Shown one piece after another: positions 1 to 52,600 of a stretch of 52,600 bases of DNA. Source of the stretch: a virus; the IMG/VR virus record IMGVR_UViG_3300017783_000031, positions 1 through 52,600 of that record, one strand, 5' to 3'. The translations under genes were made by a program, and so were the position numbers. Positions within the stretch are counted from its first letter, which is position 1. Each line of letters starts with the position of its first letter. Below the pieces are notes generated by a model. The model saw only the letters and a list, made by a program, of their open reading frames with translations. It made no database searches and was not told the origin of the DNA.

Positions 1-1
1 A

Positions 2-67
2 CTTATTGAAGCAGTAAAAGAATTATCACAAGAAGTTACTGAATTAAAAAAACAAATAAACGCATAG
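2..67 (+). CDS. C-terminal end of a tail fibre-like protein (partial)
   Basis: An open frame enters from the left edge and ends at a TAG at 65-67. The 21 visible residues end ELSQEVTELKKQINA, an amphipathic, heptad-like helix. Such a terminal coiled coil is typical of phage tail fibre or tailspike proteins that end in an S74-type intramolecular chaperone, whose last helix is usually like this. Only three bases separate it from the next gene, a large adhesin, so both are probably one transcript. Assignment to S74 is inference, because the catalytic part lies outside the window. Confidence 0.55.
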   Translation, partial: LIEAVKELSQEVTELKKQINA

Positions 68-70
68 ACT

Positions 71-3000
71 ATGCCAATACAAAATACTGGTTCGGATATT
101 AGATTAAGAGGTAACGCTGGAGATAGTGTAACTGATATAAACGAGGAAATAAATGGTAATTCCACGGATACCAACGTTTCATTAGGCACACTTAATACAA
201 CAGCATTTACTAATGTTTCTGACGGTAGTGTGATTACCGGTAGGGCTATGTCTGAAATGCAAGGCTATTCTACCTTTACATCTGCTTTGCCACAAACAGA
301 AGCTACGGGTGCTTTAGGCGAGAGTTTATTATTAGATGGTAGTAATTACACTTTCCATAGAATACCAAGTTTAACAAGCAATAGAACAACGTTTACATAT
401 AGTGGCTGGTATAAGTTTAATAATTTAGATTCTGGTAACATAATCATTATGGAATCCGGGCCTACAAGTGGCAATGGATATATTAGCTTAAGAATTGATA
501 ATACTAATAACAATATATACGGTTTAGTTGGAAACAATCCTGGAAACCCATGGCTTGTTAGAAGCCCAGAGTTGTTTTTTGACACGTCTTCTTGGTTTCA
601 TTTTGTTTTTGCTGTAGATACAACTAAAGATTTTATAAATGATAGACTTAGAGTTTATGTTAATGGTATAGAAATAAAATTTACATATACAGCTAATACT
701 ATAGCAAAAAATCAAACTTTTTTTATAAACGATGGTTCATCAAGAATTTGTGTTGGTAGAACAGCTAGAACAGATCAATATGCTCAATTTGGCCAAACGG
801 TTGTTGCCGACGCTAAATTTATTGATGGTACACAACTACGACCAGATAGTTTTGGTGAATTAATACAAGGTATATGGATACCTAAAGCATTTAATACGCC
901 TAGTACAGATCAACCTGTTACAAGAGGTTTAATTGCTGATTATCAGTTTAATGGAAATGCTAATGATACATCAGGTACGGCAACAACTTATAATGGTACA
1001 GTTTCTAATACTGAGTTTATAACTAATAATTATGGCTCTATTAAAATAGCAGGAAGTTCTGATAAAGTAGATTTTAGTGGATACTCACACTCTATGTTTA
1101 ATAATGCTACTGTTTCTGTTTCAACCTGGGTAAATGCACAAGCTTTAGCATCTCCATCACAGGCTGGATCTCATATATTTATGGGTCAAGGAAATTGGCA
1201 GATTCAAATTACTAATAGTAGTACTTATGGAATTTATTTTACGAAGTATCATGGTAGCAGTGGTGGCAACAATAATACAAACTGGGCACGCTATGTTCCT
1301 GGAGGAGGAGTAAAAACTGGAGTTTGGTATCATATAGTTGTTGTTGATGACACACCTAATGGAAATGGCATTAAATTATATGTAGATGGAAATCTTGTAG
1401 CTCAAAACACAGCATATACTCAAGTTGATTCTAATAACTGGGTTGCTGGGATAGCTAACTATCCTGGTAGAACAGGTGGTAATTATGTAATAGGGGAAAC
1501 TAAAGTTTTTACTAGTGCCTTAACCGCATCAGAAGTTTTGCAAGAACATAACGCCACAAAATATAAATATGCTTATGGTCTAAACGGTTTTTGGTTGCCA
1601 CTTAATAATACATCAATTGGCAGCATAGACAGCAGTAGTAATTTAAAATTACATTTAGATGCATCTAATAATTCTTCATACGGAGGCAGTGGTACGACTT
1701 GGAGTGATTTAACTAGTAATAGTAATAATGGCACTATATCAGGTGCTAACTTTTTATCTACAACTAATGGTGGTGTTTTTGAATTTGATGGTAATAATGA
1801 TTCTGTACAAGTAAATACGCTTGCAGGAATTACAAACTATAATTTCACTATGTCTATTTGGGTAAATACGACTGATACGCTTGCTTATTATGTTTCTTTT
1901 AGGGATCCAATTTATATTACTTTTGGGTCTGTATATAGTAGCAACAGCGTTGGGATGGGCATATATGATGGAACAAATCAATACTTTATAAATAATACTG
2001 CAATGCAGAGTATTGATGATGGTAAATGGCATCACGTGGTATTAACACATAATGGTACAAATCTTGTAGGTTATATTGATGGAAACATTATAGCGACTGT
2101 ATCTACAGGTACTACAACACACCATTCAGGAGGAACTAATCATAATAGGATTGGGATGCGAGGTGATGGTGTTTCAACTACTTATGATTTTAATGGAAAA
2201 GTAGCACAGTTTAGAATATACAACAAAGCTTTAACAGCGCAAGAAGTTATTACAAACTACCGCGCTACACAAGGTAACTACGAGCAAGTAAGTTTAGTAG
2301 ACATATCTGGTAATGCTAATAGCTTTACATCAACTAATATAGATTATACAGATCATATTAAAGATGAGCCATTAGATAATTATGCTACATTGAATCCATT
2401 AGAACCTTACGCTGATCAATTTTCTTTTTCAGAAGGTAATACAAAATTTACTAGTGCTACAACAGGTTATCATACGAGTTCTGCTAATATGGCCTTGACT
2501 TCAGGAAAATGGTATGTTGAGTTTAAATATTTAGGTTCAAGTGCTTATGGTAGTGCTAGAATCGGCCCGTCAATATTAGGAGATATTACCGGTTTGAACA
2601 GTTATGGCGGTACAACTACTAACTCTTGGATGTGGGGATCTAATGGAGCTATATATAATAATAATGCAAATATTGCATCATCTTCTGTTACAGCTACGAC
2701 AGGTGATATTATTGGGTTTGCTATAGATTTAAATAATTATCGTTGGTTTATAAGTAAAAATGGTAGTTTTTTATATTCGCATGATCCCGCCACACCATCA
2801 ACAGGTATAGATATATCTGGTTTTACGGATTATTTTATAGGCTTTCATGCTTACACCACAACTGATATAGGTAAATTTTATTTTGGTGCAGAAGGCTTTA
2901 ATTACACACCTCCAACAGGATTTAAAGCCTTATCAACTAAAAACCTTCCGGCTCCTTCAATTAATCCAGATGGTGCAACACCAGATAAACCAAGTAATCA

Positions 3001-6000
3001 CTTTAAAGCTGTAATATATCAAGGTAATGGTGGTAAACAAGGTGAAACTTATGGTTTTAAAGATGGTAGTAGAGCTGCGGTATTTAATGGCAGTAGTAGT
3101 AAAATAGATTTAGGAAATAATTCATCAAATAATTCATCTACTATAAGTGTTTCTTTATGGTTTAAAACAACAGGGCATAGTGGTACTGCTACTTTAATAA
3201 ATAATGGAGGATCAAATAGCAATGAAACAGGGTATTTTTTAGGATTAAATTCTAATGGAACTGTAAAATTCGAAGCAGGTGGGGGGACGGTCAATAGCTC
3301 AGTAAATTATGCAGATGATATTTGGCATCATATAGTTTTAACTTTAAATAGCGGAACATATAATATATATGTAGATGGAAATACAACACCCGTACTTACT
3401 GGAAGCGGTGCATTTACATCAACCGCTACTAGGCCAACTTGGATAGGCCAGTTTTCATATGCTTTATCAAATATAGAATTTTTTAATGGCTTAATAGATG
3501 ATGTAAGAATATATTCAGATGTGCTTACAACAACAGAAGTAGGTTATCTTTATAATGATGATACTACAAATATTGCTAATATTAGTAATCAAGTAGCGTA
3601 TTATGATATGGAGAGTGATTCTAATAATAATACATTACAAACTATTACAAGTGTTGCAACTTATCAGCTTAATAGCGATGGTGGCACAACAAACAACGTA
3701 CCTGACACCACAACAAACTACAACGGAACTGCTTCTAACATAACCTATGCTTCAGGGAAATTTGATAATGCTGCGGTATTAAATGGAAGTAGTAGCGTAA
3801 TAACATTGCCTAGTATCTCACAATTACCATCAAACAGTAATAATACTAATAATTTTACATTTAGTTGCTGGGTTAAATCTACCACTACAAGATTAAATAA
3901 CGGAGGAGGAAGCAATCCTATTTTTCAAAATAATGTTGGCTCTTACCAATTTATTGGGTTTGGTGGCAATGATAACGGAAATTTTCCCGCGGGAAGACTT
4001 TTTTATTATACATATGGAGGCTCCGGTCAACACAATAGTTGGATTATAACACCTAACACTTATGATAATGGCCAATGGCACCATCTTGTAGTTACAGATA
4101 AATATAACTCTGGAAGCGACAATAGAACAAGAACTATATATGTTGATGGAACACAAATAGTTCAAGATACAGTAGATAAAAACTTTTTAAACGGTACCGC
4201 AACCAATCATACATTAGGGGATGCAACAGGAACCGGGAACAGGCATGCGGGCATGGATCTTGACCAGGTAAGATTATTTAATGTACCGCTGGGGCAAGAG
4301 GGTGTGACAGCGTTGTATAACGAAACTACCACTTCAGCTCAGAGTGCTAGTATTCAAGGTTCACTTGATTATGATGGTGCTGACACTAACGTAACTTACA
4401 CTCAAGATAAACCTTATGGTAATATCAACGTTGGATTTGCTCCGGATTTTGTTTGGATAAAAAATAGAAATGGTAACAACTCACACATTTTGCAAGATTC
4501 TGTTAGAGGGTCAGGAAGTTCTAAAACACTCCATTCTGACTTGACTGCTTATGAGGGTCAATATGGCTCATACGGGAACATATCTTCTTTTGATGCAAAT
4601 GGTTTTTCCCCAAACGCAGGTTCAAATGGGGCTCACAACACAAATCTTTTAAATAATGTTTATGTAGCTTGGAACTGGAAAGCAGGCGGAACAGCAGTGT
4701 CAAACACAGATGGGGATATTACGGCAACAGTTAGTGCAAATCCTGATGCAGGGTTTAGTATTATAAAGTGGGATGCAACAACTACAGGAAGTGATAGATT
4801 AGGTCACGGTTTAGATAATAAGCCTGAACTTGTTATAATGAAAAATATAAGCAATTCAAATAGAAATTGGTTTGTATTTACAGATATAATTGACGGAAGT
4901 TATGACTATTTATATTTAAATTTAACAAACAATAAAGCCAATAGCACAAGAAATGTTCCTACTGCTGAGGTGTTTGACCAAGGTAACTTAGGAGGTGTTG
5001 TTGCAGGAGATGACTGTATCGCCTACTGCTTCCATTCAGTAGATGGTTTTTCCAAAATCGGCTCGTACACTGGAAATGGTTCATCTGATGGTCCATTTGT
5101 TCATACAGGATTTAAACCAGCTTGGGTTATGATAAAATCATATTCCAGTGGTAATGCAGGTGATTGGATGATAGTTGATAATGCAAGAGAAGTTAAAAAC
5201 ACTCTAGACTTAAGGTTAGATGCAAACTCATCAGATGATGAAGCTACGGATACTATAATGGATTTTTATTCTAATGGCTTTAAATTAAAAACTGCAAGTG
5301 CTGCTAAAAATAGAAATGGGTATGGGTTTCTCTACATGGCATTTGCTGAAGAACCAGTTAAATACTCTAACGGTGTAGCTACATTAGGTGATGGTAATGA
5401 ATTTATTCAAGATACTAATTACCCTGAAGATAATTTTAGTACTAATATATATACTGGTGATAGTGTTGATGGCCGACTTATAAAAACAGGATTTTCTCCT
5501 GATTTAACTTGGATAAAAGCAAGAAATCAGCCATTTTACCATTTTATATTCGATTCTTTAAGAATTGACCCTAATGATGACTATCATATAATGTCTAGTG
5601 ATGCTGGCGCGGAAGGAACTGTAGGGGAATCAAATCAAAGATTAAAAGAGTTTAGAAGCGATGGGTTTATTTTAGGTGGCGGCGGGCAACTTTCTAATAT
5701 TAATAAAGCCAGCAATAATTACGTTGCTTGGTCGTGGAAAGCTGCAGGCCATGAATATAAATCTGCCAGTTTTAATGGGAGTAATAGTAAAATAAATTTA
5801 TCAACTATTTCAAATATAAAAACTTATTCTTTTTGGATTAATCCTAATTCTAGCGGAAATCCTACTTATGCAAGGAGGATATTTGGTAATATAGGCGGAA
5901 CATCTTATACTTATTCTATTGTGCTAGACCCAGGATTTGGTGCCGCCGGGCAGGGTAGGATGGTTTATTACGAAAATACATCGGCAAGATACGGGGATAT

Positions 6001-7093
6001 AATTAATTTTGATGAATGGAGCCATATAGCTTTTACTTCGGATGGAACTACTTTAAAAGTATACACAAACGGAATTTTAAGCAATAGCTACACCACAAGT
6101 AGTTTTGTTAGTTCTATAAACGAAATATGTAGCACAACTTCAAATAGACAGTTTAAAGGGAAAATAGACCAAGTAAGAATATTTAACAAGCCAATTTTAC
6201 CCTCAGAAGGTGCAACATTATATAATGAAACAAAAAGCACCGTAGATACACTACAAGTTTTAGGGGATGCATCGTGTATAGCAACATATAGATTAAACGG
6301 AGATGCTTTAGATTTATCAGGTAACTATAATGGCACTGAAAGCAATATTGATTATGTAAAAGGCGGCCACTTTACTTATAACATTTACGAAAACAAAGCT
6401 AGAACATTTAGCCACAAAGCATCTGATCTAAATTTAAATACTCATCCTATTGTACCCGATGCTATTAGTGTCAATAGAGACAACGGTTTTAGTATTATAA
6501 AATGGAAAGGAAATGGTGTTGGTGAAAGTAATACAGAGGGTGCTTTAGTGTCGCATGGGCTAGGTAGTATTCCGGATATTGTAATTTTAAAAGATTTAGA
6601 TGCTAGTAGTGATTGGATGGTGCATTCGTATAATTTATGGACAGATCCAACTGATTATTATTTAAAATTAAACCAAAATATTTCAATAACAAACGGAACT
6701 GGATATCCATATAGAGTAACATCAACAGGATTTGCTAATGCATATAGAAATACACTTAATAATAATTATATAGCTTATGCTTGGCACTCTGTTCCTGGTT
6801 TTAGTAAAATAGGTTCTTTTACAGGAACGGGTTCAAGCGGTAATAAAATTTTAACAGGATTTGAACCAGAGTTTTTAATGATAAAAGGAACATCAATTAA
6901 TGGTAATTGGACAATTTTTGACAATCAAAGATCAAATGAAACTCTTTGGGCTAATTTAAATAATAGTTATGGTAGTGTTTCGACTACTAATAATTTTTCA
7001 TTTAATTCCGATGGATTCACAAGCCTTGGAGGTGGTAGTTCTACTAACAGTAATAATCACAATTATATATATATGGCCTTTGCACACAGATAA
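71..7093 (+). CDS. Giant LamG/SPRY/DUF7483-like adhesin, probable tail fibre or receptor-binding protein
   Basis: This 2340-residue protein is a mosaic of beta-sandwich modules. After a short N-terminal part there are about six concanavalin A/LamG-like units (roughly residues 85-260, 290-490, 530-750, 1000-1170, 1200-1430 and 1895-2050), recognisable by repeats such as FNGSNSKINL, WHHIVLT, IYVDGN and DDVRIY. An SPRY/B30.2-like unit lies near residues 800-950 (SGKWYVEF, WFISKNGSFL). Between and after these are three blocks like the phage DUF7483 family (VGFAPDFVWIKNR, YVAWNWKAGG, GFSIIKWDA, GFSKIGSYTGNG), and the protein ends YIYMAFAHR. LamG-like folds commonly bind carbohydrate, so a role in binding host surface glycans is inferred. 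It sits directly behind a fibre-like gene and ahead of terminase. Its N-terminus (MPIQNTGSDIRLRGNAGDSV) may anchor it to the virion. Repeated modules suggest growth by internal duplication. Confidence 0.8.
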   Translation: MPIQNTGSDIRLRGNAGDSVTDINEEINGNSTDTNVSLGTLNTTAFTNVSDGSVITGRAMSEMQGYSTFTSALPQTEATGALGESLLLDGSNYTFHRIPSLTSNRTTFTYSGWYKFNNLDSGNIIIMESGPTSGNGYISLRIDNTNNNIYGLVGNNPGNPWLVRSPELFFDTSSWFHFVFAVDTTKDFINDRLRVYVNGIEIKFTYTANTIAKNQTFFINDGSSRICVGRTARTDQYAQFGQTVVADAKFIDGTQLRPDSFGELIQGIWIPKAFNTPSTDQPVTRGLIADYQFNGNANDTSGTATTYNGTVSNTEFITNNYGSIKIAGSSDKVDFSGYSHSMFNNATVSVSTWVNAQALASPSQAGSHIFMGQGNWQIQITNSSTYGIYFTKYHGSSGGNNNTNWARYVPGGGVKTGVWYHIVVVDDTPNGNGIKLYVDGNLVAQNTAYTQVDSNNWVAGIANYPGRTGGNYVIGETKVFTSALTASEVLQEHNATKYKYAYGLNGFWLPLNNTSIGSIDSSSNLKLHLDASNNSSYGGSGTTWSDLTSNSNNGTISGANFLSTTNGGVFEFDGNNDSVQVNTLAGITNYNFTMSIWVNTTDTLAYYVSFRDPIYITFGSVYSSNSVGMGIYDGTNQYFINNTAMQSIDDGKWHHVVLTHNGTNLVGYIDGNIIATVSTGTTTHHSGGTNHNRIGMRGDGVSTTYDFNGKVAQFRIYNKALTAQEVITNYRATQGNYEQVSLVDISGNANSFTSTNIDYTDHIKDEPLDNYATLNPLEPYADQFSFSEGNTKFTSATTGYHTSSANMALTSGKWYVEFKYLGSSAYGSARIGPSILGDITGLNSYGGTTTNSWMWGSNGAIYNNNANIASSSVTATTGDIIGFAIDLNNYRWFISKNGSFLYSHDPATPSTGIDISGFTDYFIGFHAYTTTDIGKFYFGAEGFNYTPPTGFKALSTKNLPAPSINPDGATPDKPSNHFKAVIYQGNGGKQGETYGFKDGSRAAVFNGSSSKIDLGNNSSNNSSTISVSLWFKTTGHSGTATLINNGGSNSNETGYFLGLNSNGTVKFEAGGGTVNSSVNYADDIWHHIVLTLNSGTYNIYVDGNTTPVLTGSGAFTSTATRPTWIGQFSYALSNIEFFNGLIDDVRIYSDVLTTTEVGYLYNDDTTNIANISNQVAYYDMESDSNNNTLQTITSVATYQLNSDGGTTNNVPDTTTNYNGTASNITYASGKFDNAAVLNGSSSVITLPSISQLPSNSNNTNNFTFSCWVKSTTTRLNNGGGSNPIFQNNVGSYQFIGFGGNDNGNFPAGRLFYYTYGGSGQHNSWIITPNTYDNGQWHHLVVTDKYNSGSDNRTRTIYVDGTQIVQDTVDKNFLNGTATNHTLGDATGTGNRHAGMDLDQVRLFNVPLGQEGVTALYNETTTSAQSASIQGSLDYDGADTNVTYTQDKPYGNINVGFAPDFVWIKNRNGNNSHILQDSVRGSGSSKTLHSDLTAYEGQYGSYGNISSFDANGFSPNAGSNGAHNTNLLNNVYVAWNWKAGGTAVSNTDGDITATVSANPDAGFSIIKWDATTTGSDRLGHGLDNKPELVIMKNISNSNRNWFVFTDIIDGSYDYLYLNLTNNKANSTRNVPTAEVFDQGNLGGVVAGDDCIAYCFHSVDGFSKIGSYTGNGSSDGPFVHTGFKPAWVMIKSYSSGNAGDWMIVDNAREVKNTLDLRLDANSSDDEATDTIMDFYSNGFKLKTASAAKNRNGYGFLYMAFAEEPVKYSNGVATLGDGNEFIQDTNYPEDNFSTNIYTGDSVDGRLIKTGFSPDLTWIKARNQPFYHFIFDSLRIDPNDDYHIMSSDAGAEGTVGESNQRLKEFRSDGFILGGGGQLSNINKASNNYVAWSWKAAGHEYKSASFNGSNSKINLSTISNIKTYSFWINPNSSGNPTYARRIFGNIGGTSYTYSIVLDPGFGAAGQGRMVYYENTSARYGDIINFDEWSHIAFTSDGTTLKVYTNGILSNSYTTSSFVSSINEICSTTSNRQFKGKIDQVRIFNKPILPSEGATLYNETKSTVDTLQVLGDASCIATYRLNGDALDLSGNYNGTESNIDYVKGGHFTYNIYENKARTFSHKASDLNLNTHPIVPDAISVNRDNGFSIIKWKGNGVGESNTEGALVSHGLGSIPDIVILKDLDASSDWMVHSYNLWTDPTDYYLKLNQNISITNGTGYPYRVTSTGFANAYRNTLNNNYIAYAWHSVPGFSKIGSFTGTGSSGNKILTGFEPEFLMIKGTSINGNWTIFDNQRSNETLWANLNNSYGSVSTTNNFSFNSDGFTSLGGGSSTNSNNHNYIYMAFAHR

Positions 7094-7134
7094 AAATACA
7101 CAATAAATAACTATATTTACTTAAATTTTATACA

Positions 7135-7383
7135 ATGAAAAAACAAATTAAAACAGAAGAGTTAGCAAAATTACAAAATTTAGCAACAGTTATTAAAACA
7201 ACTCAAGAGCAAGTAGGAGTGCTAGAAACACAAAAGCACGTGTTATTACATAAATATGATATATTAAGCCAAGAGTTAAATAAATTTAAATCAGAGCTAC
7301 AAGAAACATACGGAGACGTGAGTATAGACATTAAAGATGGTAGCTTTAAAAAAATTAAAAATGAATCTAATAAGGAAGATTAG
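7135..7383 (+). CDS. Small coiled-coil protein of unknown function
   Basis: This 82-residue, Lys/Glu-rich protein has a long predicted alpha helix (about residues 5-60) with heptad-like spacing of Leu and Val, and a polar tail. Small coiled-coil proteins of this kind are common between tail and packaging genes in marine phages, but I know of no assigned function. Forty-one bases of A/T-rich DNA separate it from the adhesin gene, and its end overlaps the start of the next gene in another frame. Confidence 0.65.
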   Translation: MKKQIKTEELAKLQNLATVIKTTQEQVGVLETQKHVLLHKYDILSQELNKFKSELQETYGDVSIDIKDGSFKKIKNESNKED

Positions 7384-7579
7384 TATTGGTCGTGATTATA
7401 AAAATGATGCAATGCATTATAGTGTAGGTCAAGAGGTTTTTGGAGGACATACTATAGTAGAAATTATAGAAGAAAAAGAAAGCTACAATATATTTATAGA
7501 AAAAAACGAAGAGGTTTTACCTTGGAAAAATTTTAATAAAAACATGGCAATAGCCGTAGAATACAATTTAGAGTATTAA
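7361..7579 (+). CDS. Conserved small phage protein of unknown function
   Basis: The protein has 72 residues if translation begins at the ATG at 7361 (MNLIRKISIGRDYKNDAMHY). That start is preferred because similar marine-phage proteins, as I recall them, begin with a short stretch before a 'G.dyKdAMHY.VGQ' motif. An earlier in-frame ATG at 7337 would lie deeper inside the upstream gene. The rest is a small beta-rich domain (VFGGHTIVEIIEE, YNIFIEKNEEVLPW). It overlaps the coiled-coil gene by 23 bases, and its TAA shares one base with the next ATG, which suggests translational coupling. No function is known. Confidence 0.65.
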   Translation: MNLIRKISIGRDYKNDAMHYSVGQEVFGGHTIVEIIEEKESYNIFIEKNEEVLPWKNFNKNMAIAVEYNLEY

Positions 7580-8172
7580 TGAAACATTTACATGCGTACA
7601 TTATAGAACCTATTGATGGCAGATATACTAATAATAAAAAAATAGGCAACTCTAATTTAATTTTAAATACATCTATAGAAGATCACAAATTTGTGAATAG
7701 AATAGGAGTTGTTGTTGAAACACCAATAAATAATTCTGTGTTAAAAAAAGGAGATGAAATAGTTGTGCATCATAATACGTTTAGAAGATATTATGATATG
7801 AAAGGTAAAGCTAAAAATAGCAGTAATTATTTTAAAGATAATTTGTTTTTTTGCTACATAGATCAAATATTTTTATATAAAAGGAAAAATCAGTGGCAAG
7901 TTCCCGAAGAATACTGTTTTGTAAAGCCTATTATTGAAGATAAACAATTTAGCGATCAAAAAGAAAAGCCATTAACGGGCGTTTTAAAGCATTTAGGGGA
8001 TCATTTAAGGAGCTTTAATCTTTCAGAAAATGATTTAATAGGTTTTACGCCTAATAGTGAGTATGAGTTCGTTATTGATAACGAAAAATTATATAGAGTA
8101 CCTGTAAATTCAATAGCAATTAAATATGACAGAAAAGGAACTGAAGTTGAATATAATCCAAGCTGGATATAA
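7579..8172 (+). CDS. Possible GroES-like co-chaperonin fold protein
   Basis: This 197-residue protein has a central segment, RIGVVVETPINNSVLKKGDE followed by IVVHHNTFRRYYDMKG. It resembles the chaperonin-10 pattern in which a 'G.V...P......GD.V..h' strand pair is followed by a basic residue run. The C-terminal part repeats a similar beta arrangement (LIGFTPNSEYEFVIDNEKLY). Phages such as T4 encode GroES analogues that help fold the capsid protein, so a co-chaperonin ahead of the head genes would make sense. The match is by pattern only and weak; it could equally be an unrelated beta-barrel. It starts on the last base of the upstream stop and runs 47 bases into the next gene. Confidence 0.4.
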   Translation: MKHLHAYIIEPIDGRYTNNKKIGNSNLILNTSIEDHKFVNRIGVVVETPINNSVLKKGDEIVVHHNTFRRYYDMKGKAKNSSNYFKDNLFFCYIDQIFLYKRKNQWQVPEEYCFVKPIIEDKQFSDQKEKPLTGVLKHLGDHLRSFNLSENDLIGFTPNSEYEFVIDNEKLYRVPVNSIAIKYDRKGTEVEYNPSWI

Positions 8173-8401
8173 AGCAGTGCACGAACTTATACGTGTTGCT
8201 GAAGAAGAAATTATAGTAGATGGGGCTGAAGACGAGTTAGCTGCTGATAGATTAAAAAACGCGGCTGCAACTAAAAAACTTGCAATATTTGATGCTTTTG
8301 AAATACTTACTCGTATAGAAGCCGAAAAAAATATTATGCATGATAAACCTGCTGAAAGCAGAAAAAGCTTTGGTGGTTTTGCTGAAAAAAGATCTAAATA
8401 A
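8126..8401 (+). CDS. Small helical protein upstream of terminase, candidate terminase small subunit
   Basis: This 91-residue, all-helical protein (LNIIQAGYKAVHELIRVAEE; DRLKNAAATKKLAIFDAFEI) has a basic, flexible C-terminus (AESRKSFGGFAEKRSK). Its place directly before the terminase large subunit, with its TAA overlapping the terminase ATG by one base, is where small terminase subunits usually lie. I see no convincing helix-turn-helix, so the small-subunit idea rests on position. It overlaps the upstream gene by 47 bases in a different frame. Confidence 0.45.
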   Translation: MTEKELKLNIIQAGYKAVHELIRVAEEEIIVDGAEDELAADRLKNAAATKKLAIFDAFEILTRIEAEKNIMHDKPAESRKSFGGFAEKRSK

Positions 8402-10608
8402 TGTACGAGCAAACATTAGTTAAAACCGTAAAGCCTATAAAAGAAAATGTTATTAAAAGAAATAACAGATATAAAAAATGGCTATATGGTTATAATAAAG
8501 AATATGATATTATTGTTATTAGTAAAAACGGCACAATAGGGGAAATTGTTGAAATACAAAATTTAGTTATAGCTTTGCCATTATCACCCAAAAACGCTGA
8601 AAATAATAATAACAAATGGGAAGCTCATATATATCCTAAAGAATTAAAACAAATCAATACAATATTTGATTGGGAATCATATCCTGAGTCTTTTAAAAAT
8701 AAATGGTATGCATATATTGATAGAGAATTTACTAGGCGCGAAGAAGGCTATTGGTTTTATAATAAAAATAATCTTACTTATATTACTGGTTCTCATTATA
8801 TGTACTTGCAGCACACCAAGATTGATGTTGGGAAGCCAGACTACAGAGAAGCTAATAGAATATTCTTTATTTTCTGGGAAGCGTGTAAAGCCGATTATAG
8901 GTCTTATGGAATGTGCTATCTTAAAAACAGACGGTCTGGTTTCTCATTTATGTCCTCGGCAGAAGCAGTTGCTCAAGCTACAATTACTACCGACGCACGG
9001 TTCGGAATATTGTCCAAATCTGGGGCTGATGCTAAAAAAATGTTTACCGACAAAGTTGTCCCTATATCCGTCAATTACCCGTTCTTTTTTAAGCCAATAC
9101 AAGACGGTATGGATAGACCAAAAACTGAATTAGCATATAGAGTGCCCGCTAGTAAGCTTACCCGGAAATCTATTACTGAAACCGATGAAAAACAAATATT
9201 AGAGGGATTAGATACAACTATTGATTGGAAAAATACAGGAGACAATAGTTATGATGGAGAAAAGTTAAAATTGTTGGTACATGATGAGTCTGGAAAATGG
9301 GAGCGACCTGATAATATATTAAATAACTGGCGAGTAACAAAAACCACATTAAGATTAGGTAGTCGCATTATAGGTAAATGCATGATGGGCTCTACTTCAA
9401 ACTCTTTAGATAAAGGAGGCGAAAATTTTAAAAAATTATATTATGACTCCGACGTTACAAAAAGAAATAAGAATGGCCAGACTAGCTCAGGACTATATTC
9501 TTTGTTTATACCTATGGAGTGGAATTACGAAGGATACATTGATTCTTATGGACACCCTGTATTTGATACGCCAAAAGTACCCGCGATTGACAACGCTGGA
9601 TGCGAAATTGATACAGGTGTTGTAGATTTTTGGCATAACGAAGTTGATGGATTAAAGCATGACTCAGACGGTTTAAACGAATATTACCGACAATTTCCTA
9701 GAACAGAAGAGCACGCGTTTAGAGACGAAGCTAAAAATAGTATATTTAATTTAAGCAAAATTTATGAGCAAATAGACTATAATGAAGACCTAGAAAGAAA
9801 TGGATTTGTTACAAGAGGAAGCTTTTCTTGGGAAAATGGTATTAAAGACACAAGGGTAATGTTTACCCCAAATAGATCAGGGCGATTTTTGGTCTCATGG
9901 ACCCCACCTAAAAACCTTGAAAACAATGTAATAAACAAAGGAGGGATAAAATATCCCAGCAATGAGCATGTTGGTGCTTTTGGATGTGACTCTTACGATA
10001 TATCAGGCACAACTGATGGGCAAGGATCTAAAGGATCTCTTCATGGGCTTACAAAATTTAGCATGGAAGACGCTCCTCCTAATACATTTTTTTTAGAATA
10101 CATTGCAAGACCTCAAACCGCTGAAATATTTTTTGAAGATGTGCTCATGGCTCTTATATATTATGGAATGCCTTTATTAGCAGAAAATAATAAACCAAGG
10201 CTTTTATATCATTTAAAAAGAAGAGGTTATAGAGGGTTTGCAATGAATAGACCTGATAAAATTTGGAATAAATTATCGGTAACAGAAAAAGAAATTGGTG
10301 GAATACCAAATTCATCTGAAGATATTAAACAAGCTCACGCGGCGGCTATTGAAACTTATATTAATAAACACGTAGGAATAACCGAAGAAGGCGGAGGTAA
10401 TATATATTTTAATAAAACCTTAAATGATTGGGCAAAGTTTGATATAAATAAAAGAACAAAATTTGATGCAACTATAAGTTCCGGATTAGCTATAATGGCT
10501 TGCAATAGACATTTATATTATCCAAAACCCAAAGTTGAAAAACAAAATGTAAATTTAAAAATTTCTAAATTTAATAATAAAGGATTGCATTCGCAAATAA
10601 TACAATAG
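8401..10608 (+). CDS. terL: Terminase large subunit
   Basis: The 735-residue DNA-packaging motor has an ATPase half and a nuclease half. The ATPase half has an atypical P-loop region (KNRRSGFSFMSSAEA, residues about 175-189), a clear Walker B (KLLVHDES, D295-E296) and a coupling motif (GSTSNSLDKGG, about 330-340). An RNase H-like nuclease half begins near residue 525, with GAFGCDSYDISG giving the first acidic residue (D530). This family of large terminases, with an extended N-terminus and a degenerate Walker A, is seen in marine Bacteroidota podoviruses and resembles crAss-like terminases. It ends in TAG, one base before the portal gene. Motif and context agree well. Confidence 0.9.
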   Translation: MYEQTLVKTVKPIKENVIKRNNRYKKWLYGYNKEYDIIVISKNGTIGEIVEIQNLVIALPLSPKNAENNNNKWEAHIYPKELKQINTIFDWESYPESFKNKWYAYIDREFTRREEGYWFYNKNNLTYITGSHYMYLQHTKIDVGKPDYREANRIFFIFWEACKADYRSYGMCYLKNRRSGFSFMSSAEAVAQATITTDARFGILSKSGADAKKMFTDKVVPISVNYPFFFKPIQDGMDRPKTELAYRVPASKLTRKSITETDEKQILEGLDTTIDWKNTGDNSYDGEKLKLLVHDESGKWERPDNILNNWRVTKTTLRLGSRIIGKCMMGSTSNSLDKGGENFKKLYYDSDVTKRNKNGQTSSGLYSLFIPMEWNYEGYIDSYGHPVFDTPKVPAIDNAGCEIDTGVVDFWHNEVDGLKHDSDGLNEYYRQFPRTEEHAFRDEAKNSIFNLSKIYEQIDYNEDLERNGFVTRGSFSWENGIKDTRVMFTPNRSGRFLVSWTPPKNLENNVINKGGIKYPSNEHVGAFGCDSYDISGTTDGQGSKGSLHGLTKFSMEDAPPNTFFLEYIARPQTAEIFFEDVLMALIYYGMPLLAENNKPRLLYHLKRRGYRGFAMNRPDKIWNKLSVTEKEIGGIPNSSEDIKQAHAAAIETYINKHVGITEEGGGNIYFNKTLNDWAKFDINKRTKFDATISSGLAIMACNRHLYYPKPKVEKQNVNLKISKFNNKGLHSQIIQ

Positions 10609-10609
10609 C

Positions 10610-13033
10610 ATGGCAGAAACATTATTAAAAAGCTCATTCCCTAGTCAGATAGCCTCTGATGTGGAGAAGGCAACCGAAGAATATGGCTTAAAAGTTGCGC
10701 GTGCTATTGAACACGAGTGGTTTAAAAGAGATAGCGGAGCTACAAGGTTTTACTCTAATAGGGATGAGTATCATCGACTGCGTTTATACGCAAGAGGAGA
10801 ACAATCAGTAAAAAAGTATAAAGATGAATTGTCTATTAATGGTGATTTATCTTATCTTAATTTAGACTGGAAACCCGTGCCAATTATTCCAAAGTTTGTT
10901 GATATAGTTGTTAATGGTATGTCTGATAGACTTTATGATATTAAAGCCTTTTCACAAGACCCATCATCTGTAAAGCAAAGAACAGATTATGTTGAATCTG
11001 TTTTAGCAGATATGCAATCAAAAGAAATATCTGATCAAATTCAGCAGCAGCTCGGAATAAATGTGTATAGCAACGATAGAGATAATTTACCTGAAAACGA
11101 AGATGAACTGGCTCTGCACATGCAACTTGAATATAAACAATCTATTGAAATTGCAGAAGAGCAGGCTATAAATTCTATATTTAATTCTAATAATTACGAT
11201 TTAACACAAAGACGTGTTAATTATGATTTAACTGTTATAGGGGTTGGTTGTGTTAAAAATGAATTTACAAATTCAGAAGGGATAAAATTAAAATATGTAG
11301 ATCCTGCTGATTTGGTATATTCTTACACTCATTCCCCATATTTTGACGATATATATTACGTAGGTGAAGTAAAGTCTGTAACTATTAATGAACTAAAACA
11401 ACAGTTTCCTCATTTAACAGACGAAAATTTAAGTAATTTATCAAAGCAAGGAGCTCAAACTTCAGCTTCACACAATAGATATATAAACGAAGATTCTGTA
11501 TTAGATGCAAATACAATACAAATATTATATTTTAATTATAAAACATATAATAATGAAGTATTTAAAATAAAGAAAACAGCGTCAGGAGCTGACAAAGCTA
11601 TTCCTAAAAATGATCAGTTTAATCCACCTAAAGATAATAGAGCTTTATTCAGCAAAGAATCAAGATCAATTGAAGTTGTATATGATGGGGCTTTCGTTTT
11701 AGGAACACAACAATTACTTAAATGGGAAATAGCTAAAAACATGGTTAGACCTAAAAGCGATACTACAAAGGTAATGTTAAATTATAACGTTGTAGCTCCC
11801 CGTATATATAAAGGTCGTATTGAATCGTTAGTTAGTAGAATTACAGGTTTTGCTGATATGATACAATTAACGCATTTAAAGCTGCAACAGGTGATGGCAA
11901 GAATGATACCTGATGGAGTTTATTTAGATGCTGATGGTTTGGCTGAAATTGATTTAGGTAACGGAACAAACTATAATCCTCAAGAGGCGTTAAACATGTT
12001 TTTTCAAACAGGATCTGTTATTGGTAGGTCTATGACGCAAGAGGGGGATATGAACCCCGGGCGAATGCCAATTCAAGAACTTACTTCAAATGGTGGTAAT
12101 AATAAAATAGGTTCACTTATTAATACATATAATTATTATTTACAAATGATAAGAGATGTTACTGGCCTTAACGAGGCTCGGGATGGCTCTTTACCAGATA
12201 AAAATGCATTAGTTGGTGTACAAAAACTTGCTGCTGCTAATTCAAATACAGCTACAAGGCATATATTACAATCTAGTTTATATTTAGCCGCAAAAACAGC
12301 GGAATCAGTTAGTCTAAGAATATCAGACGTATTAGAATACTCGCCTACAAGAGATGCTTTTATATCTAGTATTGGTAGATTTAATGTGGCAACATTAGAG
12401 GATATCAAAAACATGCATCTACATGACTTTGGTATATTTATTGAACTGTCACCTGATGAAGAAGAAAAACAAATGCTTGAAAATAATATTCAACAAGCTT
12501 TGGCCAAAGATCAAGTTTATTTAGAAGATGCTATTGATATTAGGGAAATAAAAAATATTAAACTAGCTAATCAACTTTTAAAAGTTAGAAGAAGAAAAAA
12601 ATTAGAACAAGATCAAGCAAGGCAACAGCAAAATATTGAAGCACAAGCAAACGCAAATTCCCAGAACACTCAGGTTGCTGCGGAAATGGAAATTAAAAAG
12701 AATCAATCTATTACACAACAGAAAGCTGAGCTTGCGCAGATTGAAGCAGATCTTGAAATGCAAAAAATGCAAAATGAAAAAGAGCTCAAGAAAGAACTTA
12801 TGCGATTTGAGTTTGATCTTAATATTGCATTGAAAGATAAAGAGGGTGAAGTATATACTAATAGAGAGCAGTATAAAGAAGATCGCAAAGACGAAAGAAC
12901 CAGAATACAAGCTTCGCAACAATCTAAACTTATTGAACAAAGAAAAGATAAAAAAGGAGAACAAGAGTTCGAGTCAGCTGGTAATGACACCATGGGGAGC
13001 GGCTTTAACTTAGAATCATTTGAACCCCGTTAA
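10610..13033 (+). CDS. Portal protein
   Basis: This 807-residue protein directly follows terminase and has the features of podovirus-type portals: an N-terminal alpha/beta region, a long central part with VPIIPKFVDIVVNGMSDRLY and IGRSMTQEGDMNPGRMPIQE, and the helix ITGFADMIQLTHLKLQQVMA that would line the stem and wing. Residues about 660-790 form a long, highly charged Gln/Lys/Glu coiled coil (LEQDQARQQQNIEAQANANS), matching the 'barrel' helices of long portals. The length is close to that of crAss-like and other large podovirus portals. Gene order (terminase, portal, scaffold, capsid) supports the call. Confidence 0.85.
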   Translation: MAETLLKSSFPSQIASDVEKATEEYGLKVARAIEHEWFKRDSGATRFYSNRDEYHRLRLYARGEQSVKKYKDELSINGDLSYLNLDWKPVPIIPKFVDIVVNGMSDRLYDIKAFSQDPSSVKQRTDYVESVLADMQSKEISDQIQQQLGINVYSNDRDNLPENEDELALHMQLEYKQSIEIAEEQAINSIFNSNNYDLTQRRVNYDLTVIGVGCVKNEFTNSEGIKLKYVDPADLVYSYTHSPYFDDIYYVGEVKSVTINELKQQFPHLTDENLSNLSKQGAQTSASHNRYINEDSVLDANTIQILYFNYKTYNNEVFKIKKTASGADKAIPKNDQFNPPKDNRALFSKESRSIEVVYDGAFVLGTQQLLKWEIAKNMVRPKSDTTKVMLNYNVVAPRIYKGRIESLVSRITGFADMIQLTHLKLQQVMARMIPDGVYLDADGLAEIDLGNGTNYNPQEALNMFFQTGSVIGRSMTQEGDMNPGRMPIQELTSNGGNNKIGSLINTYNYYLQMIRDVTGLNEARDGSLPDKNALVGVQKLAAANSNTATRHILQSSLYLAAKTAESVSLRISDVLEYSPTRDAFISSIGRFNVATLEDIKNMHLHDFGIFIELSPDEEEKQMLENNIQQALAKDQVYLEDAIDIREIKNIKLANQLLKVRRRKKLEQDQARQQQNIEAQANANSQNTQVAAEMEIKKNQSITQQKAELAQIEADLEMQKMQNEKELKKELMRFEFDLNIALKDKEGEVYTNREQYKEDRKDERTRIQASQQSKLIEQRKDKKGEQEFESAGNDTMGSGFNLESFEPR

Positions 13034-13053
13034 TTTTATAATATTATATCATG
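13034..13053 (+). repeat. Repeated A/T leader before the scaffold gene (copy 1 of 2)
   Basis: The 20 bases ending in the ATG match the 20 bases ending in the ATG at 15865 at 19 positions (TTTTATAATATTATATCATG here). It probably acts as a translation leader in a host that does not rely on Shine-Dalgarno pairing, or as an A/T-rich promoter -10 region; I cannot separate these. Confidence 0.5.
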
Positions 13054-14298
13054 ACAGAAGAAACAACTCAAGTTGAAGAAACAGTACAAGAAGCTGTTGA
13101 ACAACAAACAGAAGAAAAACAACCTGTTGCTAAAGAACCAGAAAGGCCTAGCAACGTATCCGTTGATGACGACGGAATGATTAAAGTAGACCTTAGAAAC
13201 TTAAACCAAAACGACGATGCCATTCAAGAGCAAAGCACAGATGAGGTTCCTGTACGCGACGAATCCGAAACTAGCGGAGAAGTACAAGAACAAAACACCG
13301 AAAAAACAAATGAAGAGCCTTCCGGAGAAAGCAACCCCATTGACAATGAAAATGAGGTGCTCGAACTCATACAAGATGAAGAACCGGTAAAAGAAAAAGC
13401 AACATTAGCGGATAAAATAAAAGATATTCCTAATAAGCTTAAAGAGGAGACAGAAGACGTAAATAATAATCAAGAAGTCAATGAGTTACCAGAAAACGTA
13501 AATAAGCTTGTTGACTTTATGAAAGAAACTGGAGGAACTCTTGAAGATTATGTTAATCTAAATAAAGATTACTCCGATATGGATGATATGGATGTTTTAA
13601 GAGAACACTATAGGCAGTCCAAACCTCACTTAAACGAAGAGGAAATAAGTTTTTTAATTGAAGACTCTTTTTCATATGATGAAGAAACAGATGATGACAG
13701 AGATGTTCGAAGAAAAAAACTTGCATTAAAAGAATCTATCGCAGAAGCTAAATCAACTCTAACTAATTTAAAGAGTAAATATTACGATGATCTTAAGTTA
13801 AGTTCAAAGTTAACTCCACAACAGAAAGAAGCGGTTCAGTTTTATGATGATTATAGACAAACGCAGGAAACATCAAAACAACAGCGGTCTATATTTGAAC
13901 AAAAAACAAATGACTTGTTTGCCAACAATTTCAAAGGTTTTGAATATAAAGTTGGAGAAAACAAATATAGATTTAAAGTAAAAGATGTAAATAATATACA
14001 GGAAAGCCAGTCTGATATTAATTCATTAGTTAGCAGATTTGTTGACGAAAAAAACAATATGAAAGATGCAGTGGGCTATCATAAGGCATTGTTTACAGCT
14101 ATGAACGCTGATGCTATTGCAAATCATTTTTATGAGCAGGGTAAGGCTGATGCTGTTAAAAACAGCATGGCTAAGTCTAAAAACATAGATATGAACCCTA
14201 GAGGGACACATGAAAATGTTACAACTCAAGGAGGCATGCAAGTAAAAGCAGTTAGTGGAGATGATTTTAGTCGTTTAAAAATTAAAATGAAACAATAA
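13051..14298 (+). CDS. Probable capsid scaffolding protein
   Basis: This 415-residue protein lies between portal and major capsid genes, the standard position for scaffold. Residues 1-150 are very rich in Glu, Gln and Asp and look disordered (TEETTQVEETVQEAVEQQTE). The middle and end are helical with heptad-like runs (DRDVRRKKLALKESIAEAKS) and the tail is basic (SRLKIKMKQ), as expected for a scaffold whose basic end contacts the capsid shell. The ATG is preceded by an A/T-only leader that is almost identical to the one at 15848-15867. Confidence 0.75.
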   Translation: MTEETTQVEETVQEAVEQQTEEKQPVAKEPERPSNVSVDDDGMIKVDLRNLNQNDDAIQEQSTDEVPVRDESETSGEVQEQNTEKTNEEPSGESNPIDNENEVLELIQDEEPVKEKATLADKIKDIPNKLKEETEDVNNNQEVNELPENVNKLVDFMKETGGTLEDYVNLNKDYSDMDDMDVLREHYRQSKPHLNEEEISFLIEDSFSYDEETDDDRDVRRKKLALKESIAEAKSTLTNLKSKYYDDLKLSSKLTPQQKEAVQFYDDYRQTQETSKQQRSIFEQKTNDLFANNFKGFEYKVGENKYRFKVKDVNNIQESQSDINSLVSRFVDEKNNMKDAVGYHKALFTAMNADAIANHFYEQGKADAVKNSMAKSKNIDMNPRGTHENVTTQGGMQVKAVSGDDFSRLKIKMKQ

Positions 14299-14317
14299 CT
14301 AACTAAGATTATTAAAA

Positions 14318-15793
14318 ATGGGATTATTTTCAACGGGTGGAGCGTTTCCAGCTGGATTAACGCCTGCCCCAACTAAAAGTTTGTTTGGTACAAATTACCT
14401 AACATTCGATTCTGCCTCAGGAGGTGGAACATTTACACAACAATTTCTACCCGACGTATACGAAAAAGAAGTTGAAAGATACGGAAACCGTTCTGTAGCT
14501 TCTTTCTTACGTATGGTTGGTGCTGAAATTCCTTCAGCTTCAGATCAAGTTATTTGGTCAGAGCAAGGAAGATTACACATTGCTTATGATAGTGCATCTG
14601 CAAATACTACAACTGGTGTGATTACCGAAAACGGTCACGCTGTACGAGTAGGGCAAACAGTAGCTATTATTGAAGCTGGAACACATCCAAATGATGGAGT
14701 TACTTGGACTGCCGATAAAGTAGTTAAAGGTGTTGTGTCTGCTGTACCAAATGCAAACACATTTACCGTACTTGCTTATGGTGGTGCTACTCTTACTGCT
14801 GCTGGACTTACTTCTGGAACTGGCGTTACTGTTAAGGTATTCGTTTATGGTTCAGAATTTAAGAAAGGTACTGCTGGTATGGATGGATCTGTAGACGCTG
14901 GTTTTCAACAATTCAGCAATTCGCCAATTATTATCAAAGATAAATATTCTATCTCTGGTTCTGATACTGCGCAAATTGGATGGGTTGAAGTTACTACTGA
15001 AAACGGAGCTTCAGGATACTTATGGTACTTAAAGTCTGAACATGAAACAAGATTAAGATTTGAAGATTATCTTGAAATGTCAATGGTTGAAGGTGAACTT
15101 GCAGCTTCTGGTTCTGGTGCAATTGGCGCTAGTTTCAAAGGTACTGAAGGTTTATTTGCTGCTATTGAATCAAGAGGAAATATTTATCAAAACTTTAATT
15201 CTGGTGAAGACGCATTAGATAATTCTGATGGCGGCGCAAGAGGCGGACTACAAGATTTTGATGAAATTCTTAAAAATCTTGACAAGCAAGGTGCAATTGA
15301 AGAAAACATGCTTTTCTTAAACCGTGCTACCGCGCTAACTTTTGATGATATGTTAGGGGCTGTTAACGCTCATTATGCTGGTGGATCCTCTTATGGAGTA
15401 TTCAACAACAGTGAGGATATGGCACTTAACTTAGGATTTAGTGGTTTCCGTAGAGGTTCTTACGATTTCTATAAGACTGACTGGAAATACTTAAACGATG
15501 CAACAACTCGTGGTTTAGGTGGAAACATTGATGGTGTACTTGTACCTGCTGGTACTTCTACTGTATACGATCAATCACTTGGTAAAAATATCAAGCGACC
15601 ATTCTTACACGTACGTTACAGAGCTTCTGAAGCTGATGATAGAAAAATGAAATCTTGGATCACTGGATCTGTAGGTGGAGTTTATACTTCTGACGTTGAT
15701 GAAATGAATGTACACTTCTTATCTGAAAGATGTTTGTGTGTTCAAGGTGCGAATAACTTCGTATTATTTAAGACTGCTTCACAGGTAGCTTAA
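14318..15793 (+). CDS. Major capsid protein
   Basis: This 491-residue protein follows the scaffold and has the length and style of large HK97-fold major capsid proteins of podoviruses. The sequence is rich in Gly, Ala, Ser and Thr, with an N-arm (FTQQFLPDVYEKEVERYGNR), an inserted Thr/Val-rich beta domain (about residues 90-180) and a typical C-terminal axial-domain ending (SERCLCVQGANNFVLFKTAS). Its DNA is visibly less A/T-rich than its neighbours and uses favoured codons such as GCT, GGT and TTC more often, as expected for the most highly expressed gene. A strong terminator hairpin lies directly downstream. Confidence 0.88.
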   Translation: MGLFSTGGAFPAGLTPAPTKSLFGTNYLTFDSASGGGTFTQQFLPDVYEKEVERYGNRSVASFLRMVGAEIPSASDQVIWSEQGRLHIAYDSASANTTTGVITENGHAVRVGQTVAIIEAGTHPNDGVTWTADKVVKGVVSAVPNANTFTVLAYGGATLTAAGLTSGTGVTVKVFVYGSEFKKGTAGMDGSVDAGFQQFSNSPIIIKDKYSISGSDTAQIGWVEVTTENGASGYLWYLKSEHETRLRFEDYLEMSMVEGELAASGSGAIGASFKGTEGLFAAIESRGNIYQNFNSGEDALDNSDGGARGGLQDFDEILKNLDKQGAIEENMLFLNRATALTFDDMLGAVNAHYAGGSSYGVFNNSEDMALNLGFSGFRRGSYDFYKTDWKYLNDATTRGLGGNIDGVLVPAGTSTVYDQSLGKNIKRPFLHVRYRASEADDRKMKSWITGSVGGVYTSDVDEMNVHFLSERCLCVQGANNFVLFKTASQVA

Positions 15794-15801
15794 TACTTAA
15801 T

Positions 15802-15843
15802 GTAAAGACGGGGCGTCTTCGGGCGCTCCTATCTTTACTTTTA
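15802..15843 (+). terminator. Intrinsic terminator with UUCG tetraloop after the capsid gene
   Basis: The hairpin consists of GTAAAGA (15802-15808) pairing with TCTTTAC (15832-15838), and inside it GGGGCGTC (15810-15817) pairing with GGCGCTCC (15822-15829) across a TTCG loop. A run of five T bases follows at 15839-15843. It begins eight bases after the capsid stop codon. It probably ends most transcripts there, keeping capsid mRNA in excess over the downstream neck and tail genes, or protects its 3' end. Confidence 0.85.
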
Positions 15844-15847
15844 TAAA

Positions 15848-15867
15848 TTTTATTATATTATATCATG
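15848..15867 (+). repeat. Repeated A/T leader (copy 2 of 2)
   Basis: This 20-base leader ending in an ATG differs at one position from the leader of the scaffold gene at 13034-13053. It lies just after the capsid terminator, so it may also carry a promoter that restarts transcription. Confidence 0.5.
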
Positions 15868-16638
15868 GCAACAAAAATAACGGCAAAAAAGCCTCAAACC
15901 CCAAGTTGGGTTATAAAAGATAGATCTTATGCTCTTAAGGGTGGTAAACAACCTTTAACATTTACATTAGCCTCAAGGCATCATTCAAGAACACCTTTAA
16001 TGTGGTGGGATGAAGAAAAAGGTTATTCAAGAGAATTAAGATATGCTACCAATCAAAAATCACCACTTCGTGATGAACAACAAGGTAGATCAACATTAGG
16101 ACATATTGTTTTTAAAGACGGATTTTTATACGTATCAAAAACAAATCAGTCATTACAAAAACTATTATCATTATACCATCCAGGGAAAAATGCAATTTAT
16201 CAAGAACTGGATGCTGTTCAAGAAGCAAAAGATGATTTGGTTGATTTAGAAATGGAAATCGAAGCTTTAAATATTGCAAAAACAATGGATTTAGACCATG
16301 CTGAAGCAGTATTGCGAGTTGATCAGGGAAGTTCTGTTTCATCTATGACTTCACAAGAAATAAAAAGAGATATATTATTATATGCTAAAAATAACTCTGC
16401 TCTTTTCTTACAATTAGCAAATGACGATAATGTTCAACTAAGAAACTTTGGTATTAAAGCATCTGAGCTTGCTATAATTAGCTTATCAGCAGACCAAAGA
16501 TCTTGGCACTGGAGTAAAACAAATAGAAAATTATTTTCTGTACCTTTTGATGAAAATGCTTTTTCAGCATTAGCTGCTTGGTTTAAAACCGACGAAGGAA
16601 CTGAAGTATATAAAGCAATTGAAAAACAATTAAAATAA
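15865..16638 (+). CDS. Conserved virion-module protein of unknown function
   Basis: This 257-residue protein lies between the capsid and neck genes. The N-terminal part is rich in aromatic and basic residues (WVIKDRSYALKGGKQPLTFT; MWWDEEKGYSRELRYA). The middle has an acidic helix (VQEAKDDLVDLEMEIEALNI), and the C-terminal half looks like a small helical domain (SHLFLQLANDDN-like repeats, WSKTNRKLF). I recognise it as a gene commonly found after the capsid gene in this phage group but know of no function; head decoration or completion is possible. It is bounded by strong hairpins on both sides, so it may be expressed at its own level. Confidence 0.65.
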   Translation: MATKITAKKPQTPSWVIKDRSYALKGGKQPLTFTLASRHHSRTPLMWWDEEKGYSRELRYATNQKSPLRDEQQGRSTLGHIVFKDGFLYVSKTNQSLQKLLSLYHPGKNAIYQELDAVQEAKDDLVDLEMEIEALNIAKTMDLDHAEAVLRVDQGSSVSSMTSQEIKRDILLYAKNNSALFLQLANDDNVQLRNFGIKASELAIISLSADQRSWHWSKTNRKLFSVPFDENAFSALAAWFKTDEGTEVYKAIEKQLK

Positions 16639-16677
16639 CCACCTTGTAGTGATATGGGTCACTGCGGTGGCCCTATC
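16639..16677 (+). promoter_or_regulatory. Two overlapping, mutually exclusive RNA hairpins
   Basis: Directly after a stop codon, CCACC (16639-16643) pairs with GGTGG (16666-16670) and GTAGTGA (16646-16652 region) pairs with TCACTGC, giving one hairpin with a short bulge. Alternatively GATATGGG (16651-16658) pairs with CCCTATC (16671-16677). The two structures share bases and cannot form together. No T-run follows the first, so it is not a standard terminator. It could be an RNA-processing or protection structure, or a weak terminator/antiterminator pair. Confidence 0.5.
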
Positions 16678-16694
16678 ATTATAAATACAAAATT

Positions 16695-17378
16695 ATGGCA
16701 ATAAGCGTAGACACGGTATACCAAAGAGTACAAGCCATTCTTAATAAAGAGAATAGAGGTTATATGACTCCACAGGAATATAATCTTTTAGCAAATCAAG
16801 CTCAATTAGAAATATTTGAGCAATATTTTTATGATCTTAACCAATTTAATAGAGGAGGTGAGATTACAAATGAATACGCTAATATTGTAAACAATATAAA
16901 AGAAAAAATTAATTTATTTCGAACAAACTCTTCACTTACAAAAGCAAATTCTGTTTTTACTCTTCCATCAAACTTATATAGGCTGGGAACTGTATATTAT
17001 AATAATACTATAGAATTAGACGCTATAGATCAAAATGATTTCTTACATATTAATGCGTCAAAATTAACTAAACCTGATACAAAAAAACCGGTATATATAA
17101 GAAACGGAAATGAGCTTACTGTTTATCCAACATCTATAGATACAATAGCCTGTACTTTTATTAAGCAACCGGCACAAGTTGTTTGGGGTTATGTTGAAAT
17201 TGGAAATATTGCAAAGTACGACGCTACTTCTGCAACCAACTTTGAATTACATGACTCAGATGAAACAACTGTAGTATATAAAATACTTAGCTATGCTGGT
17301 TTAGTTATTAAACAGCCTGAAATAAGTCAAGTTGCAGAACAGAAAGACAATTTAAAAGTTCAAAAAGAAAAATCATAA
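16695..17378 (+). CDS. Neck/ring-like virion protein
   Basis: The 227-residue protein begins with a helical segment (VDTVYQRVQAILNKENRGYM; PQEYNLLANQAQLEIFEQYF) and continues with a beta-rich domain (FTLPSNLYRLGTVYYNN; PVYIRNGNELTVYPTS). This layout is what I know from head-tail connector or ring proteins of crAss-like and other marine podoviruses, in which the helices sit against the portal. It is followed three bases later by a second connector-like gene. Assignment by recalled family pattern and synteny. Confidence 0.65.
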   Translation: MAISVDTVYQRVQAILNKENRGYMTPQEYNLLANQAQLEIFEQYFYDLNQFNRGGEITNEYANIVNNIKEKINLFRTNSSLTKANSVFTLPSNLYRLGTVYYNNTIELDAIDQNDFLHINASKLTKPDTKKPVYIRNGNELTVYPTSIDTIACTFIKQPAQVVWGYVEIGNIAKYDATSATNFELHDSDETTVVYKILSYAGLVIKQPEISQVAEQKDNLKVQKEKS

Positions 17379-17381
17379 TAA

Positions 17382-18275
17382 ATGGCTTTAGCACAATATA
17401 CACCGAAAGAATACTACAATAGTAAGGATCAAGGATATTATCAATTTGTTACAATAGATGATATAATAAGCAATTTTTTGGTTTCGTATGTTGGCGATGA
17501 TAAAATTATAAAGTCAGCAAAAAGAAATGAAATAGCATACCATGCTCAAAGAACACTGCAAGAGTTAAGTTATGATACTATAGACAATGTAAAATCTATA
17601 GAAGTTGAAATACCTCCTTCTATGTCGCTACCATTACCCCATGATTTTGTAAACTATGTTAGAATAACATGTTTAGATGAGGCCGGTATTGAAAGACCCT
17701 TGAAACCAAGCCAAACAACAACTGCTCCAACACCATATTTGCAAGACGACGATTATAATTATTTATATGACGACAAAGGCAATGTTTTAATAGGTAAAGA
17801 ATCAGAAGCAGCAAAAAGATTTAAAGGGCAAAATAATAATTCTTATAGTACAACAGACGCATCAGACATAACTTATTTAGAAGAGGGCTATGGCTATAAT
17901 GTTGATTTTGGAAAAAGATATGGAATTGATCCTGCTACTGCTAATAAAAATGACACATTTGTAATTGATCAGCCTAGAGGTGTTATATCATTTAGTAGTG
18001 GTGTTAAAAATAAAATAATTATTATTAAATATGTTTCCGACGGGTTGAATGTTGATGAAGACATGAAAATACATAAGTTTGCTGAGGAAGCAATGTATAA
18101 ATCAATTGCATTAAATATAATGTCGGCTAAATCAAATATACCCGAGTATCAAATAAATAGATTAAAAAAAGAAAGGAAAGCAGCTATGCGTTCGGCTAAA
18201 CTTAGATTAGCTAATATAAATATAGAAGATCTTACTCAAGTAATGAGAGGCAAATCAAAACAAATTAAACACTAA
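17382..18275 (+). CDS. Tail tubular/ring protein (adaptor)
   Basis: This 297-residue protein carries the motif IISNFLVSYVGDDKIIKSAK, then EIAYHAQRTLQELSYDT and a conserved MSLPLPHDFVNYVRITCLDE. It is typical of a widespread family of podovirus head-tail adaptor proteins (T7 gp11-like in role; ring protein in crAss-like phages). The C-terminus is basic and helical (RLKKERKAAMRSAKLRL). It shares one base with the next gene, the nozzle-like protein, and the pair would form the short tail. Confidence 0.75.
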   Translation: MALAQYTPKEYYNSKDQGYYQFVTIDDIISNFLVSYVGDDKIIKSAKRNEIAYHAQRTLQELSYDTIDNVKSIEVEIPPSMSLPLPHDFVNYVRITCLDEAGIERPLKPSQTTTAPTPYLQDDDYNYLYDDKGNVLIGKESEAAKRFKGQNNNSYSTTDASDITYLEEGYGYNVDFGKRYGIDPATANKNDTFVIDQPRGVISFSSGVKNKIIIIKYVSDGLNVDEDMKIHKFAEEAMYKSIALNIMSAKSNIPEYQINRLKKERKAAMRSAKLRLANINIEDLTQVMRGKSKQIKH

Positions 18276-21200
18276 TGGCGGAACTAAAGCACACCTTTAC
18301 GTCGGGTAGAATGAATAAAGACCTAGATGATAGACTTGTACCTAATGGCGAGTATACTGATGCTTTAAATATACAGATTTCTTCTTCTGAAGGTGACGAT
18401 GTTGGCTCAATAGAAAACACATTAGGTAATGAACTTTTGTCTGATTTGCAGTTACAAAACGCAAAAACACTAGGCAGTATATCTGACACTAAAAAAGATA
18501 AAATATACTGGATAGTTACTTCTGATTCTATAGACGCTATTTATGAGTTTGATGAAAAAACTAAAGAAATAAAACCTGTATTGTTAGATGAAAAAACAAA
18601 TCAAACAATAACAATAAATGATGTTTCTATATATTCAAATGTTGAAGGTGAATTATCCTTTTCATATAATGAATTAAAATTTAATAGTTTATTAGGTAAA
18701 AATCTAGAAAAAGCCACGCCTGATTCTCCACAAAAATATGGGTTAACACATAGCAATGTAGACATAGAGTGTTCAGAAATTGATTTAAAAATAACAGCGC
18801 CAAAAAACACAAGTGTTTTAAATAACAATAACGAAAGTATTGAATTTAAAAATATACCTTATAACGGAAAACATTTTGGAAATTTAGATGTAAACTTTAC
18901 TTACACTGATTCTGGTTTTTTAAATTTTTCTAAAAACAACTTAATAACAGGCATAAACATAATTGATGGACTTTTATTTTGGACAGATAATATAAATCAA
19001 CCTAGAAGAATAAATATATCTGAATTTAAAAACTACAAGCATATTGCTAATCAAACGCAAATATCATACAAGTATAAGGATTCAAATGGCACTGTTAATA
19101 TTGATTATAGACCAATAAATGAAGATGATATATCTGTAATTAAAAAAGCTCCTCTAAAAGCTCCTAATATAACTTTATTTGACACTGATATAACAGGTAA
19201 TACAACTATTACAGCACAAGTTAATTTTGTAGATAAAATAGCTGGGGATGAAATTGATATAACTGATTTTGGAGGTATACCTAATTGGGTAGAAGGCCAA
19301 TCTATTTTGTTTGTTACGGAAGATGCCGATTTATCTTTAGAATGTAGGGTGCAAAGCATCGATGCTACAAATAAAAGTATTAAAGTTATTATTTCTAATA
19401 TAGATTCAGATGAACCTGTTACTAAGAGTCATTTATTTACAGCTAATTTAGTAGAAGAAGATCCTATATATGAATTGGCTTTTGTAAGATTTGCGTATAG
19501 ATGGAAATATAAAAACGGAGAATATTCTGTTTTTTCCCCTTTTACTCAACCAGCTTTTTATCCAAACTTTAAAGTAAATAGAAACGGTTTTAAATACGAT
19601 GGTAAAGAGGCTTTTAACTATGGTATGGTAAACCAAGTTCGTAAGGTTTTATTAGAAGATTTTGACTTAGGATCAGATGAGGTAGAAGATATTGAGATAA
19701 TATTTAAAGAAACTAGAAATAATAATATATATATATTAACTACTAAAAAAAGATTAAATTTTGAAAACTCTTTTACAATAAGAAAAGAGCAAATTAAATC
19801 TTTAGTAGCTAACGATCAACTACTCAGACAATGGGATAATGTACCAAGAAAAGCAAAAGCACAAGAGGTTACTGCTAATAGAGTTATTTATGGTAATTAT
19901 ATACAAAATTATGATGTATTTGAAGACCCTGATTTTGATGTAAAACTAAATACCGCAAACGCAGAAAGAAGAATAAGCGCTAAGTCAAATCGCAATTACC
20001 AATTGGGTGTTGTTTATTCAGATGAATACAATAGACAAACACCTGTTTTTTCTAACGACACAGGTGTTATAACTATACCTAAATCTAAATCGTCCGAACA
20101 AAATAGAATATCTGCGTCTATAAAAACTCCACCACCGCCCTGGGCGACACACTATAGGTATTTTATAAAAGATACATCTGGTGAGTTCTATAATTTAGCA
20201 GCGGACCGGTTCTACAATGACGTTGAAAACGGTTTTATGTATATAAGTTTTCCTTCTTCAGAAAGAAACAAAGTTACAGAAGAACATTATTTGTTGTTAA
20301 AAAAGAATCATGGAGACAATAATCCTGTTGATTCTACTGAAAACAGATATAAAATAATAGATATATCTGCTGAGCCACCTGAATTTATAACTGCTAGAAA
20401 AAGACTTGTAAGATCATTAGGCAATATAGTATTTACTGATGACTATAAAGGCTCTGGCGGTGGAACTACAATAACAAATAAAGATGATGCTAGTAACGCC
20501 GCACCATTAAACGAAAGAGCAATTATACAGTTAAAACAGGCTAATGGTAGTCCTGATGGTGTAGAGTTAGAAGAAACTAAAGAAATAAAGCCTGGTAGAT
20601 ATATAAATTTTGAATATTTAGGTAAAGAATCAAAACCTTACAAAATAAAAAGACTATCACAGGATCCAGCCGGATCTAATGAAATAAAAATAGATTTTGA
20701 AGAGCCTTTTGGAGAAGATGTTGAAATAATATATAATAAAACAAGTGGTAATCTAGGAGATCAAAACACAAACCTAGGTGTTAGCATGAACATCTTAGAA
20801 GAGTTTATTGCTGCTGGTGATAAAGAATTTGATGGAAGATTTTTTGTTAAACTTAAATCTAATTCTACTTTAATAAACTCTATAATAACACAAGATATTG
20901 GGGGAGTAAGCTATCTAGTTAAATTTGATCTTAATCTAATAGGTATATATTCATCAAAAGATTCTAATGGTACAGGTAGATCTGGATCCAATAAGTGGAG
21001 AAATGTAAACAGAGGAAAAGATAGCGCAGCGACTAATCCAAGAAATGATTTTGTTGTTCATAAAGGTGGGACCGCAATACCTGGTAGTACTTATGAAACA
21101 GGTAAAAGACATGACGCTGGATCAATAGAGTATAATATTTCAGTTGAAGCTTCTACAAGACGTAGAAATTCTGAAGTTGAAAAATTACAAAAATTAGCTA

Positions 21201-24200
21201 AAGTTGGTAATTTTGTAAGATTTGTAAATCCTGATGGTACTCCACATCACGATAAAATATATGAAATAGGTCAAACTTTAAGAACCACTCATGAAACAAA
21301 GCATGGAGGTAATTATTTTACAAAATTTAGAACCTATGTAGAATTACATTTTAGATTCGTAGACGAAGACGGAAATTTTCAACCATTATTAAAAGATATA
21401 GTAACAAGAGGTGATGATACTTGGATGAATGAACCAAGGATGGAGATACTAGAAGAGAGGGTAGAAGAAAATCTAGTAGTAAAAGAGCCGGCTATATTTG
21501 AGACGGAGCCTTTAGAAAGTAAAACAGAATTAAATATATATTTTGAGGCTTCTGATATACTTCCAATAAGTATACACGGTGATAATTACAACTTAAACTG
21601 GTATAATTGTATTTCCTTTGGTAATGGTGTTGAGTCTAATAGAATAAGAGATGATTATAATGCTGTGTTTATAGACAATGGTGTTAAAGCTTCAACTGTT
21701 TTAGATGAACCATTTAAAGAAGAACACAAATTCAACTCGTTAATATGGTCGGGTATAGTAAACTCAAGATCAGGCGTTAATAGATCTAATGAGTTTAATA
21801 TGGCAAATCCTATAACAAAGGATTTTTTACCATCATATGGGAGCATACAAAAACTACACGGATGGGATGATTCTATGGTTATTATTTGTGAAGATAAAAC
21901 ATTAAGGGTTTTAGCAAATAAATCAGCTCTTTACAATGCTAATGGGTCTTCTAATTTAATATCTGATAGTAGAGTTATAGGAGATCCTATAGAATACAAC
22001 GGGGAATATGGCATTGGAACATATCCAGAGTCTTTTGCTTCGCATGGATTTAGATGCTATTTTGCTGATAAAACTAGAGGTGTTATTATTAGACTATCAA
22101 AAGATGGGTTAACTCCAATATCAAAAAACTACATGAATAGTTTTTTCCGTCAAAGATTATTTGCCGCAAATACTTTTTACGGAAGCTATGATGCAAGAAA
22201 AAAATTATATAATATTTCTTTTGACGGATTAGATACGGTTTGTTTTTCTGAAGACGTAAACGGCTGGGTAACAAGAGCATCATTTATACCTGAAAATGCT
22301 TTATATTTAAACAACATTTATTATACGTATAGAAATGGTGATTTATGGCAGCATGACAGCCCTAATGTAGTTAGAAATAACTATTATGGAGCACAATATA
22401 AATCTCATGTAGAATTTATAATAAATGATAACCCCTCTGTTATAAAAAAATACAAAACTTTAGGTTATGAGGGTACTGCCGGATGGATTGCTAAAAATAT
22501 AGTTACAGATCAAGTTACTGGAACAGAAGCAACTTTTACGCCTAAAGAAAATAAATTTTTTACTAATATAACACAAGAGGCTAAAAAAACAAATAATCTT
22601 GATCATAAAAACTTTTCAACACAAGGTATAGGTAGATCAATTAGAAAGCCAAACGAAGTAGATTATGATGATACTGTAGGGGCACAAGATCTTGATGATT
22701 TTAATGTAAAAATAAATGACGGACAGTCTTGGAGTAGTGATATAAAACAATCAATAGAAATAAAACAGGATGGCAGCATAGATGATATTCAAATAACATT
22801 ATTTCCTACAAGTGGTTATTTGATAGAAAAAGCACAATTTACAACACCAAATAGTTTAATAACTGTTGAAAATTCTACACCTAATGTTATTGTTACTGTA
22901 AAGGGAGATTATCTTGAATCTTTAAATCCGTCTGATAACGATACAAAATATATAACACTAGCAGGAAAATCTGTTTTACAACCAATAAAAGTAAGTGGTA
23001 GTTATAGTATACAAGGGCCTTTTGTAACAGATGATATAGGTAATGGAAATTATCAAATAACAGAAGATCCTAATACTGTTCAGCAGATAAATAAAAGAAT
23101 AATAAAACCTTTAAATGGTTATTATATTAATGTTGAAGATATAACTATAGATAATTCTTTAATTTCTATAAGCAAGAATAAACTTGGCAATGGAAATATA
23201 GAAGTTATAGAAACTATAACTATACCAAGAGCAAAATCTACAAACATAAACTACACTATAAGCGCAGTAGCTCATGAAATAATAATACCTGATAAAGTAA
23301 TATTTACTAAAAATTTAAACACTAGCGATGTTAACAACGATGGTGAAACAAGAACGTTAATATTAAATGGAGAAAAAAATTCAGAATATGAACTTGTTTT
23401 TTTAGAAGGCTCTAGTGTTATAAAATCGGTAAGTGGTAAAATTCCATCAAATACTTTAAAATCAAATGTAGATTTAATTTTTCCAGCTGGGGACACGGCA
23501 CAGACGTATACTGTTCAATTAAAGACAGTATCTGGTACTGTTTTTTCTAATACTTTTGGAGATGAAACTATTAATATTTATAGAAAAGTTAGGTATGTTA
23601 ATGATATAACATTTACTGTAGATGTTGGAAGTAATATTACAACAACTCAATCTTTAACAAATAGTCCTGTTATTGTTTCTGGTTATGTAGATGATATTGC
23701 TGATATTGATTTTACGTTTTCATATACATTAAATGGCACAGGTTACAGCCTTAGTAAAGTTCCTGTCATGGATGATGTAGTTTTTAGTACTAACAATACT
23801 GGAACAAAAATAATATTTAATACGTTTACTCTAACCACAGCAACAAATGATACTTTATTAATAAAAGGTAAATTAACATCTACTAGCTTTATTGATTCAG
23901 AATTTTTTGAATTAAACTTAAATAATCTATTAGATAAAAATGTAACAATAACTTTTGCTTATTCTAACACTATAGCGGGAGGTTCGGCTACATCAAATTA
24001 CACTGTAGCCGGATATAATGGTGCAAGTATACCTTATACAATAACAACAAAAGCAAATAAGCCACATACAAATATGATTGGCCGTTATTTTGAGTTGACC
24101 TCGGCTTCAGGTTATAAGAATAAAAAAACATTTACTAATATAATACCTTTTAAAATATACGACTCATCCAACAATGATGTTACAGCAACCTTTGCTTTTA

Positions 24201-26029
24201 ACGAAAAAGTTTCTTTTGGTCCGCGCCCATCTGTTAATAATAGTAAAATTGTTGTTGGTTTTAAAAATAAGACTTTTGTAGCTCCTTCAACAAATCAAAC
24301 ATATACAATTAGACCTTTAGAAGAAATTTTTGAAGCTAATACCGGCGTTGAAATAAGAGCTCTTATAGCTTTCGCAACACAATTAAAATCATCAGGTTTT
24401 ACTAAAATAAATGGATATTCAAGCGTTGCAGCTTACAATATGACAATTAATACTGTTTCTACAGGTCAAAATTTTGAAAGCGGATCAATAAACCAAAGAT
24501 CGTTAGATAATATAGACAGAGCATTAAGCGGAGAAGGAGTCACACAAAGATGGTTAGGTTCAAATGGCAATGAACAGTTTTTTAATGGTAATGGATTACA
24601 AGGTATAACTAATTCTTTTAGTGAAACAAGCTCTGGTAGGTACTGGATTACAGATGGATCAGCAGGAAATAAATTGATGCAGCATGTTATGAAAATGCCT
24701 GATTCATTGTTTTATTGGTGGGATCCAGATAATACTAGTACGTCAAAATATAATATAACAAACTTAGGTAGTTATTTTACAAAAGCAACTGCTGGTACTT
24801 ATACCGATATATTTGGAGATTCAAAACAAGTAACCAATACTTTTGAGGTTAGTGCAGACGGAAAAACACTCACAGTTAACATGCTAATCAATTTTAATAA
24901 CACTCCTGTTGGTAATACATATTATATACCTGAACTTTTAGTAACTGCTGTTAATGACCACCCTGGTTTTTTCAATAAATATCTTGCAAAAGTAGGTAAC
25001 TACGATCATTATAAAGACCCTTGTACTTTGGTTCATGATGATAATATTGATTTTGTTGAAGTTATTTCTAAAGATTTACCATTAAAAAAAGGTAGTCTTG
25101 TGTATTTAAGAACAAATGATGGAGATTTATTATATCTTGGCAATAGATTCCCTGCATATATAAAAGATAACCCAAATCTTTTATATAGTGATGAAAATAA
25201 ATTTCTTAATGCAGGTGCTAAATCTGTACCTAAAGGACATTATAATTTCATTCAAGGTGAAGCGCCTATAACTCTTGAAGATACAAATTGCTCAATAGTT
25301 AAATTTAATGATTTCCCTACTGTTAAAAAAACAGGTGAACTTGGATATATTAAATCTGTTACTTCTAATAATGGTGGTATTTATCAATATAAAGAAATTT
25401 ATTTAAAAAATACCGCTTATGCAAATAAAGAAATAACGATAAAAGGAACCTATTTTGACATGAGATATGCGAATTATAGTAATATTCCTAATAATAATGT
25501 TAGTAATAATGCTTTTAATAAAAATCTTATGATTGTAACATCCCCTTCATATCCAAAAGGAATCTATGCTCAAAAAGCAATTGAGCATGTTGAAACTTTT
25601 GGTTGGAAAATAACAGATCCTGCATTAAATACTTGGGAAGCTAAAGTCCAACTTGATTCAAAAGGTGAAGGCACATTGCAAATTGGTGTTCAAATATATT
25701 CAAATGTTAACGTAAATGGTTTAATAGTATATAGTGAACAAATAACAGGGCCTAATGGTGAAACATTAGCCTCTCATGGTGATGCTTATTATGATTTAAC
25801 AAGAATGAGAATAGGTTCATCAGCTAAAAAACCAGAACCAAAATACGAAATAGATTATTCTGTTAAGCAATTTGTATTTAAAGGCAATTATAAACCATAT
25901 ACTGATCATCCTGAAAATGCTGATTTTCCTTCTCTTTACAATATAGACAGTAATGGTACTATAGTTGAATCAGATCAATGGGTTAATTATTATACAGGAC
26001 AAATGTTTTTACCTACTAAAAATCAATAA
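18275..26029 (+). CDS. Very large tail nozzle/stabilisation-type structural protein
   Basis: This 2584-residue protein has an N-terminus (KHTFTSGRMNKDLDDRLVPN, then GEYTDALNIQISSSEGDDVG) that is a signature of tail 'stabilisation' or muzzle proteins of marine and crAss-like podoviruses. The first half has beta-propeller-like segments (GLLFWTDNINQPRRINISEF; WDDSMVIICEDKTLRVLANK) as in T7 gp12-type nozzles. The second half (from about residue 1450) is a long Thr/Ser/Asn/Ile-rich beta region that looks like added surface or fibre domains. It is much longer than a basic nozzle protein. It probably builds the tail tip that docks with the host and may hold adhesin domains at its end. Confidence 0.75.
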   Translation: MAELKHTFTSGRMNKDLDDRLVPNGEYTDALNIQISSSEGDDVGSIENTLGNELLSDLQLQNAKTLGSISDTKKDKIYWIVTSDSIDAIYEFDEKTKEIKPVLLDEKTNQTITINDVSIYSNVEGELSFSYNELKFNSLLGKNLEKATPDSPQKYGLTHSNVDIECSEIDLKITAPKNTSVLNNNNESIEFKNIPYNGKHFGNLDVNFTYTDSGFLNFSKNNLITGINIIDGLLFWTDNINQPRRINISEFKNYKHIANQTQISYKYKDSNGTVNIDYRPINEDDISVIKKAPLKAPNITLFDTDITGNTTITAQVNFVDKIAGDEIDITDFGGIPNWVEGQSILFVTEDADLSLECRVQSIDATNKSIKVIISNIDSDEPVTKSHLFTANLVEEDPIYELAFVRFAYRWKYKNGEYSVFSPFTQPAFYPNFKVNRNGFKYDGKEAFNYGMVNQVRKVLLEDFDLGSDEVEDIEIIFKETRNNNIYILTTKKRLNFENSFTIRKEQIKSLVANDQLLRQWDNVPRKAKAQEVTANRVIYGNYIQNYDVFEDPDFDVKLNTANAERRISAKSNRNYQLGVVYSDEYNRQTPVFSNDTGVITIPKSKSSEQNRISASIKTPPPPWATHYRYFIKDTSGEFYNLAADRFYNDVENGFMYISFPSSERNKVTEEHYLLLKKNHGDNNPVDSTENRYKIIDISAEPPEFITARKRLVRSLGNIVFTDDYKGSGGGTTITNKDDASNAAPLNERAIIQLKQANGSPDGVELEETKEIKPGRYINFEYLGKESKPYKIKRLSQDPAGSNEIKIDFEEPFGEDVEIIYNKTSGNLGDQNTNLGVSMNILEEFIAAGDKEFDGRFFVKLKSNSTLINSIITQDIGGVSYLVKFDLNLIGIYSSKDSNGTGRSGSNKWRNVNRGKDSAATNPRNDFVVHKGGTAIPGSTYETGKRHDAGSIEYNISVEASTRRRNSEVEKLQKLAKVGNFVRFVNPDGTPHHDKIYEIGQTLRTTHETKHGGNYFTKFRTYVELHFRFVDEDGNFQPLLKDIVTRGDDTWMNEPRMEILEERVEENLVVKEPAIFETEPLESKTELNIYFEASDILPISIHGDNYNLNWYNCISFGNGVESNRIRDDYNAVFIDNGVKASTVLDEPFKEEHKFNSLIWSGIVNSRSGVNRSNEFNMANPITKDFLPSYGSIQKLHGWDDSMVIICEDKTLRVLANKSALYNANGSSNLISDSRVIGDPIEYNGEYGIGTYPESFASHGFRCYFADKTRGVIIRLSKDGLTPISKNYMNSFFRQRLFAANTFYGSYDARKKLYNISFDGLDTVCFSEDVNGWVTRASFIPENALYLNNIYYTYRNGDLWQHDSPNVVRNNYYGAQYKSHVEFIINDNPSVIKKYKTLGYEGTAGWIAKNIVTDQVTGTEATFTPKENKFFTNITQEAKKTNNLDHKNFSTQGIGRSIRKPNEVDYDDTVGAQDLDDFNVKINDGQSWSSDIKQSIEIKQDGSIDDIQITLFPTSGYLIEKAQFTTPNSLITVENSTPNVIVTVKGDYLESLNPSDNDTKYITLAGKSVLQPIKVSGSYSIQGPFVTDDIGNGNYQITEDPNTVQQINKRIIKPLNGYYINVEDITIDNSLISISKNKLGNGNIEVIETITIPRAKSTNINYTISAVAHEIIIPDKVIFTKNLNTSDVNNDGETRTLILNGEKNSEYELVFLEGSSVIKSVSGKIPSNTLKSNVDLIFPAGDTAQTYTVQLKTVSGTVFSNTFGDETINIYRKVRYVNDITFTVDVGSNITTTQSLTNSPVIVSGYVDDIADIDFTFSYTLNGTGYSLSKVPVMDDVVFSTNNTGTKIIFNTFTLTTATNDTLLIKGKLTSTSFIDSEFFELNLNNLLDKNVTITFAYSNTIAGGSATSNYTVAGYNGASIPYTITTKANKPHTNMIGRYFELTSASGYKNKKTFTNIIPFKIYDSSNNDVTATFAFNEKVSFGPRPSVNNSKIVVGFKNKTFVAPSTNQTYTIRPLEEIFEANTGVEIRALIAFATQLKSSGFTKINGYSSVAAYNMTINTVSTGQNFESGSINQRSLDNIDRALSGEGVTQRWLGSNGNEQFFNGNGLQGITNSFSETSSGRYWITDGSAGNKLMQHVMKMPDSLFYWWDPDNTSTSKYNITNLGSYFTKATAGTYTDIFGDSKQVTNTFEVSADGKTLTVNMLINFNNTPVGNTYYIPELLVTAVNDHPGFFNKYLAKVGNYDHYKDPCTLVHDDNIDFVEVISKDLPLKKGSLVYLRTNDGDLLYLGNRFPAYIKDNPNLLYSDENKFLNAGAKSVPKGHYNFIQGEAPITLEDTNCSIVKFNDFPTVKKTGELGYIKSVTSNNGGIYQYKEIYLKNTAYANKEITIKGTYFDMRYANYSNIPNNNVSNNAFNKNLMIVTSPSYPKGIYAQKAIEHVETFGWKITDPALNTWEAKVQLDSKGEGTLQIGVQIYSNVNVNGLIVYSEQITGPNGETLASHGDAYYDLTRMRIGSSAKKPEPKYEIDYSVKQFVFKGNYKPYTDHPENADFPSLYNIDSNGTIVESDQWVNYYTGQMFLPTKNQ

Positions 26030-26031
26030 AA

Positions 26032-26355
26032 ATGGCTAACTTAACTGTAAATTTTGGTGAAGCATTAAATACTTCTTTACAAAAAGGAGATATTATATAT
26101 TTTTTAAAAAATGATAATTTAACAGAATTAGGTGAGTGTGTTTCCGTTGCTTCTGATAGATTAAGTTTTATAGTAGATGTACCACCGCAGGCACAAAGAC
26201 CTGTTATAGGTGATTACTTTATGTTTGCAAAAAACAATGTAATAAATAGTAGTGGACTTATTGGCTATCAAGCCACTATAAAAATGGAAAATGATAGCAC
26301 AGATTTTTGTGAATTATACGCTGTAAACAGCGAAACAATGTTTAGTAGTAATTAA
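26032..26355 (+). CDS. Small conserved virion-module protein
   Basis: This 107-residue, beta-rich protein (NFGEALNTSLQKGDIIYFLK; VGDYFMFAKNN-like segment) lies two bases after the nozzle gene. I recognise it as a frequent neighbour of the large tail gene in this phage group, but no function is known. Position suggests a small tail or core component. Confidence 0.6.
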   Translation: MANLTVNFGEALNTSLQKGDIIYFLKNDNLTELGECVSVASDRLSFIVDVPPQAQRPVIGDYFMFAKNNVINSSGLIGYQATIKMENDSTDFCELYAVNSETMFSSN

Positions 26356-26357
26356 TT

Positions 26358-27059
26358 ATGGAAGAAAGAAACACACCTTTAAAATATGTTGCTCAAGCAG
26401 GTACATCTCCTTTAAAAAAAGGCGGTTTTGGCGCTGCAGTAAAGGGAGCAGCTAAAGACGATCCTGGAGCATTTGGACAAATTGCTGGTGGGCTAGCGGG
26501 TATTGCTGGTGGTCTTATAGGCGGGCGTGCCCGTAGAAGAGAACAAAGAGCAGCAAGAGCAGAATTAGCAGAAAAAAGATCCGCGTATGAATCATTTGAA
26601 TTTAAAGATTCTTCAGCTAACTTAACTAATACATTTGAAGATTTAACTGTAAATCAACAACAAGCGCAGTTTGCGTCTCAGCAGCAGCAACAAGGATTAG
26701 CTAGTACATTATCAGGTTTATCTGGAGCTGCCGGTGGCGGTGGAATTGCCGCTTTAGCACAAACATTAGCGCAACAACAATCAACTAATTTGCAGTCCGC
26801 ATCAGCAAGTATTGGGCAACAAGAGGCTGCTAATCAAATGGCGAGAGCACAAGGGCAGGCAAATTTAGAAACTCAAAGAGCTGCCGGTCAACAAGCAAAA
26901 GAAGCAAAAGAATTTGGTAGAACAGAAACATTATTTGGTATGGCTCAACAACGTAAAGCTGCTGCTGATGAAGCAAGAAAAGCTGCAACTCAAGGCTTAG
27001 TCGGCGGTATAGCTAACGTAGCTGTAGGAGCTGGTCGAATAGCTGCTGGGGCAGGTTAA
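26358..27059 (+). CDS. Ala/Gln/Gly-rich internal virion (ejection) protein
   Basis: The 233-residue protein has a glycine-zipper hydrophobic segment (FGQIAGGLAGIAGGLIGGRA, about residues 34-53) followed by a basic cluster (RARRREQRAARAELAEKR) and then a long, low-complexity Gln/Ala/Ser helix region. A second small-residue hydrophobic run is at the C-terminus (GLVGGIANVAVGAGRIAAGA). Size, membrane-active segment and location before two larger core genes fit a T7 gp14-like ejection protein that enters the outer membrane during infection. Function is inferred from these features. Confidence 0.65.
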   Translation: MEERNTPLKYVAQAGTSPLKKGGFGAAVKGAAKDDPGAFGQIAGGLAGIAGGLIGGRARRREQRAARAELAEKRSAYESFEFKDSSANLTNTFEDLTVNQQQAQFASQQQQQGLASTLSGLSGAAGGGGIAALAQTLAQQQSTNLQSASASIGQQEAANQMARAQGQANLETQRAAGQQAKEAKEFGRTETLFGMAQQRKAAADEARKAATQGLVGGIANVAVGAGRIAAGAG

Positions 27060-27070
27060 AATAATATATT

Positions 27071-28522
27071 ATGGCAAATCAACAATTAATTAGAGGTGCG
27101 CGCATGGCAGCAAATAAATTTACCGACGTCGGAGACGTTGTTGGTGAAGCTGTAATGCGAGGTGAGAGAGCTATACTTAGACGTCGCGCTGTAGAAAATA
27201 GACGACAAGAATTACAAGCTCAAGCTATTGCGCAATTACCCATGCTTGATGAATCACAAGTTCCGGAGCAAATGCGTGAATATGCAGTAACTGAAGCTAT
27301 GAATATTCGTAATGAAGCTATTGCTGCTATTCAAGATAAAAATATAACCCCTGTTGAAAGACAATTAGCTATTAGTAAAGCTATGGGTAAGGTTAATAAA
27401 ATAGCAACACAAGCTGGTGACTTTAAACAATGGATAGCTAACCTAGCTGAAATGAGCCAAGATGATCTAAGTAAATTAAACAGCCCTGAGCTAATGTCAA
27501 AAGTTGACGATATATATAAAGGCAATTATACTGTACAAGATGGCCAATTTATATTTAATGATGGCGAAGTGAAAGATTTTGGCACTTTAGTTAATACAAG
27601 ACCTATATCAAGAAGATCAGACTCATATTTACAGCAATTGCAAACTGTAGGTAATGAATATGAAAAATATGGATTACAAGGATGGGACGAAGCGTCGTTT
27701 AATAATAAAATTGAAAATGAAGTAAAGAATATAAAATATTCTGATGCTGACTTAGCAAGTATATTAGTAGACGAAATGGGAGATGAACTTCCTGAAGGTA
27801 TGTTACAAAAAATTAAAGATGATTTTGAAGACAACGGGGTGCTAGATAGCGAGGAAGAATCTGTATCAAGAGAACAACTTGTTACATTAGTTTCTGATAG
27901 ATATAAGTCTGCAGCTAAAGAAGCTTTTGATAGATCTAAAAAATTATATGATGAAAAAGTTTCCGCTAAAGCCGCTGCTGATGCAGCTAAAGATAGAGCT
28001 GATTCTGGAATGACAGCTTCATTAAAACAAGAAATACAATTGTTTGGACCAACTGTAATGCCGTATAGCAAATTTAGCGAGACTATATCTAATATTACAG
28101 ATATACAAGGCCCTCCACAAAATGTTGGGGTTGATGCTCCAACTACAATACCTGTAAGTGATGAAATGAAATCACAAACCATAGTTGGTCAGCTTCGTTC
28201 AATAAATAAACAAAGTCAAGGTGATTATGTAACCAGAGAAGAACAATTAAAAATATTTATAGAAAATGCTAAGGCTTCAGAAAGCTTAAAAGATTTATCT
28301 TCTGATCAACTTACAGATATGTTTAATACTGTGAATGGAGATGCTTTGGCTTTTTATAAAGGTCAACCATTACAAATTAATTATAATAATCCTGATGACA
28401 TTTATGATTTAATACTTAAAAATACACCAGGTTTAAGCCCAGAGGGGCAAAAGTACTTCTTTAATAAATATATGGCCGATAAATACGCTAATGTTGATAC
28501 TTCCGGAATGCCGGGAACTTAA
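27071..28522 (+). CDS. Internal virion protein, helical
   Basis: This 483-residue protein is mainly helical and charged, with an N-terminal basic segment (RGERAILRRRAVENRRQELQ) and Ala/Asp/Lys-rich helices near residues 280-330 (SAKAAADAAKDRADSGM). It lies between the glycine-zipper protein and the giant metallopeptidase-like protein, the position of T7 gp15-like core proteins. No catalytic motif is seen. The start ATG is preceded by an A/T leader. Confidence 0.6.
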   Translation: MANQQLIRGARMAANKFTDVGDVVGEAVMRGERAILRRRAVENRRQELQAQAIAQLPMLDESQVPEQMREYAVTEAMNIRNEAIAAIQDKNITPVERQLAISKAMGKVNKIATQAGDFKQWIANLAEMSQDDLSKLNSPELMSKVDDIYKGNYTVQDGQFIFNDGEVKDFGTLVNTRPISRRSDSYLQQLQTVGNEYEKYGLQGWDEASFNNKIENEVKNIKYSDADLASILVDEMGDELPEGMLQKIKDDFEDNGVLDSEEESVSREQLVTLVSDRYKSAAKEAFDRSKKLYDEKVSAKAAADAAKDRADSGMTASLKQEIQLFGPTVMPYSKFSETISNITDIQGPPQNVGVDAPTTIPVSDEMKSQTIVGQLRSINKQSQGDYVTREEQLKIFIENAKASESLKDLSSDQLTDMFNTVNGDALAFYKGQPLQINYNNPDDIYDLILKNTPGLSPEGQKYFFNKYMADKYANVDTSGMPGT

Positions 28523-28534
28523 AAATAATATAAT

Positions 28535-31500
28535 ATGTTTGAATTAGACGGGAATGAATATACATTAGATCAAGTTCAAGCCGCGGCTTATAAGTCGGGT
28601 ATGATGGTTGATGATTATGTTCAAAAATATAAATTCAAAGAATTGGGAAAGACAACTCCCACATCACCGGGTGCGGATGTGGAGGAAAATGCAGCACCCG
28701 AATTGACCGTTACGGAATCTCCATCGGTAGATATTTCTTTGGAGTTACCTCAAACAGGAACAGTTGATTCAACATTAGTTACTCCTCCACGAAAAAAAAC
28801 ACCGTCTGAATTAAGGATAGATGTTACAAGACAAGCGATGGCAAGAGCTAATCCTATGGCTACCCTTATGCCTGATTTTATGATACCTATATTAGCTGAT
28901 TGGACCGCTATGACAGCAGAATTAGGGGCAGGGGTTGTAGATACTGCTGAAATATTATATGAATTGGGATTAGCTGGAATAAGTGATAAAACTTTTGATA
29001 GAATATCTCGTGAACAAAGAATAGATATGTCAGAAGTTTACGAGGGCGTGGAAGCACTTAGAAATATTAGAGAAAAAAAATATGATGAACAAGGCAATGA
29101 GTTAGATGCTATTGGTTTGTGGCAATCAGGTCGCAAAGGTGAGTCAGCACAACAATTTATTAGCGAAGCGATTGGTTCGTTACCTGCTACTGTTTTAACT
29201 TATATGATGCCAGGATATGGCTCAGCTGTAATAGGGCTTGGTACATTTGGTTCTGAATTTGAAAGGAATTTAAAAGAACGACCTGAAGAAACAGCAGGAT
29301 TGATGTTGGGTAATGCTGCTTTAAAAGGAGGATCAGAAGCTTTATTTGAATGGTTAGGGGGATATACCTTTAAAACATTAACTAGAGCAGCTACAAGAGG
29401 GGTAACGGAAAAAGTTATTAAAGATATGACACGTACCGGGGTTCCTTATGCTCTTCGTAAAATACTAGGCATTGGTGCACAAGCTGGGGTTGAAGCTCTT
29501 ACAGAATCAGCAACAGGGGTTACACAATTAGCGGCTGATGAAATGTTTTTTGATGACGAAATAGAAGCTGCGCAATATTGGAGAACAGCTATTCATAGCG
29601 GGGTAGTTGGTGGATTAATGGGTGGTGGTATTACAGCTGGAACTATAGGAACGCAAGTAGCGTTGACTGGCGATAGAAAAAAAATAGCGATGTCAATAAT
29701 TGCACCAAAAAAGTGGAGGCAAGAGCAATTACAAATTGGTATCGAGATTGATAGAGCAACTAAGGATTATGAAAATGCTCCTGATCGGAAAAAAGCATAT
29801 TTTAAAAATAAAATAGAAGTATTAGAACAACGCCAACAAGGGAGGGCTGATAGATTATCTAAAGTTTGGGATGGTTTAACTAGAGCAGAAAAAATAGAAT
29901 ATGCGAGATTAATAGATGAAACTAATTCTCAATTAGATATTATAGGCAATGTTAAATATACTAACCAAGCCCAAAAAGAAGCGCAAGTACTTTTAGATAG
30001 CGCTTATACAGAAATGGGAGCTATATTAGGTAAAGATAATATAGACATAGAACAAGAGCAAGCGTTGTCAAGAATAATTAAAAGTGGAGTTAGTATAGCA
30101 GAAGCGGTTGGAGTTGCAAAAAAAGTTTTAAAAGATATAAATATAGAAAATGTTTCTAATGAAGTATTTCAAGAAGTATCAAAAGCAATAACTGGTAAAA
30201 AAAGTAAATCAGATGCTCTATTTTTTGATGGTAATAATATATATATAAATAGAGATATTTCAGCAGCTACAGAACAAACAAATGTATTGGGACACGAACT
30301 ATTACATTATGTTATGGCTAAAAATTTTAATGTTAGCGATGAATCTTTAGGCCCATTAGTAAATAGCTTTAAAGATTATTTAAAACAAACTCAGCCGAAG
30401 ATATTAGAAAGAATAGAACAAAGACTTAAAAAAGCTTATGAGGGTGAAGCACCTTTGGAAGAATATTTAAATATTTTTTCAGATATTATAGCTAGAGAAA
30501 AAATAATAGTTGATGAAAGCATTACTGATAAAATAAAAAATTCAGCAACTCGTCTTTTAAGTAGTTTCGGATTTGGTTCGGTTAAGTTAGAAACAGGAAA
30601 AGATGTTTTTAATTTTTTAAGAAACTATACTAAAAATGTTAATAATCTAAAGTTTAAGCAACTTGGCGTTGACATTAAGTCTAGTAAAATAGGTAATGAA
30701 ATTAAAGAAGACGTTGAAAGATTTTCTAAGTCTGGAGCTTCAGATAAAGTACAAGAAATATATGAAGCCCAAGGCGCTGCAAATGCTTTTGATATAATTG
30801 CAGAGTTTAAACCTATTGTAGATAAAATTGTAAATAAATATAGAAACGTACCTGGTTTTGAATATCAATTATTAAAAGATGAAATAGAAACAGGGAAACG
30901 CGGTATACTTGACATGATTATGGCATACACGCCTGAAAAAGCCAAGGGTGCACCATTAGCCGCTTATATAAATAAATTTTTACCAAAAAGAGCAATTGAA
31001 GCAGCTAATCGTATATTAGACACGGAATTTACATTAGATGTTACCGAGGCTAAGGGTGTTACAGATACCACTACTGAAGAAAGTATAGATATAACTGAAG
31101 AAGTTAATATAGCCGACGAAATAAAAAGTTTAAGAAAAGAAATTGGTCTACCAGAAGAGCTTATTACAAAAGTTAAAGATGCGGTAATAAAAACATTTGG
31201 TACAAAATTACCAAACCCTCAAGACCCTAAGTTTAGAGCGGAGTTACAAAAAAGGTTTAGAACAGAGCTTAAAAAACCAATGGCAAAATTTGTTGGTAGA
31301 CAAGAAGCATACGAATCTTTTTTACGTAATAATTTTAAATCTATATATGATAAACTACCTCAGTCAATATTAAATAAAAGATTTAAAGATTTTATTGAAC
31401 CTGTTGTTGATGAAAATGGAAAACAATTACGTGAAAAAACGGCCGAGGGTAATAAAATATTTACTAAGAAAAAAATTACGCCTGCTGAATTTATAAAATA

Positions 31501-34500
31501 CTTTTTAGGTTCTGATGTTGGAAGATCAACACAAGGAACTAGAAAAACTGCAATTGTTGAAGCTATAGCAGAAGAAATAGCATTTGATGCTACAATGGAA
31601 GTATTAAATAGTAACGATGTAAAATCTAAATACGAACAAATTGCTGAAATAACGGGTGATATATTGCCTGATAATTATTTAGCTCAAATAGCAAAACAAA
31701 TAGATAGAAATGAAGACTTTAGGTTTTCAAAAAGTATTCTTAATGATTCGGGATTAAGCAATCAAGAATTAAGCTCTATTTTATTTAAAGGATTTATTTC
31801 TGCTGCTGGTAAGCTTGACCCTAAAATAATTGAAGTATTATTAGATGATGCATGGACAAAAAGTTTTCCAATAGTATTAGAGAAATATATATTGCCTGGC
31901 TATGCTGAAGCAATAAAAAACAAATCTATTGAGGAACAAAGCGATATAAGTAAATATTTAATTAATATTATTTCAAGACCATTAAGAACAATCTCTAGAC
32001 AAACGGAGGAATTAAATTATAATACAAATTATAGATTATTTAAAAAATTACAAGAAATTGCAGGAGATAAAATTTTTGGGCCCAATGAACCTATTCGCCT
32101 TGACGAAAAAATTATAGAATATAAAGAAGGACCTAATAAAGGTAAATTTAAAGAAAAAAGAACTTATATAAGAGATGTTGATGGCGTAGCATTAGGATCT
32201 TCTACGTACAATACTTCGGTGCAGAGTTTTCATAAAGATTTAATAAATGATAAGCTTTCAAGAGAGGAAGTTGATGGAGTATTTAGCGAAAATAGGAATA
32301 GGTTAAAAGAATTAATATTTGGCCTTGGGACTGAAAATAAAGGTTTAGCTATATCTCTCATTAAACTTACTCAAAAAGATCAAAGAGGATTATTGAGGTC
32401 TTCTGGTAACATAGGGGGGATTGTACAAAATTATTCAGGTGAAACAGTATTTGAGCATCGACCGCCGGTACAATATTTATTTGAAAAAATAGTTAATTAT
32501 ATACAACGACCAACAGATGCAAAAAAAGAAAAATTAAATACGTTATTAGACACTGCTCAAATAAACGTAGTGCCAAAAGATTTTGCAGATATAGTTGATC
32601 AAGATTATAAAACTACTATTCCTAAAGATGGTAAAATAAGTTATGAAAAAGCATTAGATCAAACTAATTATAATTTTGATGGAATGTTTAGATTTTCTAA
32701 ATCATTAGATAAGGAGTTTAATCAGCTGTTGCAAGCAACTACTGGTGTTGAATGGACAAAAGAATTTTCACCTGTTAAAGCTAAAATGCTTGGCAGAGGA
32801 AAAGGTAAAAAGTTTTTTATACCATATTCAGCTGATGATTTTGTAGGTTTATTATACGCTACATTAGGTAAAGGTAAAGTAGGAGATCGGCAAATGGAAT
32901 GGTATAATGAAAATTTAATTAGACCTTTTTCCCGCGCTATTCAACAATTTGAAAATGCTAAGCAAAATTCATTGCGTAAATGGATGGAACTCAAAAAAGA
33001 AGCTATTAAAGATGTGCCTGGTAAACTTGATAAAAAAAATAGTTCAGGATTTACAAATCAAGATTCTGCTAGAATATATATATGGAAATCACAAGGAATG
33101 GAAATACCAGGTCTTGAAAACGATCCACAAACAATAAGTGAAAATCTTGAAATTGTAAAAAACAACCCTAAATTAAAAGAATTTGCTGATAGATTAAAAG
33201 CTTTGAATTCAGAAGGCTATCCAGAGCCAAGCGCTGATTGGTCTGCTGGGGATATTACAACAGACCTTGTATCATATGTTAATGATGTAAAACGATCTGA
33301 ATATTTAACACAATGGAAAGAAAATGTAAAAGAAATATTTAATGACCGTAATAAAAACAAGCTAAGAGCGTTATATGGAGATAGGTATGTTGAAGCTTTA
33401 GACGATATATTAGCTCGCATGAGTACGGGCCGTAATAGAAGAAGCGCAGCAAGTAAAGCTGAAAAAGCTTTTATGGATTGGACTAATAATTCTATTGGTA
33501 CGATCATGTTCTTTAATGCTAGATCAGCAGTACTGCAAACATTATCAGCAGTTAACTTTATAAACTTTAGCGATAACAATCCAATTAATGCAGGATTAGC
33601 TTTAGCTAATTTCCCGCAATATGCAAAAGATTTTACAACATTATTTAATTCTGACTTTTTAAAACAAAGACGTTCTGGCTTACAAACAGACGTAAACGCA
33701 GATGAAATTGCGAATGCAGCTGCTACATCACAAAACAAAGCAAAAGCAATGTTGAGTTATATTCTTAAAATAGGATTTGCCCCAACACAAATAGCTGACT
33801 CATTTGCAATTGCTTCAGGCGGTGCCACATTTTATCGCAATAGAATAAAAAAATATTTAAAAGAAGGATTAGAACAATCTGAAGCTGAAGCAAAAGCATT
33901 TACAGACTTTCAAGAAATAGCGGAAGAAACGCAACAATCCGCTAGGCCTGATAGGATATCATCGCAGCAAGCAGGCTCATTAGGGCGCCTTATATTAGCT
34001 TTTGGTAATACACCTATGCAATACGCTCGATTAACTAAAAAAGCTGCTTTAGATTTAATTAATGGGCGTGGAGATTGGAAGACAAATATTAGTAAGATTG
34101 CATATTATAGTGTAATACAAAATATTATATTCTCCGCTTTACAACAAGGTCTTTTTGCTTTATTATTTGATGATGAAGATGATGATGATGTTAAGTCTAG
34201 AATATTTAGAATAGGTAATAGTAGTGTTGACACATTACTTAGAGGTACAGGGGTTTATGGTGCCGCGGCTGCTACTGTTAAGAATATGATATTAGAAATT
34301 ATAGAACAATCTCAAAAGTCTAGACCAGATTATACACAAGTTGCAATAGAATCTACAGCAATTTCACCACCAATCAATTCAAAATTAAGAAAATTAATAT
34401 CTGCCGGTAAAACTTTTACTTATAAGCAAACAAAAGAAAAAGTGTTTACAAAAGGCTTTAGCTTAGAAAACCCTGCATTTATGGCGGCTGGACAAGTTAT

Positions 34501-34735
34501 ATCTGCTGGTACTAATTTTCCCGCTGACAGAGTTGTTAAAAAATTAGATCATTTGAGTATAGCAATGCAACCCGAAACAGAATTATGGCAATCAATTGCA
34601 TTATCTCTTGGGTGGAGCAAATGGGATCTTAATATGATTGAAAAGCAAACTTCTAATAAAACCTTAACAACAAAGCAGTTGCAAAACTTAATGAAAAGAA
34701 ATAATAATCTTAAACAATTAATGAAAAGAAAATGA
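28535..34735 (+). CDS. Giant ejection/core protein with HExxH metallopeptidase motif
   Basis: This 2066-residue protein begins with FELDGNEYTLDQVQAAAYKS, a short leader module seen at the N-terminus of several phage virion proteins. Hydrophobic, membrane-like segments follow at about residues 110-145, 210-245 and 350-385. Near residue 587 is GHELLHYVMA, an HExxH zinc motif, with an acidic stretch EEYLNIFSDIIARE about 60 residues later that could supply the third ligand. The remainder is helical. Near residues 1775-1850 is a segment like LPD-type domains of phage polyvalent proteins (SSQQAGSLGRLILAFGNTPM), then a hydrophobic stretch (IIFSALQQGLFALLF) and an acidic run. By size, place and membrane segments it is a T7 gp16-like ejection protein. 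The zinc peptidase could open peptidoglycan crosslinks, process virion proteins or attack a host protein; the sequence does not decide which. Confidence 0.7.
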   Translation: MFELDGNEYTLDQVQAAAYKSGMMVDDYVQKYKFKELGKTTPTSPGADVEENAAPELTVTESPSVDISLELPQTGTVDSTLVTPPRKKTPSELRIDVTRQAMARANPMATLMPDFMIPILADWTAMTAELGAGVVDTAEILYELGLAGISDKTFDRISREQRIDMSEVYEGVEALRNIREKKYDEQGNELDAIGLWQSGRKGESAQQFISEAIGSLPATVLTYMMPGYGSAVIGLGTFGSEFERNLKERPEETAGLMLGNAALKGGSEALFEWLGGYTFKTLTRAATRGVTEKVIKDMTRTGVPYALRKILGIGAQAGVEALTESATGVTQLAADEMFFDDEIEAAQYWRTAIHSGVVGGLMGGGITAGTIGTQVALTGDRKKIAMSIIAPKKWRQEQLQIGIEIDRATKDYENAPDRKKAYFKNKIEVLEQRQQGRADRLSKVWDGLTRAEKIEYARLIDETNSQLDIIGNVKYTNQAQKEAQVLLDSAYTEMGAILGKDNIDIEQEQALSRIIKSGVSIAEAVGVAKKVLKDINIENVSNEVFQEVSKAITGKKSKSDALFFDGNNIYINRDISAATEQTNVLGHELLHYVMAKNFNVSDESLGPLVNSFKDYLKQTQPKILERIEQRLKKAYEGEAPLEEYLNIFSDIIAREKIIVDESITDKIKNSATRLLSSFGFGSVKLETGKDVFNFLRNYTKNVNNLKFKQLGVDIKSSKIGNEIKEDVERFSKSGASDKVQEIYEAQGAANAFDIIAEFKPIVDKIVNKYRNVPGFEYQLLKDEIETGKRGILDMIMAYTPEKAKGAPLAAYINKFLPKRAIEAANRILDTEFTLDVTEAKGVTDTTTEESIDITEEVNIADEIKSLRKEIGLPEELITKVKDAVIKTFGTKLPNPQDPKFRAELQKRFRTELKKPMAKFVGRQEAYESFLRNNFKSIYDKLPQSILNKRFKDFIEPVVDENGKQLREKTAEGNKIFTKKKITPAEFIKYFLGSDVGRSTQGTRKTAIVEAIAEEIAFDATMEVLNSNDVKSKYEQIAEITGDILPDNYLAQIAKQIDRNEDFRFSKSILNDSGLSNQELSSILFKGFISAAGKLDPKIIEVLLDDAWTKSFPIVLEKYILPGYAEAIKNKSIEEQSDISKYLINIISRPLRTISRQTEELNYNTNYRLFKKLQEIAGDKIFGPNEPIRLDEKIIEYKEGPNKGKFKEKRTYIRDVDGVALGSSTYNTSVQSFHKDLINDKLSREEVDGVFSENRNRLKELIFGLGTENKGLAISLIKLTQKDQRGLLRSSGNIGGIVQNYSGETVFEHRPPVQYLFEKIVNYIQRPTDAKKEKLNTLLDTAQINVVPKDFADIVDQDYKTTIPKDGKISYEKALDQTNYNFDGMFRFSKSLDKEFNQLLQATTGVEWTKEFSPVKAKMLGRGKGKKFFIPYSADDFVGLLYATLGKGKVGDRQMEWYNENLIRPFSRAIQQFENAKQNSLRKWMELKKEAIKDVPGKLDKKNSSGFTNQDSARIYIWKSQGMEIPGLENDPQTISENLEIVKNNPKLKEFADRLKALNSEGYPEPSADWSAGDITTDLVSYVNDVKRSEYLTQWKENVKEIFNDRNKNKLRALYGDRYVEALDDILARMSTGRNRRSAASKAEKAFMDWTNNSIGTIMFFNARSAVLQTLSAVNFINFSDNNPINAGLALANFPQYAKDFTTLFNSDFLKQRRSGLQTDVNADEIANAAATSQNKAKAMLSYILKIGFAPTQIADSFAIASGGATFYRNRIKKYLKEGLEQSEAEAKAFTDFQEIAEETQQSARPDRISSQQAGSLGRLILAFGNTPMQYARLTKKAALDLINGRGDWKTNISKIAYYSVIQNIIFSALQQGLFALLFDDEDDDDVKSRIFRIGNSSVDTLLRGTGVYGAAAATVKNMILEIIEQSQKSRPDYTQVAIESTAISPPINSKLRKLISAGKTFTYKQTKEKVFTKGFSLENPAFMAAGQVISAGTNFPADRVVKKLDHLSIAMQPETELWQSIALSLGWSKWDLNMIEKQTSNKTLTTKQLQNLMKRNNNLKQLMKRK

Positions 34736-34899
34736 AACCAATAACAAGTAAAACGTGTACTCAATCTCCTCTTTTAAAAGATGCATGCTATAATAAAGTT
34801 GTAAGCCGATATGGCCCTAAAAATTCTGCTTATAGAAGTGGCGCAATGGCAAAATGTAGAAAAGTTGGTGCAGCTAACTGGGGTAATTCTAAAAAGTGA
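34732..34899 (+). CDS. Small Cys-containing basic phage protein (DUF6321-like)
   Basis: This 55-residue protein (MKPITSKTCTQSPLLKDACY, then YRSGAMAKCRKVGAANWGNS) has three cysteines and a basic C-terminal half. It matches my memory of the DUF6321 family of small phage proteins. The function is unknown; the cysteines could bind a metal. It overlaps the stop of the giant core gene by four bases (ATGA) and its own TGA shares a base with the next ATG. Confidence 0.7.
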   Translation: MKPITSKTCTQSPLLKDACYNKVVSRYGPKNSAYRSGAMAKCRKVGAANWGNSKK

Positions 34900-35159
34900 T
34901 GGCATACAAAATGAAAAGGTCACCTTTTAAAAAAGTGCGTAAAACAGCAAAAGGAGCTGCTCTTAAAAGATGGTTTAAAGAGGATTGGAGGACACCTAGC
35001 GGTAAAAAAGGCTATGAAGGGGGAGAAAATACATTTAGACCTACAAAAAAAATTTCTAGTAAAACTCCATCAACATGGAGCGAATTAACTCCAGCACAAA
35101 AAGCAAGAGCCAAAAGAGAAAAAAATACTAAAGGTAGAGTAAGCAAATATAAAAAATAA
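34899..35159 (+). CDS. Small very basic phage protein (DUF5872-like)
   Basis: The ATG at 34899 overlaps the upstream TGA, and this start is preferred over a GTG one codon earlier. The 86 residues are strongly basic and contain KRWFKEDWRTPSGKKGYEGG and TPSTWSELTPAQKARAKREK, which match my memory of DUF5872, a family found in phages and some bacteria. The charge suggests nucleic-acid or virion DNA binding, but no function is established. It lies in a chain of four overlapping small genes at the end of the late operon. Confidence 0.7.
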   Translation: MAYKMKRSPFKKVRKTAKGAALKRWFKEDWRTPSGKKGYEGGENTFRPTKKISSKTPSTWSELTPAQKARAKREKNTKGRVSKYKK

Positions 35160-35311
35160 TGAACTCACTAGATTCACTAAAAGTATACGGATTGAATATT
35201 ACAGCACTATTTACTACTATGGCTCCATTGACCCAGGTACTACAAACAATTGTATTATTGCTTACGGCGATATACACCATTATCCAAATATATAAAACAA
35301 CTAAAAAGTAA
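35159..35311 (+). CDS. Small single-span membrane protein, possible holin
   Basis: This 50-residue protein has a polar N-terminus, one strongly hydrophobic segment (LQTIVLLLTAIYTIIQIY, about residues 28-45) and a basic end (KTTKK). It starts on the last base of the upstream stop. Its size, membrane span and place at the end of the late genes fit a holin or pinholin. No endolysin is seen nearby, so this remains a guess. Confidence 0.55.
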   Translation: MNSLDSLKVYGLNITALFTTMAPLTQVLQTIVLLLTAIYTIIQIYKTTKK

Positions 35312-35314
35312 AGT

Positions 35315-35728
35315 ATGAAGCTCCCCAAAAACGGTGTGGCGAAAGAAATTCGTCATTATGTAGGATCATTATTTATATTCCTATTGGTAATGTCTATTAT
35401 TTTTATTTTAATGCAGTACCCTGTATTAGAAACAAATAAAGAAGTGGTAATGATGCTCATTGGAACAATTTCCGCAAGTATTGGAATTGTAGTAAGCACA
35501 ATCACTGGTGCTAAACCTGATGATGTAAATGCTTTAAAAAATGAAGTTGAAAAGAAAAACAACCAAATAGATTTACTTGTAAAATCTAAAGATGATTTAG
35601 AAAAAATGGTTATTGATTTGCAAAAACAAATGCTTGAGAATCAAGATAATGTTATGGATAAAATTATTCTTAAAGCTGCTCTTGAACACGATGATAGATA
35701 TACAGCTAAAAAAGTAATGAATAAATAA
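35315..35728 (+). CDS. Two-span membrane protein with coiled-coil tail, possible holin or spanin
   Basis: The 137-residue protein has two hydrophobic segments (LFIFLLVMSIIFILM, about residues 19-33; VVMMLIGTISASIGIVVSTI, about 44-63) and then a charged coiled coil (NALKNEVEKKNNQIDLLVKS and on to the end). This organisation, with cytoplasmic or periplasmic helices, is common in phage lysis-cassette membrane proteins. It is the last + strand gene before the convergent terminator. The lysis role is inferred from topology and position. Confidence 0.6.
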   Translation: MKLPKNGVAKEIRHYVGSLFIFLLVMSIIFILMQYPVLETNKEVVMMLIGTISASIGIVVSTITGAKPDDVNALKNEVEKKNNQIDLLVKSKDDLEKMVIDLQKQMLENQDNVMDKIILKAALEHDDRYTAKKVMNK

Positions 35729-35733
35729 AAAAA

Positions 35734-35759
35734 TAAGGGGCTTTGCGGCCCCTTTTTTT
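35734..35759. terminator. Bidirectional terminator between convergent gene modules
   Basis: GGGGC (35737-35741) pairs with GCCCC (35748-35752) around a six-base loop. A T-run follows (35753-35759), and an A-rich run precedes it (about 35727-35736), so the reverse strand also has a hairpin followed by U-rich RNA. The + strand virion genes and - strand early genes meet here, so it prevents each module from being read through from the other side. Confidence 0.88.
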
Positions 35760-35762
35760 GTT

Positions 35763-35951
35763 TTAGAATATTAATCCTATTCCTATACCAACCAGTGGGC
35801 CTATAACTGCCCAGGCTTCTAAAAACTTAATTTTCTTAAGTTCATCTTTAGTAAATACATTATCTTCTGTATTTAAAATTAGATTGCTAGCATCTCTTTT
35901 AGCTTTTTCTAATTCTGCTTCTAGTTTTTTTACTTTTTCTTTTAAAGTCAT
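35763..35951 (-). CDS. Small coiled-coil protein with C-terminal membrane anchor
   Basis: This 62-residue protein has an N-terminal charged helix (LKEKVKKLEAELEKAKRDAS) and ends in a hydrophobic, Gly-rich segment (AWAVIGPLVGIGIGLIF) that should span the membrane. It is the last gene of the - strand module, 15 bases after nrdA and just before the bidirectional terminator. The tail-anchored shape could suit a lysis or membrane-signalling role, but nothing specific can be assigned. Confidence 0.6.
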   Translation of the reverse strand: MTLKEKVKKLEAELEKAKRDASNLILNTEDNVFTKDELKKIKFLEAWAVIGPLVGIGIGLIF

Positions 35952-35966
35952 AATATAAATTTTAAA

Positions 35967-37709
35967 TTATCCATCGCAGCTTAAACAATCAGGATCCATT
36001 GCCGCTGCAGCAATATCTCCCCTCAATACAGACTCAGTACGCATATAGTACAAAGTTTTAATCCCTCGCTTCCATGCCTCCAAGTGTACTTGATTAATCC
36101 ATTTAGGGGTAGCTACAGATGGAAATGCCAAATTTAAACTTGCAGACTGATCTATATAATCTTGTCTAATGCCAGCTTGATTAACTAATTCCAACTGATT
36201 TATTTCCTTAAATGTTTTAAATACATTTTTTATCAATTCTCCTTCTCCTTGGTTAAGTCTTCCTGTGTGATCGTAAAACCATCCATCAAGTTGTTTAATT
36301 CCTTGAACGGATCCACCATCTTCCAAAATTTTATCCCAAGTTTCTTTATTGTCGATACCAATTTTTCTTAATACTTTTTTAAGTTCTTTGTTTTTACGTA
36401 TAAAAGTGCCTTTTGCCGACTGTTCAGTAAAAACATTAGCAGCCCAAGGTTCTATACCTGCAGACACGTTGCCACTGAGCTTGCTATTAGATACAGTAGG
36501 GGCAATAGCTCTAAGATGAGTGTTGCGCATTCCTGTTCCAACACACCATAAAGGTTCTCCATAAACTTCTGCAAGGTTCCTTGAAGCTCTTTCAGTTTCT
36601 ATTTTTATTTTTGAAAATATTTCTCGCGTTTTGAATTGTGCTAATAAGCTTTCGAAAGCGATTCCGTTTTTTTGGAGTAGGCTGTGCCACCCAAGGACAC
36701 CAAGTCCAAGCGCCCTGCCTTTCTCCGCACTGCGTACAGAGTTCTCGAATCCCTTCATATTCTTGGCTTTCTGGATAAATTCTTCCAGCACACCGTCCAG
36801 GAACCAAGTCGCGTCGTAAATTAAATTCGTATTCTTCCATTCGTCATATTTGTCTAAATTAACAGATGATAGACAGCAAACAAAAGAATGTGATTCATCT
36901 GTATGTAATGTTATTTCGCTACATATATTTGTCATATGAACTTTGAGTCCGTTTTGCTTATATGCTTTTGGGTTAGCTTTGTTTGTATTTCCCTTAAAGA
37001 GTATATAAGGTTCTCCAGTTGCTTTACGCTTTTGGAGAAGTTTTGACCATTTTGTTCTAGCTTCTTTATCTCCTGATTCAAGTCTTCGCATAAACTTGTC
37101 ACCGACCACAGCACACTGGTGGAGATTAAGTGACTGTCTATTAACGTCTCCTTTCGGTTCTCGTATCTCCAACCACTCTTCAAAGTCGGAGTGATCAATA
37201 TTGATATTAACTGACGCAGCTCCTCGCCGGACAGATCCTTGATTAGTGGCGAGTATAGTTGAATCGTATATCTTGCAAAACGGCACCACTCCATCAGATG
37301 TTCCATTACCTGTAATTTTAGCTCCGGCGGGTCTTATCATATTAACTCCTACGCCAACACCGCCACCATGCTTGGCTAAAAGCATCATTTCTAAATTTTT
37401 CTGTCCTATATCTTGTATACTATCAGCAACATCAATTCCAAAACAACTTATAGGCAAACCCCTATCTGTACCTGTATTAGATAATACTGGTGAGGCTAAA
37501 CACAACCACCCATCCCATATATACTGAAAAAATTTATCGGCTATTTCTGGTTTATATAAACGTCTTGCTACAGTTTTAGCAACACGCATATATGCTTCTC
37601 TAGGTGTTTCACCATTATATAAATAACCTCCAGATATTGTTTTTTTATAAACTTCTGTATCGCCCCACGCGGGGTAATCTTCGCCTTTTTTCCAGTCGTT
37701 ATTCCACAT
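35967..37709 (-). CDS. nrdA: Ribonucleoside-diphosphate reductase, alpha subunit (class I)
   Basis: The 580-residue catalytic subunit of class I ribonucleotide reductase turns ribonucleoside diphosphates into deoxy forms for phage DNA synthesis. Visible key residues are the substrate-site Cys pair (C89 in LPISCFGIDV and a Cys of the CC pair 278-279), the active-site motif NICSEI (N261, C263 thiyl, E265), the Tyr pair of the radical path (KTLYY, Y554-Y555) and the C-terminal redox CxxC (C575, C578). It is shorter than bacterial NrdA (about 760 residues) because it has no N-terminal ATP-cone, so dATP feedback inhibition through that domain should be absent. It overlaps the upstream gene by 11 bases and works with NrdB encoded just upstream. 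Confidence 0.95.
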   Translation of the reverse strand: MWNNDWKKGEDYPAWGDTEVYKKTISGGYLYNGETPREAYMRVAKTVARRLYKPEIADKFFQYIWDGWLCLASPVLSNTGTDRGLPISCFGIDVADSIQDIGQKNLEMMLLAKHGGGVGVGVNMIRPAGAKITGNGTSDGVVPFCKIYDSTILATNQGSVRRGAASVNINIDHSDFEEWLEIREPKGDVNRQSLNLHQCAVVGDKFMRRLESGDKEARTKWSKLLQKRKATGEPYILFKGNTNKANPKAYKQNGLKVHMTNICSEITLHTDESHSFVCCLSSVNLDKYDEWKNTNLIYDATWFLDGVLEEFIQKAKNMKGFENSVRSAEKGRALGLGVLGWHSLLQKNGIAFESLLAQFKTREIFSKIKIETERASRNLAEVYGEPLWCVGTGMRNTHLRAIAPTVSNSKLSGNVSAGIEPWAANVFTEQSAKGTFIRKNKELKKVLRKIGIDNKETWDKILEDGGSVQGIKQLDGWFYDHTGRLNQGEGELIKNVFKTFKEINQLELVNQAGIRQDYIDQSASLNLAFPSVATPKWINQVHLEAWKRGIKTLYYMRTESVLRGDIAAAAMDPDCLSCDG

Positions 37710-37920
37710 TCTCTAATTTTTTTTCTTTATTCCCAGAATCTTTCTGTGTATCTTCCTTGAGTTGATCTAGGGCTTTTTCGTAGCCAGGTATCCGCTTTAA
37801 GGTCTCTAGCGTCCCAATCAAGAGGTCTTTCATGTTTTGCATCTCTTGTATTATTTGTTGTTGGTTTGCCCCGAGTATCTCTACTCTTTTCCACATTTCT
37901 ATTATTTTGTTTTCTTTCAT
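37699..37920 (-). CDS. Small coiled-coil protein between nrdB and nrdA
   Basis: This 73-residue protein is charged and helical (MKENKIIEMWKRVEILGANQ; DQLKEDTQKDSGNKEKKLEN). Its ATG shares a base with the stop of the upstream membrane protein, and its end overlaps nrdA by 11 bases, so all are translated from one message. No family is recognised. Confidence 0.6.
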   Translation of the reverse strand: MKENKIIEMWKRVEILGANQQQIIQEMQNMKDLLIGTLETLKRIPGYEKALDQLKEDTQKDSGNKEKKLENVE

Positions 37921-38174
37921 TATGCATTATATAAATAAATTAAATACCCTAAAGTTACATTTATGTTTACTATTACTAAATTCCATTGTTTTGCCACAAA
38001 AACTTGTGGTAAAGATAATAAACCTCCAAATACATATGTTATTGCACCTATATTATCAGGAAGCAAATAAGGTGAAATCATTATAAAGGCTGCGCCCATA
38101 TATCCAAGTCTATTAGATAATCTTTCTTTGGGCGTTAACTTTCTTTCTTTTACTAATGCTTTTAAATTTACCAT
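37920..38174 (-). CDS. Small membrane protein between nrdB and nrdA
   Basis: This 84-residue protein has a basic N-terminus (KALVKERKLTPKERLSNRLG) and two to three hydrophobic segments (MGAAFIMISPYLL; AITYVFGGLLSLPQVFVA; LVIVNINVTLGYLIYLY). It overlaps the end of nrdB by seven bases. Its shape resembles small multi-span membrane proteins common in this phage group, with no known function. Confidence 0.65.
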   Translation of the reverse strand: MVNLKALVKERKLTPKERLSNRLGYMGAAFIMISPYLLPDNIGAITYVFGGLLSLPQVFVAKQWNLVIVNINVTLGYLIYLYNA

Positions 38175-39136
38175 ATATCTTCAAAATCTTCACCTTCATT
38201 TGCTTTAGAATAATCAGTTGGACGAACAGCAAAGAAGTCAGTATGAGTATGGCCACCAGTAAGATGATAGAACCAGTCCAAATTACTTGCTTTTTTTCCG
38301 TCATATGCAAAGTACTGCCCGAGGTCGAAGTAACCAAGTTCTTGTAATTTCTCGTTAAGTCTTTTTCTAATAAAATGTTTGAGGTCGTTAGATCTAAGAT
38401 TCTCAATGTCTCCTTGTTCGAACATTTTATCAATATATTTTTCTTCTGCTTCAAGCATTGTTTGGGCCGCTTTAATAACATCTTCTCTACAATCTTCTAA
38501 TAAATTTGGAATTTCTTTACACATATGTTGAAATAGTTTACATCCCATTCTGCTATGTAATGATTCATCCCTTACAGACCATTTCATTTGCTGCCCAATA
38601 CCCTTGAGTAAATTACGTAATTGGAAGCTATAAAGAACAGCAAAAGCAGAATAGAGACTAACTCCCTCTGCGAATGCACTAAATATTGCCAATGATTTAC
38701 CAATACCCACGGGATTGTTGCCATTATAAGTAACGAGATTATCAAATCTATCAGCCGTTGCTGGCTCATGTAAAAATGCTTCAAAGTTTTCAAGTCCTAA
38801 AGTTTCGTTTAAATAACTATATGCTACTGCGTGAATGGTTTCTTGCGAACCAAACATCATTGCCATTTGTTGTATTTCATGCTTGGGAAACCAAGATACA
38901 ACGTTTTGTGTCCAATAATCAGATACAGCACATTCTGTTTGAGCAAAACCTAGTAGTATATTGCCTACTAAATTTTTTTCTGATTCTGTTAGTTTTTCAT
39001 TCCAGTCTTTTACATCACCTGACATGGGTATTTCGGTATGTAACCAAAATGCCTGAGCTTGCTTAAGCCAACCTTCAGTATAATATTCCGGATATTCAAA
39101 TGGCTTATACGGTATTCTTTTGTCAAATAATCCCAT
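38168..39136 (-). CDS. nrdB: Ribonucleoside-diphosphate reductase, beta subunit (class I)
   Basis: The 322-residue radical-generating subunit carries all expected di-iron ligands and the radical Tyr: E68 (QTEC, in place of the usual Asp), E99 and H102 (ETIHAVAY), Y106, E157 (FAEGVSLY), and E191 and H194 (RDESLHSR). The end (EGEDFEDIW) is the peptide that binds the alpha subunit. The start at 39136 (MGLFDKRIPYKPFEYPEYY) is chosen because the reading frame further upstream overlaps a better small gene, whose TAA shares one base with this ATG. The complete ligand set suggests an active Tyr-radical enzyme. Confidence 0.95.
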   Translation of the reverse strand: MGLFDKRIPYKPFEYPEYYTEGWLKQAQAFWLHTEIPMSGDVKDWNEKLTESEKNLVGNILLGFAQTECAVSDYWTQNVVSWFPKHEIQQMAMMFGSQETIHAVAYSYLNETLGLENFEAFLHEPATADRFDNLVTYNGNNPVGIGKSLAIFSAFAEGVSLYSAFAVLYSFQLRNLLKGIGQQMKWSVRDESLHSRMGCKLFQHMCKEIPNLLEDCREDVIKAAQTMLEAEEKYIDKMFEQGDIENLRSNDLKHFIRKRLNEKLQELGYFDLGQYFAYDGKKASNLDWFYHLTGGHTHTDFFAVRPTDYSKANEGEDFEDIW

Positions 39137-39279
39137 TATTGTTTGTCTATTTCTAAGCATAAATCTACAAAAGGTAGATAAAGCACGTGTTGTACATATT
39201 CTTTTTCTGGATAAGATCTTATGCCTATCAATATTCCTGGGTATAACCCAATACTTAAATTCCAATTAGGTATATTCAT
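39136..39279 (-). CDS. Conserved mini-protein upstream of nrdB
   Basis: The 47-residue frame reads MNIPNWNLSIGLYPGILIGI, RSYPEKEYVQHVLYLPFVDL, CLEIDKQ. Its TAA shares a base with the nrdB ATG, and its ATG overlaps the TGA of the upstream gene (ATGA). The tight coupling at both ends and aromatic-rich sequence argue that it is real. I recognise similar short proteins near ribonucleotide reductase genes in phages but know of no function. Confidence 0.7.
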   Translation of the reverse strand: MNIPNWNLSIGLYPGILIGIRSYPEKEYVQHVLYLPFVDLCLEIDKQ

Positions 39280-39410
39280 TTTCCTTGCCCTTTATAAGGT
39301 TTAACATAATTTTTTGATGATTTTAATTTAGATGTTTTACTTTTTGCATGCACCCCTTTTCTTTTTACTTTATGTTTTAATATATAATTATTTAATATTA
39401 TTTTAGCCAT
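39276..39410 (-). CDS. Conserved 44-residue basic mini-protein
   Basis: The frame reads MAKIILNNYILKHKVKRKGV, HAKSKTSKLKSSKNYVKPYK, GQGK. It is very basic and overlaps its neighbours on both sides (eight bases upstream, four downstream). Short Lys-rich proteins with the 'KRKGVHAKSKTSKLKSSKNY' theme recur in many tailed phages in my memory. The charge suggests RNA or DNA binding; no function is known. Confidence 0.7.
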   Translation of the reverse strand: MAKIILNNYILKHKVKRKGVHAKSKTSKLKSSKNYVKPYKGQGK

Positions 39411-39576
39411 AGCACTTTATATTATATTCTTCATGTAATTGTACTAACTCATTATATTTTAAATACCCTCTGCTTTCAACCGTCCATTTGATCCATTTTT
39501 CAATTTGGCGATTTGCGTAATGTCTTCTTGCTACTTCCTTCGAGCCTCCTTTATTAGGTCTATTACCCTGTCGCAT
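39403..39576 (-). CDS. Small protein partly overprinted on the endonuclease gene
   Basis: This 57-residue frame (MRQGNRPNKGGSKEVARRHY, then ANRQIEKWIKWTVESRGYLK) begins at the ATG at 39576, inside the last 46 bases of the endonuclease gene in another frame, and ends eight bases inside the next mini-gene. Its body fills an otherwise empty gap of 120 bases, which supports coding. The N-terminus is basic and the C-terminus helical and aromatic. Function unknown. A later start is possible, but no other ATG exists near the beginning. Confidence 0.6.
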   Translation of the reverse strand: MRQGNRPNKGGSKEVARRHYANRQIEKWIKWTVESRGYLKYNELVQLHEEYNIKCYG

Positions 39577-39980
39577 TCTTTTTGATTTTGTGGTTTAAAT
39601 AAAACGTAGTCTGGAAATTGTTCTGAAACCAAACGCTTAAATAATTTCCATCTAATAGGAAATGATTCATTAGCTCTACCTTTTGTTTCTATTATAAAAT
39701 CTTCTCCTATAAAATCTGGCGTATATTTTATTGGTAATATTCTTTTTCCTCCCCTATTAGTAAAATCTCCTTTACCGTTAGCTTGTCTTTCATACGATTC
39801 GTTTGCTAAATGAAAGCCATTTATAAGAACAAAGGTTTCTCCTTCATATTTTGCTTTTATTTTTGCTTTTCTTAAAGCCATGTACATATATCTTTCTAAC
39901 CCTGAAGCAAAATTAATTCCATCATAAGTTATTTTTTTAGATTGTACAGGTCCTCTTTTGCTTTTATATTTCTTTCGCAT
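39531..39980 (-). CDS. PD-(D/E)XK endonuclease, T7 endonuclease I-like Holliday junction resolvase
   Basis: The 149-residue protein has the layout of phage T7 endonuclease I and related resolvases. E29 lies in FASGLERYMYMAL, D89 in YTPDF, and E98 and K100 in IIETKG. This gives the E-D-ExK metal site with almost the same spacing as T7 endonuclease I. The N-terminus is basic (MRKKYKSKRGPVQSKK) for DNA binding. It would resolve branched DNA formed during replication and recombination before packaging, and may help break host DNA. It overlaps the upstream MazG-like gene by 17 bases. Confidence 0.82.
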   Translation of the reverse strand: MRKKYKSKRGPVQSKKITYDGINFASGLERYMYMALRKAKIKAKYEGETFVLINGFHLANESYERQANGKGDFTNRGGKRILPIKYTPDFIGEDFIIETKGRANESFPIRWKLFKRLVSEQFPDYVLFKPQNQKECDRVIDLIKEARRK

Positions 39981-40191
39981 CTCTTACGTAGCATTCTTCA
40001 ACTTCCTCGCGTAATACCATCCGTGCTTTTTCAAGATAATTAACTGCATCCATTAATTCTTCTTGTAAATGCTTCAACCAGGTATCAAGAGTTTGATCGT
40101 CATCGGCTAAAGTAACACCGTACTTTTTAAAACCAACATCAGAACGCGATTTAATTTTATTAATTACTTGTTCAATTATTTTGTCTCTCAT
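39964..40191 (-). CDS. MazG-like/phage pyrophosphohydrolase-related small protein
   Basis: This 75-residue protein has a GFKKYGVTLADDDQTLDTWL segment followed by KHLQEELMDAVNYLEKA. This is the pattern (KYG..l, W..H..EElmDa..Yl) of a small all-alpha phage family related to MazG nucleotide pyrophosphohydrolases. The EExxD pair could bind Mg2+. It follows another MazG-domain gene with an ATGA overlap, so both may clean the nucleotide pool or lower alarmone signals. Family assignment is from motif only. Confidence 0.6.
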   Translation of the reverse strand: MRDKIIEQVINKIKSRSDVGFKKYGVTLADDDQTLDTWLKHLQEELMDAVNYLEKARMVLREEVEECYVRDAKEI

Positions 40192-40958
40192 AATGTATCT
40201 TTTACAAATGTTCCATCTATCATTCTGCCAGTTCTATTAGATATTTCATCATAAGCAGACTGAATACAGCTTTCAACGTCATATCCGACCAGTTTTGAGA
40301 GATTAGTAAGAACAACAACACTATCACCAATAGCATCAATAATACCTTCTTTATCATCTTCAAGTAATGCTTTGGCAAGTTCTCCTGTTTCTTCATATAA
40401 TTTAATTAGTTGTGTTTTAGGATCACCCTTGTCATATATACCACGCTCGTCTGCCCAGCCTCTAATAAGATCAAATATCTCAACCTTATTATATGTAGGT
40501 TTTGAGGAAAAAGCTTCATAATAAGCTTTATTATAAATAAAACAACGGTCATTGTTGTACATGGATGGTTTAGCATTTGCGATTATCCATTTTTTTGTTT
40601 CATTATTTATTTCAAATTCACCAAGACTTGTTTTCCATTTAAATCCTTCATTTTGATTTAAAACTTGCAATAAGTCTTGACGCTCACAATCAAATGTTGA
40701 TGTTTGCTCTGTGGGATTAACTTTCATTGATTTAATTTTTATTAAATTAGTATATAATTGCCTATCAATTTTATAGCCATAAAACTTTTGCAATTTTCTT
40801 TCCATTAATGATGCTTTATTTACATCTCTAGATGAGAATAAAACTTCATATTCATCTTTTTTATATCCTTGTTCATGTTCAACGCGTTTATTTAAATTAC
40901 ACGTCATTCCAATTTTTTGATTAGGAATATGATAAATATAATAATTTTTTTTAATCAT
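40188..40958 (-). CDS. GIY-YIG-like N-terminal domain fused to MazG-like pyrophosphohydrolase
   Basis: This protein of about 256 residues starts MIKKNYYIYHIPNQKIGMTC. The IY(x)6KIGMT arrangement, an Arg in NLNKRVEHE and a Glu in SLMERKLQKFYG resemble a GIY-YIG nuclease core. The C-terminal 95 residues are a MazG domain with YEETGELAKALL and IIDAIGDSVVVL holding the EExxE and D metal ligands. MazG enzymes split noncanonical or surplus NTPs and have been proposed to reduce ppGpp. The start at 40958 overlaps the upstream stop by eight bases; an ATG at 40970 is also possible. It lies in the nucleotide-metabolism cluster with thyA and nrdAB. Confidence 0.7.
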   Translation of the reverse strand: MIKKNYYIYHIPNQKIGMTCNLNKRVEHEQGYKKDEYEVLFSSRDVNKASLMERKLQKFYGYKIDRQLYTNLIKIKSMKVNPTEQTSTFDCERQDLLQVLNQNEGFKWKTSLGEFEINNETKKWIIANAKPSMYNNDRCFIYNKAYYEAFSSKPTYNKVEIFDLIRGWADERGIYDKGDPKTQLIKLYEETGELAKALLEDDKEGIIDAIGDSVVVLTNLSKLVGYDVESCIQSAYDEISNRTGRMIDGTFVKDTL

Positions 40959-41361
40959 AAATTTTATCATATTTAGCTACAACATATATATACTCATTGC
41001 TTTCGGCCATTCCAAAGCCAACTTCGGTACAACTATAACATAATTGCTGATAATATTCAGGAGTATCATAAGCTTCAAACCAAGCTACTGCCGCGTCTAA
41101 ATAATAATTTCTAGAATTCATTATATCATTTTTAGGTAATCTATATAATGATTCTCCATACATATCAGAAGATAAAATTAAGTCATCTTCAATAGCAATA
41201 TAATTAGCCCAAGCTTGAGCTTCTTTTTTAAGCTGTCTATTACTAGATAGCTCTTGCATATTGTAATACGTTCTTACGGTATTTTGAAACTTTACAGCTC
41301 TTCCGTATTGTGCATTAATAAATAAAGGTAAAAATAGTAAAAGTAAATTTAATTTTTTCAT
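40951..41361 (-). CDS. Secreted CAP (SCP/PR-1)-domain protein
   Basis: The 136-residue protein begins with a clear signal peptide (MKKLNLLLLFLPLFINA, then QYG). The mature part has the CAP pattern: helix (NRQLKKEAQAWANYIA), a GE motif (SSDMYGESLY) where many family members have H...GEN, a second helix (YLDAAVAWFEAY), and the C-terminal strands (CTEVGFGMAESNEYIYVVAK). The first His of the usual His/Glu cluster appears replaced. CAP proteins are extracellular; bacterial ones are poorly understood. It overlaps thyA by four bases (ATGA) and the MazG gene by eight. A secreted protein inside a nucleotide cluster is unexpected. Confidence 0.7.
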   Translation of the reverse strand: MKKLNLLLLFLPLFINAQYGRAVKFQNTVRTYYNMQELSSNRQLKKEAQAWANYIAIEDDLILSSDMYGESLYRLPKNDIMNSRNYYLDAAVAWFEAYDTPEYYQQLCYSCTEVGFGMAESNEYIYVVAKYDKIYD

Positions 41362-42182
41362 GTCGATAATTTTGCTTTAATTGGTTCGTGATATTTATAA
41401 TTATTTAACTCAATCATATTCTTTGTGGGAATATGAATAAAATTACCAGCGCCTTCTCTAAGGGTTAACCCAAAGGACATTTCTAGTTGCGGTAATTCAA
41501 ATGTAGACCTTTCCAGCTGAATTTTAGCTGCTTCAAGGTGATTATTATATAAATGACAATCTCCAAGACTACATATTAATTCTCCGGGCTTATACCCGTT
41601 TCCTCTTGCTAACATTTCTAATAATAAGCCGTACATGACTATATCGTAAGGTAAGCCAAGAAATATGTCAGCGGATCTTTGCTGCCACATTAAACTAATT
41701 TCACCATTATTAATATACACTTGTAAACCGTAATGGCAAGGAGGAAGTACCATATCAGCAAGCTCAGCTGGATTCCAAGCATTAATAATAATTCTACGTG
41801 AAGTTGGATTTTTTTTGATCTCTCTAAGAAGCTCATATAGCTGATCAACCCCACCGAAATTACGCCACTGCTTGCCATATACGGGGCCCAATGTGCCATC
41901 GGTTCTACCTGATCTATTATAATCATCATCCCAATATCTAACATTGTTGGAATGCAAATAAGCAAGATCAGTTTTACCGGATAAAATCCATAAAAGTTCT
42001 GTAACAGCTTTTTCAAAATATATTTTTTTGCTAGTTAATATTGGAAATCCGAGTTCCATATTATGTCTAAGCATTCTTCCGAAGACAGCACGCGTCCCCG
42101 TGCCTGTTCTATCTGATTTTTCAGCTCCGCCATAGAGTACTCCTGATAATAATCCTCTGTATTCATGTTCTATATTTATCAT
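41358..42182 (-). CDS. thyA: Thymidylate synthase
   Basis: The 274-residue enzyme converts dUMP to dTMP with methylene-tetrahydrofolate. All motifs are visible: DRTGTGTRAVFG (about 24-35), the substrate Arg region, LGPVYGKQWR (about 98-107), the catalytic Cys in LPPCHY (C149), RSADIFLGLPYDIVMYG with phosphate-binding Arg, HLYNNH, and a C-terminal segment HEPIKAKLST. Length and motifs match normal ThyA. With NrdA/B it raises dNTP supply for an AT-rich genome. It overlaps the upstream gene by 20 bases. Confidence 0.96.
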   Translation of the reverse strand: MINIEHEYRGLLSGVLYGGAEKSDRTGTGTRAVFGRMLRHNMELGFPILTSKKIYFEKAVTELLWILSGKTDLAYLHSNNVRYWDDDYNRSGRTDGTLGPVYGKQWRNFGGVDQLYELLREIKKNPTSRRIIINAWNPAELADMVLPPCHYGLQVYINNGEISLMWQQRSADIFLGLPYDIVMYGLLLEMLARGNGYKPGELICSLGDCHLYNNHLEAAKIQLERSTFELPQLEMSFGLTLREGAGNFIHIPTKNMIELNNYKYHEPIKAKLST

Positions 42183-42444
42183 AATAATATTTACAAAATT
42201 TATAATATTCTACCCAAATTGTGTTTTTATCATATATGTGTGGGGCTATTTTAGGCTTTTCGCCTTTCTTATATGGCCCTATATTAATACCTATTCTCCA
42301 CTTATTGGGCTCACCATTAATACCTAAAGGGGAAATCCTAAAGTTATTTCTAATACAAAATAAACTTGCTTCATATTCTTCAGGTGTAGGATGATAATAA
42401 GGCATCCACGTATTTTTATCTTTATTTTTTAATCCGCTTCCCAT
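42163..42444 (-). CDS. Conserved small phage protein next to thyA
   Basis: This 93-residue protein contains WMPYYHPTPEEYEASLFCIR, NNFRISPLGINGEPNKWRIG and VEYYKFCKYYYDKYRT. I recognise the 'PYYHPTPEEYE..L.C...RISPLGI' pattern as a conserved protein of marine phages, but it has no known function. It overlaps thyA by 20 bases and the primase-helicase by 16. Confidence 0.7.
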   Translation of the reverse strand: MGSGLKNKDKNTWMPYYHPTPEEYEASLFCIRNNFRISPLGINGEPNKWRIGINIGPYKKGEKPKIAPHIYDKNTIWVEYYKFCKYYYDKYRT

Positions 42445-44144
42445 GGCATTTTATCATTAATTGCTATTTCTCTGTGCGGAATAAAGCAACCTGACTTTGG
42501 CTCCCATTTAAAATAAGCTTCAGCCCCATTTTCACCTAAATTTTGAAATTTAACTTTTAAAACTTTAGCTTTAACTGTTTTGTTTTCATAATCTCTGTGA
42601 ACAAGTAAACCGTGATAACTAGCATCATACCATTCCCCGCCTCCTTTAATATTATACATTGTGGGCTCTTCAATTTTACCATTTGTATCTTTATACATTT
42701 TAGTAGGATGAGCAACTATTATAACTAAAACATCATATTTTTTAGCAAATATTTCAATTTTAGTTAAATATTCCATTGTATAACGATTTACATCTTCTGT
42801 TTTAGCATCTATATCTCTAATTTTATTAAATGGGTCAATAACTAAGCATTTAATGCCTTTTCTTTTTACCAGTTCAGCGCCTTTCTTTAAAACTGACTCT
42901 AAAGTATAGCGTTCCATGTCTATAAAAAAGAAATTATCATTAACATGCCCAGCTATTGATTGCCATTTCTCCCCCCCAATGTCGGATTTGCGTGGCATAT
43001 CTTGCCAAACTTTTCGCATTAGTTTATGGGCGTGTAAAAATGTTGGAGCATTTTCTGGTGAGGCAAAAGCTGTTTTCCAACCATAATTTGCATTATAGCC
43101 TATAACCATTTGGTCAACAAAATCAGACTTCCCAGAAGAAGGAATACCAGTAACAGTAATAAATTGTCCGGTGTACGTTGAAAATATTTCATCAAAATTT
43201 TCCAAACCAATTTGAAAGCCTTTCTTAAATCCATTTTGCACAAAATCTGTAATCTCACCCTCAATATCATTAAGCGTTGTAACATTTTCAAGCGGTACCG
43301 GTTTTGCTTTGGTAATACACTGTGCCAGTTTTTGTTTTCCATATTTTAATAAATATTCATTTGCATCTTTGCAGTCATCAAAATCTGCAATATAACATAT
43401 TTCAGCCCCTAATCTTCTAACTAATTCAGCTCTTAAAGCTATACCAGGCTCATCTTGATCAACAGCAATAATAACTTTTTCTTTATCTATAAAATAATCT
43501 ATACAATTATCTAAATAATCTAAATTATTTGAATTTAGTGTTGCTCCGTTAGGTACAGATATTACGTTAGGGATACCAGCTTCATAAATACTAAGAGCAT
43601 CCATTTCACCTTCCACAATAATACAATATTCATAACCAACAATATTATCAATATTATAGAATATTTTTTCGGCTCCTTTATATAATTTAAAATTTTTCCT
43701 ACCATCTCTATATTTAACGTTTATAAGCTCGTTACCTGCATAATAATTAAAATGTATAGCATTTTCTTGTTTACCTGTTTGAGGCATATATTCAGGGCCT
43801 TCAGAAACTTTTAAAGATTTTAAAGTACCCTGAGATATACCTCTAGTATTAAACCATTTAGTTATCTTACTTCCTAAATCTTTCGGCTTTACCTCTGGTT
43901 TAATATAAACTTTATCTGCATTACCTTTTCTTTGATATGTATGTAATTGAAAAGTTGAATTACAATTATGGCAAGTACCAAGACCCCGTTCCCAATCATA
44001 AGAAGCGCATTTGCGTTTTTTATTTTCAGGTTTTCTATCAGATGAACAAAGAGGACATGTGCCCTCTTTTTTTCCTGTCTGTAGATCATATTGATTGAAT
44101 GTATCAATCAAAAATCCATTGATCTCCGTATTGTTTATATCCAT
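42429..44144 (-). CDS. Bifunctional DNA primase-helicase (T7 gp4-type)
   Basis: The 571-residue replication protein has, in order: a zinc-binding domain with C30/C33 (CPLC) and C58/C61 (CHNC); a TOPRIM primase core with IIVEGEMDA (E178-E180) and IIAVDQDEPG (D229, D231); and a RecA-like replicative helicase with Walker A GIPSSGKS (333-340), Walker B CLVIDPFN (D437) and the sensor VIIVAHPTK (H479). This is the organisation of T7 gp4 and mitochondrial Twinkle. It unwinds DNA and makes primers at the fork. No DNA polymerase is found in the window, so its partner lies elsewhere or is the host's. Confidence 0.94.
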   Translation of the reverse strand: MDINNTEINGFLIDTFNQYDLQTGKKEGTCPLCSSDRKPENKKRKCASYDWERGLGTCHNCNSTFQLHTYQRKGNADKVYIKPEVKPKDLGSKITKWFNTRGISQGTLKSLKVSEGPEYMPQTGKQENAIHFNYYAGNELINVKYRDGRKNFKLYKGAEKIFYNIDNIVGYEYCIIVEGEMDALSIYEAGIPNVISVPNGATLNSNNLDYLDNCIDYFIDKEKVIIAVDQDEPGIALRAELVRRLGAEICYIADFDDCKDANEYLLKYGKQKLAQCITKAKPVPLENVTTLNDIEGEITDFVQNGFKKGFQIGLENFDEIFSTYTGQFITVTGIPSSGKSDFVDQMVIGYNANYGWKTAFASPENAPTFLHAHKLMRKVWQDMPRKSDIGGEKWQSIAGHVNDNFFFIDMERYTLESVLKKGAELVKRKGIKCLVIDPFNKIRDIDAKTEDVNRYTMEYLTKIEIFAKKYDVLVIIVAHPTKMYKDTNGKIEEPTMYNIKGGGEWYDASYHGLLVHRDYENKTVKAKVLKVKFQNLGENGAEAYFKWEPKSGCFIPHREIAINDKMPWEAD

Positions 44145-44145
44145 A

Positions 44146-44460
44146 TTAAAATGGCAAGTCGTCTTCTACTTCTTTAGGCGCTGCAGATGTTGTTTGTAAT
44201 GGTTGACCATCTCTGGGTGGTGGGCTTGGAAATTCTCCATTAGTCCATGCAACTTGCACATTTCCCAAATATGTTTTTTCCATTTTAGCATCTCTTTCGT
44301 CTTTTGTTTGAGATACAATAACTGGACCTTGGTTACCAAATTGATCAACCTCGTCATTAATACTAATTGTAATAGGTAAATATTTACCTTTTTTACCCTC
44401 AATAATTTTATCTTTAGGTATGTTACTCAAGTTAATACTTGTTTTAATAATTCCTGCCAT
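44146..44460 (-). CDS. Candidate single-stranded DNA-binding protein
   Basis: This 104-residue protein is beta-rich over residues 1-75 (KGKYLPITISINDEVDQFGN; YLGNVQVAWTNGE), followed by a Pro/Gln-rich linker and the acidic tip KEVEDDLPF. That tip is like the DDDIPF tail through which bacterial SSB recruits partner proteins. It sits between the primase-helicase (one base away) and the recombination exonuclease, so a phage SSB is likely. No OB-fold residue pattern is certain by eye. Confidence 0.65.
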   Translation of the reverse strand: MAGIIKTSINLSNIPKDKIIEGKKGKYLPITISINDEVDQFGNQGPVIVSQTKDERDAKMEKTYLGNVQVAWTNGEFPSPPPRDGQPLQTTSAAPKEVEDDLPF

Positions 44461-44462
44461 TG

Positions 44463-45191
44463 TTATAAAGTTAAGTTAATAAAATAATTTTCTGGTTTAA
44501 AATTTTCTGTTTTATAAAACAATTCATAAACGTCAGTTGCTTTTTGAACTTTGTCTAATCCTGTTTGATAAAATTTATCAGACACATCAAATAAACCTAT
44601 TTGATGAGTATTTTTGTCTACAACAATAAACAAAAAGTTATATCCAAATAACTTACTATAAATATATGCCTGGCTATCATAATTATAACGTTTAGCACTA
44701 TATCTAAATGATTGAATATCATTTGTAGTTTTTAAATCAATGATTAATTTTTCATCATGATTTATAATATCCGCTTTGCCTTTCCATTTATTATTTTCTA
44801 TTTCAATAATACCTGGAACTTCATACTCAACATTACCTGTAATTAATTTATTTATAATTTCATTATTGAGCATTTTGTCTCGCATTACTTCTATTTGATC
44901 AACTTCATGTTGCAATAAACATAATTCGCCTCCCGATATTTCTTTATAAAGCTTTGTGTTACGGGTAGAGGCTTCTATAACTTTATATTTCTTTAGCTTA
45001 TCAGGCTCAAGTATACAAGTGTGAAAATATCCTCCTACTAAAAAAGCGGGCGAAGGTTTACTGGGTTTTTTAAAGTCGAGCGGATTTGAAAGTAATACGG
45101 AAATATCTGAATTGCTTAAAAATTGTTTACCAAAATCACCATAATAATGATTATCATTTCTTAGCTTTTCAATTATTTCATTTTGGTTCAT
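44463..45191 (-). CDS. PD-(D/E)XK exonuclease, RecE/DUF3799-like
   Basis: This 242-residue protein has the RecB/RecE-family nuclease core: His in GGYFHTCILEP (H57), Glu (E124), then KWKGKADIINHDEKLIIDLK, giving D141, D152 and K154. The sequence then continues YNYDSQAYIYSKLFG, the usual Q/Y motif after the core. Such exonucleases resect double-strand ends for a partner annealing protein. The gene overlaps the ERF-type annealing gene by 14 bases, a classic pair for phage recombination and repair. Confidence 0.82.
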   Translation of the reverse strand: MNQNEIIEKLRNDNHYYGDFGKQFLSNSDISVLLSNPLDFKKPSKPSPAFLVGGYFHTCILEPDKLKKYKVIEASTRNTKLYKEISGGELCLLQHEVDQIEVMRDKMLNNEIINKLITGNVEYEVPGIIEIENNKWKGKADIINHDEKLIIDLKTTNDIQSFRYSAKRYNYDSQAYIYSKLFGYNFLFIVVDKNTHQIGLFDVSDKFYQTGLDKVQKATDVYELFYKTENFKPENYFINLTL

Positions 45192-45720
45192 GTACTTTTA
45201 ATGTTAGCATGTCATCGCTTGACACATTATACTTACTTAATATTGCTTTTAATGCGCCACCAGATTCTACAAAACTAATTGCTTTTGTCCAATTTTCTGT
45301 GCCTTTAATTAACTTAGGTTTTGAAGAGGATTTATCATGCATATTAGTTGCATCTGAATCTGCTGTATCATCAATTAACAATAGATTTCCAAGTGCATAC
45401 TTTTTACCGTAAGAAGAAGCAGAACCAAATTGCTGAGGTACTTGCATTCCTTTTTGATTAAAGTCTACACCGACTAGAGCAGAAGCTGATATAAAGTTTG
45501 CACCATCTGCATCAAATACAGTTGCTGCCGACTCAATAACGCCGTCGCCTAGGTATTTCTCATTAACAGTAAAGTATACTTTATACTTTTTGTTAAATGG
45601 TTTAAGTGCTTCAAGGATGTCTTCGGCTGATCTGAAGTTGTATTTGCCGAACGAGTTAAAACGTGACTTTTTGGACTTAAACTCTTGTTGAATTAAACTT
45701 AATTTCTCATGAATAGTCAT
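45178..45720 (-). CDS. ERF-family single-strand annealing protein
   Basis: This 180-residue protein has the ERF core: YNFRSAEDILEALKPF, YKVYFTVNEKYLGDGVIESA, and VPQQFGSASSYGKKYALGNL with the conserved QxxGSAxSYxxKYAL motif, then LLLIDDTADSDAT. ERF proteins pair complementary strands after resection. A C-terminal part (SFVESGGALKAILSKY) may bind partners. It is coupled with the exonuclease gene downstream and follows the sigma factor gene after 29 bases. Confidence 0.88.
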   Translation of the reverse strand: MTIHEKLSLIQQEFKSKKSRFNSFGKYNFRSAEDILEALKPFNKKYKVYFTVNEKYLGDGVIESAATVFDADGANFISASALVGVDFNQKGMQVPQQFGSASSYGKKYALGNLLLIDDTADSDATNMHDKSSSKPKLIKGTENWTKAISFVESGGALKAILSKYNVSSDDMLTLKVHEPK

Positions 45721-45749
45721 AATATATTATTACGTATTAATGGTTAAAC

Positions 45750-46493
45750 TTAAAGAAAATCAATTACTTGAGCTGGGTTTACACTCTCGATTAACTTATT
45801 TATTGCATCCCTTTTTATTTGAGATATTCTTACATATGAAGCTGTGCCTTTTATCTGTAATTTATCAGCAATTGCTTTAGCTGACATTTTATCACAGTCT
45901 AAACCATAACTCATACGCAATACATCATATTCTTTTATACTTAAATGTGATTGCATTATAGATAATAAATACTTATTCATTATATCTATATTGTAATCTT
46001 TTGAATTATCTGGTATTTCAAAAAATGTATTATTATCTTTATCTGTTTCATCTAGCGAATAAAATATACTATTAAAAAACATTTCAACTGTTTTTTGTTC
46101 CGCCTCAGAATTTTTTCGCATATCATTTAACTTATGCTCAGGAATACGTATATTACCCCTGTTTATATCAATAGCTCTGCGTATAGCACCTTTAATTCTT
46201 TTACTTAAAAAACTATTAAGTGTGCGTTGGGGTTCAGTTGAATCAGTAATTTGATTCCAATCTATTTTATCAACCGCCGCTATTAATCCTATTGCTCCTT
46301 CTTGTATTAAATCATTTATAGTCATAACGCCTGACGCTTGTTGAGATGTAGAAAATTTTCTTGCTATTGTTTCAACCAAACCCATGTGAGATATAATTAA
46401 ATCTTGTCTACTATCTCCGGTATCGGGTATTTCGCTATAACTTGCAAGGTCATGTTTAAACCTAACGTAGTTTTGTATGTTATACTTCTTCAT
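45750..46493 (-). CDS. Phage RNA polymerase sigma factor (sigma-70 family)
   Basis: This 247-residue sigma factor has region 2 (about residues 30-118: IISHMGLVETIARKF, NDLIQEGAIGLIAAVDKID, TLNSFLSKRIKGAIRRAID) and region 4 (about 185-240: IKEYDVLRMSYGLD, then SAKAIADKLQIKGTASYVRI as the promoter helix-turn-helix). Region 1.1 is missing, as in alternative sigma factors. It should bind host core RNA polymerase and direct it to phage promoters, probably middle or late. Its gene overlaps the upstream HTH gene by 14 bases. Confidence 0.9.
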   Translation of the reverse strand: MKKYNIQNYVRFKHDLASYSEIPDTGDSRQDLIISHMGLVETIARKFSTSQQASGVMTINDLIQEGAIGLIAAVDKIDWNQITDSTEPQRTLNSFLSKRIKGAIRRAIDINRGNIRIPEHKLNDMRKNSEAEQKTVEMFFNSIFYSLDETDKDNNTFFEIPDNSKDYNIDIMNKYLLSIMQSHLSIKEYDVLRMSYGLDCDKMSAKAIADKLQIKGTASYVRISQIKRDAINKLIESVNPAQVIDFL

Positions 46494-47097
46494 TCAATAG
46501 CATCTTTTCTTGCTTAATCTCTAAAGTTATATTTCTGTATATAGTTCTTGTTGACACGTTTAATAAATTAGCTATTTTAGAAATAGTAATTTTTTTATTA
46601 TTATCATGTATGCCAAGCATTGCTTCATATATATCTCCTGCCTCTGCTTTTTTCTTTCTACCTATAATACTGCCAACTATTTTTAGTTTTTCAGTAGATG
46701 TGAGACCAGAATATTCTTTAAATATAATTTTACGCATTTTATTTTTTGGAGGGGCTTCTAAATCTTTTTCAAAAACCTCGTCAACTAAATTAATTATACT
46801 TGATTCATTTAGTTTTATAACTACAAACCCATTATCCTTATCAGCAAGATAGCGCGTTAATTCTAAAATATCGTCATATGTTAATTTTTTATTTAAATAC
46901 CATAATACAAGTAAGTGCCATTTAAATGATTTATAAGATGTTATTTTTGCTTTAGATCTAAATAATTCATAACATTCGTATGTACCATTTTCATAAAAGT
47001 TACCCCAACTAAAAATTTCAGAAGGGGTATCAGTAATAGGTCCGCGTCGATATACGATACGTCTTCGATGTAAATACTCGAGATTTTTATGTGACAT
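46480..47097 (-). CDS. Putative DNA-binding regulator with C-terminal HTH
   Basis: The 205-residue protein has an N-terminal region of unknown fold (FSWGNFYENGTYECYELFRS) and a C-terminal helix-turn-helix (KKITISKIANLLNVSTRTIY) typical of transcription regulators. Its direct, overlapping place ahead of the sigma factor gene suggests a role in phage transcription timing. I do not recognise the N-terminal part. Confidence 0.65.
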   Translation of the reverse strand: MSHKNLEYLHRRRIVYRRGPITDTPSEIFSWGNFYENGTYECYELFRSKAKITSYKSFKWHLLVLWYLNKKLTYDDILELTRYLADKDNGFVVIKLNESSIINLVDEVFEKDLEAPPKNKMRKIIFKEYSGLTSTEKLKIVGSIIGRKKKAEAGDIYEAMLGIHDNNKKITISKIANLLNVSTRTIYRNITLEIKQEKMLLNEEV

Positions 47098-47138
47098 TAG
47101 CCTGCTACTATTATTTAATTAATTTGCTATCGTCATGC

Positions 47139-47348
47139 TTATAGCAATACTAGTCTTAAATGTTTTCTATATTGTTTCATTCTTGAACCAATAGCCTGCA
47201 TTTCTTTTACTTTTTTATTTAATTCTTTCCCTTTTAATTCTGAAATTTCTAAAGAATTTTTAGATAATTTATTATGCAGATAAAATAGATGATTTGATAC
47301 GGCTGATATGTGTTTACTTTTTCTACTTTTTAGCTTTTCTAAAATCAT
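47139..47348 (-). CDS. Small basic helical protein
   Basis: This 69-residue protein is Lys/Leu/Ser-rich with heptad-like helices (MILEKLKSRKSKHISAVSNH; KKVKEMQAIGSRMKQYRKHL). It has 41 and 40 bases of non-coding DNA on either side. No family is recognised; the charge fits nucleic-acid binding. Confidence 0.55.
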   Translation of the reverse strand: MILEKLKSRKSKHISAVSNHLFYLHNKLSKNSLEISELKGKELNKKVKEMQAIGSRMKQYRKHLRLVLL

Positions 47349-47388
47349 TTGTTTTTGTTTTATGGTTTTTAAAAAAAAATATAAATAA

Positions 47389-47541
47389 TTAAAATATTTT
47401 TATAATATCTATTACTGCTTCGGGGCTAAAGTACTTTAATATACCATTTATTGCAGCTTCCTGTACGTGTAAATCTACTTCGGTATTAATTAAAAACTCT
47501 TCTCTACCCCATCTTGGGCAATTAATTATAAGTGTACTCAT
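47389..47541 (-). CDS. Mini-protein of unknown function
   Basis: The 50-residue frame reads MSTLIINCPRWGREEFLINT, EVDLHVQEAAINGILKYFSP, EAVIDIIKIF. Its ATG shares one base with the stop codon of the upstream gene (TAATG), and it fills a gap that would otherwise be about 190 bases. No family is recognised. Confidence 0.6.
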   Translation of the reverse strand: MSTLIINCPRWGREEFLINTEVDLHVQEAAINGILKYFSPEAVIDIIKIF

Positions 47542-47837
47542 TATAATTTGTTAATTTTAAGTCTTAATATTCTTATTTTATTTTTAATTATTTCGGCTTT
47601 TTCATAATCTTCATTATCTACATATGTTTCAAGTAAATTTTCAAGTTTATGTAGTTCCCACCCATAATATTCAATTTCTGATACTTGAGTACTATTACCA
47701 AATTCATCAGATACCATAAACGTTTGAGTATTATTTTCATAAGACTCTTGGTGGGTAACTAATTTTTTGAATAATAATTCAGCTATTTTTTCAATTTCTT
47801 GTTCTGATAGTGCCATAGAAGTTATTATATTACTCAT
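47541..47837 (-). CDS. Small protein with UVR-like C-terminal motif
   Basis: This 98-residue protein ends in LETYVDNEDYEKAEIIKNKI, close to the UvrB/UvrC interaction motif (E.FE.A..lRd.I) also found in the clamp-like adaptors of stress proteins. The N-terminal part is acidic and helical (MALSEQEIEKIAELLFKKL). It may bind a host protein such as a UVR-motif partner. The first ATG at 47837 is used; an ATG seven codons later (MALSEQ) is also possible. Confidence 0.6.
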   Translation of the reverse strand: MSNIITSMALSEQEIEKIAELLFKKLVTHQESYENNTQTFMVSDEFGNSTQVSEIEYYGWELHKLENLLETYVDNEDYEKAEIIKNKIRILRLKINKL

Positions 47838-47842
47838 TTTTA

Positions 47843-48037
47843 TTATTTATTTAATATATTTTTTATGTTAGTTTTATTAGAAACTATGGTTTCGGCGGCA
47901 TCAATAATGTTGTGTATAGCAATACCTTCAGGCATATCTATTTGCATATCAGCTATATTCCCAATTTGATAATCATGAATAAAATTCCATAAATTATATT
48001 GTAAATCATCTAAATTATTTTTTGTAAGCATATTCAT
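47843..48037 (-). CDS. Small acidic protein of unknown function
   Basis: This 64-residue protein (MNMLTKNNLDDLQYNLWNFI, then HNIIDAAETIVSNKTNIKNI) is helical and acidic. It begins 23 bases inside the KTSC gene in another frame. No family is recognised. Confidence 0.55.
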   Translation of the reverse strand: MNMLTKNNLDDLQYNLWNFIHDYQIGNIADMQIDMPEGIAIHNIIDAAETIVSNKTNIKNILNK

Positions 48038-48248
48038 ATTTATTAGCTTTTATAATATGTTTATTAATAAACTTACCAATTGACTCAGAATATTTCATAG
48101 ATAAAAAAGTATTGGTTGGTACACCAATATAACTATATTTTTTACCATCATTAAATTTTAAATCTAATATTTCATTTTCATAGTCATACTCGGCTTTACT
48201 AATAGCCATAGAGTTTACATGCACTGTTTCTTTGTTTACTTTAATCAT
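48015..48248 (-). CDS. KTSC-domain protein
   Basis: This 77-residue protein has the KTSC pattern: a motif with VNSMAISKAEYDYENEILDL, KFNDGKKYSYIGVPTNTF and MKYSESIGKFINKHI. KTSC is a small beta-strand domain often found alone in phages or fused to lysyl-tRNA synthetase-like and RNA-related proteins; RNA binding has been suggested. It overlaps the DnaA-like gene by eight bases. Confidence 0.8.
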   Translation of the reverse strand: MIKVNKETVHVNSMAISKAEYDYENEILDLKFNDGKKYSYIGVPTNTFLSMKYSESIGKFINKHIIKANKYEYAYKK

Positions 48249-48648
48249 TTGTTAATTTATTTAATTGTTCTTCTAATATTTCAACACGCTTTAAAATGCG
48301 TTCAAACGTCATATCAAATTCTTGAATGCGCCCAGGTGGTATATATTTTTTATCTAATTTAGTAGATATTTTATCATATATATCATTCATATATGGATCG
48401 TATTTGGCTTCAGTATCATATTTTTTTAAACCATTTATAACTGTAGCGTGATCGCGATTTACTTGTTTACCTATAGCTGATAAGCTTGCATATCTACAAA
48501 ACTTACGGGCTAATTTAAAATATATAAATCTTGCCTGTGCTAATTCTCTTGTTCTTGTTTTTGAACTTAAATTATTTATACTAAGTTCATATTGTACTAA
48601 ATCAAATATTTCTTTAGTTTTAACTATTCGTTTGTTTTTAATATCCAT
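48241..48648 (-). CDS. DnaA domain IV-like DNA-binding protein
   Basis: This 135-residue protein contains ARFIYFKLARKFCRYASLSA followed by IGKQVNRDHATVINGLKKY. This is the DnaA C-terminal helix-turn-helix with its signature (R65-D66-H67-A68-T69-V70) that reads the DnaA box. The AAA+ domain is absent. Behind it comes a charged coiled coil (FERILKRVEILEEQLNKL). The protein could mark a phage origin, compete with host DnaA, or act as a regulator. Its ATG lies inside promoter-like site F, so its true start or expression mode is not certain. Confidence 0.8.
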   Translation of the reverse strand: MDIKNKRIVKTKEIFDLVQYELSINNLSSKTRTRELAQARFIYFKLARKFCRYASLSAIGKQVNRDHATVINGLKKYDTEAKYDPYMNDIYDKISTKLDKKYIPPGRIQEFDMTFERILKRVEILEEQLNKLTND

Positions 48649-48671
48649 ATGTATTCGTGTTTATCTTGTAA
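48640..48671 (-). promoter_or_regulatory. Promoter-like site F (weaker match)
   Basis: On the - strand TTACAA (48671-48666), then GATAAA, CACG, nine bases and GGATATT (48646-48640). Box order and spacing equal the five better sites at the right end, with one mismatch in the last box. The ATG of the DnaA-like gene (48648-48646) overlaps the last box, so transcription starting here would be leaderless or would need a later start. Confidence 0.5.
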
Positions 48672-48864
48672 TTGTCCATAATTTATTGTGTACAAATTTT
48701 GTTTTATATGTGCGTTTGCCAGATATAATAACATCTTGATGTTTCATATACTCTTTAAAAGTAAATGGTTTACAATCGCCATGCTGTTTTTTTTCTTTAG
48801 CCCAGCGTATTGCATTTTGCTTTCTTTTGTTTTTTACGTATTCTTTAAGTTCTTGTATACTCAT
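48661..48864 (-). CDS. Small basic protein of unknown function
   Basis: This 67-residue protein is rich in Lys and Trp (IRWAKEKKQHGDCKPFTFKE; RTYKTKFVHNKLWTITR). It overlaps the upstream gene by four bases (ATGA-type) and its end overlaps promoter-like site F. No family is recognised. Confidence 0.6.
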   Translation of the reverse strand: MSIQELKEYVKNKRKQNAIRWAKEKKQHGDCKPFTFKEYMKHQDVIISGKRTYKTKFVHNKLWTITR

Positions 48865-49118
48865 TGTGATAATTGTTTTGCTTTATAAGTTGCATATGGT
48901 TCAGATGGAACAAATCCATCATAAGCTTTTTCAATTAGTTCAGCCATACGTAACCATACCTTTAGTGTCCTAACGTCGCCTGTTATAATATTATAAGATA
49001 ACTCTGGCCAAGCAACGTTATGTCTATTTTTAAACTTTGTACGTATGTTTAACCTATGAGTTGTTATTTTAGCTATTAACATAGCTTCAATTCTGTCGTT
49101 AATTTCTTTTGTTGTCAT
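48861..49118 (-). CDS. Small helical protein of unknown function
   Basis: This 85-residue protein (NDRIEAMLIAKITTHRLNIR; GDVRTLKVWLRMAELIEKAY) is basic and helical. It lies directly downstream of the structured RNA region and would be on the same transcript unless the RNA is cut out. No family is recognised. Confidence 0.6.
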   Translation of the reverse strand: MTTKEINDRIEAMLIAKITTHRLNIRTKFKNRHNVAWPELSYNIITGDVRTLKVWLRMAELIEKAYDGFVPSEPYATYKAKQLSQ

Positions 49119-49137
49119 AGTGTTTAATTTAATTTAG

Positions 49138-49213
49138 TGGACGTGGGAGGAGTTGAACCTCCGTTTGTTGATAGTGTACTTTTGAACTTTGTCAACACTT
49201 ACCCGTCACGCCC
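49138..49213 (-). ncRNA. tRNA-like element, D-arm-less, 76 bases
   Basis: The 5' GGGCGTG (49213-49207) pairs over seven positions with 3' CACGTCC (49145-49139), including one G-T pair, and is followed by a discriminator A (49138). A perfect T-arm is present: GGAGG, loop TTCAACT, CCTCC. Between them there is no normal D-arm: nine bases (ACGGGTAAG) lead into a six-pair stem TGTTGA/TCAACA with a 20-base loop instead of a 7-base anticodon loop. Position 8 is A rather than T, and CTA follows instead of CCA. This is like the tRNA domain of tmRNA in shape. It may be a processing signal, a decoy substrate or a decayed tRNA. Confidence 0.6.
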
Positions 49214-49354
49214 GTAGCCGAAGGCACAGCACATTACCTGTCTTTTTAACTAGTATATATTGCTCGTCAGCATTCCTTCGGTGCCGTTAATAATGTAAAG
49301 ACCTCACCGCCGGTTTTATTTACCCCTGCAGAGGTACGACGGTTTTTTGGTCTT
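49138..49354 (-). ncRNA. Structured non-coding region with a tRNA-like 3' end
   Basis: About 265 bases without a good gene lie between 49,119 and 49,384, and they fold strongly. Read on the - strand, the first domain is a long hairpin: GGTCTT (49354-49349) with AAGACC (49303-49298), inside it CCGTCG with CGGCGG (49342-49337 and 49312-49307), then CCTC with GGGG around TGCA. The second domain pairs CCGAAGG with CCTTCGG (49281-49275 with 49224-49218). The third is the tRNA-like element described separately. The base content is less A/T-rich than its surroundings. I know no named RNA family with this exact layout; tmRNA, degenerate tRNA or a new phage RNA are possible. The boundaries are my estimate. 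Confidence 0.6.
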
Positions 49355-49384
49355 ACAACAAACACACACTGTTTGAAAAAAAGT

Positions 49385-49543
49385 TTATAGTTGTTGATTA
49401 AGTATATAATTAATTACTTGTTTTGGTGTGCCTGTCATTGAATGCGTTGCGCCGTCTTTATTTTTAAAAATTAATTCATAAAAATGTGGTTGGTGTATAG
49501 CAAATGGTGTGTCATATTTATTTCCTGCCATATTATTCGTCAT
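49385..49543 (-). CDS. Small protein of unknown function
   Basis: This protein has 52 residues from the ATG at 49543 (MTNNMAGNKYDTPFAIHQPH, then FYELIFKNKDGATHSMTGTP). The start gives an 11-base overlap ATGACGAATAA with the upstream gene, the same junction as seen one gene earlier. A second ATG at 49531 follows the upstream stop by one base and is also possible. The body has a small beta-hairpin character. It is the last mini-gene before the structured RNA. Confidence 0.55.
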   Translation of the reverse strand: MTNNMAGNKYDTPFAIHQPHFYELIFKNKDGATHSMTGTPKQVINYILNQQL

Positions 49544-49706
49544 TAGGATTATAGTTATCTTCTTCAGGATATTCAAATTTATCTCTTGTTCGATTACCCC
49601 AAATAGGTTTTTCATATTTATATCCTAGTATAGGATTAATACCATGGTTCCACCAGTCATCAGGCATTTCTTTTGTTTCAATATATTTGTTATTTTTATT
49701 CGTCAT
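49533..49706 (-). CDS. Small aromatic, acidic protein of unknown function
   Basis: The 57-residue protein starts at 49706 (MTNKNNKYIETKEMPDDWWN) and ends EYPEEDNYNPNDE. The start is chosen by the 11-base overlap with the upstream gene, identical in sequence to the following junction. No family is recognised. Confidence 0.55.
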   Translation of the reverse strand: MTNKNNKYIETKEMPDDWWNHGINPILGYKYEKPIWGNRTRDKFEYPEEDNYNPNDE

Positions 49707-50028
49707 TTTCGTTGTCTTTATGTTCTTCAATATAATCTTGTACTTCATACTCTGGTAAGTATGTGTCTACGTCAGCTATATGTATAATAGCTTCATCAGG
49801 CTCATTATCTCCACATTCTTTGATTCTTTCAATAATATCATCAAAAGATGGTTCGTAATAGTATACGTCATTTTCCCAGTCGAGATGTTGTGCATCATTT
49901 GTTACAACGTGAATATCATAGCCATCAGCTGTGTTCCACGTACCTATTTCTAAAGCTGGACTACCTTTCCAATCTTCAGTAATTTCTGCTACATTTAGTA
50001 GCTTTGCTAGTTGTTCAATATGTGTCAT
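49696..50028 (-). CDS. Acidic protein of unknown function
   Basis: The 110-residue protein is strongly acidic (YYYEPSFDDIIERIKECGDN; EYEVQDYIEEHKDNENDE) with an N-terminal helical stretch (MTHIEQLAKLLNVAEITEDW). Highly acidic early phage proteins often mimic DNA or bind host enzymes, so an anti-host role is possible but not shown. Its start overlaps the upstream stop (ATGA). Confidence 0.6.
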   Translation of the reverse strand: MTHIEQLAKLLNVAEITEDWKGSPALEIGTWNTADGYDIHVVTNDAQHLDWENDVYYYEPSFDDIIERIKECGDNEPDEAIIHIADVDTYLPEYEVQDYIEEHKDNENDE

Positions 50029-50204
50029 TTTGTTACTTTTTTAATTAGTGAAAATAATATTTGTTGTTTTACTTTTAATTCTAGTTCATAGAAGTCATCG
50101 CCATCAAGCTCGCTTTCGTCAAGCTGCCAGCTGATTGTATTATCAATGTGCTCATCAATTTCTTCAATCAAATGTGACGATATGTTTTGAATTAAATTTT
50201 TCAT
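50025..50204 (-). CDS. Mini-protein, acidic helical
   Basis: The 59-residue frame (MKNLIQNISSHLIEEIDEHI, then DNTISWQLDESELDGDDFYE) is bounded by ATGA overlaps on both sides and fills a 170-base gap. Function unknown. Confidence 0.6.
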   Translation of the reverse strand: MKNLIQNISSHLIEEIDEHIDNTISWQLDESELDGDDFYELELKVKQQILFSLIKKVTK

Positions 50205-50401
50205 GCTATTTCAAGATTAAGTTGTTGTGCCACATAGTTGACATGCTTCGACGTTGTAACGCTATATGATCCAACGCCGGGAACATGCCAGTTCATCAAA
50301 TGAAGTTTGTTATCTTTTATTTGTGCAACGACAGTATCATAAGAATAAATGTCATTGCCAATTTGTTTTAAGTTTTGTTTGTATTTGTCAAATGTTTTCA
50401 T
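50201..50401 (-). CDS. Small phage protein (DUF8033-like)
   Basis: The 66-residue protein begins MKTFDKYKQNLKQIGNDIYS and continues with VTTSKHVNYVAQQLNLEIA. I recall the same 'GNDIYSYdT.VA.I... W.VTT.KHiNYVA..L' pattern in a family of unknown function (probably DUF8033) found in diverse phages. No function is known. Confidence 0.65.
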   Translation of the reverse strand: MKTFDKYKQNLKQIGNDIYSYDTVVAQIKDNKLHLMNWHVPGVGSYSVTTSKHVNYVAQQLNLEIA

Positions 50402-50402
50402 A

Positions 50403-50639
50403 TTATTGGTTGTTTGTTGTTATAATTTCTTTTTCATCTTCAAGCTTATCAATACATTCAGATAGCTTTACAGTTATATAATTTTGAATGTCTTCTGTTT
50501 CAAACCCGTCAGCCCATAAGATAGGTACAATTTTTTCAAGGCAATAGCGTACATCCCAGTCGCCTCCTAATAGTTTTTCAATTCGCGTTACAGTTTGACG
50601 CATTTGAATGTAGTTATTTAGTTGTGTGTTTGTGTTCAT
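50403..50639 (-). CDS. Small acidic helical protein
   Basis: The 78-residue protein (YIQMRQTVTRIEKLLGGDWD; ILWADGFETEDIQNYITVKL) is helical and ends in an acidic stretch. Its ATG follows promoter-like site A by about 30 bases, with a leader that is repeated exactly in front of the gene at 50790. It is the first gene of that transcript. No family is recognised. Confidence 0.6.
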   Translation of the reverse strand: MNTNTQLNNYIQMRQTVTRIEKLLGGDWDVRYCLEKIVPILWADGFETEDIQNYITVKLSECIDKLEDEKEIITTNNQ

Positions 50640-50661
50640 AATATTTAATTTTAATTGTTAT
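50634..50661 (-). repeat. Exact 28-base leader repeat, copy 1
   Basis: The 28 bases at 50634-50661 are identical to 50785-50812. They include the ATG and the untranslated leader (AACAATTAAAATTAAATATT before the ATG). It is probably a duplicated translation-initiation region. Confidence 0.8.
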
Positions 50662-50669
50662 TCGTATTT

Positions 50670-50701
50670 ATTATCCGGTTATTAACGTGTTTGCTTTGTA
50701 A
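50670..50701 (-). promoter_or_regulatory. Phage early promoter-like site A
   Basis: On the - strand: TTACAA (50701-50696), AGCAAA, CACG, nine bases, GGATAAT (50676-50670). It lies in the 3' end of a mini-gene and about 30 bases ahead of the ATG at 50639. Box order and the 19-base spacing are identical in sites B, C and D. Confidence 0.7.
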
Positions 50702-50790
50702 TTTGCGTATAGCAAAATGGTTATGATAAATGGTATAGCTATTGCAATACCTTTAAAAAATTCGTTGGGGTCTATTGGTATGTGGTTCAT
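50671..50790 (-). CDS. Tiny membrane protein
   Basis: The 39-residue frame (MNHIPIDPNEFFKGIAIAIP, then FIITILLYANYKANTLITG) has one hydrophobic segment, about residues 14-29. It starts after the exact leader repeat, and its stop codon lies in promoter site A. The strong leader makes it likely to be translated. Confidence 0.6.
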   Translation of the reverse strand: MNHIPIDPNEFFKGIAIAIPFIITILLYANYKANTLITG

Positions 50791-50812
50791 AATATTTAAT
50801 TTTAATTGTTAT
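50785..50812 (-). repeat. Exact 28-base leader repeat, copy 2
   Basis: This is identical to 50634-50661. It precedes a different gene, so the leader itself, not the coding part, has been copied or conserved. Confidence 0.8.
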
Positions 50813-50982
50813 CCTATATATTCTAATAATTTTTTAATCTTCTTTAAATTTTTGTGTGCGATCTGTGCATTCATAAAGTATGCATAGTCTGGTCCAATCT
50901 CAACTAGATCATCTATTGTTTGACGTAGTTGGTATAATTTGTCTTTTACTATTATTGTTTTGTTATGTGTGTTAGTATCCAT
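50809..50982 (-). CDS. Small helical protein of unknown function
   Basis: The 57-residue protein is taken from the ATG at 50982 (MDTNTHNKTIIVKDKLYQLR, then QTIDDLVEIGPDYAYFMNAQ), which overlaps the upstream stop by 11 bases. An ATG nine codons earlier lies deep in the upstream gene. The C-terminus is basic (IAHKNLKKIKKLLEYIG). Unknown function. Confidence 0.6.
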   Translation of the reverse strand: MDTNTHNKTIIVKDKLYQLRQTIDDLVEIGPDYAYFMNAQIAHKNLKKIKKLLEYIG

Positions 50983-51160
50983 ATTTAGTATAATGTTTAA
51001 TTGTTTCAATTGACGCTTTGTTGAATTGGTGTACTCGCTCTCTGTATTTGGCGTCAGTACAATATTTTTTCATTGCTCTGGATTCTGTACATTCACCCCA
51101 GCGACGTTCGAAGTCATTGACTTGTTTTAGTTTTGCTTTTAGTTGTGCTTCTGTTTTCAT
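50972..51160 (-). CDS. Small basic protein of unknown function
   Basis: The 62-residue protein (MKTEAQLKAKLKQVNDFERR, then WGECTESRAMKKYCTDAKYR) is basic and helical and has two Cys. The ATGA overlap with the upstream gene supports the start. Unknown function. Confidence 0.6.
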   Translation of the reverse strand: MKTEAQLKAKLKQVNDFERRWGECTESRAMKKYCTDAKYRERVHQFNKASIETIKHYTKYGY

Positions 51161-51264
51161 AATCCTAAGTGCATTTCAATTTCCCAGTTTTCCATTTCAG
51201 TTATTTGTTCTTCAGTGTAGCTTGTATTAGCAAGCATTTCTTCTAAGTAGTATTGATTCATCAT
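51157..51264 (-). CDS. Tiny acidic protein
   Basis: The 35-residue frame (MMNQYYLEEMLANTSYTEEQ, then ITEMENWEIEMHLGL) is acidic and helical. It is held between neighbours by a two-base... gap of one base on one side (stop 51266) and an ATGA overlap on the other, which supports coding. Unknown function. Confidence 0.5.
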   Translation of the reverse strand: MMNQYYLEEMLANTSYTEEQITEMENWEIEMHLGL

Positions 51265-51265
51265 A

Positions 51266-51406
51266 TTAGTTGTGTATTAAGTATTGTTTTGTTTCGTCAT
51301 AGCTCAGTGGCCAATCATAGTATTTATATATTCTGTTAATCTTTTCTTCTGTTGGTAGGTCAAGTGTGTTAACCCAGTCCATTAAATTTGTGTGTGATGT
51401 GTTCAT
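51266..51406 (-). CDS. Mini-protein of unknown function
   Basis: The 46-residue frame reads MNTSHTNLMDWVNTLDLPTE, EKINRIYKYYDWPLSYDETK, QYLIHN. Its ATG overlaps the upstream TGA by four bases (ATGA). No family is recognised. Confidence 0.55.
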   Translation of the reverse strand: MNTSHTNLMDWVNTLDLPTEEKINRIYKYYDWPLSYDETKQYLIHN

Positions 51407-51576
51407 ATTATATAATCTTTTTTAATTTGTTTTATTAGTTCAAAGCGTCTGTCAAGAAGTTGTTGGTGTATAGCAAGTAGCTTTTCTTGTTGGTCGAGTG
51501 ATAATCCTAGGCCTTGTATTTTTAGATCTTGTATCATGTCTAGTTTGCCATTTATTTCGTGTAGTCGTGTTTTCAT
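51403..51576 (-). CDS. Small coiled-coil protein
   Basis: The 57-residue frame (MKTRLHEINGKLDMIQDLKI, then QGLGLSLDQQEKLLAIHQQL) is a charged helix pair. ATGA overlaps are present on both sides. Unknown function. Confidence 0.58.
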   Translation of the reverse strand: MKTRLHEINGKLDMIQDLKIQGLGLSLDQQEKLLAIHQQLLDRRFELIKQIKKDYII

Positions 51577-51737
51577 AGTTTACTAAATTTTTTGATTAAA
51601 TCTAATTCTGTTTTAAACATTTCTTGTTGTGTTATGTTGAGGTCATGTAGCCTGTCAACATCAGTTTGTGTTTTTATATAGTCAACTAGGTTGAAGTAAA
51701 GCTTATCTATTTGTTGTTTTGTTAATTCTATTTTCAT
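51573..51737 (-). CDS. Small helical protein downstream of promoter site D
   Basis: The 54-residue protein is taken from the ATG at 51737 (MKIELTKQQIDKLYFNLVDY, then IKTQTDVDRLHDLNITQQEM). An in-frame ATG at 51767 exists but lies in the GGATAAT box of promoter site D, so it would be upstream of or at the transcript start; the later ATG is preferred. Unknown function. Confidence 0.58.
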   Translation of the reverse strand: MKIELTKQQIDKLYFNLVDYIKTQTDVDRLHDLNITQQEMFKTELDLIKKFSKL

Positions 51738-51758
51738 TTGTGTTTGTTTTACGTTTAT

Positions 51759-51790
51759 ATTATCCATTTAAGATAGTATTAAGCTTGTAA
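51759..51790 (-). promoter_or_regulatory. Phage early promoter-like site D
   Basis: On the - strand: TTACAA (51790-51785), GCTTAA, TACT, nine bases, GGATAAT (51765-51759). It matches the other sites in box order and exact 19-base spacing and overlaps the stop codon of the upstream mini-gene. A transcript starting about seven bases after the last box would give a short leader to the ATG at 51737. Confidence 0.7.
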
Positions 51791-51955
51791 CTTTGTGTGA
51801 GCATAGTAGACTTTAGTTGTGTTGATATGGTTCCAGTGAGCATTTCTTGCAAAGGTTATTCGTGTTGGACCTTTAGAACCAAGGCCATAGAAGCCCATTT
51901 GTCTTTCAGTTTGCTTTGCTTGTCTTGCTAATTTCTTTTGTAATTGAGTAGTCAT
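51779..51955 (-). CDS. Small basic protein of unknown function
   Basis: The 58-residue frame (MTTQLQKKLARQAKQTERQM, then GFYGLGSKGPTRITFARNAH) is very basic with a central Gly-rich motif (GFYGLGSKGP) that suggests nucleic-acid binding. It ends in promoter site D. No family is recognised. Confidence 0.58.
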   Translation of the reverse strand: MTTQLQKKLARQAKQTERQMGFYGLGSKGPTRITFARNAHWNHINTTKVYYAHTKLQA

Positions 51956-51995
51956 AAGGTATGTGTTTTGTTTGTTAGTATAATTTTAGATGGTG

Positions 51996-52154
51996 TTATT
52001 GTGCTTTGTCTGTGTCTGTTACAAATACTTTTTTGTTTTCAAATATGTCAATCATTTGATAGATCTCGTGTCTTATGTGTTCCCAGTCATCAGAGTTTGC
52101 ACAATCTTCTAAACAATGCTTGATGAGGTTGGTATGTCTTGGTGTTAGTTTCAT
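51996..52154 (-). CDS. Small acidic protein downstream of promoter site C
   Basis: The 52-residue frame (MKLTPRHTNLIKHCLEDCAN, then SDDWEHIRHEIYQMIDIFEN) is helical with two Cys. Its ATG lies 10 bases after the GGATAAT box of site C, so its transcript would be almost leaderless. Unknown function. Confidence 0.58.
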   Translation of the reverse strand: MKLTPRHTNLIKHCLEDCANSDDWEHIRHEIYQMIDIFENKKVFVTDTDKAQ

Positions 52155-52164
52155 ATTCTTATAT

Positions 52165-52196
52165 ATTATCCAGTTGAGGTCGTATTTAGTTTGTAA
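52165..52196 (-). promoter_or_regulatory. Phage early promoter-like site C
   Basis: On the - strand: TTACAA (52196-52191), ACTAAA, TACG, nine bases, GGATAAT (52171-52165). The spacing is identical to sites A, B and D. It begins one base after the stop codon of the mini-gene at 52197-52364. Confidence 0.72.
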
Positions 52197-52364
52197 TTAA
52201 CATTCTTCAATTTTAATTATATTATCTAATGAATATCTATTTGCCCATTCTTTTGTAGCAATGTCTATGCTTTCACATTTCATATATTTATTAGAAATTC
52301 TTTTATTCTTTTCTCCTTTAGCATTTACATAAGTAATGTTAATTGTAGCTTTATACATTTTCAT
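52197..52364 (-). CDS. First mini-gene of the leftward early module
   Basis: The 55-residue frame (MKMYKATINITYVNAKGEKN, then KRISNKYMKCESIDIATKEW) looks like a small beta-rich domain with a helix. It follows promoter site B with a leader of about 25 bases, so it should be the first protein made by the leftward early operon. No family is recognised; early first genes often act on the host. Confidence 0.6.
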   Translation of the reverse strand: MKMYKATINITYVNAKGEKNKRISNKYMKCESIDIATKEWANRYSLDNIIKIEEC

Positions 52365-52390
52365 AATTAGTATTTATTTGTTACATATAT

Positions 52391-52422
52391 ATTATCCAAA
52401 ATAGATCGTGCTAGCTTTGTAA
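52391..52422 (-). promoter_or_regulatory. Phage early promoter-like site B
   Basis: On the - strand: TTACAA (52422-52417), AGCTAG, CACG, nine bases, GGATAAT (52397-52391). It has the same spacing as A, C and D, and the sequence around TTACAA (GCAAATTACAAAGC) is identical to site A. It reads toward the mini-gene starting at 52364. Confidence 0.75.
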
Positions 52423-52427
52423 TTTGC

Positions 52428-52446
52428 TATACATTAAAAATGTATA
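52428..52446. promoter_or_regulatory. Perfect palindrome beside promoter site B, possible operator
   Basis: TATACATT and AATGTATA are exact inverted repeats separated by AAA. The palindrome lies five bases upstream of the TTACAA box of site B, between sites E and B. A dimeric regulator could bind there to control B, or it could form a short RNA hairpin in the E transcript. No T-run follows, so a terminator is less likely. Confidence 0.55.
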
Positions 52447-52468
52447 ATTGGGGTTGGGGCCTAACTAG

Positions 52469-52500
52469 ATTATCCGAAATAGTCCGTGTTTTGCACGTAA
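52469..52500 (-). promoter_or_regulatory. Phage early promoter-like site E
   Basis: On the - strand: TTACGT (52500-52495), GCAAAA, CACG, nine bases, GGATAAT (52475-52469). The first box matches four of six positions, while the YACG and GGATAAT boxes and spacing are exact. It stands about 78 bases upstream of site B, so the two would form tandem promoters. Confidence 0.6.
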
Positions 52501-52600
52501 AAAAGAAGATTTAAAAAGCTAAAAAAAATCAACAATGTGTTGTAAATGTAACGGGGGTGGGGTAAAATAAACAGTTTAGTGTAAGGGGCTGGTTACCAAT

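What the first reader, a model, noticed from the sequence alone, without database searches (positions are those of the whole stretch)
50670..52500. Tripartite promoter-like motif with invariant spacing in six copies
On the - strand, sites A, B, C and D read TTACAA, six bases, YAC(G/T), nine bases, GGATAAT, with exactly 19 bases between the outer boxes in every case. Site E differs only in the first box, and a sixth, slightly weaker site F lies at 48640-48671. Where it can be judged, each site is followed after 10-40 bases by the start of an early gene. The -10-like box resembles TATAAT rather than the Bacteroidota TAnnTTTG, and the middle YACG box is not part of any promoter class I know. Either a modified host polymerase, the phage sigma factor (45750-46493) or another activator may read it.
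Basis: partly seen in the sequence, partly recalled or inferred. Interest (0 to 1): 0.78.

Follow-up and report, generated by a model that had tools for sequence, protein, structure and literature searches.

The report
Phage sigma factor's own promoter motif
A family of uncultured marine viruses of (probably) Bacteroidota bacteria carries a start-of-transcription signal that its likely hosts do not use, and the viruses encode a sigma factor of their own that most likely directs the host's RNA polymerase to it.

Summary
Six sites (4 exact, F with 1 and E with 2 mismatches) lie on one strand with the stated 19-base spacing, all in the ~3% of the window outside my ORF calls. Relatives carry hundreds more: 950 unique sites give the logo WTACAAACTAAAYACGA-N7-TGGATAATA-N5-R. 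The R fits +1: 132 of 910 sites place a start codon exactly there, putting GATAAT at -12..-7, TTACAA at -38..-33 and YACGA at -26..-22. So these are promoters with a sigma70-type -10, plus an unusual conserved box in the spacer.

The most likely reader is the phage's own sigma factor (45750-46493) on host core polymerase. All 22 motif-bearing relatives of at least 60 kb encode it; five named relatives without it lack the motif. The motif has one hit, apparently chance, in 84,980 prokaryote genomes. Among 149 sigma loci, 677 sites point the same way as sigma and 2 the other way. Relatives with diverged sigma (42-46%) carry altered motifs in the same register, although their virion genes can be nearly identical to the window's. 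Host-type TAnnTTTG promoters are not enriched upstream of genes.

Temporal class and the source of the first sigma remain unknown.

The parts
52469..52500 (-). Promoter E: TTACGTGCAAAACACGGACTATTTCGGATAAT; predicted +1 about 52462; upstream member of tandem pair E/D
   Evidence: 2 mismatches; equivalent pair ~78 bases apart in G015, G004, G005, G006, G002
52391..52422 (-). Promoter D: exact match; predicted +1 52384, leader 20 nt to ATG at 52364
52165..52196 (-). Promoter C: exact match; predicted +1 52158, leader 4 nt to ATG at 52154
51759..51790 (-). Promoter B: exact match (YACT variant of the middle box); predicted +1 51752; gene most likely starts at ATG 51737, not at 51767
50670..50701 (-). 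Promoter A: exact match; predicted +1 50663, leader 24 nt to ATG at 50639
48640..48671 (-). Promoter F: GGATATT variant, overlaps the first ATG (48648) of the DnaA-like ORF; predicted +1 48633; conserved in G015, G004, G005
45750..46493 (-). Phage sigma factor (247 aa), sigma70 family with regions 2 and 4: proposed reader of the promoters
   Evidence: PHROG 351 E 2.5e-22; Pfam Sigma70_r2 4e-5 and Sigma70_r4 0.002, both just below the curated cut-offs; PDB matches SigA, FliA, SigB, RpoD; Foldseek best matches all sigma factors, prob 1.00
46480..47097 (-). HTH protein (205 aa) directly upstream of sigma; not needed for the promoter motif; proposed to bind the inverted repeat
   Evidence: present in 142/150 sigma loci; absent in loci that keep the motif
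47092..47135 (.). Inverted repeat TGACATTAGC...GCTATCGTCA overlapping the HTH start codon: probable operator of the HTH-sigma gene pair
   Evidence: in 123/134 loci with HTH, 0/11 without, 0 in 2.46 Mb of shuffled sequence

Best explanation
The six sites are promoters for the host's multisubunit RNA polymerase carrying the phage's own sigma factor (window 45750-46493). Shown by sequence: a directional three-element motif with fixed register (TTACAA at -38..-33, YACGA at -26..-22, GATAAT at -12..-7, purine at +1), placed just upstream of the genes of the small-gene and replication arm, and restricted to phages that encode this sigma. Inferred: sigma region 2 reads and melts GATAAT; region 4 reads the outer TTACAA box; the middle YACGA box is read by the holoenzyme too (it lies in the spacer, where from general knowledge no sigma70 region is known to make base contacts) or shapes the spacer. 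It is dispensable, since several lineages have lost it. The HTH protein encoded just upstream of sigma probably binds a separate inverted repeat over its own start codon, and so controls how much sigma is made.
For: Promoter geometry: logo of 439 unique sites with R at position 38 (99%) and Y before it (84%). Of 910 sites with a downstream start codon, 132 have the ATG exactly at that +1, against 3 one base further and none seen one base before. Direction: 677 sites co-oriented with sigma, 2 opposite, in 149 loci. Co-occurrence: every motif-bearing record of at least 60 kb has sigma (22 of 22; in two of them the sigma reading frame is broken); five named relatives without sigma have no site. 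Lineage restriction: the refined pattern gives 1 hit in 84,980 prokaryote genomes, at the start of a SAR11 gene and probably chance. Of the 50 records tested, nearly all fetched for carrying the motif, 47 have the TerL homologue and the other 3 are ~40 kb fragments. Covariation: diverged sigma goes with altered motif in the same register: class 3 ATACGA..CACT + TGATAAT with sigma 42-44%; class 4 AAACGA-N9-TATAAT with sigma 46%. Class 3 sigmas form one clade, 100/100. Discordance control: G009 shares 95% capsid and 82% TerL identity with the window but 44% sigma, and has a class 3 motif; G012 has 51% capsid and 53% sigma, and has the window's motif. No host-type promoters: TAnnTTTG within 60 bases upstream of genes 0-5 per genome, against 14-17 in Panino, elemoF and MW202828. 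The protein is a sigma70-family factor.
Against: No binding, transcript or infection data. The same-register class 2 motif (middle box lost) occurs with sigmas 52-58% identical to the window's that mix with class 1 in the tree, so one sigma clade tolerates two motif forms. A sigma residue (107, A to R) that looked linked to loss of the middle box did not survive correction for kinship. In the class 3 genomes the replication genes diverged together with sigma, so sigma is not uniquely singled out by that comparison. If new sigma is needed for these promoters, something else must start infection, and no such promoter was found.
Confidence: 0.85

Rival explanations
1. The host's own RNA polymerase with a host sigma reads the motif as true early promoters, and the phage sigma serves only late genes.
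For: The sites sit in the arm that looks early; something must transcribe the first genes; in phages phiEco32 and 7-11 the early promoters are host sigma70-dependent and the phage sigma serves middle or late genes (PMC8948821).
Against: Motif virtually absent from 84,980 prokaryote genomes; only 2 of the 6 near-invariant positions of the Flavobacterium -7 element match (PMC6847099); the motif changes when phage sigma changes although virion genes stay close; no matrix hits in sigma-less relatives.
Confidence: 0.08
2. The HTH protein encoded next to sigma (46480-47097) binds the outer or middle box and recruits polymerase, like an activator.
For: HTH gene directly upstream of sigma in 142/150 loci; a box inside the spacer is hard to assign to a known sigma region.
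Against: Loci L456-L459, L442, L450 and L453 have several class 1 sites, and L422 one, but no detectable HTH gene; the HTH gene instead goes strictly with another sequence, an inverted repeat (123/134 against 0/11).
Confidence: 0.04
3. A virion-carried RNA polymerase of the phage reads the motif, as in N4, P23-45 or crAss-like phages.
For: Two giant proteins (2584 and 2066 aa) lie in the structural arm; early genes would then need no host sigma.
Against: No polymerase domain or DxDGD catalytic motif found in the window's proteins of 150 aa or more (the 2584-aa protein has a crAss muzzle-like domain and PHROG virion structural hits); the motif has a sigma70-type -10.
Confidence: 0.02
4. The motif is not a promoter but an RNA leader element or a replication or packaging site that happens to precede genes.
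For: Strict direction and short distance to start codons would also fit a leader element.
Against: Start codons fall exactly at the predicted +1 in 132 sites, so the motif would lie outside those mRNAs; purine at +1 after a pyrimidine; -10 geometry; 3 to 22 copies with turnover between genomes.
Confidence: 0.01

Closest known systems
phiEco32 gp36 and phage 7-11 gp47 (phage sigma factors that redirect host core polymerase; PMC8948821)
   Same: Phage-encoded sigma factor with its own promoter set in a podovirus; related phages whose sigmas diverge have different promoter consensus sequences; starts 6-9 bases from the element.
   Different: Their consensus is one element (tAATGTAtA) or two (GTAAtg-16-aCTA) and serves middle or late genes; here three elements, in the small-gene/replication arm, in phages whose relatives infect Bacteroidota. 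Neither phage was among the 11 records similar to this sigma.
Bacteroidota housekeeping promoter TTTG / TAnnTTTG (PMC6847099)
   Same: Two-box promoter with A-11; short leaders with A-rich start regions.
   Different: The -10 here is GATAAT, not TAnnTTTG; the outer box is TTACAA at -38; an extra spacer box; host-type promoters are not enriched upstream of genes in sigma-bearing phages.
T4 middle promoters (MotA box plus -10; from general knowledge)
   Same: Extra sequence box upstream of a TATAAT-like -10 at fixed distance.
   Different: No MotA-like protein needed: the only co-encoded HTH candidate is dispensable. MotA homology itself was not tested.
Elemovirus, Pervagoviridae (phi38:1), Pachyviridae (phi18:3), Maribacter phage Panino
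   Same: Same virion gene set (TerL 36-46%, portal 27-47% identity).
   Different: No sigma homologue and no such motif; Panino and elemoF show host-type promoters instead.

Membership tests
sigma70-family sigma factor | Region 2 (core binding, -10 recognition) | tested here: met
   Pfam Sigma70_r2 E 4e-5, 23.7 bits against cut-off 24; phmmer to SigA/RpoD/FliA residues 15-132; PHROG 351 E 2.5e-22
sigma70-family sigma factor | Region 4 (-35 recognition HTH) | tested here: inconclusive
   Sigma70_r4 E 0.002, 18 bits, below cut-off 24.1; second phmmer stretch 171-234 to SigA; helices there in the model
sigma70-family sigma factor | Overall sigma fold | tested here: met
   AlphaFold2 model pLDDT 74, pTM 0.46; top Foldseek PDB matches all sigma factors, E 4e-6 to 4e-5, prob 1.00, but TM-scores only ~0.3 because the domain arrangement is uncertain
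Bacteroidota housekeeping promoters | -7 element TAnnTTTG | tested here: not met
   Consensus GATAATA; TAnnTTTG not upstream of genes
Promoters of a phage-encoded sigma factor | Occurs only with the sigma gene | tested here: met
   22/22 motif-bearing records of at least 60 kb have sigma; 5 sigma-less relatives have none
Promoters of a phage-encoded sigma factor | Transcription in vitro by phage sigma plus host core | not testable with these tools
   No experiment available
phiEco32 / 7-11 type phage sigma | Sequence homology of the sigma factor | tested here: not met
   tblastn at E 1e-3 against 50,697 phage records returns 11 records (10 Synechococcus phages, 1 unnamed), 24-25% identity; phiEco32 and 7-11 not among them
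N4/crAss-type virion polymerase promoters | Phage polymerase encoded | tested here: not met
   No polymerase family hit or DxDGD motif in the window

The most novel reading that the evidence does not exclude
These phages have abandoned host-type promoters altogether: a sigma factor carried into the cell with the virion captures host core polymerase from the first minute, and reads a three-element promoter whose middle element lies in the -26..-22 spacer, where no sigma70-family factor is known to make base contacts. Sigma and promoter then evolve by losing, swapping or moving elements within a fixed register (classes 1-4).
Probability: 0.2. Interest if true: 0.85.

Novelty: new variant of a known kind. 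Interest (0 to 1): 0.62.

Why it matters
Sigma factors encoded by phages are known, but none was found described for Bacteroidota phages in the literature searched here. This one comes with about 950 unique predicted promoters and about 150 sigma sequences, a large natural data set for how a sigma factor and its promoter evolve together, including changes within an unchanged register. The spacer box is an unusual feature that a structure could explain. Practically, it gives a way to annotate promoters and transcription starts in a large group of uncultured marine phages, and a candidate orthogonal promoter/sigma pair for Bacteroidota, whose host promoter rules differ from those of E. coli. The apparent lack of host-type promoters poses a concrete question: what starts transcription in these infections.

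Tried and rejected
HTH neighbour as reader of the outer or middle box: rejected, several loci with class 1 sites lack it. A sigma residue (107, A to R) as determinant of the middle box: looked strong (13/16 against 9/79) but failed phylogenetic correction (4 independent pairs); not claimed. E. coli T440-equivalent Arg reading G-12: the class 4 sigma has the same Arg with T-12; not claimed. Virion RNA polymerase: no evidence. Host-type promoter for the sigma operon: none conserved; scattered TAnnTTTG mostly inside coding sequence. Late promoter by EM: dominated by coding bias; reading gaps by eye gave only an AT-rich candidate. tRNA genes in the window: none. Literature searches for a published motif or a flavophage sigma gave nothing.

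Full report
WHAT IS THERE. The six sites are real: four exact, F with one and E with two mismatches, all on the - strand, all with 19 bases between outer boxes; shuffled sequence never gave more than 4 matches at this tolerance. They occupy the ~3% of the window outside called ORFs. The window is a 52.6 kb virus record from a podovirus group whose nearest named relatives are MW202828, Elemovirus, Maribacter phage Panino, phi38:1 and phi18:3. Those with a named host infect Flavobacteriia, so a Bacteroidota host is inferred, not shown. Relatives are 60-70 kb, so part of the genome is missing.

HOW GENERAL. In 40 records, most of which were fetched because they carry the pattern, 36 have it, nearly always on one strand, against single matches to the reversed control pattern. 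Of 50 records tested for the terminase, 47 have the homologue and the rest are ~40 kb fragments. A refined pattern has one hit in 84,980 prokaryote genomes, at the start of a SAR11 gene.

ANATOMY. A logo of 439 unique sites reads WTACAAACTAAAYACGA, seven loose bases, TGGATAATA, five AT-rich bases, R. Position 38 is a purine in 99% and is preceded by a pyrimidine in 84%, the signature of a start site. Of 910 sites with a downstream start codon, 132 have the ATG exactly at that base and most others 11-40 bases later. This fixes +1 without transcript data: GATAAT spans -12..-7 as in sigma70 promoters, TTACAA -38..-33, YACGA -26..-22. Gene starts that coincide with +1 imply leaderless mRNAs. De novo EM on early-strand upstream regions recovers the same motif at 28 bits.

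WHO READS IT. The Flavobacterium -7 element has T-12 A-11 T-8 T-7 T-6 G-5 (PMC6847099); only A-11 and T-7 fit. Host-type TAnnTTTG elements lie within 60 bases upstream of genes 0-5 times per sigma-bearing genome but 14-17 times in Panino, elemoF and MW202828, and those few are mostly coding coincidences. The window encodes a 247-aa sigma70-family factor. All 22 motif-bearing records of at least 60 kb have it (two with broken reading frames, G017 and G032); the motif-bearing records without it are fragments under 60 kb; five named relatives without it have no site. In 149 sigma loci, 677 sites point with sigma and 2 against.

COVARIATION. Sigma loci without the standard motif but with enough upstream sequence mostly carry recognisable variants in the same register (L318 showed none). 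Class 2 keeps TTACAA and GGATAAT but has lost YACGA. Class 3 has ATACGA..CACT at the outer position and TGATAAT. Class 4 keeps ACGA-N9 and has TATAAT but no TTACAA. Classes 3 and 4 go with the most diverged sigmas (42-46%); class 3 sigmas are one clade (100/100). Class 2 arises in several places among class 1 sigmas, so loss of the middle box is repeated and does not require a new sigma lineage. The best control is discordance: G009 has 95% identical capsid and 82% identical terminase but 44% sigma and a class 3 motif, while G012 has 51% capsid, 53% sigma and the window's motif. The motif follows sigma (or the replication-side module), not virion genes.

A SECOND ELEMENT. Its presence tracks an inverted repeat TGACAWTAGC-N~20-GCTAWTGTCA just upstream of, or over, its own start codon: 123/134 loci with HTH, 0/11 without, none in 2.46 Mb of shuffled sequence. 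In the window it is 47092-47135. Many relatives have a second copy in the divergent region, about 165-225 bases upstream of promoter E. The HTH protein therefore probably regulates the HTH-sigma gene pair.

WHAT IS NOT KNOWN. Temporal class is inferred from gene order only. If the promoters need freshly made sigma, they are middle promoters and an unseen promoter or virion-carried sigma must come first. What contacts YACGA is unknown. A residue-level link between sigma and the middle box failed phylogenetic correction. No experiment was possible.

VERDICT. Observation confirmed, interpretation supported and narrowed: promoters of a phage-encoded sigma factor. It works like the phiEco32 and 7-11 systems (PMC8948821) but is not detectably homologous to them, and it has a three-element architecture for which I know no match.

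Noticed in passing
window 47092-47135; loci L304-L511: Inverted repeat TGACAWTAGC-N~20-GCTAWTGTCA over the HTH start codon, strictly associated with the HTH gene (123/134 against 0/11); second copy in the divergent early/late region of many relatives. Probable operator.
   Followed up: yes
window 49135-49213 (- strand): Partial tmRNA-like match (RF00023, E 2.8e-9, 31.1 bits, below gathering score) spanning the whole model; Panino is annotated with a tmRNA too.
   Followed up: no
window 13051 and 15865 (+), orthologues in relatives: AT-rich conserved sequences TTAATTTTATAATATTATATCATG and TTTTATTATATTATATCATG directly before late gene starts: candidate late promoter or start-region element.
   Followed up: partly
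class 1 sites in many relatives, window site D: ATGTAA at -2..+4 in 216 of 950 sites: an ATG followed at once by a stop codon across the predicted start site; most likely just the initiation sequence (G at +1).
   Followed up: partly
G018: 3695-4444 and 64909-65658 (+): Two different sigma paralogues, both near the ends of one 66 kb contig with class 1 promoters.
   Followed up: no
L205 (MW202828) 45179-49907: The nearest named relative, which lacks sigma, has a perfect palindrome GTGTCGTTAACGACAC upstream of at least five genes of its + strand arm: a different regulatory solution.
   Followed up: no
G014 ends (786-6500 and 64550-70398): The two ends of the 70.7 kb contig repeat the same early region with small differences; assembly of two strains or long terminal redundancy.
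   Followed up: no
G017, G032, L511: Sigma (and in G032 terminase) reading frames broken by many indels, which look like assembly errors.
   Followed up: no
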